A program made the position numbers and the translations under genes. DNA of 64,000 nt from Liolophura sinensis (Eukaryota; Mollusca; Polyplacophora; Chitonida; Chitonidae). Under the pieces are notes generated by a model that did not search any database, had not been told where the DNA came from, and saw nothing but the letters and a program-made list of their open reading frames with translations. The number at the start of each line of letters is the position of its first letter. Position 1 is the stretch's first letter. The stretch covers positions 12,972,017 through 13,036,016 of the forward strand of contig NC_088307.1 of the NCBI RefSeq assembly GCF_032854445.1, read 5' to 3'. This document shows, one piece after another, positions 1 through 64,000 of this stretch.

Positions 1-381
1 TCGTCAACCAGACAATTGATGTGTATTAAAAGCGACTTTTAGGTTTAATTGAATTGAGTAATACTTGTGGAAAATACATGTGAATTTTATCAACAAACAA
101 CATCGTTTAACAAGAGAGAATCCAGCTGTGCACATTGTACTAAAAGCTACGACCATTGTACGACCTATTTACAAATAATCACCGCCGGAAGGAATGAGCT
201 TCCAGCACCATCATTTAATCCCATCTTTTAAGAAGTGTTAAAAAGCAAATTCTCTTTTAGGGAAAATTTTTGTGTGACCGACATCAAAAAGTATATACTG
301 TATCCAGCTGAACGCTGCCTGTCAGATACCTCAAATTGGGCCCTTAGAACAGCCATAGGGCAGAGGTGATTGTGTACTCAC
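1..381. other. TRIM-A intron 5, truncated by window edge
   Basis: No gene is visible. The sequence aligns without major rearrangement to 13287-13700 in intron 5 of TRIM-B, which shows that the tandem duplication includes introns. Confidence 0.6.
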
Positions 382-518
382 TTGCACATGTGGGGCCCTC
401 CTTTACAATCACATCCCTGGGGATAACAGGGTCAGCCTTAACACACTCATCCAATTTTTGTTTAGCTTCTCTATAAGCCCTTCTACAATCTTCGATCCCT
501 TTGGACAGGTCATCAATC
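382..518 (-). CDS. TRIM-A exon 5 (linker before SPRY)
   Basis: Acceptor CTCCAG, donor GCAA|GTGAGT, 137 bp. It encodes IDDLSKGIEDCRRAY onward and ends PRDVIVKEGPTCA plus one base, the same phase as in the other three genes. The next exon (SPRY) falls outside the window. Confidence 0.85.
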
Positions 519-3500
519 CTGGAGGAACACAAGAACAAAGTCAAACCCATCACAACGTCAGTAATGCATTCCTGTACGTTTATTTACAATTTGTATCTTA
601 AACAATATTAAAATATCAAGAATGAGACTTTTTTTTTTGATTGGTGTTTTACGCCGTACTCAAGAATATTTCACTTATACGACGGCGGCCAGAATTATGG
701 TGGGTGGGAACAGGGCAGAGCCCTGGGGAAACCCACGACCATCCGCAGGTTGCTGGCAGACCTTTCCACATATGAGCTGGACTTGAACTCACAGACTTGA
801 AAACTAGCTTAGCTTAGTTTTATGTCCTCACGTTATATGGCAGATGTTTAGTTTCGCGCGGATATGTAAAGCTAACACAGATCACTGATGTACCGTGGAG
901 GGCAAAGTGACTCTATGTGAAATAAATAAAATATTACAGACCTTTCCATTAATTGTTTAGAGCCCTGGAAGGAAAACAACAACAATTTTGAGGAAATACT
1001 TCATTAATTTGAAACTCTCGGTGATCTCTGGGGCATGAAGCTGGATTAAATGTTGTCTCAAATATATATAAATATATTTTCGAAAAACCGAAAAAAAGCC
1101 AACTGTACTCTTAATTTTATAAAGTCAATCAAACATCAGAAAACAGTGACAAGTAATAGCCAATTATATCAGTCTTATGTCATCTAAGCTATACAAAACT
1201 GACCTCAGTCTACTAAAAGCATCTTCTGATTCGGGGCATATAAAATCACGTTGGGAGTAGACCTTGAGTTAATGAACTCAAACGATCGTTGGAAACTGAT
1301 GTTTATTAACTTTCCTTTTCTTGCGAACTTTCATGTATTTTGATATAATCCTTACTGATGCACAAAGAAAAATAGACATTTTTAAGATTTCACTTATTGA
1401 CGACATCAAATTATTACTTAATTCTGTTTAATTTTTTCATGTCTCAACTTGAGAATTGTGGAAAATTACGGGAATTGTGAGAACCTTGAACAAATTGATT
1501 GCATCATGCACCCCCTTCAAAATCGTAACATGTAAAGTCAACTAACTTAAGCCCGTACCCAGCCTAAGTGTAATAACTACAAGCAGCTGTGAGAGAAAAT
1601 CGGCAGAGTTTATTTTTACCTGTAAAAATTCCACTTCCGAGCAAGATAATAACTTTTGACACGGCTTATGTATTGATTGCATTCTCCGCAAATGGATTTC
1701 AATTTCATTTTTGAAAACTGCACATTCAAGGCCCCAGATTGAATGTCTTTTCCTTACAGCTTCAAGAGAAGTTTTCTTCCAGGAGTCCAAAACGTTCAGG
1801 GCTATTGTGTACGCTCTCTGTATTTCGGTTGTATGAATATCTTCATTCATCTGACAAAAAGAAATATCATTTGTTTTACATTAAAATGATGTCATTTTTG
1901 ACTGTGGCTTTATGTTAGAAGATTTGTCATGCACCTAGCAAGTGCGGCGGCTTGTGTCGGTATCTGTCTGGATTTCTTCACCCACAAACTTGTCCACCGT
2001 CATATAAGTAACAGTTTAAAGCACCAGTAAAGCAAGAAAACAAATAAATGATACAAAGTAAGTGATACAAAAATGTGAATTCAAAGCTTGTTTGACAACC
2101 ATTAGGGTGGGTAGCTGTTAAAAGTTCTGAGGATAAAATGTCTGTTGTCATTAACAACATTAATTGTTATATTATTACATCTGAGCTGTGAAATGCGGTC
2201 ATGTGACGCCTTTACTTCAGTCGTGGATTTATTTCCATTGCTTGGGAAACTGGAAACGTTTTAAATCCACGTGTGGAAACAGACATTTACATACCAACTG
2301 TCAACCAAGATGGTCGTTCCAGGTAAATAATCGCAAGCTAATTGCACAAACGACGTTTAACACAAACCACCAAAAGACCAAGGAAATATATCATGTCAGA
2401 AATTAATAATGCAAAACCAAGCAGAGGTCTGTTCATATACCCAACATTGCCGGTCTAATGCAACACGATGAATATATGGCCTCTAGAGCAGGTAGTGCCA
2501 GATATTATGGACAGTGTGTCCATATTTACTTTGAAGAGAATTATAACTGCTGTAAGACGTATGAAGACGTTTGATGGAATATAAGAGGAGGTTAATCGTC
2601 ACATAACACACAGGATTTAACAAATGCTACAAGGCGAGATATGTACACCCTATGTGCAGGGCCCCTTGGTATAACAACGGTGGAAAACTAACAAAAACAT
2701 ACATAAAATACATCCCTTGCAATTTTTATTTATATAAGTCGAAACAGCATGTACAGCAATCAATGAAAGCTTTCCGGATTTCATAAGATAATGGAAAACA
2801 GACAGCATGTCTTAACATGACGGAAAATTTTATTATAAAGGAAGATTACTGAAGGGCTAAGATCCATGTACTTGCTCCAATTCAGACAACATTTGTAGAA
2901 TGACATTCGTACCATTTTGTTACAGATATATTAACGGGGTAAAAAGATAACGTGACGGTCTCATTTTCTAAACTAGTGATCATCTCAAAATCAAACAAAC
3001 GGTATTTAGAGATCATTCAAACAAATTAAGCGGAGAGATAATGTTCATGAATCATTCTACACCTAATACCATGACATGTGCATAATGGAATGTTGATGGC
3101 GATGAATTCACGTATTCTCATGCCCAAAATCTCCATCACCACCTATCACTAAAACAATTGTTTCAGCCATGTCGCTTTTTATATAATAGATGAACAACAA
3201 ATATAAGAAAAAATACCTCACACTCGTCGGGCAATGTATACCTTCTATATGTCAAATTCTTAGGAAAACATTCGTATTGTTTTTTTTTTCTTATCGACAG
3301 AAATAGGTACCTTAATATCACGTTGCAGTTGTTCAAATACAGACAGAGCATCTTTTGTTTCTGTGATGAGATTTGTCAGATGACCAGTTTTGTCCACAAA
3401 TGTCTCCTGTAGAAAAAAATGTTGAACAATATGACAGGCGGAGACATGGAATCTTAAGTATATTACTTATCTTTGCACACCATACAAACATATTATATAA

Positions 3501-5580
3501 ACTAAAATGTTCTTTTCTTGCTTCGTACAGCGACTAGAGATTTGAAAACAGACGGACTACCTTGTGTGACGCGTACAGTTATAACTGTATACAAAACTAT
3601 TTATTTGATGTCACGCGCATGTATGTAAATGTAAAAAGCCTTTGACGTGGTTATTAACCCCATTCATCTGATTTCCTTGCCATGAAGATTCTAGTGGCAG
3701 TAAGCGATAGAGAATAATTTTAATGACGACAGTTATTTGATTTTACATACAGCTTTATTGTAGGTTTCTTAACTTCAACCAGTATGGCATGCCCGTCAAT
3801 GTGGTTCTCTGGCCGAAAATTAGTTTATGGTGTACATAAATGTTACATGTCAAAACTTGGCACATGGCGTTTACTCCAGACACACCGGATTTCTCCATCC
3901 ATAGCACAAACCGTGTGATAGAGGTGAAATACTAGGATAAGGACTAAACGCCTCTCAATCTTCTTGATTCTGACCTACGAACTGTGACTTGTGGTACAAG
4001 CTGTCTTTCATGTGCCTTGATTCCTTCGTATTGCTCATCCACTGATCTTGATAAATACCTTGGTTAGGTTCGCGTTTCTAACTACTAGGTATTTTAATTA
4101 TTTGTTTGGCGTTCAGTGCTCGTTGGGCCGTTTGCATGATATTCCGTCCGTCGACGTCCACTTGTCTTCCACCAATACAGTACATAAGCATGTGTTACAC
4201 ATGATAATTTGTTAGTAGTTTACTAAATATCGATTGTTTACCTGGAGGACTCAAATCAATTCAACATCTTAAGCGGCTGATCGCGGTTATAGATCAGTTC
4301 GTGGCGTCGCAGATTTTTAATTGGCAAACTTTATACTTGACTATTACCATGCACCAGGAAATGGCCCAGTTATCGGTGAGTTCGGGAATTGAACTAAATG
4401 TGCTATGACTACGTGCCTTGTCTGATGTCTGCTGTGTTGGTGATCTAGTTGGGCAGCACCATAGGCACGACGACAGCCAAAACCGGCTTGCTTGAAGGTG
4501 ACAGAAGCAAAGTACAGTAAAGCCGAAATGCTGTTCATTGTGACATTTACCCATAAGTAAACAACAGTTGGACAAAGACTGGACCACTTTTCGCTTTTAC
4601 TCCGCTATATTCTCCCCATTTTGATACAATCATCATTGATTCTCACTGAAGTTCCCTATACAGCTATTCATACATTTCTCATCAAAATGCCATTCAAATG
4701 GCATCGTGCATGTACACTGTTACACCCAGCTACACCTTACGCACAAGTCGTTAATTGGTCAAATGTTCTTATGCCTTGTACTGTCCAAAGAACTCAAATT
4801 TACAACAGTTAACTTCCTTCTACAGCAGATCTTTGGTCATCGCATGCAAAGAAAGCAGTCGATTTGTCGCTTGAGTCATAGCAGGGAAGGGCGACTTACC
4901 TTATTTCTGCCTGAAGCTGTCTCTATATCCAGGCTGCTGTGTTCAGGATGCTCTGATAGGCAACTAGGACAGATGACAGTCTTACACGTTACACAGTAAA
5001 TAGAGAGTGGCTGACTGTGCTTGTCACATACAGGCCTGGGCTTTGATCCAACTGTTTTGTCGGTTATTCCGTGCCCATCTGTCACCTTCTGGGCCAAGAG
5101 CTCACTTACAGGTATAATTGTGTGGCGTTTGAATGACTCTCTCATTGGGTGTAATGAGGCCAGGCAGTCATGACAGAAAAAGACGTCACAGTTGGAACAA
5201 AATGTGGTGGCGGCAGAGGCACCTGCGTCTTCACACTTTGAGCACATTGGCGTGTCCCCTTTAGCTTTGATGTCTGGTTGCATTTTCGTCAGTTCGTCCT
5301 TTTCTTTTAGTTCTTTGCTCATAGACAGAGCCTTGACATCCCCGTGTGTTAAGACGGTGGGAGCGCGACACTTGGGACAGTTGATCTGCTGAGGATGGGA
5401 ATTACTGCCCGGGGGACTGGCTTTCTCCTCAGCCTCGTTGGGTTTTGACTTCTCCAGAAAAAGTCTCAGACATTCCCGACAGAATCTATGGTGGCACGGC
5501 AGGGACTCTGCCTCCCGGAAAATATCCATACAGATGGAGCAACACAGCTCATCTTCCTTTGCTTGTATGGATTCAGCCAT
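382..5580 (-). CDS. TRIM-A: RING-B-box-coiled-coil gene, 3' part outside window
   Basis: Multi-exon TRIM-family gene read right to left. Exons: 5580-4900 (RING and both B-boxes), 3406-3311, 1850-1620, 964-942 and 518-382. Every junction has a GT donor and AG acceptor and the frame stays open, giving about 389 codons before the window ends inside the last intron. Exon sizes 96, 231 and 23 bp are the classical TRIM coiled-coil layout. The SPRY exon is not in the window. By alignment of bases 1-350 with 13287-13700 of the neighbouring paralogue, it should lie about 1.1-1.2 kb left of base 1. The family acts as cytoplasmic or nuclear E3 ubiquitin ligases that dimerise through the coiled coil; that role is inferred here. 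No lesion is visible in the five exons. An AG acceptor just before the ATG suggests an upstream 5' UTR exon, which I could not place. Confidence 0.85.
639..797 (-). mobile_element. Molluscan tRNA-type SINE, 5'-truncated (family 1)
   Basis: Read on the minus strand it has the box B region (GAGTTCAAGTCC), the body with GGTCGTGGGTTTCC, and the tail TATAAGTGAAATATTCTTGAG, and ends in a short A-rich run. The tRNA head with box A is missing. Other copies of this family lie near 5.8, 6.2, 14.5, 24.8, 27.3, 43.4 and 54.7 kb. Confidence 0.8.
942..964 (-). CDS. TRIM-A exon 4 (23 bp)
   Basis: Acceptor TTCCAG and donor AAAG|GTCTGT bracket exactly 23 bp encoding GSKQLME plus two bases of an Arg codon completed by exon 5. 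A 23-bp exon at this place is characteristic of TRIM genes. Confidence 0.8.
965..1619. other. TRIM-A intron 3, no feature seen
   Basis: AT-rich intronic DNA with no coding frame or repeat that I recognise. Confidence 0.5.
1620..1850 (-). CDS. TRIM-A exon 3 (231 bp, coiled coil)
   Basis: Acceptor GTCAG, donor ACAG|GTAAAA, 77 codons in phase 0. It starts MNEDIHTTEIQRAY and ends SCSEVEFLQ. The Met is internal to the protein and is not a start codon. The pattern LxxWKKxSxEAVRKRHSxWxLEC is shared with the other three genes of the window. Confidence 0.88.
2180..2660. repeat. Dispersed repeat copy in TRIM-A intron 2
   Basis: The segment aligns in the same orientation with 7970-8600: shared blocks around the CCAGGTAAATAATCG motif, the ATTATGGACAG/ATTCTGGACGA block and the GAGAATTATA block, in the same order. 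The small open frames in it are not conserved enough to be coding. It may be a relic mobile element. The rest of intron 2 (1851-3310) shows nothing. Confidence 0.5.
3311..3406 (-). CDS. TRIM-A exon 2 (96 bp, coiled coil)
   Basis: Acceptor CTACAG, donor AAG|GTACCT, 32 codons in phase 0. It begins ETFVDKTGHL and ends LQRDIK, with hydrophobic residues in coiled-coil heptad spacing. It matches the 96-bp exon 2 of the neighbouring paralogue at about two thirds of residues. Confidence 0.87.
3407..4899. other. TRIM-A intron 1, homologous to TRIM-B intron 1
   Basis: No exon is seen. Segments 3740-3870 and 4110-4330 align with 22925-23050 and 23160-23345 in TRIM-B intron 1, for example around GACGTCCACTTGTCTTCCAC. 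This supports duplication of the whole gene. Confidence 0.55.
4900..5580 (-). CDS. TRIM-A exon 1: RING, B-box 1, B-box 2
   Basis: 227 codons from ATG (MAESIQAKEDEL) to the donor AAG|GTAAGT. RING C3HC4 ligands: C14, C17, C29, H31, C34, C37, then the CPKC pair at the end of the RING. B-box 1 begins at the MCSKCEDAG motif and ends at FKRHT. B-box 2 runs from VCDKHSQ to EHPEHS. All zinc ligands are present. The start is chosen because the paralogue on the plus strand starts at the same aligned ATG and an acceptor (CGCAG) lies 17 bp upstream with an in-frame TAA between them. Residue 24 is Ala where the paralogues have Pro. Confidence 0.93.
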
Positions 5581-5840
5581 CCTTATTCGTCTGTTTTCTG
5601 CGAAAAGAATACAAGGTATATTAATAGATACAATTCAATAGAACATCGTCAAATATCAATTTAATAATAATAATAAATATCTTTTTTCACCTAAGCAACC
5701 CATAGCTATAAATCTGACGAAAATATTGTTTTCTTTTAACCTTACAGGAAAGTAATTGACAACAAAGCAATGGTAGAGCTACATGCACATGGGCACTTGC
5801 AGGAATAGCGCGTCAACCCACTTGGGAGGGGGTTGGGGGG

Positions 5841-6058
5841 GGAGCTCCGTGGCTCAGTTGGTACAGCGTAATGACCCAGGAGTCTTTTACCAATGCGGGC
5901 TCTGTGAGTTCAAGTCCAGCTTATGCTGGCTTCCTCTCCGGCTGGTAATGGGTTCCCCTCGTGCTGTGCCCGGTTTCCACCCACCATAATGCTGGCCGCC
6001 GTCATATAAGTGAAATATTCTTGAGTGCGGCGTAAAACGCCAATCAAAAAAAAAAAAA
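5841..6058 (+). mobile_element. tRNA-type SINE, near full length (family 1)
   Basis: The head contains a box A-like TGGCTCAGTTGG and box B GAGTTCAAGTCC. The conserved body and tail TATAAGTGAAATATTCTTGAG follow, ending in an A-run at 6046-6058. About 50 bp of the head and body are missing compared with the copy at 43.4-43.7 kb. Confidence 0.85.
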
Positions 6059-6160
6059 TTAACCCATTTGGCTTCAAATTTGGCCACGAATGAGCACATT
6101 TTGTGAATGTAACAAGTAATGTTGAGATCTGTTGGCTTTCGTTGAAGTTCGCAAAATTTT

Positions 6161-6327
6161 GTTTTACGCCGTAGCGGCCTGCTTAAGAATATCGCACTTA
6201 TTTGACGGTGGCCAGCATTATGGAGAAGGCAAACCTGACACAGCCCTGGGAAATCCGCGACCATCCGCAGGATGATGGAAGACCTTCCGACATACGACCG
6301 GAGAGGACGCCAGCATAAGCCAACAAG
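6161..6327 (-). mobile_element. tRNA-type SINE fragment (family 1), diverged
   Basis: On the minus strand the body and tail of the family are recognisable (CGGATGGTCGCGGATTTCCC, AAGTGCGATATTCTTAAG). It is more diverged than the copy 100 bp to its left and lies in the opposite orientation. Confidence 0.7.
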
Positions 6328-6439
6328 CTAACTATTTAAAGATAAAATCCTATGATTGAAAACTTGCTTGCCAAACGTGGATAGTTTTCACTGCGATCGT
6401 CCAGCTTTTTCCCCTCACAAAAATGGCCGCTATCGAGTC

Positions 6440-6760
6440 GGTGTGCAATCCTTTATAATAAGGTTAAACAAATATTGAATATATAAGTAAACACTATCGG
6501 ATATCCTGAGGGTGGAGACAGCCCATACTGTTGACACAGACCCCATACTAGATCGAGTTAAGACGTGAGTAAGCATGTCATACGCGTCACTAGAAATCCT
6601 TACACAAGTAACTTGTAGGGGCGCACCTGTTGACACACCCGTAGGGCAGGTGGGTAGACCGAATGCACATGTATAGGCCTATGTAATAGCCGAAAGATCT
6701 CCGAGGAGTGACAGACCGGACTGTTCAACTGGTCTATCCACGGTAACATATCATAAAACG
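6440..6760 (-). repeat. Upstream module shared with TRIM-C and TRIM-D
   Basis: The segment aligns in the same orientation with about 41720-42110 (upstream of TRIM-C), and in inverted orientation with the 46.9, 48.75 and 50.55 kb regions upstream of TRIM-D. Shared marks are GTGGAGACAGCC, the GGGCAGGCGG/GGGCAGGTGG block and TAGGCCTATG. It lies about 1 kb upstream of the TRIM-A start, so it may be an old promoter-proximal part of the gene family. Confidence 0.55.
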
Positions 6761-7845
6761 CATTGTTTTGGGTGACGTCATAATTATTCAAAATCAAGTT
6801 GCATGCTGGACGTTAGGCGTGGAGAGTAATTTGTTTTAAACTGACTGCACCAAGAAGCGGTTAGATCAAACGCCACGCATCAACACAGCCTGCACTATTA
6901 ATAGATTACATGGTTTTAATTTCCTAACATCCATCTCTAACTCCACACCGCCATGAGATCATATACTACAAGAGATAAAATAAAATTCAGTTAGTAAGGT
7001 TATATCACACTAAAACGTGTAAACAATTCCAAGTATGGCATTGTCAGTAACAAGGTTTACAGTTAGGTCGATAGAGGTGTAGGTAAGTGGTATCGCCCTC
7101 CGTGAAAATACGTTGAACTCCGTCCAATATCCAGCATGCCACTGCTTTTTTTATAATTGTGACGTCACCCGAAACAATGGGTTCTTACCGTCGAAACCGA
7201 GCTTATGGTCATGAATTAGAAAAAGTGTTCAAACGTCATTTTCCCTGGGAGGATATAGACTTCGAGCATATCCATGGTTAGAGCTTGTTTTGTTACGTGT
7301 CACTGACTAAAGCAATTTTGGTAGAGACAACTTTACAGGGAGCTGAATGTAGGTGACTCGCTAAAAGAAATAGTCTATAGTTATAATTATTTGACCTAAA
7401 CGAACATAGTCATCTCTATATATATTGGAATGTAAACCCATTTTGCACTTTGGATTTTTCAACACACTAAACGGAAGATTTATTTGTTGTTATTGTGTAA
7501 AATACGTTAAAAAACAATAAGTAGATGTATAGATAAATGTTTCTGCGAATAAATATAACGTAAATTCTAGCATTGGCAATGTTCTAACCTGACGAAAACA
7601 CATTACTCAAGTTTTTTTGTTTTTGAAAACCGGATACTTATAATCATCCATTATATTACTGGCCTGTACTTTGATTTGTTCAAAAATTTTGGGATTTATC
7701 CCTGAAGTAGAATATTCATTCTGAAACACATGGGGTGAAGTGTTTAAATCAAAATAGGTCATGTACTTCTGAGCACAATAGTGTTTAAGTCCTGATATAC
7801 CTAATTGCATAGAAACTTGGCCAATAATATAAAAGTGAAACGCAC

Positions 7846-8885
7846 ATGAGCAGAGAACCCTGGCGAAGGATGTAAAAGCGAGATCCACACAAGTAGAGAA
7901 CATTATCGGAGAACTTAAAAGTGACACGTACCCCTGTAGAGAGCCTTGGCTGAGGATAAAAATGTAAGACAGACACCTGTAGAGAAGCTTGTCGGAGGTT
8001 GGAAACGTAAATCTATGCATCGAAACAGACATTTGTATGTGAGCCTTCAACCAATACGAACGTTCCAGGTAAATAATCGAGAGGCAAATTCCCCAAAACA
8101 ACATATAAGACAAAATCATGAAAGAACTAAGAAAGTGTATAAAGTAGAAAAATAGGACGGAATCATGCAAAGAGAAAAAGTCAACAGTTTTCAGTGGTGG
8201 TGGAAAGACACAAGGTATGTTTTAGACCACTGACTGAAATCAGTATTCAAATCGTGTAACATGATAGAATATCAGCTGTCGATAATGAAATCTCGGTTGA
8301 GCTTTGATTGCAACTGTTCACATATCCAACGTGGCGATCTAATTCAACACGACACCGGGGTTAAGCGGAATGAGACACAGTTATGAAACAGGGCGCCAAA
8401 GATTCTGGACGATCTGTCCATATTTTCTTTCAAGAGAATTATACGCGTTGTAAAACTTAAGAAACTTGGAGTGAAAGCGTTTCATCGAATAACCTTGACA
8501 CACTAGTTTTAGCAGTAATAACTTGTGACGTTGATTGAAATTGTCACACAAAACGCAGGATCTAACAATGTTACAAGTCGAGATATGTACACGAAATGTG
8601 CATGGCCCTTCATACGAGGCCCACCCTGCAATCGTGGCGGAGGATGTAAAAGTGAGACCCACAGCAGAAGAGAACCTTGATAGAGGACTCAAAAGCGAGA
8701 CCCATACCTGAAGGGAACCTTGGAGAAGATGTAAATGTGAGACACAACCCAGCAGAGAACCTTGGCAAAGGATGTAAATGTGAGACACACACCAACATGG
8801 ATCCTTGGCGAAGGATGCAATAGCGAGACCCACACCTCAACAGAACCTTGACGAAGGATGCACATTTGAGGTACACACCTGTATT
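7846..8885. repeat. Dispersed minisatellite, unit about 43-46 bp, two blocks
   Basis: Degenerate units of the form gaaccttggcgaaggatg-taaatgtgagac-cacacc occur at 7846-7985 and 8625-8885, separated by the copy of the dispersed repeat (7970-8600). The same unit recurs in the same orientation at 43215-43830. Open frames on the minus strand here are repeat artefacts. Confidence 0.7.
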
Positions 8886-10037
8886 TTTGAAAACAACATT
8901 TCAAATGCCATATTCTAAAATTTTCTAGGAAAGTGCCCTTACCTTCAAGAAAGATTCAACTATGGAGCCAAAGTCGCTTAACACGTGCCCGGATAAAGAT
9001 TCTGTAAGCTTCACGAAGGTGTTCAAGAGTCTCTACTACTGACGAAGTATCATTTAGCGATGGACGCTTCAATATGTGGACTGGTAAGACTACTGGCTGT
9101 CAGCTGACTTGGCTAACCCTTACAACGGGAACAACGGGTCGTCATGATACCAGAACGCTACTTACTGAACCGTATCGAGGCTATTAAAAATTTCAAGATC
9201 GTAGATCTTTCATTTTTTTTTTTTGTTATTTAGAACTCTTCGCGATCGAGCTGAAATTACGAAACAGGGACTAAATACCGACAAGTCATGTTCTCCTGCT
9301 GCATGCGTTTGGAATATCATCTCCGCTCCCTCATATTTGGTACATCTTTGAAGAGGAAAGAACACACATAACCACACTTAGTATACTTAGAAATTTGGAT
9401 GTCAGATCCTGCTGCACAGAATCTGGCATTCTGGCAGCCTCTTGAGATGAACCTTTCATAAATGTGTCACTCTCGATGATAAGTTGGTGGTGGACACGAT
9501 AACGTCCGACACGTAACGTATATGGCTGATGTCGCTCAGGTCGACCAAGGGCGGCAACTGCTGTGCTTTTAAAAAGATTATTTCCTGACTTTTTGTAATG
9601 GAAACGGTACTTGTAGATCTGACTTTAATTAGCGGGCACTACATTTGCTGCACTGGTAAATAATAAATTGCATTCTGTACATCCTGTATAATTGTGATGT
9701 TTCTTTAGGGCCTACATACACGTCACTTCGATCGAGTGGACGTAGTGTTACTGCGCAGGGCCCATCACTGAAAGCTGAATTTAAAATTACAGGTTGGAAA
9801 ATATGGATCCTAAAGAAACCAACATTAAGATAAGTTTCATGAAAACCATAGTTAATGTTTTCCCACGTTGAATATCATCGAGTGACACAAAAAAATATAA
9901 TAAGAGGGTATCGATTTTTTTAAACAAAATTTTATTCAAAGAAATGAACAGGACTGACAAGCAGACAGATCCTGTGAAAATGTCTCTGTACGTAGAATAT
10001 TGTTTACAATACATGTTGAATAAAAGTTCAGTTTTAT

Positions 10038-10318
10038 TGCAGTTTCATACTTAATTGTTGCTAATAGGAAATAGAAAATTCATATTTAATTGTTGCTAAT
10101 AATAAATATAAGGTTCATATTTAATTGTTGATAATAGGAAATGTAAGGTTCATATTTAATTGTTGATAATAGGAAATATAAGCTTCATATTTAATTGTTG
10201 ATAATAGGAAATATAAGGTTCATATTTAATTGTTGATAATAGGAAATATAAGGTTCATATTTAATTGTTGATAATAGGAAATATAAGGTTCATATTTAAT
10301 TGTTGATAATAGGAATAA
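10038..10318. repeat. 35-bp tandem repeat, about 8 units
   Basis: The unit contains TTCATATTTAATTGTTGATA followed by ATAGGAAATATAAGG. The left units are more diverged (GTTGCTAATA), and the right units are nearly identical, which suggests recent expansion on the right side. Confidence 0.9.
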
Positions 10319-10654
10319 TAATGTTAAACAAAGGTGAAACTATATCCCTGGTGTGATCATATATATGTAGGCCTATATATTCATAAACATGCGGACACAC
10401 ACCATTATGTTTAAATGATTACATGCGTAGTTATATTGATACATCAGAGTGAAATAAAATATACCAGGTCAAGGTTTGTGAGGCATGGAAGCGGGATACG
10501 CTACAAGAGGAAGTAGTCGCTAGTTCAGTATTCTCTGTTGAACGAAAAGGTCTAATATCTGGGCTGTATATGCGAAAAAACAACTATCCAAGACAACACC
10601 GGTGTTGTCGAAATGAGTTAGGCTAAAATAGCATTATTAGCTCCCCAGTGATTT

Positions 10655-10890
10655 TACCTGAGAGTGGGTATTCCACCTTGGAGATGATTCAAAGTGTAAG
10701 GCGGAGATGGCAATGCCTTGTCTAAGCTTGGATAAAGCTGTATGGGGCGTTTATGAGAAAAGTGGAACAACTTGTTTAGGCGATCGAACTGACTGGTCAA
10801 GATTGGTATGGGGGAGAGTGGGATTCGAACACACGAACACAAGGCTTTAGAACATTCCATTATCCCAGTGAGCTATCCGAGATGACCTCA
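10655..10890 (-). mobile_element. tRNA-headed SINE of another family
   Basis: On the minus strand a tRNA-like head has box A GATAGCTCACTGGG and a near-perfect box B GTTCGAATCCC, followed by a non-tRNA body of about 150 bp. The head does not fold as a complete tRNA by eye, so it is called a SINE rather than a tRNA gene. Confidence 0.5.
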
Positions 10891-11578
10891 TAAGAAGGTT
10901 ATATATCATAAGAATGTTATATGTGGGTTCATTCGTTTCTCATCAGTGTGAAATTTTTTTCTAACAGTTTCGTTCTCCGCCTTCACTTCAAAAACGCCAA
11001 GTTTGCCAGTGTGAGAAATGGCTTAGTCGCGCCATCAGTTGTCTTAGGCACAAATATGAACAACAGAACAGAGTTTGTACTAAGGTCAACTGGTGGATCT
11101 AATGTGTGGCATTCTGATTACAAACATTTTGGATGTCTCCAGGCCCGCTTATTTCAATGGGATAGAAATTGTATATTCTACTATCAGACTTCCCTAGGGT
11201 GTATGTAACCTTCAATCCATCTTTCCGCATAACTAATCGTAGACCGAGTCTCTGTCCATAATCTTACACACCCAGTGTATGCTCAGGTATAATCTCTATA
11301 GAGGAAAACCGCCTGGACTCCCATTGGCTGAAAGCTCTAACACTGTTGTGCAAAAACTTCATATAACATCGTCACGAAAGATCAACCATGCTAGATATTA
11401 TTTTCAACTATGCGAATAATGCGGCTCAGCCGGCACGAAAGAGCATTCACTGACGCTAATTATGATGTAAGGTTTTTTTTTAATTATTTGTTTGAAATGA
11501 CACCGCGGATGACAAGCTATTGCCATTCTTTTATCTGATATACAATGATAAAAACTGAACTTCATCAGAATTCAATCG

Positions 11579-12141
11579 TCAGGTGGTGTTCAACATGTCG
11601 CAGAGAACTCGAGGAAGGGTCACAGCGTCACGTGCTACCAGACGAGCAGACGCCGATTTTACCCTTTTGAAGTAGACAAAAGGTATGAGTGGACTGGACA
11701 GATTAAGTTCACTTACAGTGAACATTATCTGTTCATGATCACAGTCCAGAACTGTTAGTGACAGATCGTCACAATTCAGAAATAGGCCGAGGTGTTGAGG
11801 TCCCGCCTGAGGTCGGTGTTGTTGATAGGCTGGTGTGACATAACACCTGACCTTACCATTACCGTACGCCATCACAATATACCAGCTGTTACTGCCGGCG
11901 TGAATCAACCTGAGTGCACTGTTCTCCTGTTCAAGCCCTACACAGCAATAACAATCAGAGTCAGATGATGACGTCAACACACAGATCTCCACCTCCCAGT
12001 AGTGTCTCCCTGTCTGGTACCGACCGTCTGTGACAGCTCTGCACCACCTCCCACCAGACAAATCCCCACACTCTATCATGGAGCCATTCTTAGTGATCCT
12101 TAGTAGGCTGTTACTTGTCTCTGTGAAAGTCAGATCCGGTT
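11579..12141 (-). CDS. TRIM-B exon 6: SPRY/B30.2-like domain
   Basis: Acceptor TTTCAG at 12143-12142; the first two bases complete a Lys codon with exon 5. Open to the TGA at 11579 (DMLNTT end). B30.2 hallmarks: GRHYWEVEI, a YCCVGLE strand, LGLFLNCDDLSLTVLD, and PLIPFVYF near the end. There is no recognisable PRY segment. By family knowledge this domain binds the ligand or substrate. The frame is undamaged although the 5' half of the gene is broken. Confidence 0.88.
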
Positions 12142-13827
12142 CTGAAACATACAAACAAACATCAGCATTAAATCATAAATAAGAAACAATTACGATAAAC
12201 ACAGTTTAACTGAAAAACATAAAAAAATGAAAACACATATCACATCAGGATTATAAGAATACTTTAAACTCACCTTGAAATTCGAAACAAGGCTTCATTA
12301 CTTTTTTTCGGACGTATATATAACTGGCTAAATTCTAAACGGCACTATGTACAGTCGGAGGTAATCATTAGAGATTGACCCAATTATACTGTCATTTATG
12401 AATCAAGTGGATAAAGCTGGTTTGTACCATTGCTTAAATGGATTATGAAGAAATAAAGTTAGGAATTGTTTGTCCAATTTATCAGTTTTTAAGAATTTAC
12501 TTAGTGAAAGCTTTCATCCACCATAGAGTTTAACGTAGACAGCTTCATAGTGCAGATGGTGAAGCAATCCTCACTCAGACGGGTGGCTTCAATAAAAATC
12601 TTAACATGAATCTTACCAAACATGGCTTCTGATCAGCGTGGACAGAGTATTTCTAAAGTGAATTTAAATGAGAAGGAAACATAAAAATGATGCCAAATCC
12701 AAATGGAAGAGCGTGAAAACTTTTGTGCAAATATATTTTTTTAATAATTTTTCGGACTTTTGACTTGCAGAAGAAAAAGGTATTTAGAATTATTTTGGCA
12801 CAGTTGATATATATCGTCAGTGTATAATAATGTTCTAACTAAGGATGTGATGCAGGTCTGATACATTTATTTGAATGTAAATTTGTTGTTTACATCCAAA
12901 CACATGCATTTAATCGGAATTATGAGAATTTTTATGAAAATAATAAGACATGCGAAAGATCGAAATTGAAGTTGAACGCATTTGTTAGCTGAACAGATCA
13001 AACTCTAGTGCAAACATATTTATTAAACATGTTCTACATCCTCGTTTATAGCATTATTACGGAAAGACAATACATACCAAAAGGTGGTCCCAATACCCAC
13101 CATACAAGAACTATTTTCAAGTGTCTTTTTTTTCGCTTAAAAGAAAAATCGCCAAAAGAAATACTGAAGACAACATTTACAATTAACTTCCCACACTCTT
13201 CCTTCTGAACTTTATATAGTCTTTATGTTTTCTCCACCTTTAAACTACGATCAGACGATAACTATTTTTTCGGTGTGGGTAGAAATTCGTCAACGAGACA
13301 ATTGCTATGTGTGTAAAAAGCGACTATTAGTTTTAATTGAATAGAATAATACTTGTGGAAAATAAGTGTGAATTTTATAAACAAACAATACCGTTTAACA
13401 AGTGAGAATACAGCTATGTATATTCACCACGTCAGATACTATAGTCTTAACTGATGACGTGACTACAAATTATCGTCCCCTGACGAGATGAGTTTGAAGC
13501 GTTATCTTTCATTTCTCAACAAATATTAACTAATTAATTTACTACTTAAAGTAAAACATCACAAAAAAGAATAGATTTTTTATTATTTGCAATCATTTCC
13601 AGAAGTGTTTTACTGTTTACATGGAGAAAAGAGCTTGATCCTTTAGGACAAATTTTTGTGCCGCCTTCCCCAGAAATTATACCATATCTTGCTGAACGCT
13701 GCCTGTCACATAGCACATATCGGGCCTTTAAAACAGCCGCAGATCACTTTGGAAGGGAGGTAACCTTCTACACACTCATATATGAATTCGTAATTTACAT
13801 ACACTAACATGACTGAGGACAACATAC
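12142..13827. other. TRIM-B intron 5, no feature seen
   Basis: AT-rich intron. The part 13287-13700 aligns with the left end of the window (TRIM-A intron 5). No exon or repeat array is recognised. Confidence 0.5.
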
Positions 13828-13982
13828 TTGCATATTTGCGACCCTCCTTAACAATCACATCCCTTGGAATAACAGGGTCATCATTAACATACTTACTTAC
13901 ATACTTAACATACTCCAATTTCCTTTTAATTTCTTCATGTTCCTTTATACAATTTCCGAACTCCGTTGAGAGGTCGTCAATC
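13828..13982 (-). CDS. TRIM-B exon 5 (155 bp, linker before SPRY)
   Basis: Acceptor ATCCAG, donor GCAA|GTATGT. It encodes IDDLSTEFGNCIKEHEE onward to PRDVIVKEGRKYA. It is longer than in the paralogues through a small internal duplication (YVKYVSKYVN, from repeated CTTACATACTTA-like DNA). Confidence 0.82.
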
Positions 13983-14244
13983 CTGGATGAGCGCAAGAGC
14001 AAAGAAAAATCCGTCACACAGTGAGTAATATTTCTAAGTGGGTATATTTATAATTTGTATCTTAAATATAATTAGAATATCAAGAATGAGACGTCTAGAA
14101 CTCAGGACTAGCTTCAATTTTTGTCTCCCCACGTTTTAACGCACGTGTTTAATTTAAAGTGGATATGTAAAACTAACACAAATCACTGATGTTCAGCGGA
14201 GAAGAAATTGACTCTAAGTGAAACAAACGTAAAATATTACAGAC

Positions 14245-14267
14245 CTTTTCGTCAATTGTTTTGAACC
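14245..14267 (-). CDS. TRIM-B exon 4 (23 bp)
   Basis: Acceptor TTGCAG, donor AAAG|GTCTGT, exactly 23 bp (GSKQLTK plus two bases). Splice sites are intact. Confidence 0.75.
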
Positions 14268-14480
14268 CTGCAAAGAAAACAATAACAACTTTGAACACAT
14301 ACTATATTGATTTGGAATTTTGTGGAATAAATACAAATGTAACACGTTATAATTCCATCTATGGTTGACATCTGGGATATAGTGCGGGCTAAAATGTTGT
14401 CTCACAAATATATATGCGAAAAAACAAGAAACGTCAGCTGCATTTCTTTTAAGTTTTCAGTAGCTACCCAAACACATTGC

Positions 14481-14562
14481 AGAATTATGGTGGGTGGAAA
14501 CCGGGCAGAGTCCAGGGGAAACCCACGACCATCAACAGGTTGCCGACAGACCTTCCCACTTT
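14481..14562 (-). mobile_element. SINE fragment (family 1)
   Basis: Only the central body (GGTCGTGGGTTTCC to CCACCATAAT on the minus strand) is preserved, within TRIM-B intron 3. Head and tail are absent. Confidence 0.65.
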
Positions 14563-14897
14563 TCCGAAGACTAGAAAAGAGTCACAAGTAATACCCGTAG
14601 GTGGTAAAATCAGTCTCGTGTCAGGTAACCTGTAACAAGCCGACTGAGGCCTGAGTCTGCTGACATTACCTTCAGATTTCGAGCATAAAAAATGAGACGA
14701 ACAAACGATATTGGCGCACATTATGACGGTAACGGGTTCAATAGCTTGATGGAAACTGATATCTACTAATTTTCTTTCTCTTACGAACGTTCACATATTT
14801 TAATATAAGGTTAATATAATAGAAAGTATTCAACAACAATGAACTGACATTCATCACTGACATTTTCAAGGTTTGTGTTTACTTATAGACGACATGC

Positions 14898-17800
14898 GCG
14901 TGTGGATTTAGTGTGCTTGTGGTGCTATGCTAGTACGTATAGACGATGTACGTGTAGGTTTAGTCTGCTTGCGGTGTTATGCTAGTACGTATAGACGATG
15001 TACGTGTAGGTTTAGTCTGCTGGTGGTGCAATGCTAGCACTTACAGACAAAGTACGTGTGGGCTTAGTCTGCTATGCTAGTACTTATACACGACGTACGT
15101 GTGGTATTAATCTGCTCGTGATGTATGCTAGTACATATAGACGATGTACGTGTCGATTTAGTCTGCATGTGTGCTATGCTAGTACTTACAGGCGACGTAC
15201 GTGTGGGTTTAGTCTGCTTGTAGTGCTATGCTAGTACGTATAGACGATGTACGTGTGAGTTTAGTGTGCTTGTGGTGTTATGCTAGTACTTATAGACGAC
15301 GTACGTGTTGGTTTAGTCTGCTATGCTAGTACTTATGCAAGACGTACGTGTAGGTTTAGCCTGCTTGTGGTGCTATGCTAGTACTTATAGTCGACGTACG
15401 TGTGGGTTTAGTGTGCTTGTGGTGCTATGCTGGTACTTATAGACGACGTGCTTGTGGGTTTGGCCCGCTTGTGCGCTGTGCTAGTACTTATAGACGACGT
15501 ACGGGTGGATTTAGTCCGCCTGTGGTGTTTTGCTAGTACTTACAGACGACGTAGTGTGGGTTTCGTCTGCTTGTGGTGCTATGCCAGTACATATAGACAA
15601 TGTACGGGTGGATTTAGTCCGCTTGTGGTGTTTTGCTAGTACTTACAGACGACGTAGTGTGGGTTTAGTCTGCTTGTGGTGTATGCTAGTACATATAGAC
15701 AATGGACGTGAAGGTTTAATCTGCATGTGATGCTATGCTAGTACGTATAGACGACGTGCGTGTGGGTTTAGTGTGCTTGTGGTGCTATGCTAATACGTAT
15801 AGTCGACGTATGTGTGGGTTTAATCTGCTTGTGGTGCTATGCTAATACTTATAGTCGACGTACGTGTGGGCTTAGCCTGCTTGTGGTGCTATGCTAATAC
15901 TTATAGTCGACGTACGTGTGGGTTTAGTCTGCTTGTGGTGCTATGCTGGTAGTTATAGACGACGTACGTGTGGGTTTAATCTGCATGTGATGCTATGCTA
16001 GTACTTATAGACGACGTGCGTGTAGGTTTAGTGTGCTTGTGGTGCTATGCTGGTAGTTATAGACGACGTACGTGTGGGTTTAATCTGCATGTGATGCTAT
16101 GCTAGTACTTATAGACGACGTGCGTGTAGGTTTAGTGTGCTTGTGGTGTTATGCTAGTACTTATAGACGATGTACGTGTGGGTTTAGTCTGCTTGTGGTG
16201 TTATGCTAGTACTTATGGACGATGTACGTGTTGGTTTAGTCTGCTATGCTAGTACTTATGCAAGACGTACGTGTAGGTTTAGCCTGCTTGTGGTGCTATG
16301 CTAGTACTTATAGTCGACGTATGTGTGGGTTTAGTGTGCTTGTGGTGATATGCTAGTACTTATAGACGATGTACGTGTGGGTTTAGTGTGCTTGTGGTCC
16401 TATGCTAGTACGTATAGACGATGTACGTGTGGATTTAGTCTGCTTGTGGTGTTATGCTAGTACTTATAGACGATGTACGTGTTGGTTTAGTCTGCTATGC
16501 TAGTACTTATGCAAGACGTACGTGTAGGTTTAGCCTGCTTGTGGTGCTATGCTAGTACTTATAGTCGACGTACGTGTGGGTTTAGTGTGCTTGTGGTGCT
16601 ATGCTGGTACTTATAGACGACGTGCTTGTGGGTTTGGCCCGCTTGTCCGCTGTGCTAGCACTTATAGACGACGTACGGGTGGATTTAGTCCGCTTGTGGT
16701 GTTTTGCTAGTACTTAGAGACGACGTAGTGTGGGTTTCGTCTGCTATGCTAGTACTTATGCAAGACGTACGTGTAGGTTTAGTCCGCTTGCGGTGCTATG
16801 CTAGTACTTATAGTCGACGTACGTGTGGGTTTAGTGTGCTTGTGGTGCTATGCTGGTACTTATAGACGACGTGCTTGTGGGTTTGGCCCGCTTGTGCGCT
16901 GTGCTAGTACTTATAGACGACGTACGGGTGGATTTAGTCCGCCTGTGGTGTTTTGCTAGTACTTACAGACGACGTAGTGTGGGTTTCGTCTGCTTGTGGT
17001 GCTATGCCAGTACATATAGACAATGTACGGGTGGATTTAGTCCGCTTGTGGTGTTTTGCTAGTACTTACAGACGACGTAGTGTGGGTTTCGTCTGCTTGT
17101 GGTGCTATGCCAGTACATATAGACAATGTACGGGTGGATTTAGTCCGCTTGTGGTGTTTTGCTAGTACTTACAGACGACGTAGTGTGGGTTTAGTCTGCT
17201 TGTGGTGTATGCTAGTACATATAGACAATGGACGTGAAGGTTTAATCTGCATGTAATGCTATGCTAGTACGTATAGACGACGTGCGTGTGGGTTTAGTGT
17301 GCTTGTGGTGCTATGCTAATACTTATAGTCGACGTATGTGTGGGTTTAATCTGCTTGTGGTGCTATGCTAATACTTATAGTCGACGTACGTGTGGGCTTA
17401 GCCTGCTTGTGGTGCTATGCTAATACTTATAGTCGACGTACGTGTGGGTTTAGTCTGCTTGTGGTGCTATGCTGGTAGTTATAGACGACGTACGTGTGGG
17501 TTTAATCTGCATGTGATGCTATGCTAGTACTTATAGACGACGTGCGTGTAGGTTTAGTGTGCTTGTGGTGTTATGCTAGTACTTATAGACGATGTACGTG
17601 TGGGTTTAGTCTGCTTGTGGTGTTATGCTAGTACTTATGGACGATGTACGTGTTGGTTTAGTCTGCTATGCTAGTACTTATGCAAGACGTACGTGTAGGT
17701 TTAGCCTGCTTGTGGTGCTATGCTAGTACTTATAGTCGACGTATGTGTGGGTTTAGTGTGCTTGTGGTGATATGCTAGTACTTATAGACGATGTACGTGT

Positions 17801-19308
17801 GGGTTTAGTGTGCTTGTGGTCCTATGCTAGTACGTATAGACGATGTACGTGTGGATTTAGTCTGCTTGTGGTGTTATGCTAGTACTTATAGACGATGTAC
17901 GTGTTGGTTTAGTCTGCTATGCTAGTACTTATGCAAGACGTACGTGTAGGTTTAGCCTGCTTGTGGTGCTATGCTAGTACTTATAGTCGACGTACGTGTG
18001 GGTTTAGTGTGCTTGTGGTGCTATGCTGGTACTTATAGACGACGTGCTTGTGGGTTTGGCCCGCTTGTCCGCTGTGCTAGCACTTATAGACGACGTACGG
18101 GTGGATTTAGTCCACTTGTGGTGTTTTGCTAGTACTTAGAGACAACGTAGTGTGGGTTTCGTCTGCTATGCTAGTACTTATGCAAGACGTACGTGTAGGT
18201 TTAGTCCGCTTGCGGTGCTATGCTGGAACTTATAGACGACGTGCTTGTGGGTTTAGTCCGCTTGTGCGCTGTGCTAGTACTTATAGACGATGTACGTGTG
18301 GGTTTAGTCTGCATGTGATGCTATGCTAGTACGTATAGACGACGTATGTGTGGGTTTAGTCTGCTTGTGGTGTTATGCTAGTACTTATAGACGACGTAGT
18401 GTGGGTTTTTGTCTGCTTGTGGTGCTATGCTAGTACATACAGACAATATACGTGTGGGTTTAGTCTGCATGTGATGCTATGCTAGTACGTATAGACGACG
18501 TGCGTGTGGGTTTAGTCTGCTTGTGGTGCTGTGCTAGTACTTACAGACGACGTGTGTGTGGATTTAGTTTGCATGTGAGCTATTCTAGTACATCTACACA
18601 TCGTACGTGTTGTATTAATCTGCTTGTGGTGTATGCTAGTACTTATAAAGGACATACGTGTGGGTTTAGTCTGCTATACTAGTACTTATAGACGACGTAC
18701 GTGTGGGTTTAGTCCGCTTGTGCACTGTGCTAGTACTTATAGACGACGTACGTAAGGGTTTAGTCTGCTTGTGGTGCTATGCTGGTACTTATAGACGACG
18801 TACGTGTGGGTTTAGCCTGCTTGTGGTGCTATGCTGGTACTTATAGACGACGTGCTTATGGGTTTAGTCCGCTTGTACGCTGTGCTAGTACTTATAGACG
18901 ACGTACAAGTGGATTTAGTCTGCTTGTGGTGTTATGCTAGTACCTAGAGACGACGTAGTGTGGGTTTCGTCTGCTTGTGGTGCTATGCTAGTACATATAG
19001 ACGATGTGTACGTGTGGGTTTAGTCTGCTTGTGGTGCTATACTAGTACTTACAGACGATGTACGTGTGGGTTTAGTCTGCATGTGATGCTATGCTAGTAC
19101 GTATAGACGACGTATGTGTGGCTTTAGTCTGCTTGTGGTGCTATGCTGGTACTTATAGACGACATATGCGTGGGTTTAGTGTGCTTGTGTGCTATGCTAG
19201 TACTTACAGGCGACGTGCATGTGGTTTTAGTCTGCTTGTGTCATATGCTAGTACTTATAGACGATGTATGTGTGGGTTCGGTATGCTACTTTTCTATGCT
19301 AGTACTAT
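14898..19308. repeat. 52-bp minisatellite array, 4.4 kb, with higher-order repeats
   Basis: About 85 units. The consensus contains TATGCTAGTACTTATAGACG, then ACGTACGTGTGGGTTTAGTC, then TGCTTGTGGTGC. Short units of about 35 bp (with TTATGCAAGACGTACG) recur in fixed order. Distinctive variants repeat as blocks: the CGTGCTTGTGGGTTTGGCCC variant is at about 15445 and 16865, and a GCTTGTCCGC version at about 16644 and 18064, giving a higher-order period near 1.42 kb. The array sits in intron 3 of TRIM-B. Small open frames in it are repeat artefacts. Confidence 0.93.
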
Positions 19309-19428
19309 GAGATCATAAGAGAAACTGATTGAATCATATATCGCTTAAAGTAATTTAATATTAGCCCGTAACACGCGTGTGTGTAGAAATTATAATTATG
19401 CCTACAATTTGACTGTGTTTTTTTTTAA

Positions 19429-19659
19429 CTGAAAAAATTCCACTTCCGAACAAGATAATAACTTTTGACACCACAGATGTGTTGATTGCATCTCCTCCAA
19501 ATGCATTGCGAGGTTTTCATTTCTGGCTGTACATTCAAGACTCCAGTATGAATGCCTTTTACTCACAGCCTCGAGAGAAGTCTTTTTCCAGGACTTCAAA
19601 ACGTTTAGGGCTACGGTGTATGCTTTCTCTATGTCTGATATATGATGATCTTGATTCAT
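19429..19659 (-). pseudogene. TRIM-B exon 3 (231 bp) with mutated splice donor
   Basis: 77 open codons from MNQDHHISDIEKAY to SCSEVEFFQ after the acceptor GTCAG. The donor position reads CAG|TTAAAA, whereas TRIM-A has CAG|GTAAAA at the same place. Read-through meets a stop 12 codons later (LKKNTVKL then TAG). Confidence 0.83.
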
Positions 19660-19824
19660 CTGACAAATAGAAATATCATTTGTTTAGATTAAAGTGGTGT
19701 AATTTAGGTTCAGAGTTTTGTGTTCAACATGTCCACAGGTTCTAATCCAGTTCATGGTAGATAGATTGTGGCTTTAAGTTGGTCTAGGAGGTGCACCTTT
19801 TTCTTATTGGTATAACTGGTATTG

Positions 19825-21962
19825 AGGATGAAAACCATGCAATATTTGCTAACAAGACTGAAAACAATGCAACATTTCCGGAGAGGATGGAAACCATGCA
19901 ATATTTGCTAACAAGACTGAAAACAATGCAACATTTCCTGAGAGGATGGAAACCATGCAACATTTCCTGAGAGGATGGAAACATGCAACATTTCCTGAGA
20001 GGAACATGTAACATTTCCTGAGAGGATGGAAAACATGCAGCATTTCCTGAGAGGATGGAAACATGCAGCATTTCCTTAGAGGATGGAAACCATGCAACAT
20101 TTCCTGAGAGCATGGAAAACATGCAGCATTTCCTGAGAGGATGGGAACATGCAGCATTTCCTGAGAGGATGGAAAACATGCAACATTTCCTGAGAGGATG
20201 GAAACATGCAACATTTCCTGAGAGGATGGAAAACATGCAGCATTTCCTGAGAGGATGGAAACATGCAGCATTTCCTGAGAGCATGGAAAACATGCAACAT
20301 TTCCTGAGAGGATGGAAACATGCAACATTTCCTGAGAGGATGAAAACCATGCAACATTTCCTGAGAGGATGGAAACCATGTAACATTTCCTGAGAGGATG
20401 GAGAACATGTAGCATTTCCTCAGAGGATGGAAAACATGCAGCATTTCCTGAGAGGATGGAAAACATGCAGCATTTCCTCAGAGGATGGAAACCATGCAAC
20501 ATTTCCTGAGAGGATGGAAACATGCAACATTTCCTGAGAGGATGGAAACCATGCAACATTTCTTGAGAGAATGGAGAACATGCAGCATTTCCTGAGAGGA
20601 TGGAAAACATGTAGCATTTCCTGAGTGGATGGAAACATGCAGCATTTCCTGAGAGGATGAAAACATGCAGCATTTCCTGATAGGATGGAAACATGCAACA
20701 TTTCCTGAGAGGATGTAAACATGCAACATTTCCTGAGAGCATGGGAAATATGCAACATTTCCTGGGAGGATTTAAAGCATGCAACATTTCCCAAGAGGAT
20801 GGAAACATGCAACATTTCCTGAGAGGATGGAAAACATGCAACATTTCCTGAGAGGATGGAAACCATATAACATTTCCTGAGAGCATGGAAAGCATGCAGC
20901 ATTTCCTGAGAGCATGGAAACCATGCAACATTTCCTGAGAGGATGGAAAACATGCAACATTTCCTGAAAGGATGGAAACCATGCAACATTTCCTGAGAGA
21001 ATGGAAACATGCAATATTTCCTGAGAGGATGGAAACCATGCAACATTTCCTGAGAGGATGGAATCCATGCATCATTTCCTGAGAGGATGGAAACCATGCA
21101 ACATTTCCTGAGAGGATGAAAACATGCAACATTTCGTGAGATGATGGAAACATGCAACATTTCCTGAGAGGATGGGAACCATGCAGCATTTCCTGAGAGG
21201 ATGGAAACATGCAGCATTTCCTGAGAGGATGAAAACATGCAGCATTTCCTGAGAGGATGGAAAACATGCAACATTTCCTGAGAGAATGGAAACATGCAGC
21301 ATTTCCTGAGAGGATGGAAAACATGCAGCATTTCCTGAGTGGATGGAAAACATGCAACATTTTCTGAGGGGATGGAAACCATGCAGCATTTCCTGAGTGG
21401 ATGGAAACATGCAACATTTCCTGAGAGGATTAAAACATGCAACATTTCCTGAGAGCATGGAAACATGCAACATTTCCTGAGAGGATGGAAACATGCAGCA
21501 TTTCCTGAGAGGATGAAAACATGCCGCATTTCTTGAGAGGATGGAAAACATACAACATTTCCTGAGAAGATGGAATCCATGCAACATTTCCTGAGAGGAT
21601 GGAAACCATGCAACATTTCCTGAGAGGATGAAAACATGCAACATTTCCTGAGAGGATGGAATCCATACAACATTTCCTGAGAGTATGGAAACCATGCAAC
21701 ATTTCCTGAGAGCATGGAAACAATGCAGCATTTCCTGAGAGGATGGAAACCATGCAGCATTTCCTGAGAAGATGGAAACATGCAACATTTCCTGAGAGGA
21801 TGAAAACATGCAACATTTCATGAGAGGGTGGAAAACATGCAGCATTTCCTGAGAGGATGGAAACCATGCAACATTTCCAGAGAGGATGGAAAACATGCAG
21901 CATTTCCTGAGAGGATGGAAAACATGCAACATTTCCTGAGAGGATGGAAACCATGCAGCTTT
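19825..21962. repeat. 28-bp minisatellite array, 2.1 kb
   Basis: About 75 units; the consensus contains CATGCAACATTTCCTGAGAG then GATGGAAA. Variants are CAGCAT for CAACAT, GGAAACC for GGAAAAC, and GCATGG for GGATGG. The unit has no stop codon in any minus-strand frame and its length is not a multiple of three. Hence several overlapping minus-strand open frames appear, the longest 522 codons (21417-19849). They have no start context, splice context or domain and are not genes. The array lies in intron 2 of TRIM-B. Confidence 0.93.
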
Positions 21963-22212
21963 GGGACATGATGAAGTGTCGAAACCTCAAAATGATGAAG
22001 ACGAGGAAATCACACGTTCTCATATCCAACTCAACGGATTTTGTCAATGTAACATCTCTTTCAACCTTACCGCGTTTTGGATAATAAGACGAGCAGCGAA
22101 TGCAAGGAATAAGTACCTCACATTCACTGGACAATATAAAACGTCAATATGAAAAATTTTTTAGAAAAACTTTCAAATTGTTGGTGGTTTTCTTGTCGAC
22201 ATAAATACGTAC

Positions 22213-22308
22213 CCTAATATCACGCTGCAGTTTATCAAATCGAGACAGATCATCTTTCATTTCTGTTAATAGATTTGCCAGATGACCGATTTTACACACA
22301 AATGTCTC
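22213..22308 (-). CDS. TRIM-B exon 2 (96 bp, coiled coil)
   Basis: Acceptor GTACAG, donor AGG|GTACGT, 32 open codons from ETFVCKIGHL to LQRDIR. Splice sites look usable. It is part of the disrupted gene TRIM-B. Confidence 0.8.
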
Positions 22309-22496
22309 CTGTACAAAACAGAAACGTTCACAAATTTGACATACAATACAGAGACGATTCTTGTCTTGCACAGTGATAGAGATTTTCAACGAGATGGATT
22401 ACTCCTTACGTTTAGTGTCTATTTAAAGTGATACATAAAACTATACAACTGACTACGCGCATGTTCATAAGAGTAAAAATCTTCTGAATGAATTAA

Positions 22497-22550
22497 TGAT
22501 TTTGGTTTGACGCCACATTAGCAATATTTCAGCCATATCGTTGTAAACGC
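22497..22550 (-). mobile_element. Possible SINE tail fragment
   Basis: TTTGACGCCACATTAGCAAT and ATTTCAGCCATATCG resemble the tail region of molluscan SINEs (compare GTTTAACGTCGTACTCAACA in the copies at 37.4-38.3 kb). No head is present. The call rests on weak similarity. Confidence 0.3.
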
Positions 22551-22559
22551 GATTGGCTT

Positions 22560-23935
22560 TCGATTTGGTCATGAGAACATCAAAAATGAACCAAAAAATG
22601 ATCGCACATGTTTGAAACCAGGAAAAAAGAACCAAAAGACACCTAAAAACTCGAAAACCACCACGTTATTATTAGTTAATCTTAATAGTGCATGTATGTA
22701 TATGGTTGTATCTGTATTTCAAAATAATAATGATTAGATTTTATATTTTATGATATAGGCCAATGGTCCTCAAATATGTCAGACAAATCATATATAGAGT
22801 TGACGGTATAGAATACCGAATAATGAACATGAGCGAAGCGTACACAGTCAACCAAAATGCTTTTGATTTTAGTTATTAATGCCAGTCATTGGGATAATAA
22901 ATGCAGCAATTTAAGGACGTTTGATATTTGATTTTACATAGACCTTGTTATTGATTGCCTCTCCCCCACCTGTATGACATGCATAACGAGGTGGTTAAGA
23001 TTTTTTTTGTCGTATATGGGGATGTTACTTGTCAAAGTTTGGTACATCTAGTCGCTGGTTCAAACCCAGCCTTGGACAGGAAATTTGCAGATTCACCTGC
23101 TCTCTTTATTCGTTGCACCTTTACGACAGTAAGCGATCGACAACGCTGTGTGGCTGTTTGACGATATTACGTTCGTTGACGTCCACTTGTCTTCCACCAA
23201 TATAGTACATAAGAATGTGTCACGCGTGAGAATTTGTCAGCAGTTTACCAAATATCGGTGGTTTACGTCCAGTACTCAAATCGAGTCAACATCCTAAGCG
23301 ACTGGTCGCGGTTATAGGCCAGTTCACGGCATGGCAGATTTTTTAATTCACAAATTTAATTTATATTTAGCTTTCATCATGCACGAGGGTGTAGCTTATC
23401 CATTGATCGGCCCGGTATTGAACCAAGTGTGCGGAGGCCAAGCATCTTGTTTGTGCTGTTTGTGTTCTAGTGAAATAGAACAGCGGATAGGTCGACAGTG
23501 GAACTTGGAGGCAGCAACACAGTACGCTGGAACCTAAAAACTTTAGAAAGCGACAACTATTTCTGTGATTAATTTATCTATTATCCCAGATTCTGAGAGT
23601 TCTACAGATTTTAGAAAGGTGTTTTCAGGTTTGCTTGGAACATGGGATGATCCTCTAATGGGAAATTGTGAGCTTGAGCACAAAAAATAACATTTTGTGA
23701 CATTTAGTTCCCTGTAAAAATGCATTCGTGTTTGCGAAATCTTAGGTCATTTAGGGTAGTCACTAATTTTGCATTGTTCTTATGATGTGTGTTGTGGAAA
23801 AGGATGCAAGTTTACAACATTTTACTGCCTTCTAGGTTTAAATTAAACGGCAGATCTTTGGTGAAATTAACCGCTTTAACCGTCGAGTCATTGCACGAAT
23901 GGGCTTGTAAATCACAGCGACTTGTCTTACCTTAC
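22560..23935. other. TRIM-B intron 1
   Basis: Homologous in blocks to TRIM-A intron 1 (see 3407-4899). A box B-like GGTTCAAACCC at about 23057 may be a SINE remnant. No exon is seen. Confidence 0.5.
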
Positions 23936-24463
23936 CTGCTGGTTTGATCCAGCTGTTTTGTCGGTTATCCCGTGACCTTCTGTCACCTTCTGGGCCAAGA
24001 ACTAATTTACAGGTACAATTGTGTAGCGCTTGAACGGCCCCCTCATTGGACGTAGTGATGTCAAGCAGTCATGGCAGAAAAGGCCGTCACAGTTGGTACA
24101 AAATGTGGTGGCGGCTGAGACGCTTGTCTCTTCGCACATTGAGCACATAGGCGTGTTCTCTTCCGTTCTGACACCTGGGTGTATTTTCGCCGCTTTTTCG
24201 CCCAGGTCCCTGTCGACAGGTAGAACGGAAACATCCCCCTGTGTTAGGACGGTGGGTGAGCGACACACAAGGCAGTTAATCAGCTGGGGATTGAAATTGC
24301 TATCCAGGGAGCTGGCTTTATCTTCATCCTCGCTGGGTTTTGACTTCTCAACAAACAGTCTCAGACATTCCCGACAGAAACTATGGTGGCAGGATAGAGA
24401 CACCGGCTCCCGGAAAATATCCGTACCGATTGAGCAACACAGGTCATCTTCCATTGCTTGCAT
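23936..24463 (-). pseudogene. TRIM-B exon 1: damaged RING and B-box 1, no B-box 2
   Basis: The frame starts MQAMEDDLCCSIG. In the paralogues the same motif is CCSIC or ICSIC, so one zinc ligand of the first RING site is lost. The remaining RING ligands and B-box 1 (MCSMCEETS to FKRYT) are intact. A TAG stops the frame at 24002. Beyond it the sequence still aligns with TRIM-A (FLAQKVTEGHGITDKTAGS) up to CAG|GTAAGG, but the roughly 45-codon B-box 2 part is missing. If translated, the product would be a RING-defective peptide of about 153 aa. Confidence 0.85.
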
Positions 24464-24823
24464 GGATTTATGCAATTCTCTGTGTGTGTTTTCTGCGAAC
24501 GGAATATCAGATATATCAGTGTCAGCCTGTAAATCGAGCATCATTATATACCTATACTGAGCATCGATGGTAATTCAAGACCGGTGACATTTGAATTTTT
24601 ACACACAGGCGTGATAAGTTTATCTGAGTTCCAGACGACAACAGGTCACTCAAGTGATTGTATCTAGTGCTGGGATATGAGATTTAACGTTCCCAGAAGT
24701 TTACATACAGTATAAACTGGCAGATAAAAAAAGGGCCCCTGGCTAATAAACGATATTTACCTCTCTAAATTGTCCCCAGAACCAAAGGCCAAACCCTGGA
24801 TAACGGAATATAGTTTATTTATT

Positions 24824-25046
24824 TGATTGGTGTTTTACGGGATAATCAAGAATATTTTACTTATACGACGGTGGCCAGCATTGTTGTGAAAGGATATCGG
24901 GCTAAGCCAAGCAGAAACCCACGACCATCAGCAGTTTTCGACAGTCCTTCCCACGTTGGACAGGAGAGGAATTGACTTCAACTCATAGCGGTCACATTGG
25001 TGAGAGATTCCTGGGTCATTGCGCTGCACTAGCACGCTAACCACTG
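24824..25046 (-). mobile_element. tRNA-type SINE, near full length (family 1), diverged
   Basis: On the minus strand: head remnant with AGCGTGCTAGTGCAGCGCAA and TGACCCAGGAATCTCTCACC, box B-like GAGTTGAAGTC, body, and tail TATAAGTAAAATATTCTTGA, then an AAATAAATAAA end. Confidence 0.78.
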
Positions 25047-25054
25047 TCGTGTTT

Positions 25055-25195
25055 TAGCTGTTATGTGTGATCAGATGTCGGTTATGACATTGTCATGACT
25101 GATGTGTGATCAGATGTCAGTTATGATATTGTCGTCACCGATGTCGTGTTTAAGTTGTTGTGGGATCAGGTGCCAGTTATGACATTGTCGTCGCT
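25055..25195. repeat. Short tandem repeat, unit about 48-50 bp, about 3 units
   Basis: Units share TGTGATCAGATGTC, then GTTATGACATTGTC, then ACTGATGT. They directly adjoin the SINE to the left. Confidence 0.65.
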
Positions 25196-25799
25196 AATTT
25201 CATTTCAATAACTTCACCTCGAAATTTGCTTTCTTTTAAAGAATGCAGGACAGAAAATTAAAACACAAACCATATTATTGGAAAATAAATCCTGTCACCT
25301 CTGGTTTATCTACCTCTGTATGAGCACACTGAAAACAAAATCTGCACCGGAAGAAGAATACGCCCCCTTTACGTATACAGGTAACATTACGTCAATGTGA
25401 AGACGACAGGGCCACAAAAATATGTAAAGCATCTAAACTTATTATCTATTAAACTTAATAAAAAATTACAAAGAACTGTGATTTCAAGATTCCCACAGAA
25501 CACATCTTACCTGTACACACCTGTAAGTTTTACACCTTTAACACTTCACTATTTCTGCGGTGACTGAACAATGCGTTTTCTCGTGACGTAATTCGCTTTA
25601 TATAAGTGTGTCATCACCAGTATACGATTAGTTATCTCTAAACTATCTGCCAGAACGTCTGCGTAGCTATTCCCATTATCTGAAGTCAAAATTACATGAT
25701 GATTACGGCGTTTTGGGAAGGTTGGAATAGGAGAACTAACGTACTCTGTATACATGCTTTACATCGTGCCAAAAGTACAAACCCTGCAGAAGCAAGTTT

Positions 25800-26100
25800 C
25801 ATGAATATGCATGTTTGATGTCATGCCACTAATGCAAAGCCATGTACTTGTATGTTTGATGTCATGCCACTAATGCAAAGCCGTGTACTTGCATGTTTGA
25901 TGTCATGCCACTAATGCAAAGCCGTGTACTTGCATGTTTGATGTCGTGCCACTAATGCAAAGCCGTGTACTTGCATGTTTGACGTCATGCAACTAATAAT
26001 TAAATGCCAAACCTACATACACACATGCCACTAATACAAAGCCATTTAATTGTATTTGCATATTTGATGTTTTGCACTAATGCAAATCCATTTCATCCCT
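25800..26100. repeat. 41-bp tandem repeat, about 6-7 units
   Basis: The unit contains GCATGTTTGATGTCATGCCA then CTAATGCAAAGCCGTGTACT. The central four units are almost identical and the outer ones degenerate. Confidence 0.88.
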
Positions 26101-26941
26101 GTCAAGTCACAGATAGCAGCAATATTTAGACTACTGATACAAGGCATAACCCTAAGGGAGATAATTTGACAAGAGGTCGGATTTCACCGGTTTTATGGGA
26201 CCATTTGCCAACTATCACACTGTCGTCGCTGGAATCATTTGTATTGTGTAGTTGCGGAAACTAGTTTTATATATCATTTAATAGTTTTCATTTTGATTAC
26301 AGCTAAATATTCTGCAGTGTTTACCACATGAATCTGAATACATATCCTACAGGACAACCGCCTGCTGCCCTACCAGAAATTACATGTACAAATTCTGGCA
26401 CCTGACAACACCTAACAAAATAGTACTGTGGCAACTCCAACAAATGATTTAATAGTTAGGTTTGATTTAAACCATGTTCAAGAATAAATAGAAATGTGCC
26501 GAAAATCTCACACAACCCATCCTGCGCCCCTCTTCAGTAATTACAAAAAAAAAACAAAAAAAAAAAAAAACGTGCCAGAGCTTGACTTGACGTATTTGTC
26601 GTACTCTTGCCATGCAATGTGCCTCTAGATAAGTAATATCAAAACACATAAATCGGTCACAAGTATATGTTGTATTCTCCACCGACACAAGCATACGTCT
26701 CAGTGGTAATCTTTTACACTCATGTCGCTGTGAAGACGTATATGTCACAAAAAGCTATTCCAAAGCTAGGTTTCAAACGTTAGAACATAATGTAATGAAA
26801 AGTATTTGTGACTTTGTAACATTGTGCACCTTATCTGTACACTAAATACTCATACTTCACGGTTCTATGAAACTCCGGCCGTTGACAACGAAAGCAGATT
26901 TCTCTCTGAAACACCAATATCTGTGTCAGGGAGATGATATA

Positions 26942-26985
26942 ACCCCCCCCCACCCCCCCCCACCCCCGCCACACACACACACAGG
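26942..26985. repeat. Poly-C / CA low-complexity tract
   Basis: Runs of C interrupted by single A, followed by (CA)n. Confidence 0.9.
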
Positions 26986-27296
26986 CAAACAGTTGTCTCC
27001 CCTATTTTAATTTACACAATCACAGAACACAAACTGTCGTCACATACCTGTCGCGTCACAGGCCCTGTAGTATGAAGTACGGTGAAAAGGGATTTTTTTA
27101 ATCTATTATTAAAACAGTTGTTTTATTTACTTTGATGACTACTACAAAAGAAATGTTTGAATTGACAAGAGAGTAAATGCGTATTTTAAGACAGACACAA
27201 AGCTAAGGGGCTCACCTCGCTCTGAACATACGAACTACAACACTGAACTGCAGGCGAAGCTTGTGAATATTATTTAAATAATGTTTTATTTTGGGA

Positions 27297-27520
27297 TTAA
27301 CCAATGCGGTTACTGTGAGTTCAAATCCAGCTCATGCCTGGTTTCTTCTCTGGCCGTTAGTGGGATGGTCTGACACAGCAACCTGTGGATGGTTGTGGGT
27401 TTCCCCTATGCTCTGTCCGGTTTCCTCCAATCATAATGCTGGCCGTCATCGTATAAGTGAAATATTCTTAAGTAAGGCGTAAAACACCAAGTAAATGAAT
27501 AAATAAATAAATAAATTTTG
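27297..27520 (+). mobile_element. tRNA-type SINE lacking box A (family 1)
   Basis: Starts inside the head (ACCAATGCGGTTACTGTGAG), has box B GAGTTCAAATCC, the body, the tail TATAAGTGAAATATTCTTAAG and an (AAAT)n end. Confidence 0.82.
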
Positions 27521-27651
27521 GGATTACATCACAGCCATCATTCGATCATTCAAAAGTGAGAAAATTGTAAAAAGTTTCTCTGTTATGTCACAGTATCGCG
27601 GCATACGCTTAGTACAGATCACAGAGCGCGTCGTACCACAGTGTGGGCTCT

Positions 27652-27722
27652 GACCAGTTTCCTTCAACCATAATACTGGACGCCTTTATTTAAGTGAAAT
27701 ATTCTTAAATACGTCTTAAAAC
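27652..27722 (+). mobile_element. SINE tail fragment (family 1)
   Basis: Only the end of the body and the tail are kept (AACCATAATACTGGACGCC, TTAAGTGAAATATTCTTAAA), 130 bp downstream of a fuller copy. Confidence 0.65.
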
Positions 27723-28624
27723 TTGAATGGTGTTTTAAGCCATACCAATAATATTTCACAACATTCTGATAAGACATAAAAACGGGATGTTGTCCAAGAA
27801 AACGAGGTGAACAAATCAAAACTAGAGAGTGATGTGGAGTGAACTTCACGGTGCGTGTAACGTCATTGATTGCAAATGTACATAACGTTATATAATAACC
27901 GTCATACAGCACAGAGAGTAAAACAAACCCCGACGACACGTGATAGTTGGCAAATAGTCACACGTATCCAGTAAAATCAAGCTTTTTGTCAATTTACCCC
28001 AGTTATGGTTTTATTCTACCTGTAATTGTAAATGCTTAAATCGTAACAAATTACTTGACCCCTAGCACCATGGTTTCAGAAGAAAAAGGTAAAAAAAAGA
28101 GTAGTGAAGATAATTACAATTTATTGGGCGTCAATGATCACGTAGCATTTAAATTTATGTAATGGACATCTATGGTAAACGTTTGTACATATATACTACA
28201 AATAAAAAATAAAAAAAATTTTCAGTCGAAACCGAGCTTATGTAGTTGAACATTATGAATTTGAAAAAAGCGTAACTTCATTTTCTTTGCAAGAATAACA
28301 ACTTCAAACGTCTCCATGTGTAACTGTTGTTGTTGTTACGTGTAACTGGCTAAAGGCAGTTTTGGTAGTCAGTATGACTGATTTTACAGGCGACTGGTTA
28401 AAAAACAGACTATAGCTATAAATTTTGGACTAGGTGAGCAAGATGGATGTGAAATTTAATTGTCTCAAAAGATGTTTTCACAAGTAGTTGTTGTTACCTG
28501 CTGAATGATTAGAACTCAAGAAAATGAACACAAGAAAATTTGACTGGTACATTGTAAACAAGCGTTGCTATCGGCCGGCACATTCGTCCATGACTCCGTG
28601 TAGGTAAGGTGAAAAATGTAGCCA

Positions 28625-28755
28625 ACGCTTGAAGCTGTGCATTTCGCCTGGAAGCTGCGTACCTCACCTAAAAGTTGTGTTTCTCGCTTTGAACTAGTGT
28701 TCCTCGCCTGGAAGCTGTGTTCCTCGCCTGGAATCTGTGTCCCTCGCATGTTCGA
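28625..28755. repeat. 22-bp degenerate tandem repeat, about 6 units
   Basis: The unit resembles CTCGCCTGGAAGCTGTGTTC. The minus-strand open frame over it (28516-28779) owes its length to the repeat. Confidence 0.7.
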
Positions 28756-29639
28756 ATGTGGTACATGCAGCTTATCCAACGGGAATTGACCAGTGGGAAG
28801 ATTAGAATTTTTTCTCTAAAGCGTGATAATGGTTTGTGTCTGTGTTTGTCTTTTATTTGACCTTGCTGTGATTGTTGCTTAATGCTCAAAAATCACGACT
28901 TTTCCATTTCCGCTAAATACAATGGCGATTAGATTTATGGGAGAAGTGCCCGGGAAAAAACCCAGAGACATTTGGCAAGTTACCATTAGCCTACTGACGA
29001 ACATAACCACGTGCTACCTACAGATAAGAGGCCTTCAGTGAACGCTAGACTACTTAAATGCACAAGCAAGCGTCGTTGACAAAGTTTTTGCGATTACTGC
29101 ACTTCGTAAGAGTCGCTGTGCGAGTCGCGAGAGCGGTAGAATGCACACATACCCAGTTTATGGTCGGGTTCGAAGTGCATTTGTGGCCTTGTCTCATCGA
29201 CTTTATCACATATTTTGTGTTGTTTATTAACACAAAACACTGTTAAATGAAGGTATGGTTATTGTAAAGTCCATCCCATACCCAGACGAGAAAATAGTTT
29301 GTCTTAGTCTCTCCCTTTATTCAAAATAATCAGGACATGGGATGTAACTGTTACTATGTAACCTGTTCTTCGGGATCATCGGAAGGGGTTCAGCTTACAC
29401 CGCTGTCAGATTATCCCAAACTATATTTGTTTAATCTATGCAATGCAGATTTTAGTTTTGTAACAAGCAAAGACTTAGTTTTAGAGATACTAAAATTATC
29501 CAGTTTTCTATTATTTGTACGTGAATATTTTGGCATAACGGATTATAAGATGTGACATAAAGACACGTATGGTCTGAAAAGAGATGTATATTATTGACAA
29601 TATATTGATAATATCACTAGGTACATTGTTGACGAGTTA

Positions 29640-29830
29640 GCGTAATATCTTCTCATTGATTCTAGAATGTATTCCGTTATTTTAACATAATATTGTGTTC
29701 CATTCAACATAATATCCTGTTGAATTAATAAAATGTATGTGTTATAATTAACACAACAATCTGCTACAACAGCAGAATACATTCTGGCATCACTCAGACA
29801 ACAGACTTTCTGTTAAAATTAAAAAATTGA
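29640..29830. mobile_element. AT-rich foldback (MITE-like) element, degenerate
   Basis: The left arm contains TCTAGAATGTATTCCG and the right arm CAGAATACATTCTGGCATCA, inverted with respect to each other. The right flank CTCAGACAACAGACTTTCTG is the same as in the clearer copy at 31.1-31.3 kb. Confidence 0.5.
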
Positions 29831-29850
29831 TTGATGATTTTTACGTGAGG

Positions 29851-29942
29851 CGGTCTGTCAGCAACCTACAGAATGTTGTACATGTAGGTTTCCTCCGGGC
29901 TCTAGTGTCAATAATGCAGGCCGATGTCGCATAAGTGAATAA
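29851..29942 (+). mobile_element. SINE fragment (family 1)
   Basis: Body and tail remnants (GGTCTGTCAGCAACCTACAG, CCGATGTCGCATAAGTGAAT). Confidence 0.55.
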
Positions 29943-30442
29943 AAGTGGGCCGAGAATAGGAACCTGGGGAACACCCGAATTGTAATATAGTTCGGCTGAT
30001 CAATTCAATATCCAGGACATTTGCTCACTTTGGTGATACAAGCACCAAATTTGGTATATGTGATGTTCGTTCAGAAAGCCAGTTAGCCACCTCAGTTTTC
30101 AAAATGGAAACCTTTTCCCAAGAAGGTCTACATTTTTTGTTAAACGAAAATCTGCTTTTTCCGATAAATTTAACTGGGTGGTCAGATGATATTAATTCGT
30201 GTGTTAAATCAAATATGACAATAATAATAGTGGGCTCAGACAGAACCCTAGGGAACACCGAATGAAGTAGGAGTTTTTCTGATTTGCAGTCATGAATAAG
30301 ATCACAATTTAGTGTGTCGGTCATTTAGTCTTTAAGTCACAAGAATTCTCCTTATTTTAAACACGATTAGGAGCATAATTATACGCAAATATCTGAACGT
30401 AACAGGTTCAGACATAGTCTAGACAAGACAACAGTGAGATAA

Positions 30443-30930
30443 GTCTGTAATTGCTCCGGTCATGTATAATTATCTCTTTTGAATAGAAATAATATTGGCA
30501 CTCTTCCATTGGGACAGAAAAAGTTGTTTTGATACAACAGTGAATTGGGTCTGTAATTGCCACGGTCATGTATGATTATCGTTTTGGAATAGAAATAATA
30601 TTGGCACTCTTCCATTGGGACAGAAAAAAGTTGTTTTGATACAACAGTGAAATGGGTCTGTAACTGCCACGGTCATGTATGATTATCGTTTTGGAATAGA
30701 AATAATATTGGCACTCTTCCATTGGGACAGAAAAAAATTCTTTTGTCACAGCAGTGAAATAGGTCTGTAATTGCCACGGTCATGTATGATTACCACTTTT
30801 GAATAGAAATAATATTGGCAATCTTCCACTAGAACAGGAAAATTCCTTTAAACCAATTATAGTGATAATTATCACTTTTGAATAGAAGTAACATTGGCAA
30901 TCTTTCATTCGGACAGAAACAATTTGTTTT
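30443..30930. repeat. 107-bp tandem repeat, about 4-5 units
   Basis: Unit starts GTCTGTAATTGCCACGGTCA at about 30443, 30549, 30656 and 30763. The last unit is truncated and rearranged. It contains GAATAGAAATAATATTGGCA and CTTCCATTGGGACAG. Confidence 0.88.
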
Positions 30931-31084
30931 ATTAACAATACAGAACAGGCAGACGATTCCAGCCTAGCGCTTTGTTTATATCTAAGTTCTCATAAACTTC
31001 CGGTTCTGTGACTGTTAGTGGCGATGAGCAAATGCTAGGTTATCTCTCAGTTGGTGTATTAAGTGGAAGTATTCTACATTCCGA

Positions 31085-31312
31085 AAATTAATCTGTTAAT
31101 TTTAACACAAAATCTGTTGACTGAGTGATGCTAGAATGTATTCTGTTTGGTCTGCTAAATATAACTATTAATTATATTCTATTAATTCAACATAAAGGTT
31201 ATATTAGACTAACAGGATATTATGTGGAATATCACAGAATATTGTTTTATATTAACTGAATACATTATAGCATGGCTCAGACAACAGACTTTCTGCTAAA
31301 ATTAAGAGATTG
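31085..31312. mobile_element. Foldback / MITE-like element with long inverted termini
   Basis: Termini of about 60 bp are inverted: left CTGTTAATTTTAACAC, ATCTGTTGACTGAG, ATGCTAGAATGTATTC; right, read as reverse complement, CTCTTAATTTTAGCAG, GTCTGTTGTCTGAG, ATGCTATAATGTATTC. The centre is AT-rich, without coding capacity. Target duplications were not resolved. Confidence 0.6.
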
Positions 31313-32048
31313 TTTTTTTACAGGCTAATATCTTGGGAACTGCACGTGTATTTGACATAGGAGGAAAAAATGCAACTATACGATTCATTCTTTACTAATG
31401 AATTTCATAACGATTTTGCTGGCCAACATTAATTATATATATAGTTCTGGAGCTTGTAAAACATATCTTACTTCCCTCGGAATATATACATTATATCATG
31501 ATACTCAATATTATATATGTTATGTATTCGTTAATAGTTTTAATGAACCGATTTGTAATTTTCATCTGAACTCCTACTCCAAATAATAGTCATTTACATT
31601 TGTTACATCATCGTATTTTTTCTAAATACGTCCAAATTAAATCTGCTGTGTTTGATTATCGCATACTTAGGACAATGATCGCTACTGTAATAGACACTAA
31701 ACAACTTCTCTAGCAAATCAGACCGATTGGTATCCAAGTATGCTCCTTGATTGACAGCTCAATACCTGACCTCGCTTCAACACGTGAGGCCAGTAGGTCA
31801 TCATCGCCATATATGGAATCTGACCTTTTATCCACAGGTTACCATTTCCTAATACGGCACATTTTCTTTACCTTATGGGATAGTAATCGATTTGATTTGC
31901 CAGATAAGTGGTTTACATGTAATGTCCGCATCAGGCCTACATGTTCCTTTTAGGAGAAAAGTAGGCGTGGACTGGACGCATGAATGGCCGAACGTGTTGG
32001 ACAACGTAAGCAGAGGGGATGATATACCGTTCTATACTTAGAGTCCGA

Positions 32049-32623
32049 CTATGGTCCAGAGGTATTTAAAATATCACAGAGTGCTTGGGGAAGAGTAACC
32101 GAGGCGCCTGTTATTAAGCGAGCAGACGCTGATTTTACATCCGAAATCCAAACGTATGTAGCGAGTGGTTTAGACAGACCACTGACTGAATACATTATGT
32201 GGTTGTTGTCACAGTCCAGGACAGTTAGTGTCCGGTCCTTACAATTCAAATACAGGCCGAGGTGTTGAATTCCTGTATGAGGTCTCCATTGTTTATAGCT
32301 TTGGGTGACTTCGCCACCACAATCATTAGCATTGCACCTTATGCCATCGATGTGGTAATCCATGCTGACATACCATAACTCCAGGCCATAGGCAGGTACA
32401 CTGCAGCCCTCCTCTATAACACCTACATCGCATCTACAGCGACAGTCTGGGGATGTCGGCATAATCCAGACCTCCAACTCCCAATATTGACGTCCAGTCT
32501 TAAAACTACCGTTTGTGACAGCTTCACACCAGCCTGAGTTAGACGTCCAGTTCACCTCTATCATGGTGTCATTGCAAGTTATCTTTACATCGCCATCAGT
32601 CTCGGTGAAATTCAACACCGGTT
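32049..32623 (-). CDS. TRIM-C exon 6: SPRY/B30.2-like domain
   Basis: Acceptor GTTACAG, 2 bases plus 191 codons including the stop. Hallmarks: GRQYWELEV, CDVGVIEEG, LGLYLNCKDRTLTVLD. The end ALCDILNTSGP resembles the DMLNTT end of TRIM-B. Cys-rich stretch CRCRCDVG in the third strand. No PRY segment. Clearly diverged from the SPRY domains of TRIM-B and TRIM-D in the loops expected to contact ligand. Confidence 0.9.
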
Positions 32624-35600
32624 CTGTAACAAACAAGTAACAAGTATGAACATTAGCTTTTGTTCTGCAAAGTCGACCCAGTCGCTGCCAACAGTACATC
32701 TGTCTAACCTAGTCATATTACACTGACAACAACCCATGTGCCCCACTCAATACTTGTGTAGTGAAACCAGCGCTTCTTCCTCTCTCAGTGGTTGTATTCT
32801 GACAACAGCTCATTTGCTCCACTCAGTCGCTGTATACTGACAACAGCTCATTTGCTCCACTCAGTCGCTGTACACTGACAACAGCTCATTCGACCCATTC
32901 AGTGGCTGTATACTGAAAACAGCTCATTCTCCCCATTCATTCCCCGAAAACTGACAAGAGCTCATCTGCCCCACTCGGTCGCTAAGTACTGACAGCAGTT
33001 CATTTGCCTCACTCAGTCGCTGTATACTGACAACAGCTCATTTGTTCCATTCAGTCGCTGTATACTGATAACAGCTCATTCGCCCCATTCAGTCGCCGAA
33101 AACTGACGAGCTCATCTGCCCCACTCGGTCGCTAAGTACTGACAGCAGCTCATTTGCCTCGCTCAGTCGCTGTATATTGACAACAGCTCATTTGCTCCAT
33201 TCAGTCGCTGTATACTGATAACAGCGCATTCGCCCCATTCAGTCGTGGTATACTGACAACAGCTCATTCGCCCCATTCTGTCGCTGAAAACTGACAACAA
33301 CTCATCTGCCCCACTCAGTCGCTATGTACTGACAACAGTCCATCTCCCCACTCGGTCGGTATGTAGTGACAACAGCCCATCTCCCCATTCGATGGCAGTG
33401 TACCAACAACAACCCATCTGCCCTACCCACCCGTGCCACTGAATCATCGTGCACTGTCCATTAGCTGTCTCTGCAATCATCTTGTTACCCCAAGTGTTTA
33501 CCCCAAATGGCATTAGCCTGCCTCACTCAAGCCCATTTATTTACCTTAGATTTAAATTGTAACTGAAAAAATCCTTTCTAACCGTATAGTTAATCTTTCA
33601 TGATTTACTTAAACGGTCTGTATATTAACAAATAATAAGCGCCGTGGGGTTGCTTAAGAACTCTCATGTCGCTACTTTTCAGTAAACGGTGTGCTCTATG
33701 CTACGCGCACTGATGATGGCGAGAGAGAGAGAGAGGTTAAAACTTTCCCATCTGGTTTGGACTACACCACCCCTAATGCCCATACCAGGTGGTGTAGTTA
33801 TATTCAAACAACAAGAAACAGCTCTAGAAACAGTGTAACTATCTCCTAAAGCTTGCTCAGAGTAACAAAATTCGACGTTTATGTCCAGAAATAATTTCAT
33901 CTTTTATGATAATTTCCTAAAGCAGTCATTGTGTTAATACAAAGTGGAAATCCTCGCTTCTTCTCTTCTCTATTTTCTCCTGAATGTGACACATAGCCTC
34001 TAATCCTTTGTATCGGGCACATTTGACGTATGCCACGCAAGGTTCGAGCCCCAGTGGTCTCGTTCCGTAGCGCTGCATTGACACATAATCAGCGTGCGCC
34101 GGTCTTTATACTGCTAACAAAGGGCAAATACTCATTGCGTGACACGCTATCTAATAACTCTTTTTCCCAAACGTTGTCAAACAGTAGCCGAGCCTCTACC
34201 CACAAAATATATGATTCATACAGAAAATTAGAATAAATATTGCACGTAAATAAATGTCCAAATTAATCTGACAAACTATATCATGTTGCTTACAATATAT
34301 TTTCTAGAGCTAACTCGCCACAGCTATTGTTTTCGTGACAAACTTGGTAACTCTCGTCTGAAAAGAGTTATTAATCTGCGGGTCTTACAATCATTTGTCA
34401 TCTGTCCCCAACAGTTCCACTGCTTAAAGGAATCTGGCACAGCTGCCGTCTCGTCTTATACAAATATTACCGCAGTTAAAATTAACAAAATGACCGCACT
34501 TTGATTTTCTCAATGTGTAAGACTTTGTTGACATCTTCTCAATGCAACATCTCAAAGCTGCTCCTTAAACTTTATTTGGGGTACTTTATCGATGCAAATA
34601 TGCATTTTATTTAGTGCTATCTTTTCTTTTACGCTTTGAGTGTGGTTTTACTCTAGGTGAGGAAAACATGCATACTTGCGACGTATTCCTCAGCCATCAA
34701 AGTAATCAGTTGTCGGGGGACAACAGCATCAGAATTAACGGATTCCACTAATTTCTGGTTAATGTCTTCATGTCTCTTCAAACTGTCCGTGATGTCTGTT
34801 ACTTGGGCGTCAATGCTATGAGATAAAAGATAGCAAATGCAAAAACTTATCAACATCAGTGATACCCTAACAGTTTCACTACTTCTGTTTCCGAAAGCAA
34901 TTTAGTTTGTGTTAAAATGTTATTTTTAACCTTGATTTATGATTTTGGACTCCAGGCATTAAGTTAAATACACAACATGTATGTTGCCACAGTGAAAAAG
35001 TGTCAGTGAAAATATGTAGGTGAAAGAGTAAAATATAGTATGTACCTGTCGGTCAACTCCCTTGACCCCTGCAACAGATGATAAGCAGAAAATGGCACTG
35101 TATCTGGTCTAAGCAAATCTAAACACTTTGAATACAGATAGTTTGACATTACCTTTAAGTAATTCCTGCATATCTTACATATACATTGTTGTCAGACAAC
35201 GGAAAGTGTTCTTTGAGATGAATAGTTTGTGTATAATTTAAAAAATATAAACCACTGGGAAAACATTATGAACAAAACGCATTTAAGCAAAACGTTCATG
35301 TTCTTCTGCAGATAAAATTGTCAGTTTAAGGAAAGAAGTAGGTTTGTTGGCGCTGTTTGCAACTGTAACTTCTGTAGTGTGTGGATGTATAATTTGATCC
35401 CAATTATCGCAGTTTATGTTGAATGTTCAACATTAAGCATGGATTTTGGAACGTTTCACACGTAGTCTTCTTGACATTATCCTATATTTGATTTTTCTTT
35501 CTAACCCAATTTTATTTACTTATATTTGAAAGTTTGAAATGTGGTAAAACTTTGTTTCCAGATGTAAATATGAGGGAAGAATCATTCCCACCAGTCAAGC

Positions 35601-38600
35601 TCTCAAACAACGTTAAAACAAGCACCTGTCATTGAAAGTCTGCACCTAGTTATTACCAGTAAAAATTCCACCTCCGCAGAAGACAAAAACTGCTGACAAG
35701 ACTGCTGCACTGTTTCCATTGTCTTCAGTTGCATGTTGAGGCATCTCAAACTCGAGCTGCACTCAAGGTTCCAGTCTGAGTGCTTCTTTCTAACGCTATC
35801 TAAAGAGTTTCTCTTCCAGTTGTTCAGAACTCCCAGAGCTGCAGTGTAGGCATTCTCAATGTCCTTGTAATGAAGTTTTTGATTTGCCTATAAAAAGACA
35901 AAAAATATTACTTTTTTTGAATCCGTATGACTTGTGTGTAAAATTTTTTCCAACGATTTGACGTTATAAATTTGAACACATGGTTAATATTAACACACAT
36001 ACTTAAATTGCATATTTTTGTCCTACAATGCCTCAGATAACAGAGTTGTTATAGGCAAACAGGGAGCGGCGGGAGACACCGTGACGTATTCGGCACGTTC
36101 CCCAAGGCACAAAGCAAACTTACAAAGCGTACCTCATGTATGTTTACACGCTATCTCGGCTCCTAGATAATTTAATTGAGATTACATTGAAAAGAGTTGA
36201 ATTCAAATACGATGAAGTCATTTTTAGATATTTTAAAATCGTTTGACGATCTCGAAGTAACAGACATTTGTTGATGTGAGGGCCATGTATGTCAGATGTT
36301 TCAAAACCATTTCCAGATATCTCAAATCATTTCCAGATATCTCAAATCATTTAAAAGGAAACCAGTGGCCATACATTATGAGAAGTGACGCCATTTGGTA
36401 AAATGAATAAATAATTATGTCTTTAGGCCACATCGGCAATTCTCAGCCAAATTTTGTGGCAACTGTTCTGTAGAAATGGCCATTAAGGCTCCCTGAGTGC
36501 AAGTAGAAATACATTACAAACCATGACTGAAGTAAATATGATCGTTGATGGTGTGGAGGCACTAAACGCCGCTGAGATAATATGAATTTTCTTAACATAG
36601 GAAATCAACCGAATGAAGGGGAATTTCTTGATATCATGATTTATTTCCTGCATTAGACGACAGATTGGCTATTGATGGTGCTTTCAGCCAATCACAGGCT
36701 TTAATTCCACAGTACTTATTCATGAAGAAAACGTCTTCATATGAAGACAGTAGGGGCGGAGCCAAAGCAACTGTGCGCCGAGTGTGCAGACATTGATTGA
36801 CAGGTGACCGACCATGTGACATAACAACGGCTGTTGGGTTGACACACTGACACCAGTGACAGGAAGAGACGGCGTGGCCTTGCATGAAATAGCCAATCAG
36901 TCGTCTAAAACGGATAGAGGTCATTACTTGGAAGTGTGTTTTTATGGTATTCTAGATACGCTAAAAAGAATTACACATATGTGAAGACATATCAACATTA
37001 TGCAATGTCAGGAATAACATAACTATCCATCTTCCGAAAACGTCAAAACGTCCCTTATAAATGCCCTTATGCCCAGAAGGTTTGACAAGGCTTTGGTAAG
37101 ATTTCTTTCTCACCGTCGGAGTATAACACTGACCTTAGTATCATTTTGCAACCGATTAAATCCTGCTATAGCCTTTTGAATTTCTGTTATAATATTTGTT
37201 ACCTTCTTGGTGTTTCTTTCAAATGTCATCTGTAACAAAAAAAAAAAGAAATTTCAATATACAAATACATGCAACGGACAGTATACGTTAGGGTAAAGAT
37301 GCTACAAAAACTTAACTTGTATTCAGAGCGAACGTAGATGCTAGTTCATTAAGAATAAGCGTGTAGCAGCAAATAATCTCACGTTTATGCAGTTTCCTTG
37401 AATGGAAAGTGTGAGTGAGTGCTTGGGGTTTAGCGTCGTACTCAACAATTTTTCAGTCATACGACGACGAAGGAATCATTAGGGTGCATGTAAGTGTAAT
37501 GTGCCTCCTTGATGCAGAACGGATTTCCACCGCTCTTTTATTTAGTGCTGCTTCACTGAGACGACTTACCGAAGGCAAGTAAGCCGCCCCGCCCGAGGCA
37601 TTATACTGATATGGGTCAACCAGTCGTTGCACTATCCCCTTCATGCTGAACGCCAAGCGAGGAAGTTGCAACTTCCTCTTTTAAAGTCTTAGGTGTGAAT
37701 CGATCAAGGATTGATCCTGGATCTACCGGTCCCGAAGCGGACGCTCTACCAACTGTGCTATCCGGGCCGGTTTGAATGAAAAGAATGGCTATATCGATTT
37801 ATTATTAAATGCTAACTTTAAAGAGAACTTGCATTGGCTGTGAAAAAAAATAGAAAGAGATTTGTCTGGTATGAGTCTCAAAAATCCCTTGAGTAAAGTC
37901 TTTTGGTGGCCAACATTGGTTACGTATAACCAATACGTGTTTATACATGGCCTGACATTTGAGTGAGTGAGTGAGTGCTTGGGGTTTAACGTCGTACTCA
38001 ACAATTTTTCAGTCATATGACGACGAAGGAATCATTAGGGTGCATGTACGTGTAATGTGCCTCCTTGTTGCAGGACCGATTTCCACCGCTCTTTTATTTA
38101 GTGCTGCTTCACTGAGACGACTTACCGAAGGCAAGTAAGCCGCCCCGCCCGAGCCATTATACTGATACGGGTCAACCAGTCGTTGCACTATCCCCTTCAT
38201 GCTGAACGCCAAGCGAGGAAGTTACAACTTCCTCTTTTAAAGTCTTGGGTGTGACTCGATCAAGGATTGATCCTGGATCTACCGGTCCCGAAGCGGAGGC
38301 TCTACCAACTGTGCTATCCGGGCCGGTGCCTGACATTTGAACTGATAATAAAAAAAACAGTCAATTTTCCCTAGGTAGCTCGGTTCATGTATTCAGTTTG
38401 CTTTTTTTGTCATCTGGATAATGCTGCACATTCGTGACAAAATCCATGATATGCAAAATACCTTGCTTGTATGGGTACATGTAATCAACCAATGTCTAAT
38501 AGCCTGTGGTGTAAGGCTGTTCTGGTGTTGTGCATCCGCGCGAAATGAAATCAAAAAAACTGTGGTTACCTCTGTTTCCGAACTGTCAATCATGAACATG

Positions 38601-40187
38601 CAATTGACCAATCATAAGCAGTATTGTTGGAAATAGGTCAACCGGATGTCCCAGATATTGGTTACAAATGTTCAATCTCTCGGTGACGTCACAGTTTTTT
38701 TTACCGGGAATGCAATGAAAAGTAACGTTGTCACGAGAAATGGGTGGTGTGACATCGGATGTGTTGAATCCAAGAAAAAAAACTTCAATAACACAAGCTA
38801 CACTGCAATATTTGTTATTACTAATGAAGCTAGTACTAATTAAATGAAAATGTTAGCTAAGGAAACTATATAGTTGTATGTTTACCTGGGCAGATGAGTC
38901 ATGGATGGCAATCCTGTTTTACACAAAGGTCCTAGTGACTGACCGTTAGCTAAATTTGTGATATTCCGCTATTTGTAAACTTCAAATTGTAATTTAATCC
39001 CGTGTTTATCTATACCATTCCATCCGTGTATATTCGTAGTTTCCAGCAAGTAAAATCTGTTTTGTATATATTGTACATAACACCGCTCACCTACCCAAGT
39101 TGTTAACTGTATTCTTAACTTTCCTTGTATATAAGTAGATAGTAGGTGAACTAAACATTGTGTTTTTTTATCTAATGAAGGCAACTGTTGGTGCCAAAAG
39201 CCCGTAATATACCACAATTTACAAGGTTGTCAGAATAAATTCTGTAAGTGATATTAAACAGAATATTTAGTTGAACATATACCAGAATGTTGTACTAAGA
39301 TGATTTTACAGAATACAGTTTCAACACAGTGATTGCATAAACATTAACAACACAATAATTTGTCCAGAATAACATAAAACTTTGATGCATTACTCCAGCA
39401 TTACCTACATGTTCTGTTACCTGTTTTCTTATATTGCATTTTAGAGTGTATTATGGGTGTGTGAGCTTCCCAATGCTAAACGTTTTTGGACCAATGACAC
39501 CCTTGATTGTAGGCGTAGACCTGGTATGAATGTTACCTTAGCTTTCGCGAAAGCCGTCTTTATGTCCAAGCAGCTGTGCTCGGGATGCTCTTCTAGACAA
39601 TCAAGACATACGACATCCTTACACGTGACACAGTAGATGGACAATAGTTGACTGTGCTTGTCACACTCTGACTTGTGTTCTGACTCTGTTTTTATGTCCA
39701 ACATTTGCGAGCTGGTTGGGGTCCGCTGGGCTAAGATCTCGTTTACAGGTTTGACTGTGTGCCGTTTGAACGGTCCCTTCATAGGATGCATTGTTGTAAG
39801 ACATTGCTGACAGAAAAACCCGTCGCAGTTAGAACAGAACATGGCGGCCGGTGACATGGTGGTCTCCTCACACACTGAGCACATTGGGGTGTCTTCTGTT
39901 AGTTTGTCTTGTTGTCCGAAGTAATTCACTTTTCCACATAATTCGGTGTTGACTGGTGGAGCATTTACACCTTCGTCTGTTAAAACAGCGGGTGAGCGAC
40001 ACACAGGGCAGTTGATCTGCCTGCGACTGGATTCAGTGACAGGGGAACTGCTAATGCCTTTTTGATGGCTGGAGTTGCTTTTGTCAGCAAACAGCCTGAG
40101 ACATTCCCGACAGAAGCTATGGTGGCACGGCAGAGACACTGGCTCCCTGAAAATATCCACACAGATGGAGCAGCACAACTCGTCCAT
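32049..40187 (-). CDS. TRIM-C: intact RING-B-box-coiled-coil-SPRY gene
   Basis: Six exons: 40187-39537, 37229-37134, 35887-35657, 35068-35046, 34815-34676 and 32623-32049, all with GT-AG sites and a continuous frame of 572 codons including stop (about 571 aa). Domains: RING about residues 1-65, B-box 1 about 100-145, B-box 2 about 175-207, coiled coil about 215-380, SPRY in the last 190 residues. Zinc ligands are complete. The family's activity would be RING-dependent ubiquitin ligation with target choice by the SPRY domain; partner unknown. It lies head to head with TRIM-D, whose exon 1 is very similar, while the downstream exons are divergent. The upstream candidate exon at 42634-42585 may be its 5' UTR. 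Confidence 0.9.
32790..33440. repeat. 38-bp minisatellite in TRIM-C intron 5, about 15 units
   Basis: The unit contains TGACAACAGCTCATTTGCTC then CACTCAGTCGCTGTATAC. Units alternate TTTGCTCCA / TTCGCCCCA versions, and a block of about three units (CGGTCGCTAAGTACTGACAG) is itself repeated, about 150 bp apart. Confidence 0.9.
34676..34815 (-). CDS. TRIM-C exon 5 (140 bp, linker before SPRY)
   Basis: Acceptor CTCATAG, donor GCAA|GTATGC. Encodes IDAQVTDITDSLKRHE onward to AEEYVA plus one base. Phase identical to the paralogues. Confidence 0.84.
35046..35068 (-). CDS. TRIM-C exon 4 (23 bp)
   Basis: Acceptor TTGCAG, donor ACAG|GTACAT. Encodes GSRELTD plus two bases; the codon completed by exon 5 is Ser. 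Confidence 0.8.
35657..35887 (-). CDS. TRIM-C exon 3 (231 bp, coiled coil)
   Basis: Acceptor TTATAG, donor CTG|GTAATA, 77 open codons from ANQKLHYKDIENAY to SSAEVEFLL. Contains the shared LNNWKRNSLDSVRKKHSDW motif. About 35 of 77 residues equal TRIM-D. Confidence 0.88.
37134..37229 (-). CDS. TRIM-C exon 2 (96 bp, coiled coil)
   Basis: Acceptor GTTACAG, donor AAG|GTCAGT, 32 codons from MTFERNTKKV to LQNDTK. Only 7 of 32 residues are identical to the same exon of TRIM-D. Confidence 0.86.
37410..37771 (-). mobile_element. tRNA-type SINE family 2, full length, copy 1
   Basis: On the minus strand: tRNA-like head GGCCCGGATAGCACAGTTGG (box A), box B-like region near GATCAATCCTTGATCGATTC, body, and a tail with GTTGAGTACGACGCTAAACC ending in CACTCACTCAC. 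Flanked by an imperfect 12-bp target duplication (TTGAATGGAAAG at 37398-37409, TTGAATGAAAAG at 37772-37783). It sits in intron 1 of TRIM-C. Confidence 0.88.
37963..38327 (-). mobile_element. tRNA-type SINE family 2, full length, copy 2
   Basis: Nearly identical to the copy at 37410-37771 and in the same orientation. Flanked by a perfect 13-bp target duplication GCCTGACATTTGA (37950-37962 and 38328-38340), so it is an independent, recent insertion rather than a tandem duplicate. Confidence 0.92.
38341..39536. other. Rest of TRIM-C intron 1, no feature seen
   Basis: AT-rich DNA with short open frames on both strands lacking domains or splice context. Confidence 0.5.
39537..40187 (-). CDS. TRIM-C exon 1: RING, B-box 1, B-box 2
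   Basis: 217 codons from MDELCCSICVDIF to the donor AAG|GTAACA. RING: CSIC, CHH, FCREC, CPVC. B-box 1: MCSVCEETT to FKRHT. B-box 2: ECDKHSQLL to EHPEHS. The ATG used by the paralogues a few codons upstream is lost here through a small deletion (the mRNA reads AGAAGAAATCC instead of AGAAGAATGGC), so translation should begin at ATGGACGAG. The preceding ATG in another frame (in CCATGTAAAC) is followed directly by a stop and could slightly lower initiation. The RING-proximal linker is about 12 residues longer than in TRIM-D. Confidence 0.93.
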
Positions 40188-40657
40188 TGTTTACATGGAT
40201 TTCTTCTGCGTCTGTTCTGTGGAAAAAAGAGTTTCAGGAATAACCGTATCAGCATGTGAATAGAACTTTACTTAACATCAGTATTACTTACAAAATTCCT
40301 TTATCGATTAGAGGACAAAGAATATTTCACAAGAGAAAAAGAGCCGGCAGAATTTCCAAAATGGAATATACTTCTGCTTAACATAGATAGCGGGCTAGAC
40401 ATAACTGACACAAATGTCAATTCACTGAGAGGGGAAGAAGTAATGCATATTCATATTTAATCTCTTTTAATACTGGGGCAGAATTTTATACCTGAACATT
40501 CTGTTTCATATGATAACCATTGTCACCGTGGCCAGCAGAACAGGATGAACGTTGCCCGGCTACAAATGTGTTTACAGGTTCAAATCCACCAGGCGCTGAG
40601 CGTCAGCGACCTTATGTCAGGAGTTTTTTCTTCAGCTATGAGGGGAATTCTCCCCAC

Positions 40658-41285
40658 AAGTTCTCACCTGGGTGAATAGGTTCTCACTTGGGTACACAGG
40701 TTCTCACCTGGGTGAATAAGGCTCTCACCTGGGTGAATAGGTTCTCACCTGGGTGAATAAAGCTCTCACCTGTGTAGATAGGTTCTCACCTGGGTGAATA
40801 GGTCCTCACCTGGGTGAATAGGTTCTCACCTGGGTGAATAGGGTCTCACTTGGGTAAAAAGGTTCTAACTGGGGAAATAAGGTTCTCACTGGGTAAATAG
40901 TTTCTCACCTGGGTGAATAAGGTTCTCACCTGGGTGAATAGGTTCTCACCTGGGTAAAAAGGTTCTCACCTGGGTGAATAAGGTTCTCACCCAAGTGAAT
41001 AGGTTCTCACCTGGGTAAATAGGTTCTCACCTGGGTGAATAAGGTTCTCACCCAAGTGAATAGGTTCTCACCTGGGTAAATAGTTTCTCACCTGGGTGAA
41101 TAAGGTTCTCACCCAAGTGAATAGGTTCTCACCTGGGTGAATAGGTTCTCACCTGGGTGAATAAGGTTCTCACCCAAGTGAATAGGTACTCACCTGGGTA
41201 AATAGGTTCTCACATGTGTGAATAAGGTTCTCACCCAAGTGAATAGGTTCTCACCTGGGTGAATAGGTTCTCACATGGGGTGGAT
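40658..41285 (-). repeat. 20-bp array of splice-donor-like units upstream of TRIM-C
   Basis: About 30 units; plus strand GGTTCTCACCTGGGTGAATA. On the minus strand, the sense strand of TRIM-C, most units read CCCAGGTGAGAACC, which fits the 5' splice-site consensus CAG|GTGAGA. A minority have CTTGGGTGAGAA or other changes. Related but decayed units with the same sense orientation occur before TRIM-D at about 47680-47780, 49480-49560 and 51250-51380. Confidence 0.9.
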
Positions 41286-42584
41286 ACTCACACAATACCC
41301 AAGGCCATGTTCAGGTTCAAAAAGTTCAAGACCCGTAGAAAAGGGAATGAATCATGAAATTCTTGTGGAAACAGATACATGCTCACAGATGTACTCCTGT
41401 GTCAAGACACGATTATTGCATCACGAGAGTTTCCACCCAGGTGTGGACTTTTTTTACCCTGGTGGGGACTTTTTAAACCCAGGTAAGGACTTTTTAAACC
41501 CAGGTAAGGACGTCTTCACTCAGGCGAAAATCTTATCGTGGAGCTAAGAATGTTTTCAACCAGATGGAAATAGCTTTCACTTAGGTGAAATAGCAGCCTT
41601 AGTTTCCGCCAACCATGCTAACGCATGCAGAATTCTGAGCTTGGCGTGAAAGAGCAATCTAATAAATAAACATAAACCAAGCAGACAAATAAATATGTTA
41701 TTAGCGCACATTCTGCAAGTGGAGACAGCCGATATTATACACTCCCGCTATATACCAAGCAATGTTGGCTTAGGAGTGAAGATGTAGGTCAGCATACGCC
41801 TCACTGTTTTGACACAACAGAACAAAATACACGCTTGAATATCAGGTTATGTGAGCAAGGTTTATAATCCACTGGCTGGTTTCTCACACAAACTCGAGGA
41901 TTCATACTTTGTTGTGCGTCATGTCAGCATAATGGGGACTAAGGTACGGCTATGTCCTAAGACCTACATACCTGCTGACAGATCAATGGGGCAGGCGGTT
42001 GACTGAATGGGACAGCTTGGTTTTACCAGGGCGCTTGTAGGCCTATGCAATAGTGGAGGAGTGAAAGATCGGGCTATTCAGTCGGTCTATCTGCTATAAC
42101 ATATTATATGCAAGTCATCACACAGGTAAGCTACACACTTGCACAAAGCTGTGTGTCACCTGAGGTGCTTCTAACATATAATCGCAGGCGTAAAAGATAT
42201 ATAGGAGCGCTGGGTATGTGGTAGACGCACTTATCTTCTGAATCACAGGCAATCTCAACGCCCTTTAACATTGCTTTCTAAAACTGCTAAAAACACAGCT
42301 TTAACGCAATATACGCCCAGTTGCAAGAAGAGGGATTAGCGTCAGAAACAAAATCCAAATCAGAAAAAAATCATCGATGATAATAACATTGTACATTATT
42401 GTTAATGAACGTGGAGACCTCATTCGTGACTCAACTTTATGTCAACTTGGACACCAATTAGACCATCAATTAAATGTCTGACGTGTCACAAAAAATATGT
42501 ACTACCATAAAATCCAAGTGTGTAATATAAGACATAGTGGTTGCAGCATCTTTTAACAGCCATATGTCATGTTATACTCTTTAC

Positions 42585-42634
42585 CTTTTCAGGCACAATC
42601 TCTTGTACTTTACAGCTCGCTAAATCGCCTTCCA
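42585..42634 (-). other. Candidate 5' mini-exon of TRIM-C (50 bp)
   Basis: Bounded on the minus strand by acceptor TTTTCGTTTTCAG and donor AAAAG|GTAA. It aligns with three 50-52-bp segments upstream of TRIM-D that keep both splice sites. In one frame it reads EGDLASCKVQEIVPEK without a stop. Spliced to TRIM-C exon 1 at 40214 or nearby, this frame would not match the ATG frame, so for TRIM-C it would be UTR. No transcript evidence is available. Confidence 0.4.
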
Positions 42635-43214
42635 CTGAAAACGAAAATATTGTCGTCTAAGGAATTCACATGACCTTTGTAAGGGAGATAAGCCACTGAG
42701 GTATTTCCCCTTCATTCATTAACGTCTACGTTGTTTCACACGGTTTTGTTACATCCACTTCATATCCAGCAATATGTGACGTCCAGTGGACGATATGTCA
42801 GCAAAAAAACCTTACAAAATATCAGCAAGGAATAACCTCAGTGAATTCTATATGTGACTTTTGGTTTAGGTATTAAGCGTGTTACATATACCACATTTAT
42901 ACAAAATGATTGAAACGTGTAATTGTACTTCTGTGACCCAAAGCCGTTCTTATAGTTTGTACACAATTTCTGTCGCTAGTGTAACTGGTGTTAAACAGGC
43001 TATTGTAAGCATGCGCGCACTCGTGGTTACCTAGACATTTACTCGTGGTTACCTAGGCCCCCTCTTCGGTCGTACGTGTGAAGGTTTGCCATTACAATGC
43101 TACCACCATAAGGCTAGGCACCGTGATACAAATAAAATTTCCGTAACCATAACGTCAGACATAAATCAATCAAATAAATAAATTAATCAGATAAATCAAT
43201 AAATAAATAAGTGA

Positions 43215-43830
43215 GCCCCGCACCTTCATAGAACCTTGGCGGAGGATGCAACCCACATTTTTATGGAACCTTGGTGGCGGGCGTAAGAGTGAAATTCACA
43301 TCTTGATTGAACCTTGTCGGAGAATCTAAAGTAAAACTCACAGCTTCATGGAACCCTAACGAATGATATAAAAGTGAAACTCACACCTTCATAGATTTTT
43401 TTTATTTTTTTTATTTTGATTGGTGTTTTACGCCGTACTCAAGAATATTTCACTTATACGACGGCGGCCAGCATTATGGTAGGCGGAAACCGGGCAGAGC
43501 CCGGGGGAAACCCACAACCATCCGCAGGTTGCTGACAGACCTTCCCACATACGGCCGGAGAGGAAGCCAGCATGAGCTGGACTTGAACTCACAGAGACCG
43601 CATTGGTGAGAGACTCCTGGGTCATTACACTGTGCTAGCGCGCTAACCAACTGAGCCACGGAGGCCCCCACACCTTCATAGAACCTTTGCGGAGGATGTA
43701 TAAGCGAAACTCACACGATCATAGAGCCATGGCAGAGAATGAAATGAAAATGTGAAACCCACCTTCAGAGAACCTTGGCGGAGGATGTAAATGAGGAACC
43801 CACACGTTTATAGAACCTTGGCGAAATAAT
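43215..43830. repeat. Dispersed minisatellite, unit about 43-46 bp, split by a SINE
   Basis: Units of the form CTTCATAGAACCTTGGCGGA then GGATGTAAAAGTGAAACTCA; same family and orientation as 7846-8885. The SINE at 43396-43668 interrupts it. Confidence 0.8.
43396..43668 (-). mobile_element. Full-length tRNA-type SINE (family 1)
   Basis: Most complete copy in the window: head GGGGCCTCCGTGGCTCAGTT, box B GAGTTCAAGTCC, body, tail TATAAGTGAAATATTCTTGAG and an A/T-rich 3' end. Flanked by a 14-bp duplication CACACCTTCATAGA (43382-43395 and 43669-43682). The same 14 bases belong to the host minisatellite unit, and the array resumes in phase after the SINE. Confidence 0.93.
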
Positions 43831-44352
43831 TACATAAATAAGAATTGATAGTGAAAAGAAAACAGCGACGACATTGTGATAGTTGGCAATCGGTGAAATC
43901 CTTTGTCAGTTTAAACCATGCAGTTAGAACCCTACGTGCACTCTGACTGTTCAGGTATATGCCTAAAGGACAAGACCAACGAATTTCGACTTGGTTTCAG
44001 TTGTTTTAGACCTACATCCATTTAAATCAGTTTTAATATAAAAGATTAATTAACTAAATTCCAAACCGGAAGTGACACTTTTGTTACATGTAAGGAGTAA
44101 GAATATAACATTACTGTCAGCATACACTGTCTTGTAAAATAATTAGTAGTCATGAAACATTACACTGCACAGGCCTGTAACTTGTATGTACAGATCGAAA
44201 CCACTGTGAGCAAGATATGAATTTATGCAGGTTTATATGATCAACAATTAATCAACTGAGGGTACATTATACATCCCCATGATGGACGGACCCGAAAGTA
44301 CAAGTAAATCTACACTACAACTCTGCCTTATCGCCAAACGGTGTGCTGATAG

Positions 44353-44448
44353 TAATGAATTAATCCATTAATCTCTTATATTAAAACTGACTTAAGTGAC
44401 AGTAGTAATGAATTAATCCATTAATCTCTTATATTAAAACTGACTTAA
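44353..44448. repeat. Direct duplication, 44 bp x 2
   Basis: AGTAATGAATTAATCCATTA followed by ATCTCTTATATTAAAACTGA occurs twice, about 52 bp apart, with a few bases between the copies. Confidence 0.88.
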
Positions 44449-44916
44449 CTGGGCGTGAGTCTTATGTTACGGAGCCGACATGGAACCAAGCGAAATTCAG
44501 TCATAATTCGCAGGTCTTGTCTTTTAAGTAATACAAACTTAAACACCCCTTATCACCAAGACAAGGATCACTTCGGTGGCCTAATGGAAAGAACGTAGTT
44601 TACGTTAGTCGGGTCTGGTCATCCCAAAGACTTTAAAATGGTACTTGTTGTTGCCTCATTTGGGGGTGAGCACTCAGAGGCTAGAGCAAGGAACTGGTTG
44701 GCCAGGTGTCAGTATAATGCGATTTTCGGTTCGGCATGATATTTCAATGACGGCTGCAGTGCACTGCACCACTGGGTTGTGGTCTCAAAAGAACTTCAAC
44801 TGTTGACGTAGACGTCTTTTGTATTGCAACGCTTCAATTTTACTTGTTTAGAACTGCTATTTACATATATACACATCATTCCTTTTAATGCCTGTCATAA
44901 AGAGTTTTGGTAATGA

Positions 44917-44917
<1 letters not shown>

Positions 44918-44972
<55 letters not shown>
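44918..44972. repeat. (TA)n microsatellite
   Basis: About 26 uninterrupted TA units. Confidence 0.97.
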
Positions 44973-46381
44973 GTATATAACCATTGGTGTGCCGATTCAT
45001 CATGTATTCACAATTAGCTACCACTGGATTTATTGTTAAATTGAATGCCAAAATATATTGAAAAAGGAGGGAACAATGGCACTTAAAATCACTAGATAAT
45101 GAGGTTGGTTTTGTCCATTTTTTTCGCCAACACGAAAGTCCAACCTTTACGATCTGTCAGCGCGTCGCTATTTGGTGTCATGTTACAAACAGCAAGGATG
45201 ACAACAAGCATATCGAATTTCTCCACGAAGTGCTTTGCTCTTCTGCATACGATTGTACAAACAGGTCATCGAAGAACCCTGGAATTAGTTTTTTTTCAAG
45301 TTTCCAGGCGATTTGGGCCTCAGGAAGGGGTGGCTTTACAGCAAATGACGGAAGAATTTTGTACCCATCAAAAACAGCCATACCCGATCTCGCCATTTTA
45401 AAGCTGAAAGCTACGAGATGTGTACCGCTTAACTCCAAAGGTTTCCACAACAACACCTGCACAGAGTGGTTATAAAATGCTATTGACCGAACTAAAAGCT
45501 GATAGATAAGAAATCTCTGTAAACTAACGCCGACGTCCACATCATGCATGTATTCTTATTGTATACGGCTTTCGACCCCTAATGCATAGAGTGCCCACAA
45601 TAACATGCATAGGTAGTTGTCATCGCATATGGGTGTGAATTTAGAATCCCTCTGGGAATAGAACGATATTTATTGGAAAGAGGGCAGAAATAAAGAATAG
45701 TAAATAAATATTAAATCTAAAGATAAACGCAGGGCACGTATAGTGTAGCACAGGATAAAACTGCGTGTAAAGCCTACCAGACCGTATTTTCCGTGTTGGT
45801 GGAAATGCCTGGACAAAGTCTGAAGTCTGGTCAGAGATGTCAGTGTCATAAACCGGAACGTCAACGTCATCCAATATGGGTTCAAATTGATTTCATTTTC
45901 AAGCTTATACAGGTAAGCTATGCTCAGGTTGGCCAAAAAATGACGATTGGAAAGCGCAGTAGATATATTGTTTATGGTGGATTTATTATTCAAGCCATTA
46001 TTACGTTTCTCAGAAGGCCTCTCGGTTAACATACTGTTTAAACAGGTTATACCCTTTATATAATTAGGACCAGGAGTTAAATCTGGACACTAATCCTTTA
46101 ACTGACAATTTACTGACAAGTCATGCCCAGAGGAGTCTGCCTGTTATGTCATATCATACACTACGCAATAATCAGTTCATCAATTCTGCCTTTCTGTTCT
46201 CTTTAACTAAACCGAGCCTCACATGGCACAATTCTCCTAAGGATGACTTATTTAAACTCGAAATATTGAGATCGTCAATATGAATTTATTCGTTACCGTG
46301 CTTATTCGTTTAGAGTTTTACTAATTCATATGGTTAAAAGTAGCAACATACACGCCCCATAGTGACATGAACTAAGTACAA

Positions 46382-46630
46382 TTAGGAATAAAAATGCAGT
46401 GATGAAAATCTGTGCAAACTATAAGAAGAGCTTTGTGTCACAAAAGTACAATTACACGTTTCTATATCGTTTTGTATAAATGTTCTGCATGTACCACGCT
46501 TAATGCCAAAATCAAAAAAGTTCCAGTTAGAGTTCACTGACGGTATTCCCTGCTGATATTTTGCACTGTATTTGCTGTCATATTCTCCACTGGACGTAAC
46601 ATATTGCTGGATAGAAAGTGGTCCTAACAA
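46382..46630 (-). other. Triplicated open segment, copy 1 (function unknown)
   Basis: A minus-strand frame of 82 codons starting MLGPLSIQQYV. The same frame recurs at 48432-48016 (138 codons) and 50143-49865 (92 codons). The stretch with GTCRTFIQND, ETCNCTFVTQSS vaguely recalls a GPS-type Cys-rich motif, a weak resemblance only. In the inverted homologue upstream of TRIM-C the same frame contains stops, so coding function is doubtful. Confidence 0.2.
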
Positions 46631-46741
46631 AGCAGTGTGAAACTACATGAATGTTAATGAATGAAGGGGAAATAACCCAATGGCTCGTCTCCCTTACAAA
46701 GAACGCTTAAACTTCCTGAATGACAATATTTTCGTTTTCAG

Positions 46742-46793
46742 TCGACGGCGATTTAGCGAGCTGTGACGTAGAGAAGAGATTGTATCTGTAAAG
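46742..46793 (+). other. Candidate mini-exon, copy 1 (52 bp)
   Basis: Acceptor CGTTTTCAG, donor AAAG|GTAAGA. A 2-base insertion (GTAGAGAAGAG against GTAGAAGAG) shifts the frame that is open in the other copies to a TAA. Confidence 0.35.
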
Positions 46794-48543
46794 GTAAGAA
46801 CTGGGCGTGTCCATGTTCGTTAAAGAGAAAAACATTAAGCTGATGGTATGAGTTTTGTACAAGTGTGTAGTTTACCTGTGTGAATACATTTATATGATAT
46901 CTTAGGTAGAATAGATAGACCAATTGAATAACCCGATCTGTCACTCCTCTACTGTTGTATAAGCCTACAAGTGCCCTGGTGAAACCAAACTGTCAACCGC
47001 CTGCCCCACTGGTCTGTCAGCAGGTAGGCCTTAGAAAATCCAAGTCGTTTGTACCTTAGTACCAGCTATAGTACTAGCTATACTTAAATGCAGCACAACA
47101 CAGTAGAAACCATCGATTATGTGTTAAAAACCATGCCGTGAAGTTAGAACCTTGTACACGTAGTTAACCAGTTATAAGTGACGCCTATGTTGACCTACAT
47201 CTTTAGTCCTGAGGTAACAATGTCTGGTATATAGCCGGAGTGTATAGTATCGGCAATCTCCACTTGCAGAATGTGCGCTAATAACATATTTATTGATCTT
47301 TTTGGTTTGTGTTTATTTATTTGCTATTTAACGCCATGCTCAGAGCTTTCCACTCGTGCGTTAGCATGGTTGGAAAAAACTACGGTGGCTGTTTCACCTG
47401 AGTGAAAAGTGTTTTCATCTGGGTGAAAACATCCTTACCTCCATGAGAAAGTTCTCACCTGGATGAAAGAGTCCAGATTGCAGAGAAAGGCATTTTAACC
47501 ACAGATACATGCTGACTATAGTAACGTTACACAAACGGCTTTGACGCAGCCAGGAGTGCATCATCATATGTCTATTGTCACAAGATTTGCTTGATCCACG
47601 CTCTGTTCCAAGGGCCTTGAACTTCTTTGAACCAGAACAATCGGGTTTAGCGAAAGTGTCCACCCGGAAAAGAAACTTTTCACTTAGATGAGAACCTTTT
47701 TACGTAGGTGAAAACATTTTCACAGTGGTGAGAACCTCCTCCACCAGGTGAAAACATTTTCACACAGGTGACAACCTGTGGGGAGAAGCCACGGCATCGC
47801 TAAAGGCGAAACTATTGACATAAATCAGCTGCGAATCGGCGCCAGGTGGATTTGAACCTGCAAACACATTTGTCAAGTGGTCTTGGAAATGTTCAGTCTG
47901 TTCTGCCGGTCCACTTGCCAATGGCCGTTATATAAGGCTGAATGTTCGGATTTTCTCTCTCCAGATGGAGAGAGTAAAAATGGATTAGTTGTGGATATGC
48001 AGTACTTCCTCCTGTCTAAAAGACTGGACATTTGCATAGACTCTGACACGGTGTCATTGTTGCTGTGCTGATGTAGCAAACATGTATCAATAACACAGCG
48101 TCATATATGTTATGGTTTACCGTATGGCTGTAAGGAAATGTCCAGGTAACCACGACTGTGCGCATGTTCGTAATAACCTGTTTACCGGCTGTCACACCAG
48201 GGATAGAAAATCTGTACAAACTAAAAGAAGAGCTTTGTGTCACAAAAGTACAATTACACGTTTCTATATCATTTTGTATAAATGTTCTACATGTACCACG
48301 CTTAGTACCAAAATCAAAATAGTCCCAGTTAGAATTCACTGACGGTATTCTCTGCTGATATTTTGCACTGTATTTGCTGTCATGTTCTTCTCTGGACATA
48401 ACATATTGCCGGATAGAAAGTGGTCCTAACAAAGCAGTGTGAAACTACGTGAATGTTAATGAATGAAGGGGAAGTAACCCAATGGTTTATCTCCCTTACA
48501 AAGATCAATTGAACTTCCTAGATGACAATATTTTCGTTTTCAG

Positions 48544-48593
48544 TCGACGGTGATTTAGCGAGCTGTGACGTAGAAGAGATTGTACCTGTAAAG
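48544..48593 (+). other. Candidate mini-exon, copy 2 (50 bp)
   Basis: Same splice sites as the other copies; open frame DGDLASCDVEEIVPVK after two leading bases. Confidence 0.4.
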
Positions 48594-50347
48594 GTAAGAA
48601 CTGGGCGTGTCCATGTTCGTTAAAGAGAAAAACATTAAGCTGATGGTATGAGTTCTGTACAAGTGTGTAGTTTACCTGTGTGAATACATTTATATGATAT
48701 CTTAGGTAGAATAGATAGACCAATTGAATAACCCGATCTGTCACTCCTCTACTGTTGTATAAGCCTACAAGTGCCCTGGTAAAACCAAACTGTCAACCGC
48801 CTGCCCCACTGGTCTGTCAGCAGGTAGGCTTTAGAAAATCTAAATGTCAAGTCGTATGTACCTTAGTACCAACTATACTTGCACGCAGCACAACACAGTA
48901 AAACCATCGATTTTGTGTTAGAAACCATCCCGTGCAATAAGAATCTTGTACGCGTAGTTAACCAGTTATAAGTGACGCGTATGTTGACCTACATCTTCAG
49001 TCCTAAGGTAACAATGTCTGGTATATAGTCGGAGTTTATAGTATTGGCTATCTCCACTTGCAGAATGTGCGCTAATAACATATTTTTTTATCTGTTTGGC
49101 TTGTGATTATTGATTTGATTGTTCTTTAACGCCATGCTCAGAGTTTTCCACTCGTGCGTTAGCATGGTTGGAAAAAACTACGGTGGCTGTTTCACCTGAA
49201 TGAAAAGTGTTTTCATTTGGGTGAAAAAATTCTTGCCTTCATGATTAAGTTCTCATCTGGTTGCAAAAGTCCAGATGGCAGAGATACGGTATTTTAACCA
49301 CAGATACACACTAATTTTAGTAAGGTTACACACAAACGGGCTTGACACACCCAGGAGTGCAAGTGTGAGCATATGTCTATTGTCCCAAGATCTGCATGAT
49401 CCGCGCTCTATTCCATGGGCCTTGAACTTCTTTGAACCAGAACAAGGAGACGGGTATAGCTAAAATATCCTCCTGGAAGAAAAACTTTTCACCTAGGTGA
49501 GAACCTTTTCACCCAGGTGAGAACCTCCTCAACCAGGTGAAAACCTTTTTCACATAGGCGACAACCTGTAGGGAGGAACCACCGCATTGCTAAAGGCGAA
49601 ACTGCTGACATAAAGCCGCTGTGTATCAGGTGGATATCGCCAGGTGGATTTGAACCTGCAAACGCATTTGTCAAGTGGTCTTGGAAACGTTCAGTCTGTT
49701 TTGCCGGTCCACATGCCAATGGCCGTTATATAAGGCTGAATGTTCGGATATAAAATTCTCTCCAGATAATGACCTACTAAAATGGATTAGTTGTGGATAT
49801 GCAGTACTTCCTCCTGTCTTAATGACTTGACATTTACATAGACTTAGTCGTCTCTAACACGGTATTATTGTTGCTGTGCGCATGCAGTGAAAATGTAGCA
49901 ATAACACAGCGTCATATGGTTTACTGTATGGCTGTAAGGAAATGCCCAGGTAACCACACCTGCGCACATGGTCATATTAACGTGTTTAGCGGCTGTCACA
50001 CCAGGGATAGAAATTGTGTACAAACTATAAGAAGAGCTTTGTGTCACAAAAGTACAATTACACGTTTTAATATCATTTTGTATAAATGTTCTACATGTAC
50101 CACGCTTAATGCCAAAATTAAAATAGTCCCAGTTAGAATTCACTGACGGTATTCCCTGCTGATATTTTGCACTGTATTTACTTTCATATTCTCAACTGGA
50201 CATCACATAATGCTGGGTAGAAAGTGGTCTTAACAAAGCAGTGTGAAACTACATGAATGTTAATGAATGAAGGGGAAATAACCCAATGGTTTGTCTCCCT
50301 TACAAAGATCGCTTGAACTTTCTAGATGACAATATTTTCGTTTTCAG

Positions 50348-50397
50348 TCGACGGCGATTTAGCGAGCTGTGACGTAGAAGAGATTGTATCTGTAAAG
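50348..50397 (+). other. Candidate mini-exon, copy 3 (50 bp), nearest to TRIM-D
   Basis: Acceptor CGTTTTCAG, donor AAAG|GTAAGA; open frame DGDLASCDVEEIVSVK. It ends in phase 0. If joined to the acceptor CCATAG at 51715-51720, the frame would continue NTRRR into the TRIM-D ATG without a stop, so an N-terminal extension or a 5' UTR exon are both possible. Confidence 0.45.
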
Positions 50398-51736
50398 GTA
50401 AGAACTGGGTGTGTCCATGTTCGTTAAAGAGAAAAACATTAATCTGATGGAATGAGTTTTGTACAAGTGTGTAGTTTACCTCTGTGAATACATTTATATG
50501 ATATGTTACAATAGGTAGACCAATTAAATAGCCCGGTATGTCACTCCTGTACTGTTGTATAGGCCTACAAGTGCCCCAGTAAAACCAAGCTGTCAACCGC
50601 CCGCCCCATTGGTCTGTCAGCAGGTAGGCTTTAGAAAATCTAAATGTCAAGTCGTATGTACCTTAGTACCAACTATACTTGCACGCAGCATAACACAGTA
50701 GAAACCATCGATTTTGTGTTAGAAACCATCCCGTGGAATAAGAATCTTGTACGCGTAGTTAACCAGTTATAAGTGACGCGTATGTTGACCTACATCTTCA
50801 GTCCTAAGGTAACAATGTCTGGTAAATAGTCGGAGTGTATAGTATCGGCTATCTCCACTTGCAGAATGTGCGCTAATAACACATTTATTGATCTTTTTGA
50901 TTTGTGTGTATTTATTTGATTGCTTTTTAACGCCATGCTCAGAATTTTCCACTCGTGCGTTTGCATGGTTGGAGGAACTTGCGGTGGCTATTTCACCTGA
51001 GTGAAAAGTGCTTTAATGTGGGTGAAAACATTCTGGTCTGCATATTAAAGTTCTCACCTGGATGCAAAAGTCCAGATTGCAGAGAAAGGCTATTTAAGCA
51101 GAGATGCATGCCAGATATAGTAAAGTTACACAAACAGGCTTGACGCAGCCAGGAGTAGAAGTGTGATCATATATTTATTGTCACAAGATTTGCATGATCC
51201 ACGCTCTATTCCAAGGGTCTTCTTTGAACCAGAAGAAGGCCTCGGGTATAGCATGAGTATGCACCCAGGTGAGAATCTTTTCAGGACAGGTGAGAACCTT
51301 TTCACCCACGTGACAACCTTTTCACACAGGTGAGAACATTTTTACACACGTGAGAACCTTTTCAACCAGGTGACAACCTTTGGTTAGGACCCACGGTGTC
51401 GCTAAAAAACAAACTTCTGACATAAAGCCGCTGCGTATGCCGTGATTGTAGTCCACCCATTTACAGTTGCCACTTCTCTTGATGATAGGAAAAGTACTTC
51501 CCGAGGCCTTGTAATATCGAATGTACAAAGTGTTTTTGTTAAATTCTTTCTCACTAGTCTCCTGTTTGGAGCATTTGCTAGATCTTTTTCCCTTATGTCG
51601 TCTTCTTCGTGTTCTAGTCGATAAGGCAATTTTTTTCCCCTTGTGTAGTGGCACTACTGATTTCACGTAAAGCTCTGTTCTCATGCTGACACTAATATAC
51701 CATAAACTCTTTTTTCCATAGAACACTCGCAGAAGA

Positions 51737-52384
51737 ATGGCTAAATCCATGCAAGCAGTGGAAGAGGAGCTGATTTGCTCCATCTGTGTGGATATTTTTC
51801 GGGAGCCGGTTTCTCTACCGTGCCACCATAGTTTCTGTCGAGAATGCCTGAGACTGTTTGCAGATAAGAACAACCCCTCTGTTATTGAATCCAGTGGCCG
51901 ACAGATCAACTGCCCTGTGTGTCGCTCACCCACTGTTTTGACGGACGAGGATGTAAATGCTCTCCCAGTCAACACCGAATTGTGTGGAAAGGTGGAGGAC
52001 TTCGGACAACAAGACAAACTAACAGAAGACACCCCAATGTGCTCAATGTGTGAGGAGACCAGCATGTCACCGGCCGCCATGTTCTGTTCTAATTGCGACG
52101 GGTTTTTCTGTCAGCAATGTCTTACAACAATGCATCCTATGAAGGGACCGTTCAAGCGGCACACGGTCAAACCTGTAAACGAGATCTTAGCCCAGAGCTC
52201 TGTAGAGGAATCGGAAATTTTGGACACAAAATCTGAGTCAGATTACAAGTCAGAGTGTGACAAGCACAGTCAGTTTCTGTCCATTTACTGTGTACCTTGC
52301 AAGGACGTGATCTGTCCTGGTTGCCTTGGAGATCATCTTGAACACAGCTGTCTGGACTTGGAGACAGCGGTAGAAGAAAATAAG
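51737..52384 (+). CDS. TRIM-D exon 1: RING, B-box 1, B-box 2
   Basis: 216 codons from MAKSMQAVEEEL to AAG|GTAAAA. RING ligands C14, C17, C29, H31, C34, C37, C59, C62. B-box 1: C102, C105, C117, C120, C125, C128, H133, H142. B-box 2: C174, H177, C185, C188, C193, C196, H200, H203. An acceptor CCATAG ends at 51720, 16 bp before the ATG, so an upstream non-coding exon is expected. There are 44 consecutive residues identical to TRIM-C between MSPAAM and EILAQ. Confidence 0.95.
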
Positions 52385-55300
52385 GTAAAAGATAAACAGA
52401 TGTAAATTCTACGCTTCCACTTGTCTCTTTTTTCAAATGCGATGACTGAGAGGAAAAAGGCTTATTTTCAGATTCTAGAAATCATCCATATTTTCGTACT
52501 AATTTTCTAAGAAAGTAGATCATGCTCCATTAACCGTTGCTGAAGGATAAATAAGCTTCGCCATGGTGCTTCGCCACATGCCAGGGGGCGTGTAAATTGC
52601 TCCTATTTATGTATTTACATGAACTGTCAGAATAAAACCTTGACTGAGGTATATGGAACAGCGGTCAACGCTGTTTTGATTTTACTCTCTTTGTTAGAAA
52701 GTGCCCAACACAGTCTTCCACTTGGAAGTGGTTGGATAATCTAGCAGAAATTTATTCTATGTGAGCGTGCATGTTCGGTTGTATAGAGTATATTCCAGAA
52801 ATATTTCTGAAGACCAATGTGATTGACAGCTTCACGGACATATGGTCCCCTATCATAATAATATCTGTTATCATCTCCTGATTTAATTTCTAATACTGGG
52901 GACAATTTCTTCATTTTTCCCTTAGACAAAATACACATCAGAAATTAAGACGGTCTCTCTAGCCAACCGGTGGCCAATTTAATTTAATGTTGAAAAATAA
53001 GATTTTTTCTGTAATCCTTTAAGCTATCACGATCTGGCCCCCAGTGTTGTATCTCGTGTTACCATTTATACGATTCTGTGAGTGGAGGAAACTGTGTTTT
53101 CCACATGATTCTTGTGGTGGAAGGCAATCTGTGTATAGTACACCTCAAGTAAGACTGTACAAAAGAACGGCTGTTGACTGCTATAGGTTCCGGAACAATA
53201 GATTTGGGAAACCTTGAAAATCCTGTATTGGAGAATGGGACTGATTGGATGTGACGTTGACATGGCGAATGGAAAGCAAATCCCTTAACTTAAAGGCCAA
53301 AACTCACTCGCCCACGTATAATACCATATGTACATTTATTAGTAGCCGGTATATGTGTGTATACTATATTGGGAATTTTTTTTATTATATAGGCGACATT
53401 TGAGGACAAAGCTGGCCAACTGAAAATAGTCATGGAGTCAGTAGAAAAGGGTTTGGCGAGATGTGGAGAACTGTGTCAAATTATCAAGGTTTGTATTTTT
53501 GTTCTCAAAATAAGATACAAATATCATGGGTCGTGTTGTGGTATTCAAAATAGAAAAATAATAAGTAGTTTTGGAAAATTTTAAAAGTTATAAAGAGTAA
53601 ATGCTGGTTGACAACTCAATGTTGCTTTGTTGTTGCGTTGTGTTCATTTTATCATTGGCAGTCTGAACATGATAACTATTTCGCGTGTGTTTGGGTGTAA
53701 TTTTATGATAATTTGAATCTCATTGCGTTTGTATTTATGTGTAAATGTACGAGTTACGAGTACAGTTACCGAGTTGCTGTAACCAGCGGACTGGCCTCAG
53801 TTTCGAGCTTTCCTGGGTGGCGGACGGTGCTGTGGGGTGGACTGTCTTGTGTGGCGGACTGGATGGCAGTTTGCCCTCAGCGGTGGACTGTCCTGTGTGG
53901 CGAACGGTCTTGTGTGGCGGACTGACATTAGTGGCGGAGTCACCTGTGAGGCGGATGGTCCTGTGTGGCGGATTGTCCCGTTTGGCCGTTTTCCCTCTGT
54001 GGCGGCCTGTCCTGAATGTCGGCCTGTCCAGTGTGGCAGACTGTCCTCAGCGGCGGACTGTCCTCAGCGGCGGACTGGCCTCAGTGGCGGACTGTCCCAT
54101 GTGGCGGGCTGTCCTGTGTGGCGGACAGTCCTGTGTGGCAGGTTGTCCTGTGTGGTGGACTGTCCTGTGTGGCGGACTGACCTCAAAGGCCACCGAAAAT
54201 AGTAAATGCTGCGTGTATACGTTGCTGCTTACTTGGTAGTTTCTAAGCCATAAACTTGAGCAATTACCATCCTACTGCTAACTCGAGCAGTACCGGAAGT
54301 GAGGATATCAACTTGGGTTTATTGTTGACAGGAAAATCAAGATGTTCATTTAAAGTCAATAGAGACCTCATACACAACAGCTCTGACGACTTTGAACAAC
54401 TGGAAGGCAAACTCTGAGGCGGCTGTAAGAATGAGGCATTCCAGCTGGAGTGTTGAATGTGGTGCATGGACCAAAGCCCTAGACATGCAAATCGATGGCA
54501 TAAAAATGTCACAGGGGTCGTGTAAGAACTTAATATCTTCCCAGGACGTAAAGTTTTTACAGGTAATACAGTCATGACAATGATCTTCGAATACAAATCC
54601 TTGACTACAAATACATGTAGTATAATTTTTTTTAAATTTTGTGTTCATTTTAGAAGCGATTTTTTCCAAATACAAGAAACTTCTGTGACCTAGTGTTTAA
54701 CGTGTTACTGCAGCATAACAGCCCGGTGCCTTGCACCAATGCTGTCTGGTGTGAGTTCAACACCAGTTCATGCGGCTTCCTATAAGAACGTATGTCTGTA
54801 ACCTGCAGTTGGTCGTGGGTTTCCCCGGGCTCTCTCCGGTTTCCTGCCACTATATTTCTGGCCGCTATTGTATAATTAGAAGACTCTTGAGTACGGCGTC
54901 AAACACCAATCAAATCGATAAATACATACATAAATTTGGCAAATTTGAACATTTTAATGCAGATTGCTGATGTGCTTTTGTCAGTTTCTGCCAAGGCACA
55001 TTTGAATGTTTTGTAAAGATTTTGTTTTCGAAATAAAGGTAGGCTTAAAAAACTTGTGTACGACTAGAACATAAAACAAGAATTAAATTTGCTTTGTGTA
55101 CAGGTAAAACAAGAGTTATGGAGGGTTGATCATGGTTTGTAAAGCAATCATTGGCATGAATTAGTGAATGATGAAAAGAGTCACCCGGATAAGCGTGAAA
55201 TATTGCCGCAGTCGCGGTAATTGTCCATTCGCATCAACAAAAAATGAATAAAGTATATCGAAATCTTACATTTATTGTACGGATAGCGGGGCTTAGTATG

Positions 55301-58300
55301 GAAGCCAGATGAAGAGGGGGGGGGGGTGAGAATGGTACTCTTCTTGTTCTGCGAGCTTTGTACAATTTCACTGAAGGCCAGATAAATACCACAGCAAATA
55401 TTCAAAAGCTTCACTTCCTGCAGTGTAATAAAATCCAGAAATGTAGTATTATTACATAATGGATAACAATTGCTACCTAAAGTGTAACCATTATTTTCTG
55501 TTACACTATGGGTAGTTAATGTCCATTTTATGGCCAATACGTGACAAAGTTCATTCACTTCTACACTAATTTATTTTTGTAAATAGAATTACATTAGATG
55601 TAGGCCGGACTCAGGTAAGTAAGGTCTTGGTCGTTGATGTAGCTCACAAAATTCATAACCTGAGAAATCCTATGCTCTCTTCTCAGCTTCCGAAGTGTAA
55701 TAAAATCCCACAATGTAACATTATTTCATGCGAAATTCTGCTGTGTCTTTACATATGATTTTCTGATATCTGGCAAAATACTATGGTTTCCACATATGTT
55801 TTTACAAAAAGAAAATTCATGTAGAGTCAAACCTGTCGTATGTGGCCAGTGAAGGCATACAAAATAAGTTGCCGCATGGGGCAGGTGGCCACAGAACACA
55901 GGCAACCTTGGTTTCCAGCTGGGCGCAGGTGTTTTCCGTTATGGGCATCTCGATACTATGCTCAAAAACATGCATAGATCAAGTCTACCCATAGTGTTAC
56001 GCCTATTACATAATGATATACATCCACAATAATGTAATAATACTACCCTGTTGGAAGCACTAACAAGAAACAAGCTTCACACACAGGCTGTAACTCTATA
56101 CACAGGGTTTCACTACAAAGACAGTATTTAACGCCATACACAGGGGATCATTCCATACACATGCTTTCACTCCGGGGACAGGGCTTCCCTACACAGTATT
56201 TCACCCCCCACACAGAAAATCTCTCCATACCCAGTGTTTCCCTCTAGAAACTGTATTTCACGCCATACATAGAGGATCACCCCATGTGAAGGTTTTCACT
56301 TCATACACAGGATTTCCCTCCGGGGCAATACTTCACGCCACACACACTGATCTCTCCATACATTGGGTTTCACTCCGGAGACTAGGCTCCCCTGCACAGT
56401 ACTTTACGTCCCACACATGTGATCTCTCTATACCCATTGTTTCCCTCCAGAGACAGTATTTCACGCCATACACAGGAGGTCAGTCCATATAAAGGTTTTC
56501 ACTCCATACACAGGATTTCCCTCTAGGGACAGTGTTTCACATCAAAAGATTTTATCACTTTCTGCACAAGATTTCACTCCAGGGACAGTATTTTACGCCA
56601 CACACATCGGATCACGCCATTTACAGGGGATCAGGCAATGCACAGGACTTTACTCCAGAGACATTTTTTCACACCATACACAGGGGATGACTCCATACAC
56701 TGGGTTTCACTCCAGAGACAGTATTTTACGCCACAGAGATAGGATCATTCAACACACATAGTTTAACTCCATACACAGGGTTTCCCTCCAAAGACAGTAT
56801 TTCACGCCCCACACTGGAGATCACGCCACACACACGGGATCACTTCATACACATGGTTTAACTCCATACACAGGGTTTCACTCCAGATACAGTATTTCAC
56901 GCCCCACACTGGAGATCACGCCACACACACGGGGTCACTTCATACACATGGTTTAACTCCATACACTGGGTTTCACTCCAGATACAGTATTTCACGCCCC
57001 ACACTGGAGATCACGCCACACACACGGGGTCACTTCATACACATGGTTTAACTCCATACACTGGGTTTCACTCCAGAAACGATATTTCACGCCCCCCACA
57101 TGAGATCACTCCATACACAGGGTTTCACTCTAGAGACGGTATCTCACGCTCTACATAGGAGATTACTCCATACACAGGAAATCACTCCATGCACAGGGGA
57201 TCACTCTATATACAGAGATCACTCCATACACAGGGGATCACTCCATACACAGGAGATCACTTCATACACAGGGAATCTCTCCATACACAGGGGATCACGA
57301 TATATACAGAGATCACTTCATACACAGGAGATCACTAAATACACAGGGAATCACTCCATACACAGGGGATCACGATATATACAGAGATCACTGTATACAC
57401 AGGAGATCCCTCCATGCACAGGGGATCACTCTATACACAGGAGATCACTTCATACACAAGGAATCACTCTATATACAGAGATCACTCTATACACAGGAAA
57501 TCACTTCATACACAGGGAATCACGCCATGCACAGGGGATCATTCTATATACAGAGATCACTCTGTACACAGGAGATCACTTCATACACAGGGAATCACTC
57601 TATATACAGAGATCACTCTATTCACAGGAGATCACTTCATACACAGGGAATTACTCCATACACAGGGGATCACTCTATATACAGAGATCACTCTATTCAC
57701 AGGAGATCACTTCATACACAGGGAATCACTCCATACACAGGGGATCACTCTATATACAGAGATCACTCTGTACACAGGAGATCACTTCATACACAGGAAA
57801 TCGCTCTATATAGAGAGATCACTCTATATACAGGAGATGACTTCACACACAAGGAATCACTCTATATACAGAGATCACTCTATACACAGGAGATCACTTC
57901 ATACACAAGGGATCACTCTATATACAGAGATCACTCTATTCACAGGAGATCACTTCATACACAGGGAATCACTCCATACACAGGGGATCACGATATATAC
58001 AGAGATCACTCTATACACAGGAGATCACATCATATACAGGGAATCACTCCATACACAGGGGATCACGCTATATACAGATATCACTTCATACACAGGAGAT
58101 CACCTCAACAACAGGGAATCACTCTTTATACAGAGATCACTCTATACACAGGCGATCACTCCATGCGCAGGGGATCATTCTATACACAGGAGATCACTTC
58201 ATACACAGGGAATCACTCTATATACAGAGATCACTCTATACACAGGAGATCACTTCATACACAGGGAATCACTCCATGCACAGGGGATCACTTTATATAC

Positions 58301-61300
58301 AGAGATCACTCTATACACAGGAGATCACTTCATACACAGGGAATCACTCATACACAGGATTTTACTTTATCCACTAGATTTTCTCTCGGGGCAGTTATTC
58401 ACGTCACACACAGGGGTTCACACAATAGATAGCGCGTTACTTTTTACACAGGGTTCCTCTCCAGAGACAGTGTTTCACGCCACACACAGGCGATCACTCC
58501 ACACAGGGGATTTTACTTCATACACAGGGTTTCCCTGCAAAAGTCGTATTTCACCCCACACACAGACGATCACTCCATACGTAGGATTTCCCCCCAGAGA
58601 GATTATTTCACGCCCCCACAGAGTTGATCACTCCATACCCAGAGTTTCCGTCCTGAGACAGTATTTTACGCCATACCCATGGGATCACTCCTTATACAGG
58701 GTTTCATTGAATACACATGGTTTCACTCCATACTTAGGGTTTCACTCTAGACAAAGGATTTCATGCCATACACATGCTTTAACTTCGGAGACAGGGCTTC
58801 CCTACACAGTATTTCACGCCCCACACAATTAAACTCTCCATAACCAGGGTTTCTCTCCAGAGACCAGAGGGATCACTCGACATGCAAGGTTTCAGTCCAC
58901 GCACACGGATTCACTCCAAGGCAGTATTTCTCGTCACACACAGGGTATCACTCCATGCACAGGGCATCACTCCATACACAGGGTTTCACTTCATTTACTA
59001 GATTCCCTCCCGAGGCAATGTTCCACGCCACGCGCAGTGGATCACTCCACACACAGACAATCACTCCATACAGAGGATTTCTCTCCAGAGACAGTATTTT
59101 ACGCCATACCCTTCTGATCACTGCACACACAGGATTTCCCTCCAGGGACAGTATAGTAGGTCACACACAGGTGATAACTTTATGCACAGGATTTCACTTC
59201 AAAGACAGTATTCCCCGCCACACACAGAAGATCACTCCATACACAGGGTTTCCCTTAAGAGACAGTATTTTACGCCACACAGACTGGATCACTCCATACG
59301 CAGGGTTTCTCTCCAGAGACAGTATTTTACACCATACACAGGATTTCACTCCATACACAGTGGATTACCCTCCATAGACAGTATTTCACTACACACAGCG
59401 GGGTTCACTCTATACCCAGGGTTTCCCTCCAGAGACAGGATTTCACTCCATACACAGTGGGTTACCCTCCATAGACAGTATTTCACGGCACACAGCGGGG
59501 ATCACTCTATACCCAGGGTTTCCCTCCAGAGATAGTATTTCACTCCACATAGATTTCATTACAGGAATTCACTAGGGTTTCCCTCCGGACACACTTTTTC
59601 ACGCTCTACACAGAGGAACACTCTATACACAGTGCTTAACGGCAAATGTAGGATTTTACGACACACACAGGAATCTCTCCATAGACAGGCTTTTTTTCCA
59701 AAACAGTATTTTACACCATACACACAGGTGATCACTCCATCAGCAGGGTTTCCCTCCAGAGACAGTAGTTCACGCCACACACAGGAATCTCTCCATAGAC
59801 AGGCTTTTTCTCCAAAACAGTATTTTACGCCTCACACAGGTGATCACTCCATAAGCAGGATTTCCCTCCAGAGACAATAGTTCACGCCACACACAGGAAT
59901 CTATCCATACATAGGCTTTTTCTCCAAAACAGTATTTTACGCCTCACGCAGGTGATCACTCCATAAGCAGGATTTCCCTCCAGAGACAGTAGTTGACGCC
60001 ACACACAGAAATCACTCCATACACAGGCTTTTTCTCCCAAACAATATTTTACGCCATACACAAGGGATCACTTCATGCGCAGGATTTCCCTCTATACACA
60101 GGGTATCCCTTTAATGACGATATTCCACACCACGAAGATTTCCATCCAAAGACAATGTTTCACGTCTTGCACAGGATTTCACGCCACACACAGGGAACCA
60201 CTCTATTCACATGGTTTCACGCCACACACAGGGTATCACTTCATTCACGTGGTTTTACGCCACACACAGGGGATCACTCTATTCACATGGTTTTACGCCA
60301 CACACAGGGGATCACTGTGTTCACATGGTTTTACGCCACACACAGGGGATCACTTCATTCTCGTGGTTTCACGCCACACTTAGAGTTCCAGTTCAGCGAC
60401 AGTGCTTTACGCCCCACACAGAGGATCACTCCGCACCCAGCGTTTGTATACACATAGGTGTTCATTCCACACAGGGGTTCACTCCAGAAGCAGGAGTTCA
60501 CTTCATATATAGGTGCTCGATTATACCAGACAAAGCAGTCCCTAGACACAAAGGTTTACCTCAGTACATCTGGTTCACCTCAGACGTAGGGTTGCTACGG
60601 ACAAAAGAGTTGACACCAGGCACAGGGCTTCTCTCCAAATAAAGATGTTAACTTCACACATAGAACCTTATTCTGGACACAGTATTTCAATACCAGATAC
60701 AGGTTCTCACTCTAGACATAGGGTTCCTTGAGGTTCCGGGCAGGGATTTCACTGCAAAGTCAATGGTTTCCCTCCAGGAGTAGAGCTTATTTCTGTGTGA
60801 CATGAGTTCATTCCCATACAGGATCTTTTGTTTACTGGATGTTTTTAACTCTTTTAGAGAAAATCCTTATGTATGTTTTTTTTCTTTACAGGGCTCAAAA
60901 CAGTTGAATGAAAGGTAGAGTAAACACGCTTTCACCTCATCAGAAATGGCAGGGGTTTGATGCCCGCAGAAGACAATACTCTGTTTCCCTGTCTGGCCCC
61001 ATTTCTTGTCATTGTAATTTTTCTGAAGCATGTTTTCATTTATCAAAAGGAAATTCATGAAATGTTGCAGAAATGGTCATTGTAATTCACACATGTGCCC
61101 TTTTGCCATTTTAAATCTGTTCGTAGATAAATTTTTATATTAATCATCACTTGTAAAACGACCACACCTTAAATCATCATGAAATCGCTGAGCCATTTAT
61201 GAGAAAATCTTGAAGGTTTTCAGAGATAGTTTTTATAATTCAAAGAGGCCATTTAAGTCTATCTGTTCTTCATTTAATCTATAATTGCTCAGCTGTTCAG

Positions 61301-63563
61301 CTGTTCATCTGCTAGTTTATCTTCTCTTCACCCTGTAGGATTGATGCTCAGTTAACAGAAGTAAGAAGTTGTTTGAAGACATATGAAGAAATTGGACACA
61401 AATTACAGAACTTCGTTAGATGTGACCCCGATCTCTACGTGGATCTGATCGTAAAGCAAGGACCTGCAAGTGCGTTGTCCTTTACCTTTCGAATATAGTC
61501 ACATATGCCTACTGAGATAAATGATCATTTCGCAGGTTATGCTGGCTTCACTCATGAAATAAATTAATAAATAAAATAAACACAAGACGTGTGAGCCTGT
61601 CGAATTAGTTGTTACATGTATTGAAACCCCGAGGGTTAAGAATTCCGCGGGATTTTATCTATTGAATTGCTAGCTATTACAATGATTGTGGAGGGTAAAA
61701 GTGCCAATCACCAAAGATTCAACCTCGCAACACAAATACACAAATCGATTGAGAGTGTAATTGTTCAGTGTAATTGTGTTTCCTAATTTAATGATCTTAT
61801 TTTAAACCAATCTCTCACAGATTAGTGCGTGAAATGGACCATGTTTGTCACATAAACGCATTCAGCACCAAATATTTCTACGCGTTACGCCACGTTAACC
61901 TATCCATGTACTAATTTTTACTACGACGTTAATGAGCACTATATGTGGCAGTGGTGTTGATAACCGGGATGACACTGCAGTTCCAAATATGTTTAGAGTT
62001 GGACACCGTGAATTATGGCACCTTTCGAATTTTTGGATCGTAAAGAAAGTCACAAAATGGTCCAGTCCATTAACAAAGTTCTACAAAATCAACAACTTTC
62101 TACCCAGCAAAAATAGCGAATTCAACAACTTAGTAAAACAAGCAAAGCTATCTGTCGAGTGAAACCAGGTCAAATCTAATCTCTATCACAACCGTAGCCT
62201 CTCCGTCGAAAGACCCTTTGCATAACGGCCCGAGAAAATGGACAAAACAGCCCGAGAAAATGGACAAAAGAGCCCGAGAAAATGGATAAACCAGCCCGAT
62301 ACACAAACCTGATTAGTAGCTTGTGAAGTTTTTTATGAAGTTTCCGTCCAGCACAACCATTTTGAAAAAAAATTCGAAACAAATTCATAATTTTGTTGCA
62401 AATGGGCTATCCAGGACCATCCGCAGGTTGCTGAGAGATCTCCTCATGTACGGCCGAAGATAGAGCCAGCATGCTGACTGATTAAATGATTGAGTTTTAA
62501 CGTTACATTGATAATATAATACTTTTTGCCTGTATGCCCAAGTTTATAGCAAGCCTTATTATTGGAAAAAGCCAAATATGTTCAAATTTATTCAGCTTCT
62601 TTCCAGTTTATTAAAAAGTGTTTTATGTAAAACAGCTCGCTAGATTGATGATAGTTTCAAATTACACCAGGCAAGACTATGTTATACAGTACTTATTTCC
62701 ACACTTATGATTTCTTTTTTGATTGTTTGCTTCTAGATTGTTCAGATATTAGACTATGCCTTGCGCTAATGGTCCAGATGTATACATGTATATGTGACGA
62801 GGAACAAATGCGCTCATGTCAAATTAACTTGAACTTGAACTATATCAGCCATATCGCGACGATTTACGTAACAAAGGTGGGGCTGACAACTGCATGGGTA
62901 ATTGACGAGTGCGGCATTGTTTCGCCACAGCATCGAAACTTTTATGTCTGTATTACCATGGATGCCTGTCATTTGTATGTTACAGAAGAGAGGCTCATCT
63001 TTACAGTGACAGATAACAAAATGCTGAAGATCACTCACAACGGCTCCATAATAGAGTGCGCAAAGGAGTCCAGGAACGATTGGTGTCGAGCTTTGACAGA
63101 CGGTTGTCTCCAGAAGGGCAGACACTACTGGGAAGTGAAGATCTCTGAGCTGTTATCATATAACTTTGGTTGTTCCTGTTGTGTTGGTGTTGTAATGGAG
63201 AGTTGTGGTCGGAGTAAGAGTGACCCGGGCAGTGGCCACTGGTGTGTTAAGATACAGCAGATAAATGGCTGGCTCAACTTTTTTAGCACTGCCCATGGTC
63301 AGGTCAGCTCAGCCTATGAAAAATACAAACGTCTGACGGGACCTCAACACTTCGGTCTGTTTCTGAACTGTGATAATCGGTCACTATCTGTGCTGGACCG
63401 TTCTAACAACCAGGTGATGTTCACAGTCCAGAGTTTAGATCTTTCGGAACCACTTATTCCTTTTGTTCAGTTTAAAGGTGTAAAATCGACGTCTGCTCGT
63501 CTTGTAACCGTTGACTCTGTGACTCAACCTAAAGTACTCAATGACATGTTCATCACGATCTAG
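51737..63563 (+). CDS. TRIM-D: intact RING-B-box-coiled-coil-SPRY gene
   Basis: Six exons: 51737-52384, 53393-53488, 54332-54562, 60892-60914, 61339-61469 and 62986-63563; GT-AG throughout; 569 codons including stop (about 568 aa). Domains: RING 14-62, B-box 1 102-142, B-box 2 174-203, coiled coil about 215-375, SPRY in the last 190 residues. The RING/B-box exon nearly matches TRIM-C, whereas the coiled-coil and SPRY exons do not. Intron 3 is 6.3 kb and almost filled by a repeat array. E3 ligase activity is inferred from the complete zinc ligands; the target is unknown. Confidence 0.91.
53393..53488 (+). CDS. TRIM-D exon 2 (96 bp, coiled coil)
   Basis: Acceptor TATATAG, donor AAG|GTTTGT, 32 codons from ATFEDKAGQL to CQIIK. 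Found by the paralogous exon size and the conserved TFE start. Intron 1 (52385-53392) shows no other feature. Confidence 0.86.
53800..54190. repeat. GC-rich minisatellite in TRIM-D intron 2
   Basis: Degenerate units of about 19 bp, TGTCCTGTGTGGCGGACTG, about 20 copies, with TCAGCGGCGGACTG variants. Three overlapping open frames (up to 164 codons) are repeat artefacts: Trp/Cys/Gly/Leu-rich and without splice context. Confidence 0.9.
54332..54562 (+). CDS. TRIM-D exon 3 (231 bp, coiled coil)
   Basis: Acceptor TTGACAG, donor ACAG|GTAATA, 77 codons from ENQDVHLKSIETSY to SSQDVKFLQ with the LNNWKANSEAAVRMRHSSW motif. Confidence 0.89.
54740..54932 (+). mobile_element. tRNA-type SINE, 5'-truncated (family 1)
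   Basis: Begins in the head (GCTGTCTGGTGTGAGTTCAA), with body GGTCGTGGGTTTCCCCGGGC and tail ACTCTTGAGTACGGCGTCAA, then A-rich end. In TRIM-D intron 3. Confidence 0.8.
54940..56080. other. TRIM-D intron 3, non-repetitive part
   Basis: No exon or mobile element recognised. Two short related segments (CTTCCTGCAGTGTAATAAAA at about 55415 and CTTCCGAAGTGTAATAAAA at about 55686) suggest an old local duplication. Confidence 0.45.
56085..60760. repeat. Composite 20-bp-based repeat array, 4.7 kb, in TRIM-D intron 3
   Basis: The basic unit is about 19-20 bp (CATACACAGGGGATCACTC). Outer parts have longer units that add TTCACTCCAGAGACAGTATT and TCACGCCACACACA. The core 57160-58350 is built of CTCTATATACAGAGATCACT, ACACAGGAGATCACTTCATA and CACAGGGAATCACTCCATAC in higher-order blocks of about 75-120 bp. 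In the core all plus-strand frames lack stops, giving overlapping Thr/Ser/His/Ile-rich frames of up to 472 codons; these are repeat artefacts. Confidence 0.93.
60892..60914 (+). CDS. TRIM-D exon 4 (23 bp)
   Basis: Polypyrimidine tract and acceptor TTTACAG, donor AAAG|GTAGAG. Encodes GSKQLNE plus two bases of Arg. It lies just beyond the large intron-3 array. Confidence 0.82.
61339..61469 (+). CDS. TRIM-D exon 5 (131 bp, linker before SPRY)
   Basis: Acceptor CTGTAG, donor GCAA|GTGCGT. Encodes IDAQLTEVRSCLKTYEE onward to DLIVKQGPA plus one base. Confidence 0.85.
62229..62304. repeat. 22-bp repeat, about 4 units
   Basis: AGCCCGAGAAAATGGACAAA repeated with few changes, in TRIM-D intron 5. Confidence 0.88.
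62408..62474 (-). mobile_element. SINE fragment (family 1)
   Basis: The body piece, read on the minus strand, includes AGCAACCTGCGGATGGTCCT, with CATGCTGGCTCT beside it. Remaining parts of intron 5 (61470-62985) show nothing else. Confidence 0.6.
62986..63563 (+). CDS. TRIM-D exon 6: SPRY/B30.2-like domain
   Basis: Acceptor GTTACAG at 62979-62985, 2 bases plus 192 codons including TAG. Hallmarks: GRHYWEVKI, CCVGVVMES, FGLFLNCDNRSLSVLD, PLIPFVQFKG. The frame stays open upstream of the acceptor to an ATG at 62679. That part shows no domain and is considered intron, although a retained-intron product cannot be excluded from sequence. Confidence 0.91.
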
Positions 63564-63594
63564 TCACTACATTCGGATCGAGTATATAATTATA

Positions 63595-63600
63595 AATAAA
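63595..63600 (+). promoter_or_regulatory. Possible polyadenylation signal of TRIM-D
   Basis: AATAAA 32 bp after the stop codon. A second AATAAA lies at 63965-63970, about 400 bp downstream. Nothing else is recognised in the 3' flank (63564-64000). Confidence 0.4.
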
Positions 63601-64000
63601 TCTTCAAGACTCTGTATCAGATAAATCGATAACAATAGTTTTTGAGATTTGGTCGATAATCGAGGTTCCCGTCTTGATATACCATGTACATGGATATCTG
63701 TTAATGACATGCACCCAGTGGTGTTCATTTCAGAGAACCAAAGCGTGTTTACATTTTCACTTCACCTGACTGTCAATATACTGTGACGTGTGATATCTGG
63801 TTACTGGGCTGGAAACAGTTATATTGCAAATATACGCATGTTATAGTTAAGTGTATGTGTGGTATAATCACTTTTTATTCTATCTTTTATTTCGTGTGTT
63901 TTCTTTTATCTCTGAATCATTGAACTGTGTTTATCCGATACCTACGTGTACATTTGTAAAGGTAAATAAACACATTTCTTTTAATTACAGTTATCTAGAT

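Follow-up and report, generated by a model that had tools for sequence, protein, structure and literature searches.

Two neighbouring genes of the chiton Liolophura sinensis, TRIM-C and TRIM-D, look alike at their E3 end and differ at their recognition end, which raises the question of how this contrast arose. They lie head to head in the window, i.e. the whole 64,000-nucleotide stretch of contig NC_088307.1 analysed here, with start codons at 40187 (minus strand) and 51737 (plus strand). The measured distance between starts is 11.55 kb, as expected from the original prediction that the genes face apart with about 11.5 kb between them. The explanation that fits best, to which we assign a probability of about 0.83, is that TRIM-C and TRIM-D are old paralogues, that a piece of exon 1 was probably copied between them later by ectopic gene conversion, and that their upstream regions would go back to an older transfer or duplication. 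From the sequence patterns we infer conversion as a molecular event, as well as its direction, a promoter role of the upstream DNA and any benefit.

Gene structure and domain content

Both genes encode an N-terminal RING (zf-RING_UBOX, 38.4 bits in TRIM-C and 38.3 bits in TRIM-D, against a Pfam cut-off of 25.2), followed in exon 1 by two zf-B_box stretches over the Pfam cut-off (Table 1). The pLDDT of the TRIM-D SPRY model was 64. Exon 6 of TRIM-C alone had no Pfam match, and its SPRY identity comes from full-length matches to SPRY exons of the family. A profile built from the SPRY domains of D, B and C matched TRIM25 and TRIM5 chains. Based on RING, B-boxes and PRY/SPRY, TRIM-C and TRIM-D are TRIM-type genes and predicted E3 ligases with a C-terminal PRY/SPRY.

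Table 1. Features of TRIM-C and TRIM-D and their positions in the window.
Feature	Position	Strand	Evidence or remark
TRIM-C exon 1 (RING, B-box 1, B-box 2)	39537..40187	-	Pfam RING and B-box matches, translation, alignment; begins MDELCCSIC
TRIM-C exon 2, 96 nt	37134..37229	-	borders by reading sequence; tblastn
TRIM-C exon 3, 231 nt	35657..35887	-	borders by reading sequence; tblastn
TRIM-C exon 4, 23 nt	35046..35068	-	AG/GT borders, frame kept
TRIM-C exon 5	34676..34815	-	borders by reading sequence; tblastn
TRIM-C exon 6, SPRY	32049..32623	-	full-length matches, ~40-52% identity, to family SPRY exons
TRIM-D exon 1 (RING, B-box 1, B-box 2)	51737..52384	+	Pfam matches, translation
TRIM-D exon 2, 96 nt	53393..53488	+	borders by reading sequence; tblastn
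TRIM-D exon 3, 231 nt	54332..54562	+	borders by reading sequence; tblastn
TRIM-D exon 4, 23 nt	60892..60914	+	AG/GT borders, frame kept
TRIM-D exon 5	61339..61469	+	borders by reading sequence; tblastn
TRIM-D exon 6, SPRY	62986..63563	+	Pfam SPRY 35.1 bits (cut-off 26.3); PRY-SPRY fold matches, modest model
Putative conversion tract, core, TRIM-C exon 1 (B-box 1 and linker start)	39726..39922	-	5 differences/197 nt to D; dS 0.079 over 65 codons
Putative conversion tract, core, TRIM-D exon 1	51999..52195	+	permutation, dS, Fisher, identity by segment
Tract shoulder in C, 123 nt, intermediate identity	39923..40045	-	identity 0.85, dS 0.45
Tract shoulder in D, 123 nt, before core	51876..51998	+	identity 0.85, dS 0.45
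C upstream region common with D	40412..43043	-	distal block 42581-43043, middle block ~41520-42150, 20-bp minisatellite 40660-41279
D upstream unit 1, homologous to C upstream region	46404..47947	+	similarity search, alignment
D upstream unit 2	48133..49835	+	similarity search, alignment
D upstream unit 3	49937..51433	+	similarity search, alignment

A short tract in exon 1

The similarity of the two genes is uneven along their length, much as predicted. Exon 1 contains the expected run of 44 identical residues (MSPAAMF...EILAQ in the translations), while only 7 of 31 compared residues agree in exon 2 and 35 of 75 (46.7%) in exon 3, and SPRY is 40–42% identical between C and the D copies. BLAST (word size 7) detected no C-D similarity in intron 1. 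Forcing the first 500 bases of this intron into a global alignment is uninformative: identity is 0.767 across 318 aligned positions and 366 gaps, and an arbitrary control pair gives 0.719 over 381 bases with 240 gaps. The description of a near-identical RING/B-box exon proved too wide, as it holds for only 197 nt over B-box 1. In the first half of the RING and in B-box 2, C-D silent divergence equals that of the rest of the gene.

Along exon 1, dS (Nei-Gojobori, as are all dN and dS values) is 1.16 at the 5' end (15.0/25.4 silent sites), 0.45 in the shoulder (10.0/29.4), 0.079 in the core (3.0/39.8) and 1.18 at the 3' end (23.7/39.8). It is 1.62, 1.03, 0.78 and 0.90 in exons 2, 3, 5 and SPRY, exon 4 (23 nt) being left out; values near 1 derive from few sites and are close to saturation. 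The core differs from both exon ends at silent sites (Fisher, 3.6e-8). The exon 1 segment of best contrast is 97.4% identical against 78.0% outside it, a contrast reached by none of 2000 column permutations and retained with third positions only (p = 0.0005). Core and shoulder together (39726-40045 in C, 51876-52195 in D) are 93% complementary. Silent sites are far more similar inside the tract than on either side of it, with sharp borders, which is the pattern by which ectopic gene conversion is recognized. Uniform synonymous divergence across exons, named beforehand as a sign that exon 1 is similar only through purifying selection, was not seen (dS 0.08 in the core versus 0.8–1.6 in exons 2, 3, 5 and SPRY). 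The early RING combines a dN of 0.057 with a dS of 1.16 and, judged by these substitutions, is alike through purifying selection.

Upstream regions

The DNA upstream of exon 1 is homologous in inverted orientation, as had been claimed, and the homology reaches ~43043 in C and 46404 in D. Its C-D divergence (K2P) is 0.20–0.23, with 0.27 immediately ahead of the ATG. This homology is genuine, yet of greater age than the core. Of the expected pattern, near-zero dS in part of exon 1, sharp silent-site borders within that exon and high dS in exons 2, 3, 5 and SPRY were borne out, whereas near-zero divergence upstream was not.

In a search of 609 Mb, in which very common words are skipped so that match counts are lower bounds, the region 40360-43060 of C matched C, D, D2 and D3; the other matches listed lie in or beside the minisatellite or are short and weak. 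A transposable element is not favoured on these grounds. The D upstream units contain antisense open frames at 48016-48444 and 49865-50191, and no frame of at least 100 codons is listed at the corresponding place in C.

Relationship of TRIM-C and TRIM-D

Trees of the core reject a grouping of D with A, B and E without C (AU p = 0.0125, KH 0.022), which no other segment does. The exon 1 ends slightly prefer C+D (AU of the alternative 0.115), SPRY does not reject C+D (AU 0.193 for DNA, 0.301 for protein), and the flanks and 3' exons reject neither C+D nor the alternative arrangement. Since the trees leave the non-core segments ambiguous, differing sister groups of C and D outside the tract are unproven, and the case rests on silent divergence. 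In the SPRY protein tree, C falls outside the group of A, B, E, the D copies and C13_9781004 (95/82) and is the longest branch there.

The exon 1 ends of D might have been read as A-like (dS of 0.38 for A-D versus 1.16 for C-D at the 5' end), a reading we dropped because trees of those segments lean the opposite way. Pooled silent differences outside the tract (159/288 for C-D, 117/303 for A-D, p = 7e-5) still favour D being nearer to A. The core of D is more distant from A than are its ends (31/41 versus 28/73 silent sites, p = 0.0002), and the same contrast is not significant for C (p = 0.11). C may perhaps have been the donor, although this indication is weak.

Origin of the tract

Purifying selection alone could in principle make a constrained B-box 1 merely look young, as conservation of RING and B-box residues is seen across the family, and truly so in the early RING. 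However, core silent sites that are nearly unchanged between C and D differ at ~31 of 41 positions between A and D. Core identity of A, B and E to C, D and D3 is 0.65–0.70, no higher than over most other parts; it is fairly high for B-E (0.86) and A-E (0.83), as is general within the A/B/E group. Among 60 genes of the C2 (main) branch of the family, third-position identity is 0.761 in the core against 0.768, 0.803 and 0.797 elsewhere in the exon, and the core is therefore not intrinsically frozen. Together these comparisons indicate that constraint fails to explain the core; a silent-site constraint, e.g. a splicing or RNA element, would need to act only in C and the D copies. We consider this explanation highly unlikely. 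An assembly or phasing artefact deserves still less credence: the 99–100% likeness of D and its next tandem copy D2 over most of 11 kb does resemble a collapsed or mis-joined haplotype, but misassembly does not readily produce 5 differences in 197 nt within two clearly different exons, and the C-like core is present in D, D2 and D3 alike.

Of the two origins offered by the original prediction, gene conversion and the recent duplication, in inverted orientation, of an "E3 module plus upstream region", the sharp dS borders in exon 1 speak for the first. Under exon shuffling without conversion, one "promoter plus exon 1" module would have been placed before two recognition modules. This agrees with the head-to-head sharing of upstream DNA and exon 1, in which introns take no part and 3' exons scarcely any, and with exon 1 segments preferring C+D where SPRY trees prefer D with A. 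A single event, however, predicts a single age, whereas K is 0.20–0.27 upstream and dS is 1.16, 0.45, 0.08 and 1.18 along exon 1. Because the exon 1 ends share the dS level of exons 2, 3, 5 and SPRY, and upstream divergence is not near zero, a recent duplication of the whole module is unsupported, and we regard it as improbable; a possible variant is that the module was duplicated long ago and conversion came later.

In the preferred reading, TRIM-C and TRIM-D would be old head-to-head paralogues with a silent divergence of ~1 over most of the coding sequence. Long after their split, non-allelic conversion would have copied ~200 nt, plus the less identical shoulder of ~120 nt, between the first exons. 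An older transfer or duplication would account for the related upstream regions, which are taken to carry a promoter and a leader exon (predicted). Since shoulder and upstream blocks differ in age from the core, at least two events are needed. The C-D patch itself is a short, nearly identical stretch, probably copied from one gene to the other long after their divergence. Zinc-finger and upstream sequence would then probably remain exchangeable among the genes as their recognition domains drift apart. What appeared as one phenomenon, the same E3 end with different recognition ends, would thereby split into three causes: purifying selection in the early RING, a brief and recent conversion over B-box 1, and the older upstream region that both genes have. 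The proposed layout of uniform ligase and diverse recognition accordingly applies at most partially to C-D, as conversion would have affected B-box 1, and similarity in the early RING reflects purifying selection.

Comparison with other TRIM families

Teleost finTRIM genes encode RING, two B-boxes, coiled coil and B30.2, and their exons run from RBB through the coiled coil (96 and 234 bp) to B30.2 as the last; they show large expansion, positive selection in B30.2 and a GARD breakpoint in the RBB exon (PMC2657112). The family studied here appears to resemble them in domain content, exon order and expansion, and the exons of 96 and 231 nt sit where the finTRIM coiled-coil exons sit. In contrast to these vertebrate genes, exon 3 has 231 nt here and is followed by a 23-nt exon, and beyond a breakpoint, a tract is located in two specific genes, together with its borders and its silent-site divergence. 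Young primate TRIM genes on chromosome 11 are clustered, with inverted segmental duplications and suspected gene conversion, and one breakpoint in their first coding exon separates RING from B-box 2 (PMC3228819). Conversion was judged not extensive among those young genes, whereas here paralogues with a silent divergence of ~1 have a short young tract.

The D-D2 pair and the wider family

The same kind of process may have acted on a larger scale between D and D2, which lies outside the window: 11 kb are common to both (upstream units and exons 1-3), nearly all at 99–100%, and SPRY has diverged (dS 0.09). Starting at 13016300, 20 of the 22 pieces (500 bases each) are 99–100% alike, one 98% and one 95%; left flanks of 91–97% and right pieces of 74–96% through SPRY bound the block. 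Silent sites differ at 0/208 in exons 1-3 and 12/158 in exon 5 plus SPRY (p = 3e-5). Uniform ligase with diverse recognition fits this pair better than C-D.

The polarity is reversed in the C2 branch, with a dS of 0.06 in SPRY against 0.41 in exons 1 and 3 (12 genes), and SPRY varies in protein despite its low dS. Going by these values, the SPRY exon, not the E3 exon, is homogenized at silent sites there. This resembles zebrafish NLR-B30.2 genes, in which effector and B30.2 exons are homogenized differently, with B30.2 showing little silent divergence from group to group and a high dN/dS (PMC4852459). Those are vertebrate genes with NACHT instead of RING/B-box, and in the cluster of the window SPRY is not homogenized between C and D.

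The C-D tract is one of several signs that catalytic and target-recognizing parts of this family are evened out separately. Tentatively, the family could be a repertoire of two cassettes: ectopic conversion would homogenize a 5' cassette, comprising upstream units, RING/B-box and coiled coil, locally, as in the C-D tract and the 11 kb of D-D2, and separately a 3' SPRY cassette across megabases and different contigs, with ~44 SPRY codons driven apart, making it a second origin of the zebrafish NLR-B30.2 arrangement in an invertebrate-type TRIM family. In the wider family, effector and recognition exons of immune-type genes would be homogenized independently of each other and with opposite polarity in two branches. 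Such a natural experiment would make the upkeep of function amid diversification in large innate repertoires testable.

Flanks of the C2-branch SPRY exon are also alike (10 genes; 0.83–0.94 over 540 bases before it, 0.79–0.95 over 300 after it), but so are the first 500 bases of intron 1 (0.81–0.89, 10 genes), so the flank values give no clear limit. The 44 hypervariable SPRY codons were chosen for amino-acid variety, which inflates their pN/pS; a tendency of D, D2 and D3 to differ at these same codons was not found (Fisher p 1.0, 0.33 and 0.23). Targeted hypermutation of the C2-branch SPRY is not favoured, because a single letter makes up at least 95% of third bases in 30 of the 44 codons, against 12 codons for the first base and 4 for the second.

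A probable gene-conversion tract in exon 1 of TRIM-C and TRIM-D

A short tract over B-box 1, most probably left by gene conversion, is shared by two old neighbouring TRIM genes, the head-to-head TRIM-C and TRIM-D. Their first exons match in inverted orientation over 320 nt at 93%, between flanking matches of 76–82%. Comparison of the translations confirmed the 44 consecutive identical residues of the original prediction, as well as the low agreement past this exon (7/31 residues in exon 2, 35/75 in exon 3). Silent divergence (Nei-Gojobori dS) was 1.16 over the first 39 codons of exon 1, 0.45 over the next 40, 0.079 over the 65 codons of the core and 1.18 over the last 64; the later exons gave 1.62 (exon 2), 1.03 (exon 3), 0.78 (exon 5) and 0.90 (SPRY), which refutes uniform synonymous divergence. 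The core differs from both exon ends in silent differences (p = 3.6e-8) and has sharp borders, with 3 of 4 bases differing just before it and 13 of 19 just after. In a maximum-contrast segment test on exon 1, identity was 97.4% within the segment and 78.0% in the remainder, a contrast matched by 0 of 2000 permutations; restricted to third positions, the test gave p = 0.0005.

Selective constraint and duplication have to be weighed against conversion. The likeness of C and D in the early RING, where dN is only 0.057 at a dS of 1.16, is due to purifying selection. The core is not unusually alike in other genes: the cluster genes A, B and E match C, D and the D copy D3 at 0.65–0.70, and among 60 genes from the C2 branch, the main branch of the family elsewhere in the genome, third-position identity is 0.761 in the core and 0.768, 0.803 and 0.797 over the three remaining parts of the exon. 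The stretch is thus not frozen as such, which argues for a conversion tract. Of the two origins proposed earlier, gene conversion agrees with the low core dS and the sharp borders, whereas one recent duplication of the E3 module is contradicted by the high dS of both exon ends and by upstream divergence of 0.20–0.27 substitutions per site.

Trees by segment comprised 17 sequences, namely 7 from the cluster and 10 others chosen for an available exon 3 (of 20 exon-3 loci). A tree uniting D with A, B and E but without C was rejected for the core (AU 0.0125), and was not rejected for the exon-1 ends (0.115) or the shoulder, the 123 nt of intermediate identity before the core (0.137). Grouping C with D was not rejected in exon 3 (AU 0.32) or SPRY (0.193). 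In a SPRY protein tree of 76 sequences, C branched off outside a group made up of A, B, E, the D copies and a single additional gene; C is the longest branch of this tree, and constraining it with D gave 0.301, again no rejection. We regard the C–D tract as firm, and the sister group of C outside it as not firm. Silent distances to A hint that the tract may have been copied from C to D. Since core dS is 0.079 for C–D and 0.082 for D–D3, the conversion dates from roughly the time when the D copies spread.

Upstream regions

The predicted inverted homology upstream of C and D was recovered up to ~2.9 kb ahead of the C start. D carries three tandem units (~1.8 kb spacing) against one region in C; D3 apparently has two. 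C and D differ by 0.20–0.23 substitutions per site in the distal and middle blocks and by 0.27 in the 158 aligned bases directly 5' of the ATG; the D units differ from one another by 0.07–0.09. The distal block closes with a conserved AG, ~50 nt and then GT, in C as in each of the three D units, and an AG lies shortly 5' of the ATG in both genes (15 nt away in D). From these sequence signals we read the region as a putative promoter with a leader exon. Among the matches listed in a genome-wide search with the C upstream region, those besides C, D, D2 and D3 fell in or next to its minisatellite or were short and weak.

Homogenisation in the wider family

The likeness of D and its copy D2 probably reflects the same kind of process as the C–D tract, at larger scale. 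Within their shared block, 20 of 22 pieces of 500 bases were 99–100% identical, one 98% and one 95%, and D2 has ~230 additional bases between exons 2 and 3. Outside it, identity is 91–97% in the left pieces, 74–96% on the right through the minisatellite and SPRY, and 95–99% in the 3' flank. Silent differences number 0/208 in exons 1–3 and 12/158 in exon 5 plus SPRY (p = 3e-5), so that the predicted uniform E3 end with a diverging recognition end holds for D–D2, a pair reaching beyond the window. The block itself may be a nested stretch of homogenisation or may stem from the assembly. Exon 1 of A and E shows what is perhaps a further conversion tract, with columns 456–613 at 95% against 78% elsewhere (1/2000 permutations). 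Elsewhere in the family, 141 near exon-1 pairs included 9 with a segment at p < 0.01 on third positions where 1.4 were expected, the pairs sharing genes and hence being non-independent.

The family sample held 84 exon-1 and 75 SPRY places (from 157 and 111 matches), with 69 genes paired; many fragments, weak matches and the C13 cluster genes were excluded. The 60-gene C2-branch set is the 69 paired genes minus members on contigs C13, C11 and C6. Polarity is reversed in this branch: for 12 genes with exon 3, median dS was 0.405 in exon 1, 0.406 in exon 3 and 0.056 in SPRY, where dN was 0.119. Per pair, four-fold sites at conserved residues differed by 0.218 across 26 columns of exon 1 and by 0.047 across 41 columns of SPRY. 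Pooled pN/pS was 3.7 in the 44 most amino-acid-variable SPRY codons of the 60 genes, a value inflated by choosing codons for amino-acid variety, against 0.91 in the other 147; in 30 of the 44 the third base is at least 95% one letter. Along C2, exon-1 distance rose weakly with physical distance (rho 0.12; 4/1000 permutations as high), and SPRY distance showed no detectable rise (rho 0.08; 126/1000). The nearest silent-distance relative was identical for both exons in 7 of 71 genes, small SPRY distances making these ranks noisy. SPRY-exon flanks were not clearly more similar than the start of intron 1.

We take the C2-branch SPRY exons to have probably been swapped or evened out among genes far apart and to have diversified at selected codons, exons 1 and 3 apparently retaining older histories. 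That a 5' cassette (upstream region, RING/B-box, coiled coil) and a SPRY cassette are homogenised separately by ectopic conversion is a tentative reading, at roughly four chances in ten; these odds are slightly reduced because the flank comparison does not set the SPRY exon apart and the picked-codon pN/pS is inflated. The C–D tract sits in a family with larger, oppositely polarised homogenisation at its two ends.

In published work, finTRIMs share the exon order of C and D; their B30.2 is under positive selection and a breakpoint falls within their RBB exon (PMC2657112). Young primate TRIMs, in which conversion is suspected, carry a breakpoint separating RING from B-box 2 (PMC3228819). In zebrafish NLR-B30.2 genes conversion acts differently on effector and B30.2 exons, B30.2 combining low silent divergence with positive selection (PMC4852459). 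A search of open-licence paper listings turned up no invertebrate TRIM family with this pattern, which does not prove absence.

Cluster layout and gene structure

Positions of features in the TRIM cluster and family (window positions unless prefixed with the contig)
Feature	Position	Details
Core tract, D	51999-52195 (+)	5 differences / 197 nt
Core tract, C	39726-39922 (-)	
D upstream units	46404-51433	three units
D-D2 block, D	C13:13016300-13027300 (44284-55284)	upstream units + exons 1-3; D end approximate in the comparison (~13027300)
D-D2 block, D2	C13:~13047600-13058900	
C/D exon order		exon 1 (RING + two B-boxes), then 96, 231, 23 nt, fifth exon, SPRY
In-frame TAA, C	40188-40210	D reads CAA
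TRIM-A exon 1	4900-5580	
TRIM-B exon 1	24002-24574	
TRIM-E exon 1	C13:13128756-13129429	
Partial SPRY exons	C13:13045491-13045772, 13080777-13081055, 13112155-13112463	
Minisatellites within TRIM genes	14880-19306; 19824-21957; 32722-33423; 56440-60102	52-bp; 29; 37-38; ~19
C intron 1 repeats	37400-37780, 37970-38330	
C2-branch loci	C2, C4, C12, C76, C101, C188	

The window, C13:12972017-13036016 of a 609-Mb assembly, contains the first exons of four TRIM genes (A, B and C on the minus strand, D on the plus strand), the SPRY exon of A lying immediately beyond the window edge. Three further genes beyond the window (D2, D3 and E) are all on the plus strand; D2 and D3 are tandem copies of D at a spacing of ~31–33 kb. 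With the splice sites as read here, the reading frame of C and D is intact across six coding exons. Because of the in-frame TAA upstream in C, its open start is the ATG aligned with the eighth codon of D. Exon 1 of B contains a stop and its similarity fades ahead of B-box 2, and that of E is interrupted by an early stop and a frameshift; exons 2, 3, 5 and SPRY of both genes are still open frames. The long minisatellites inside the TRIM genes may help recombination. Each D copy is followed downstream by a partial SPRY exon, and behind the first two of these comes DNA 94–96% like the C upstream region. Intron 1 of C contains a repeat that ends in a tRNA-like sequence, presumably of SINE type, in two similar copies.
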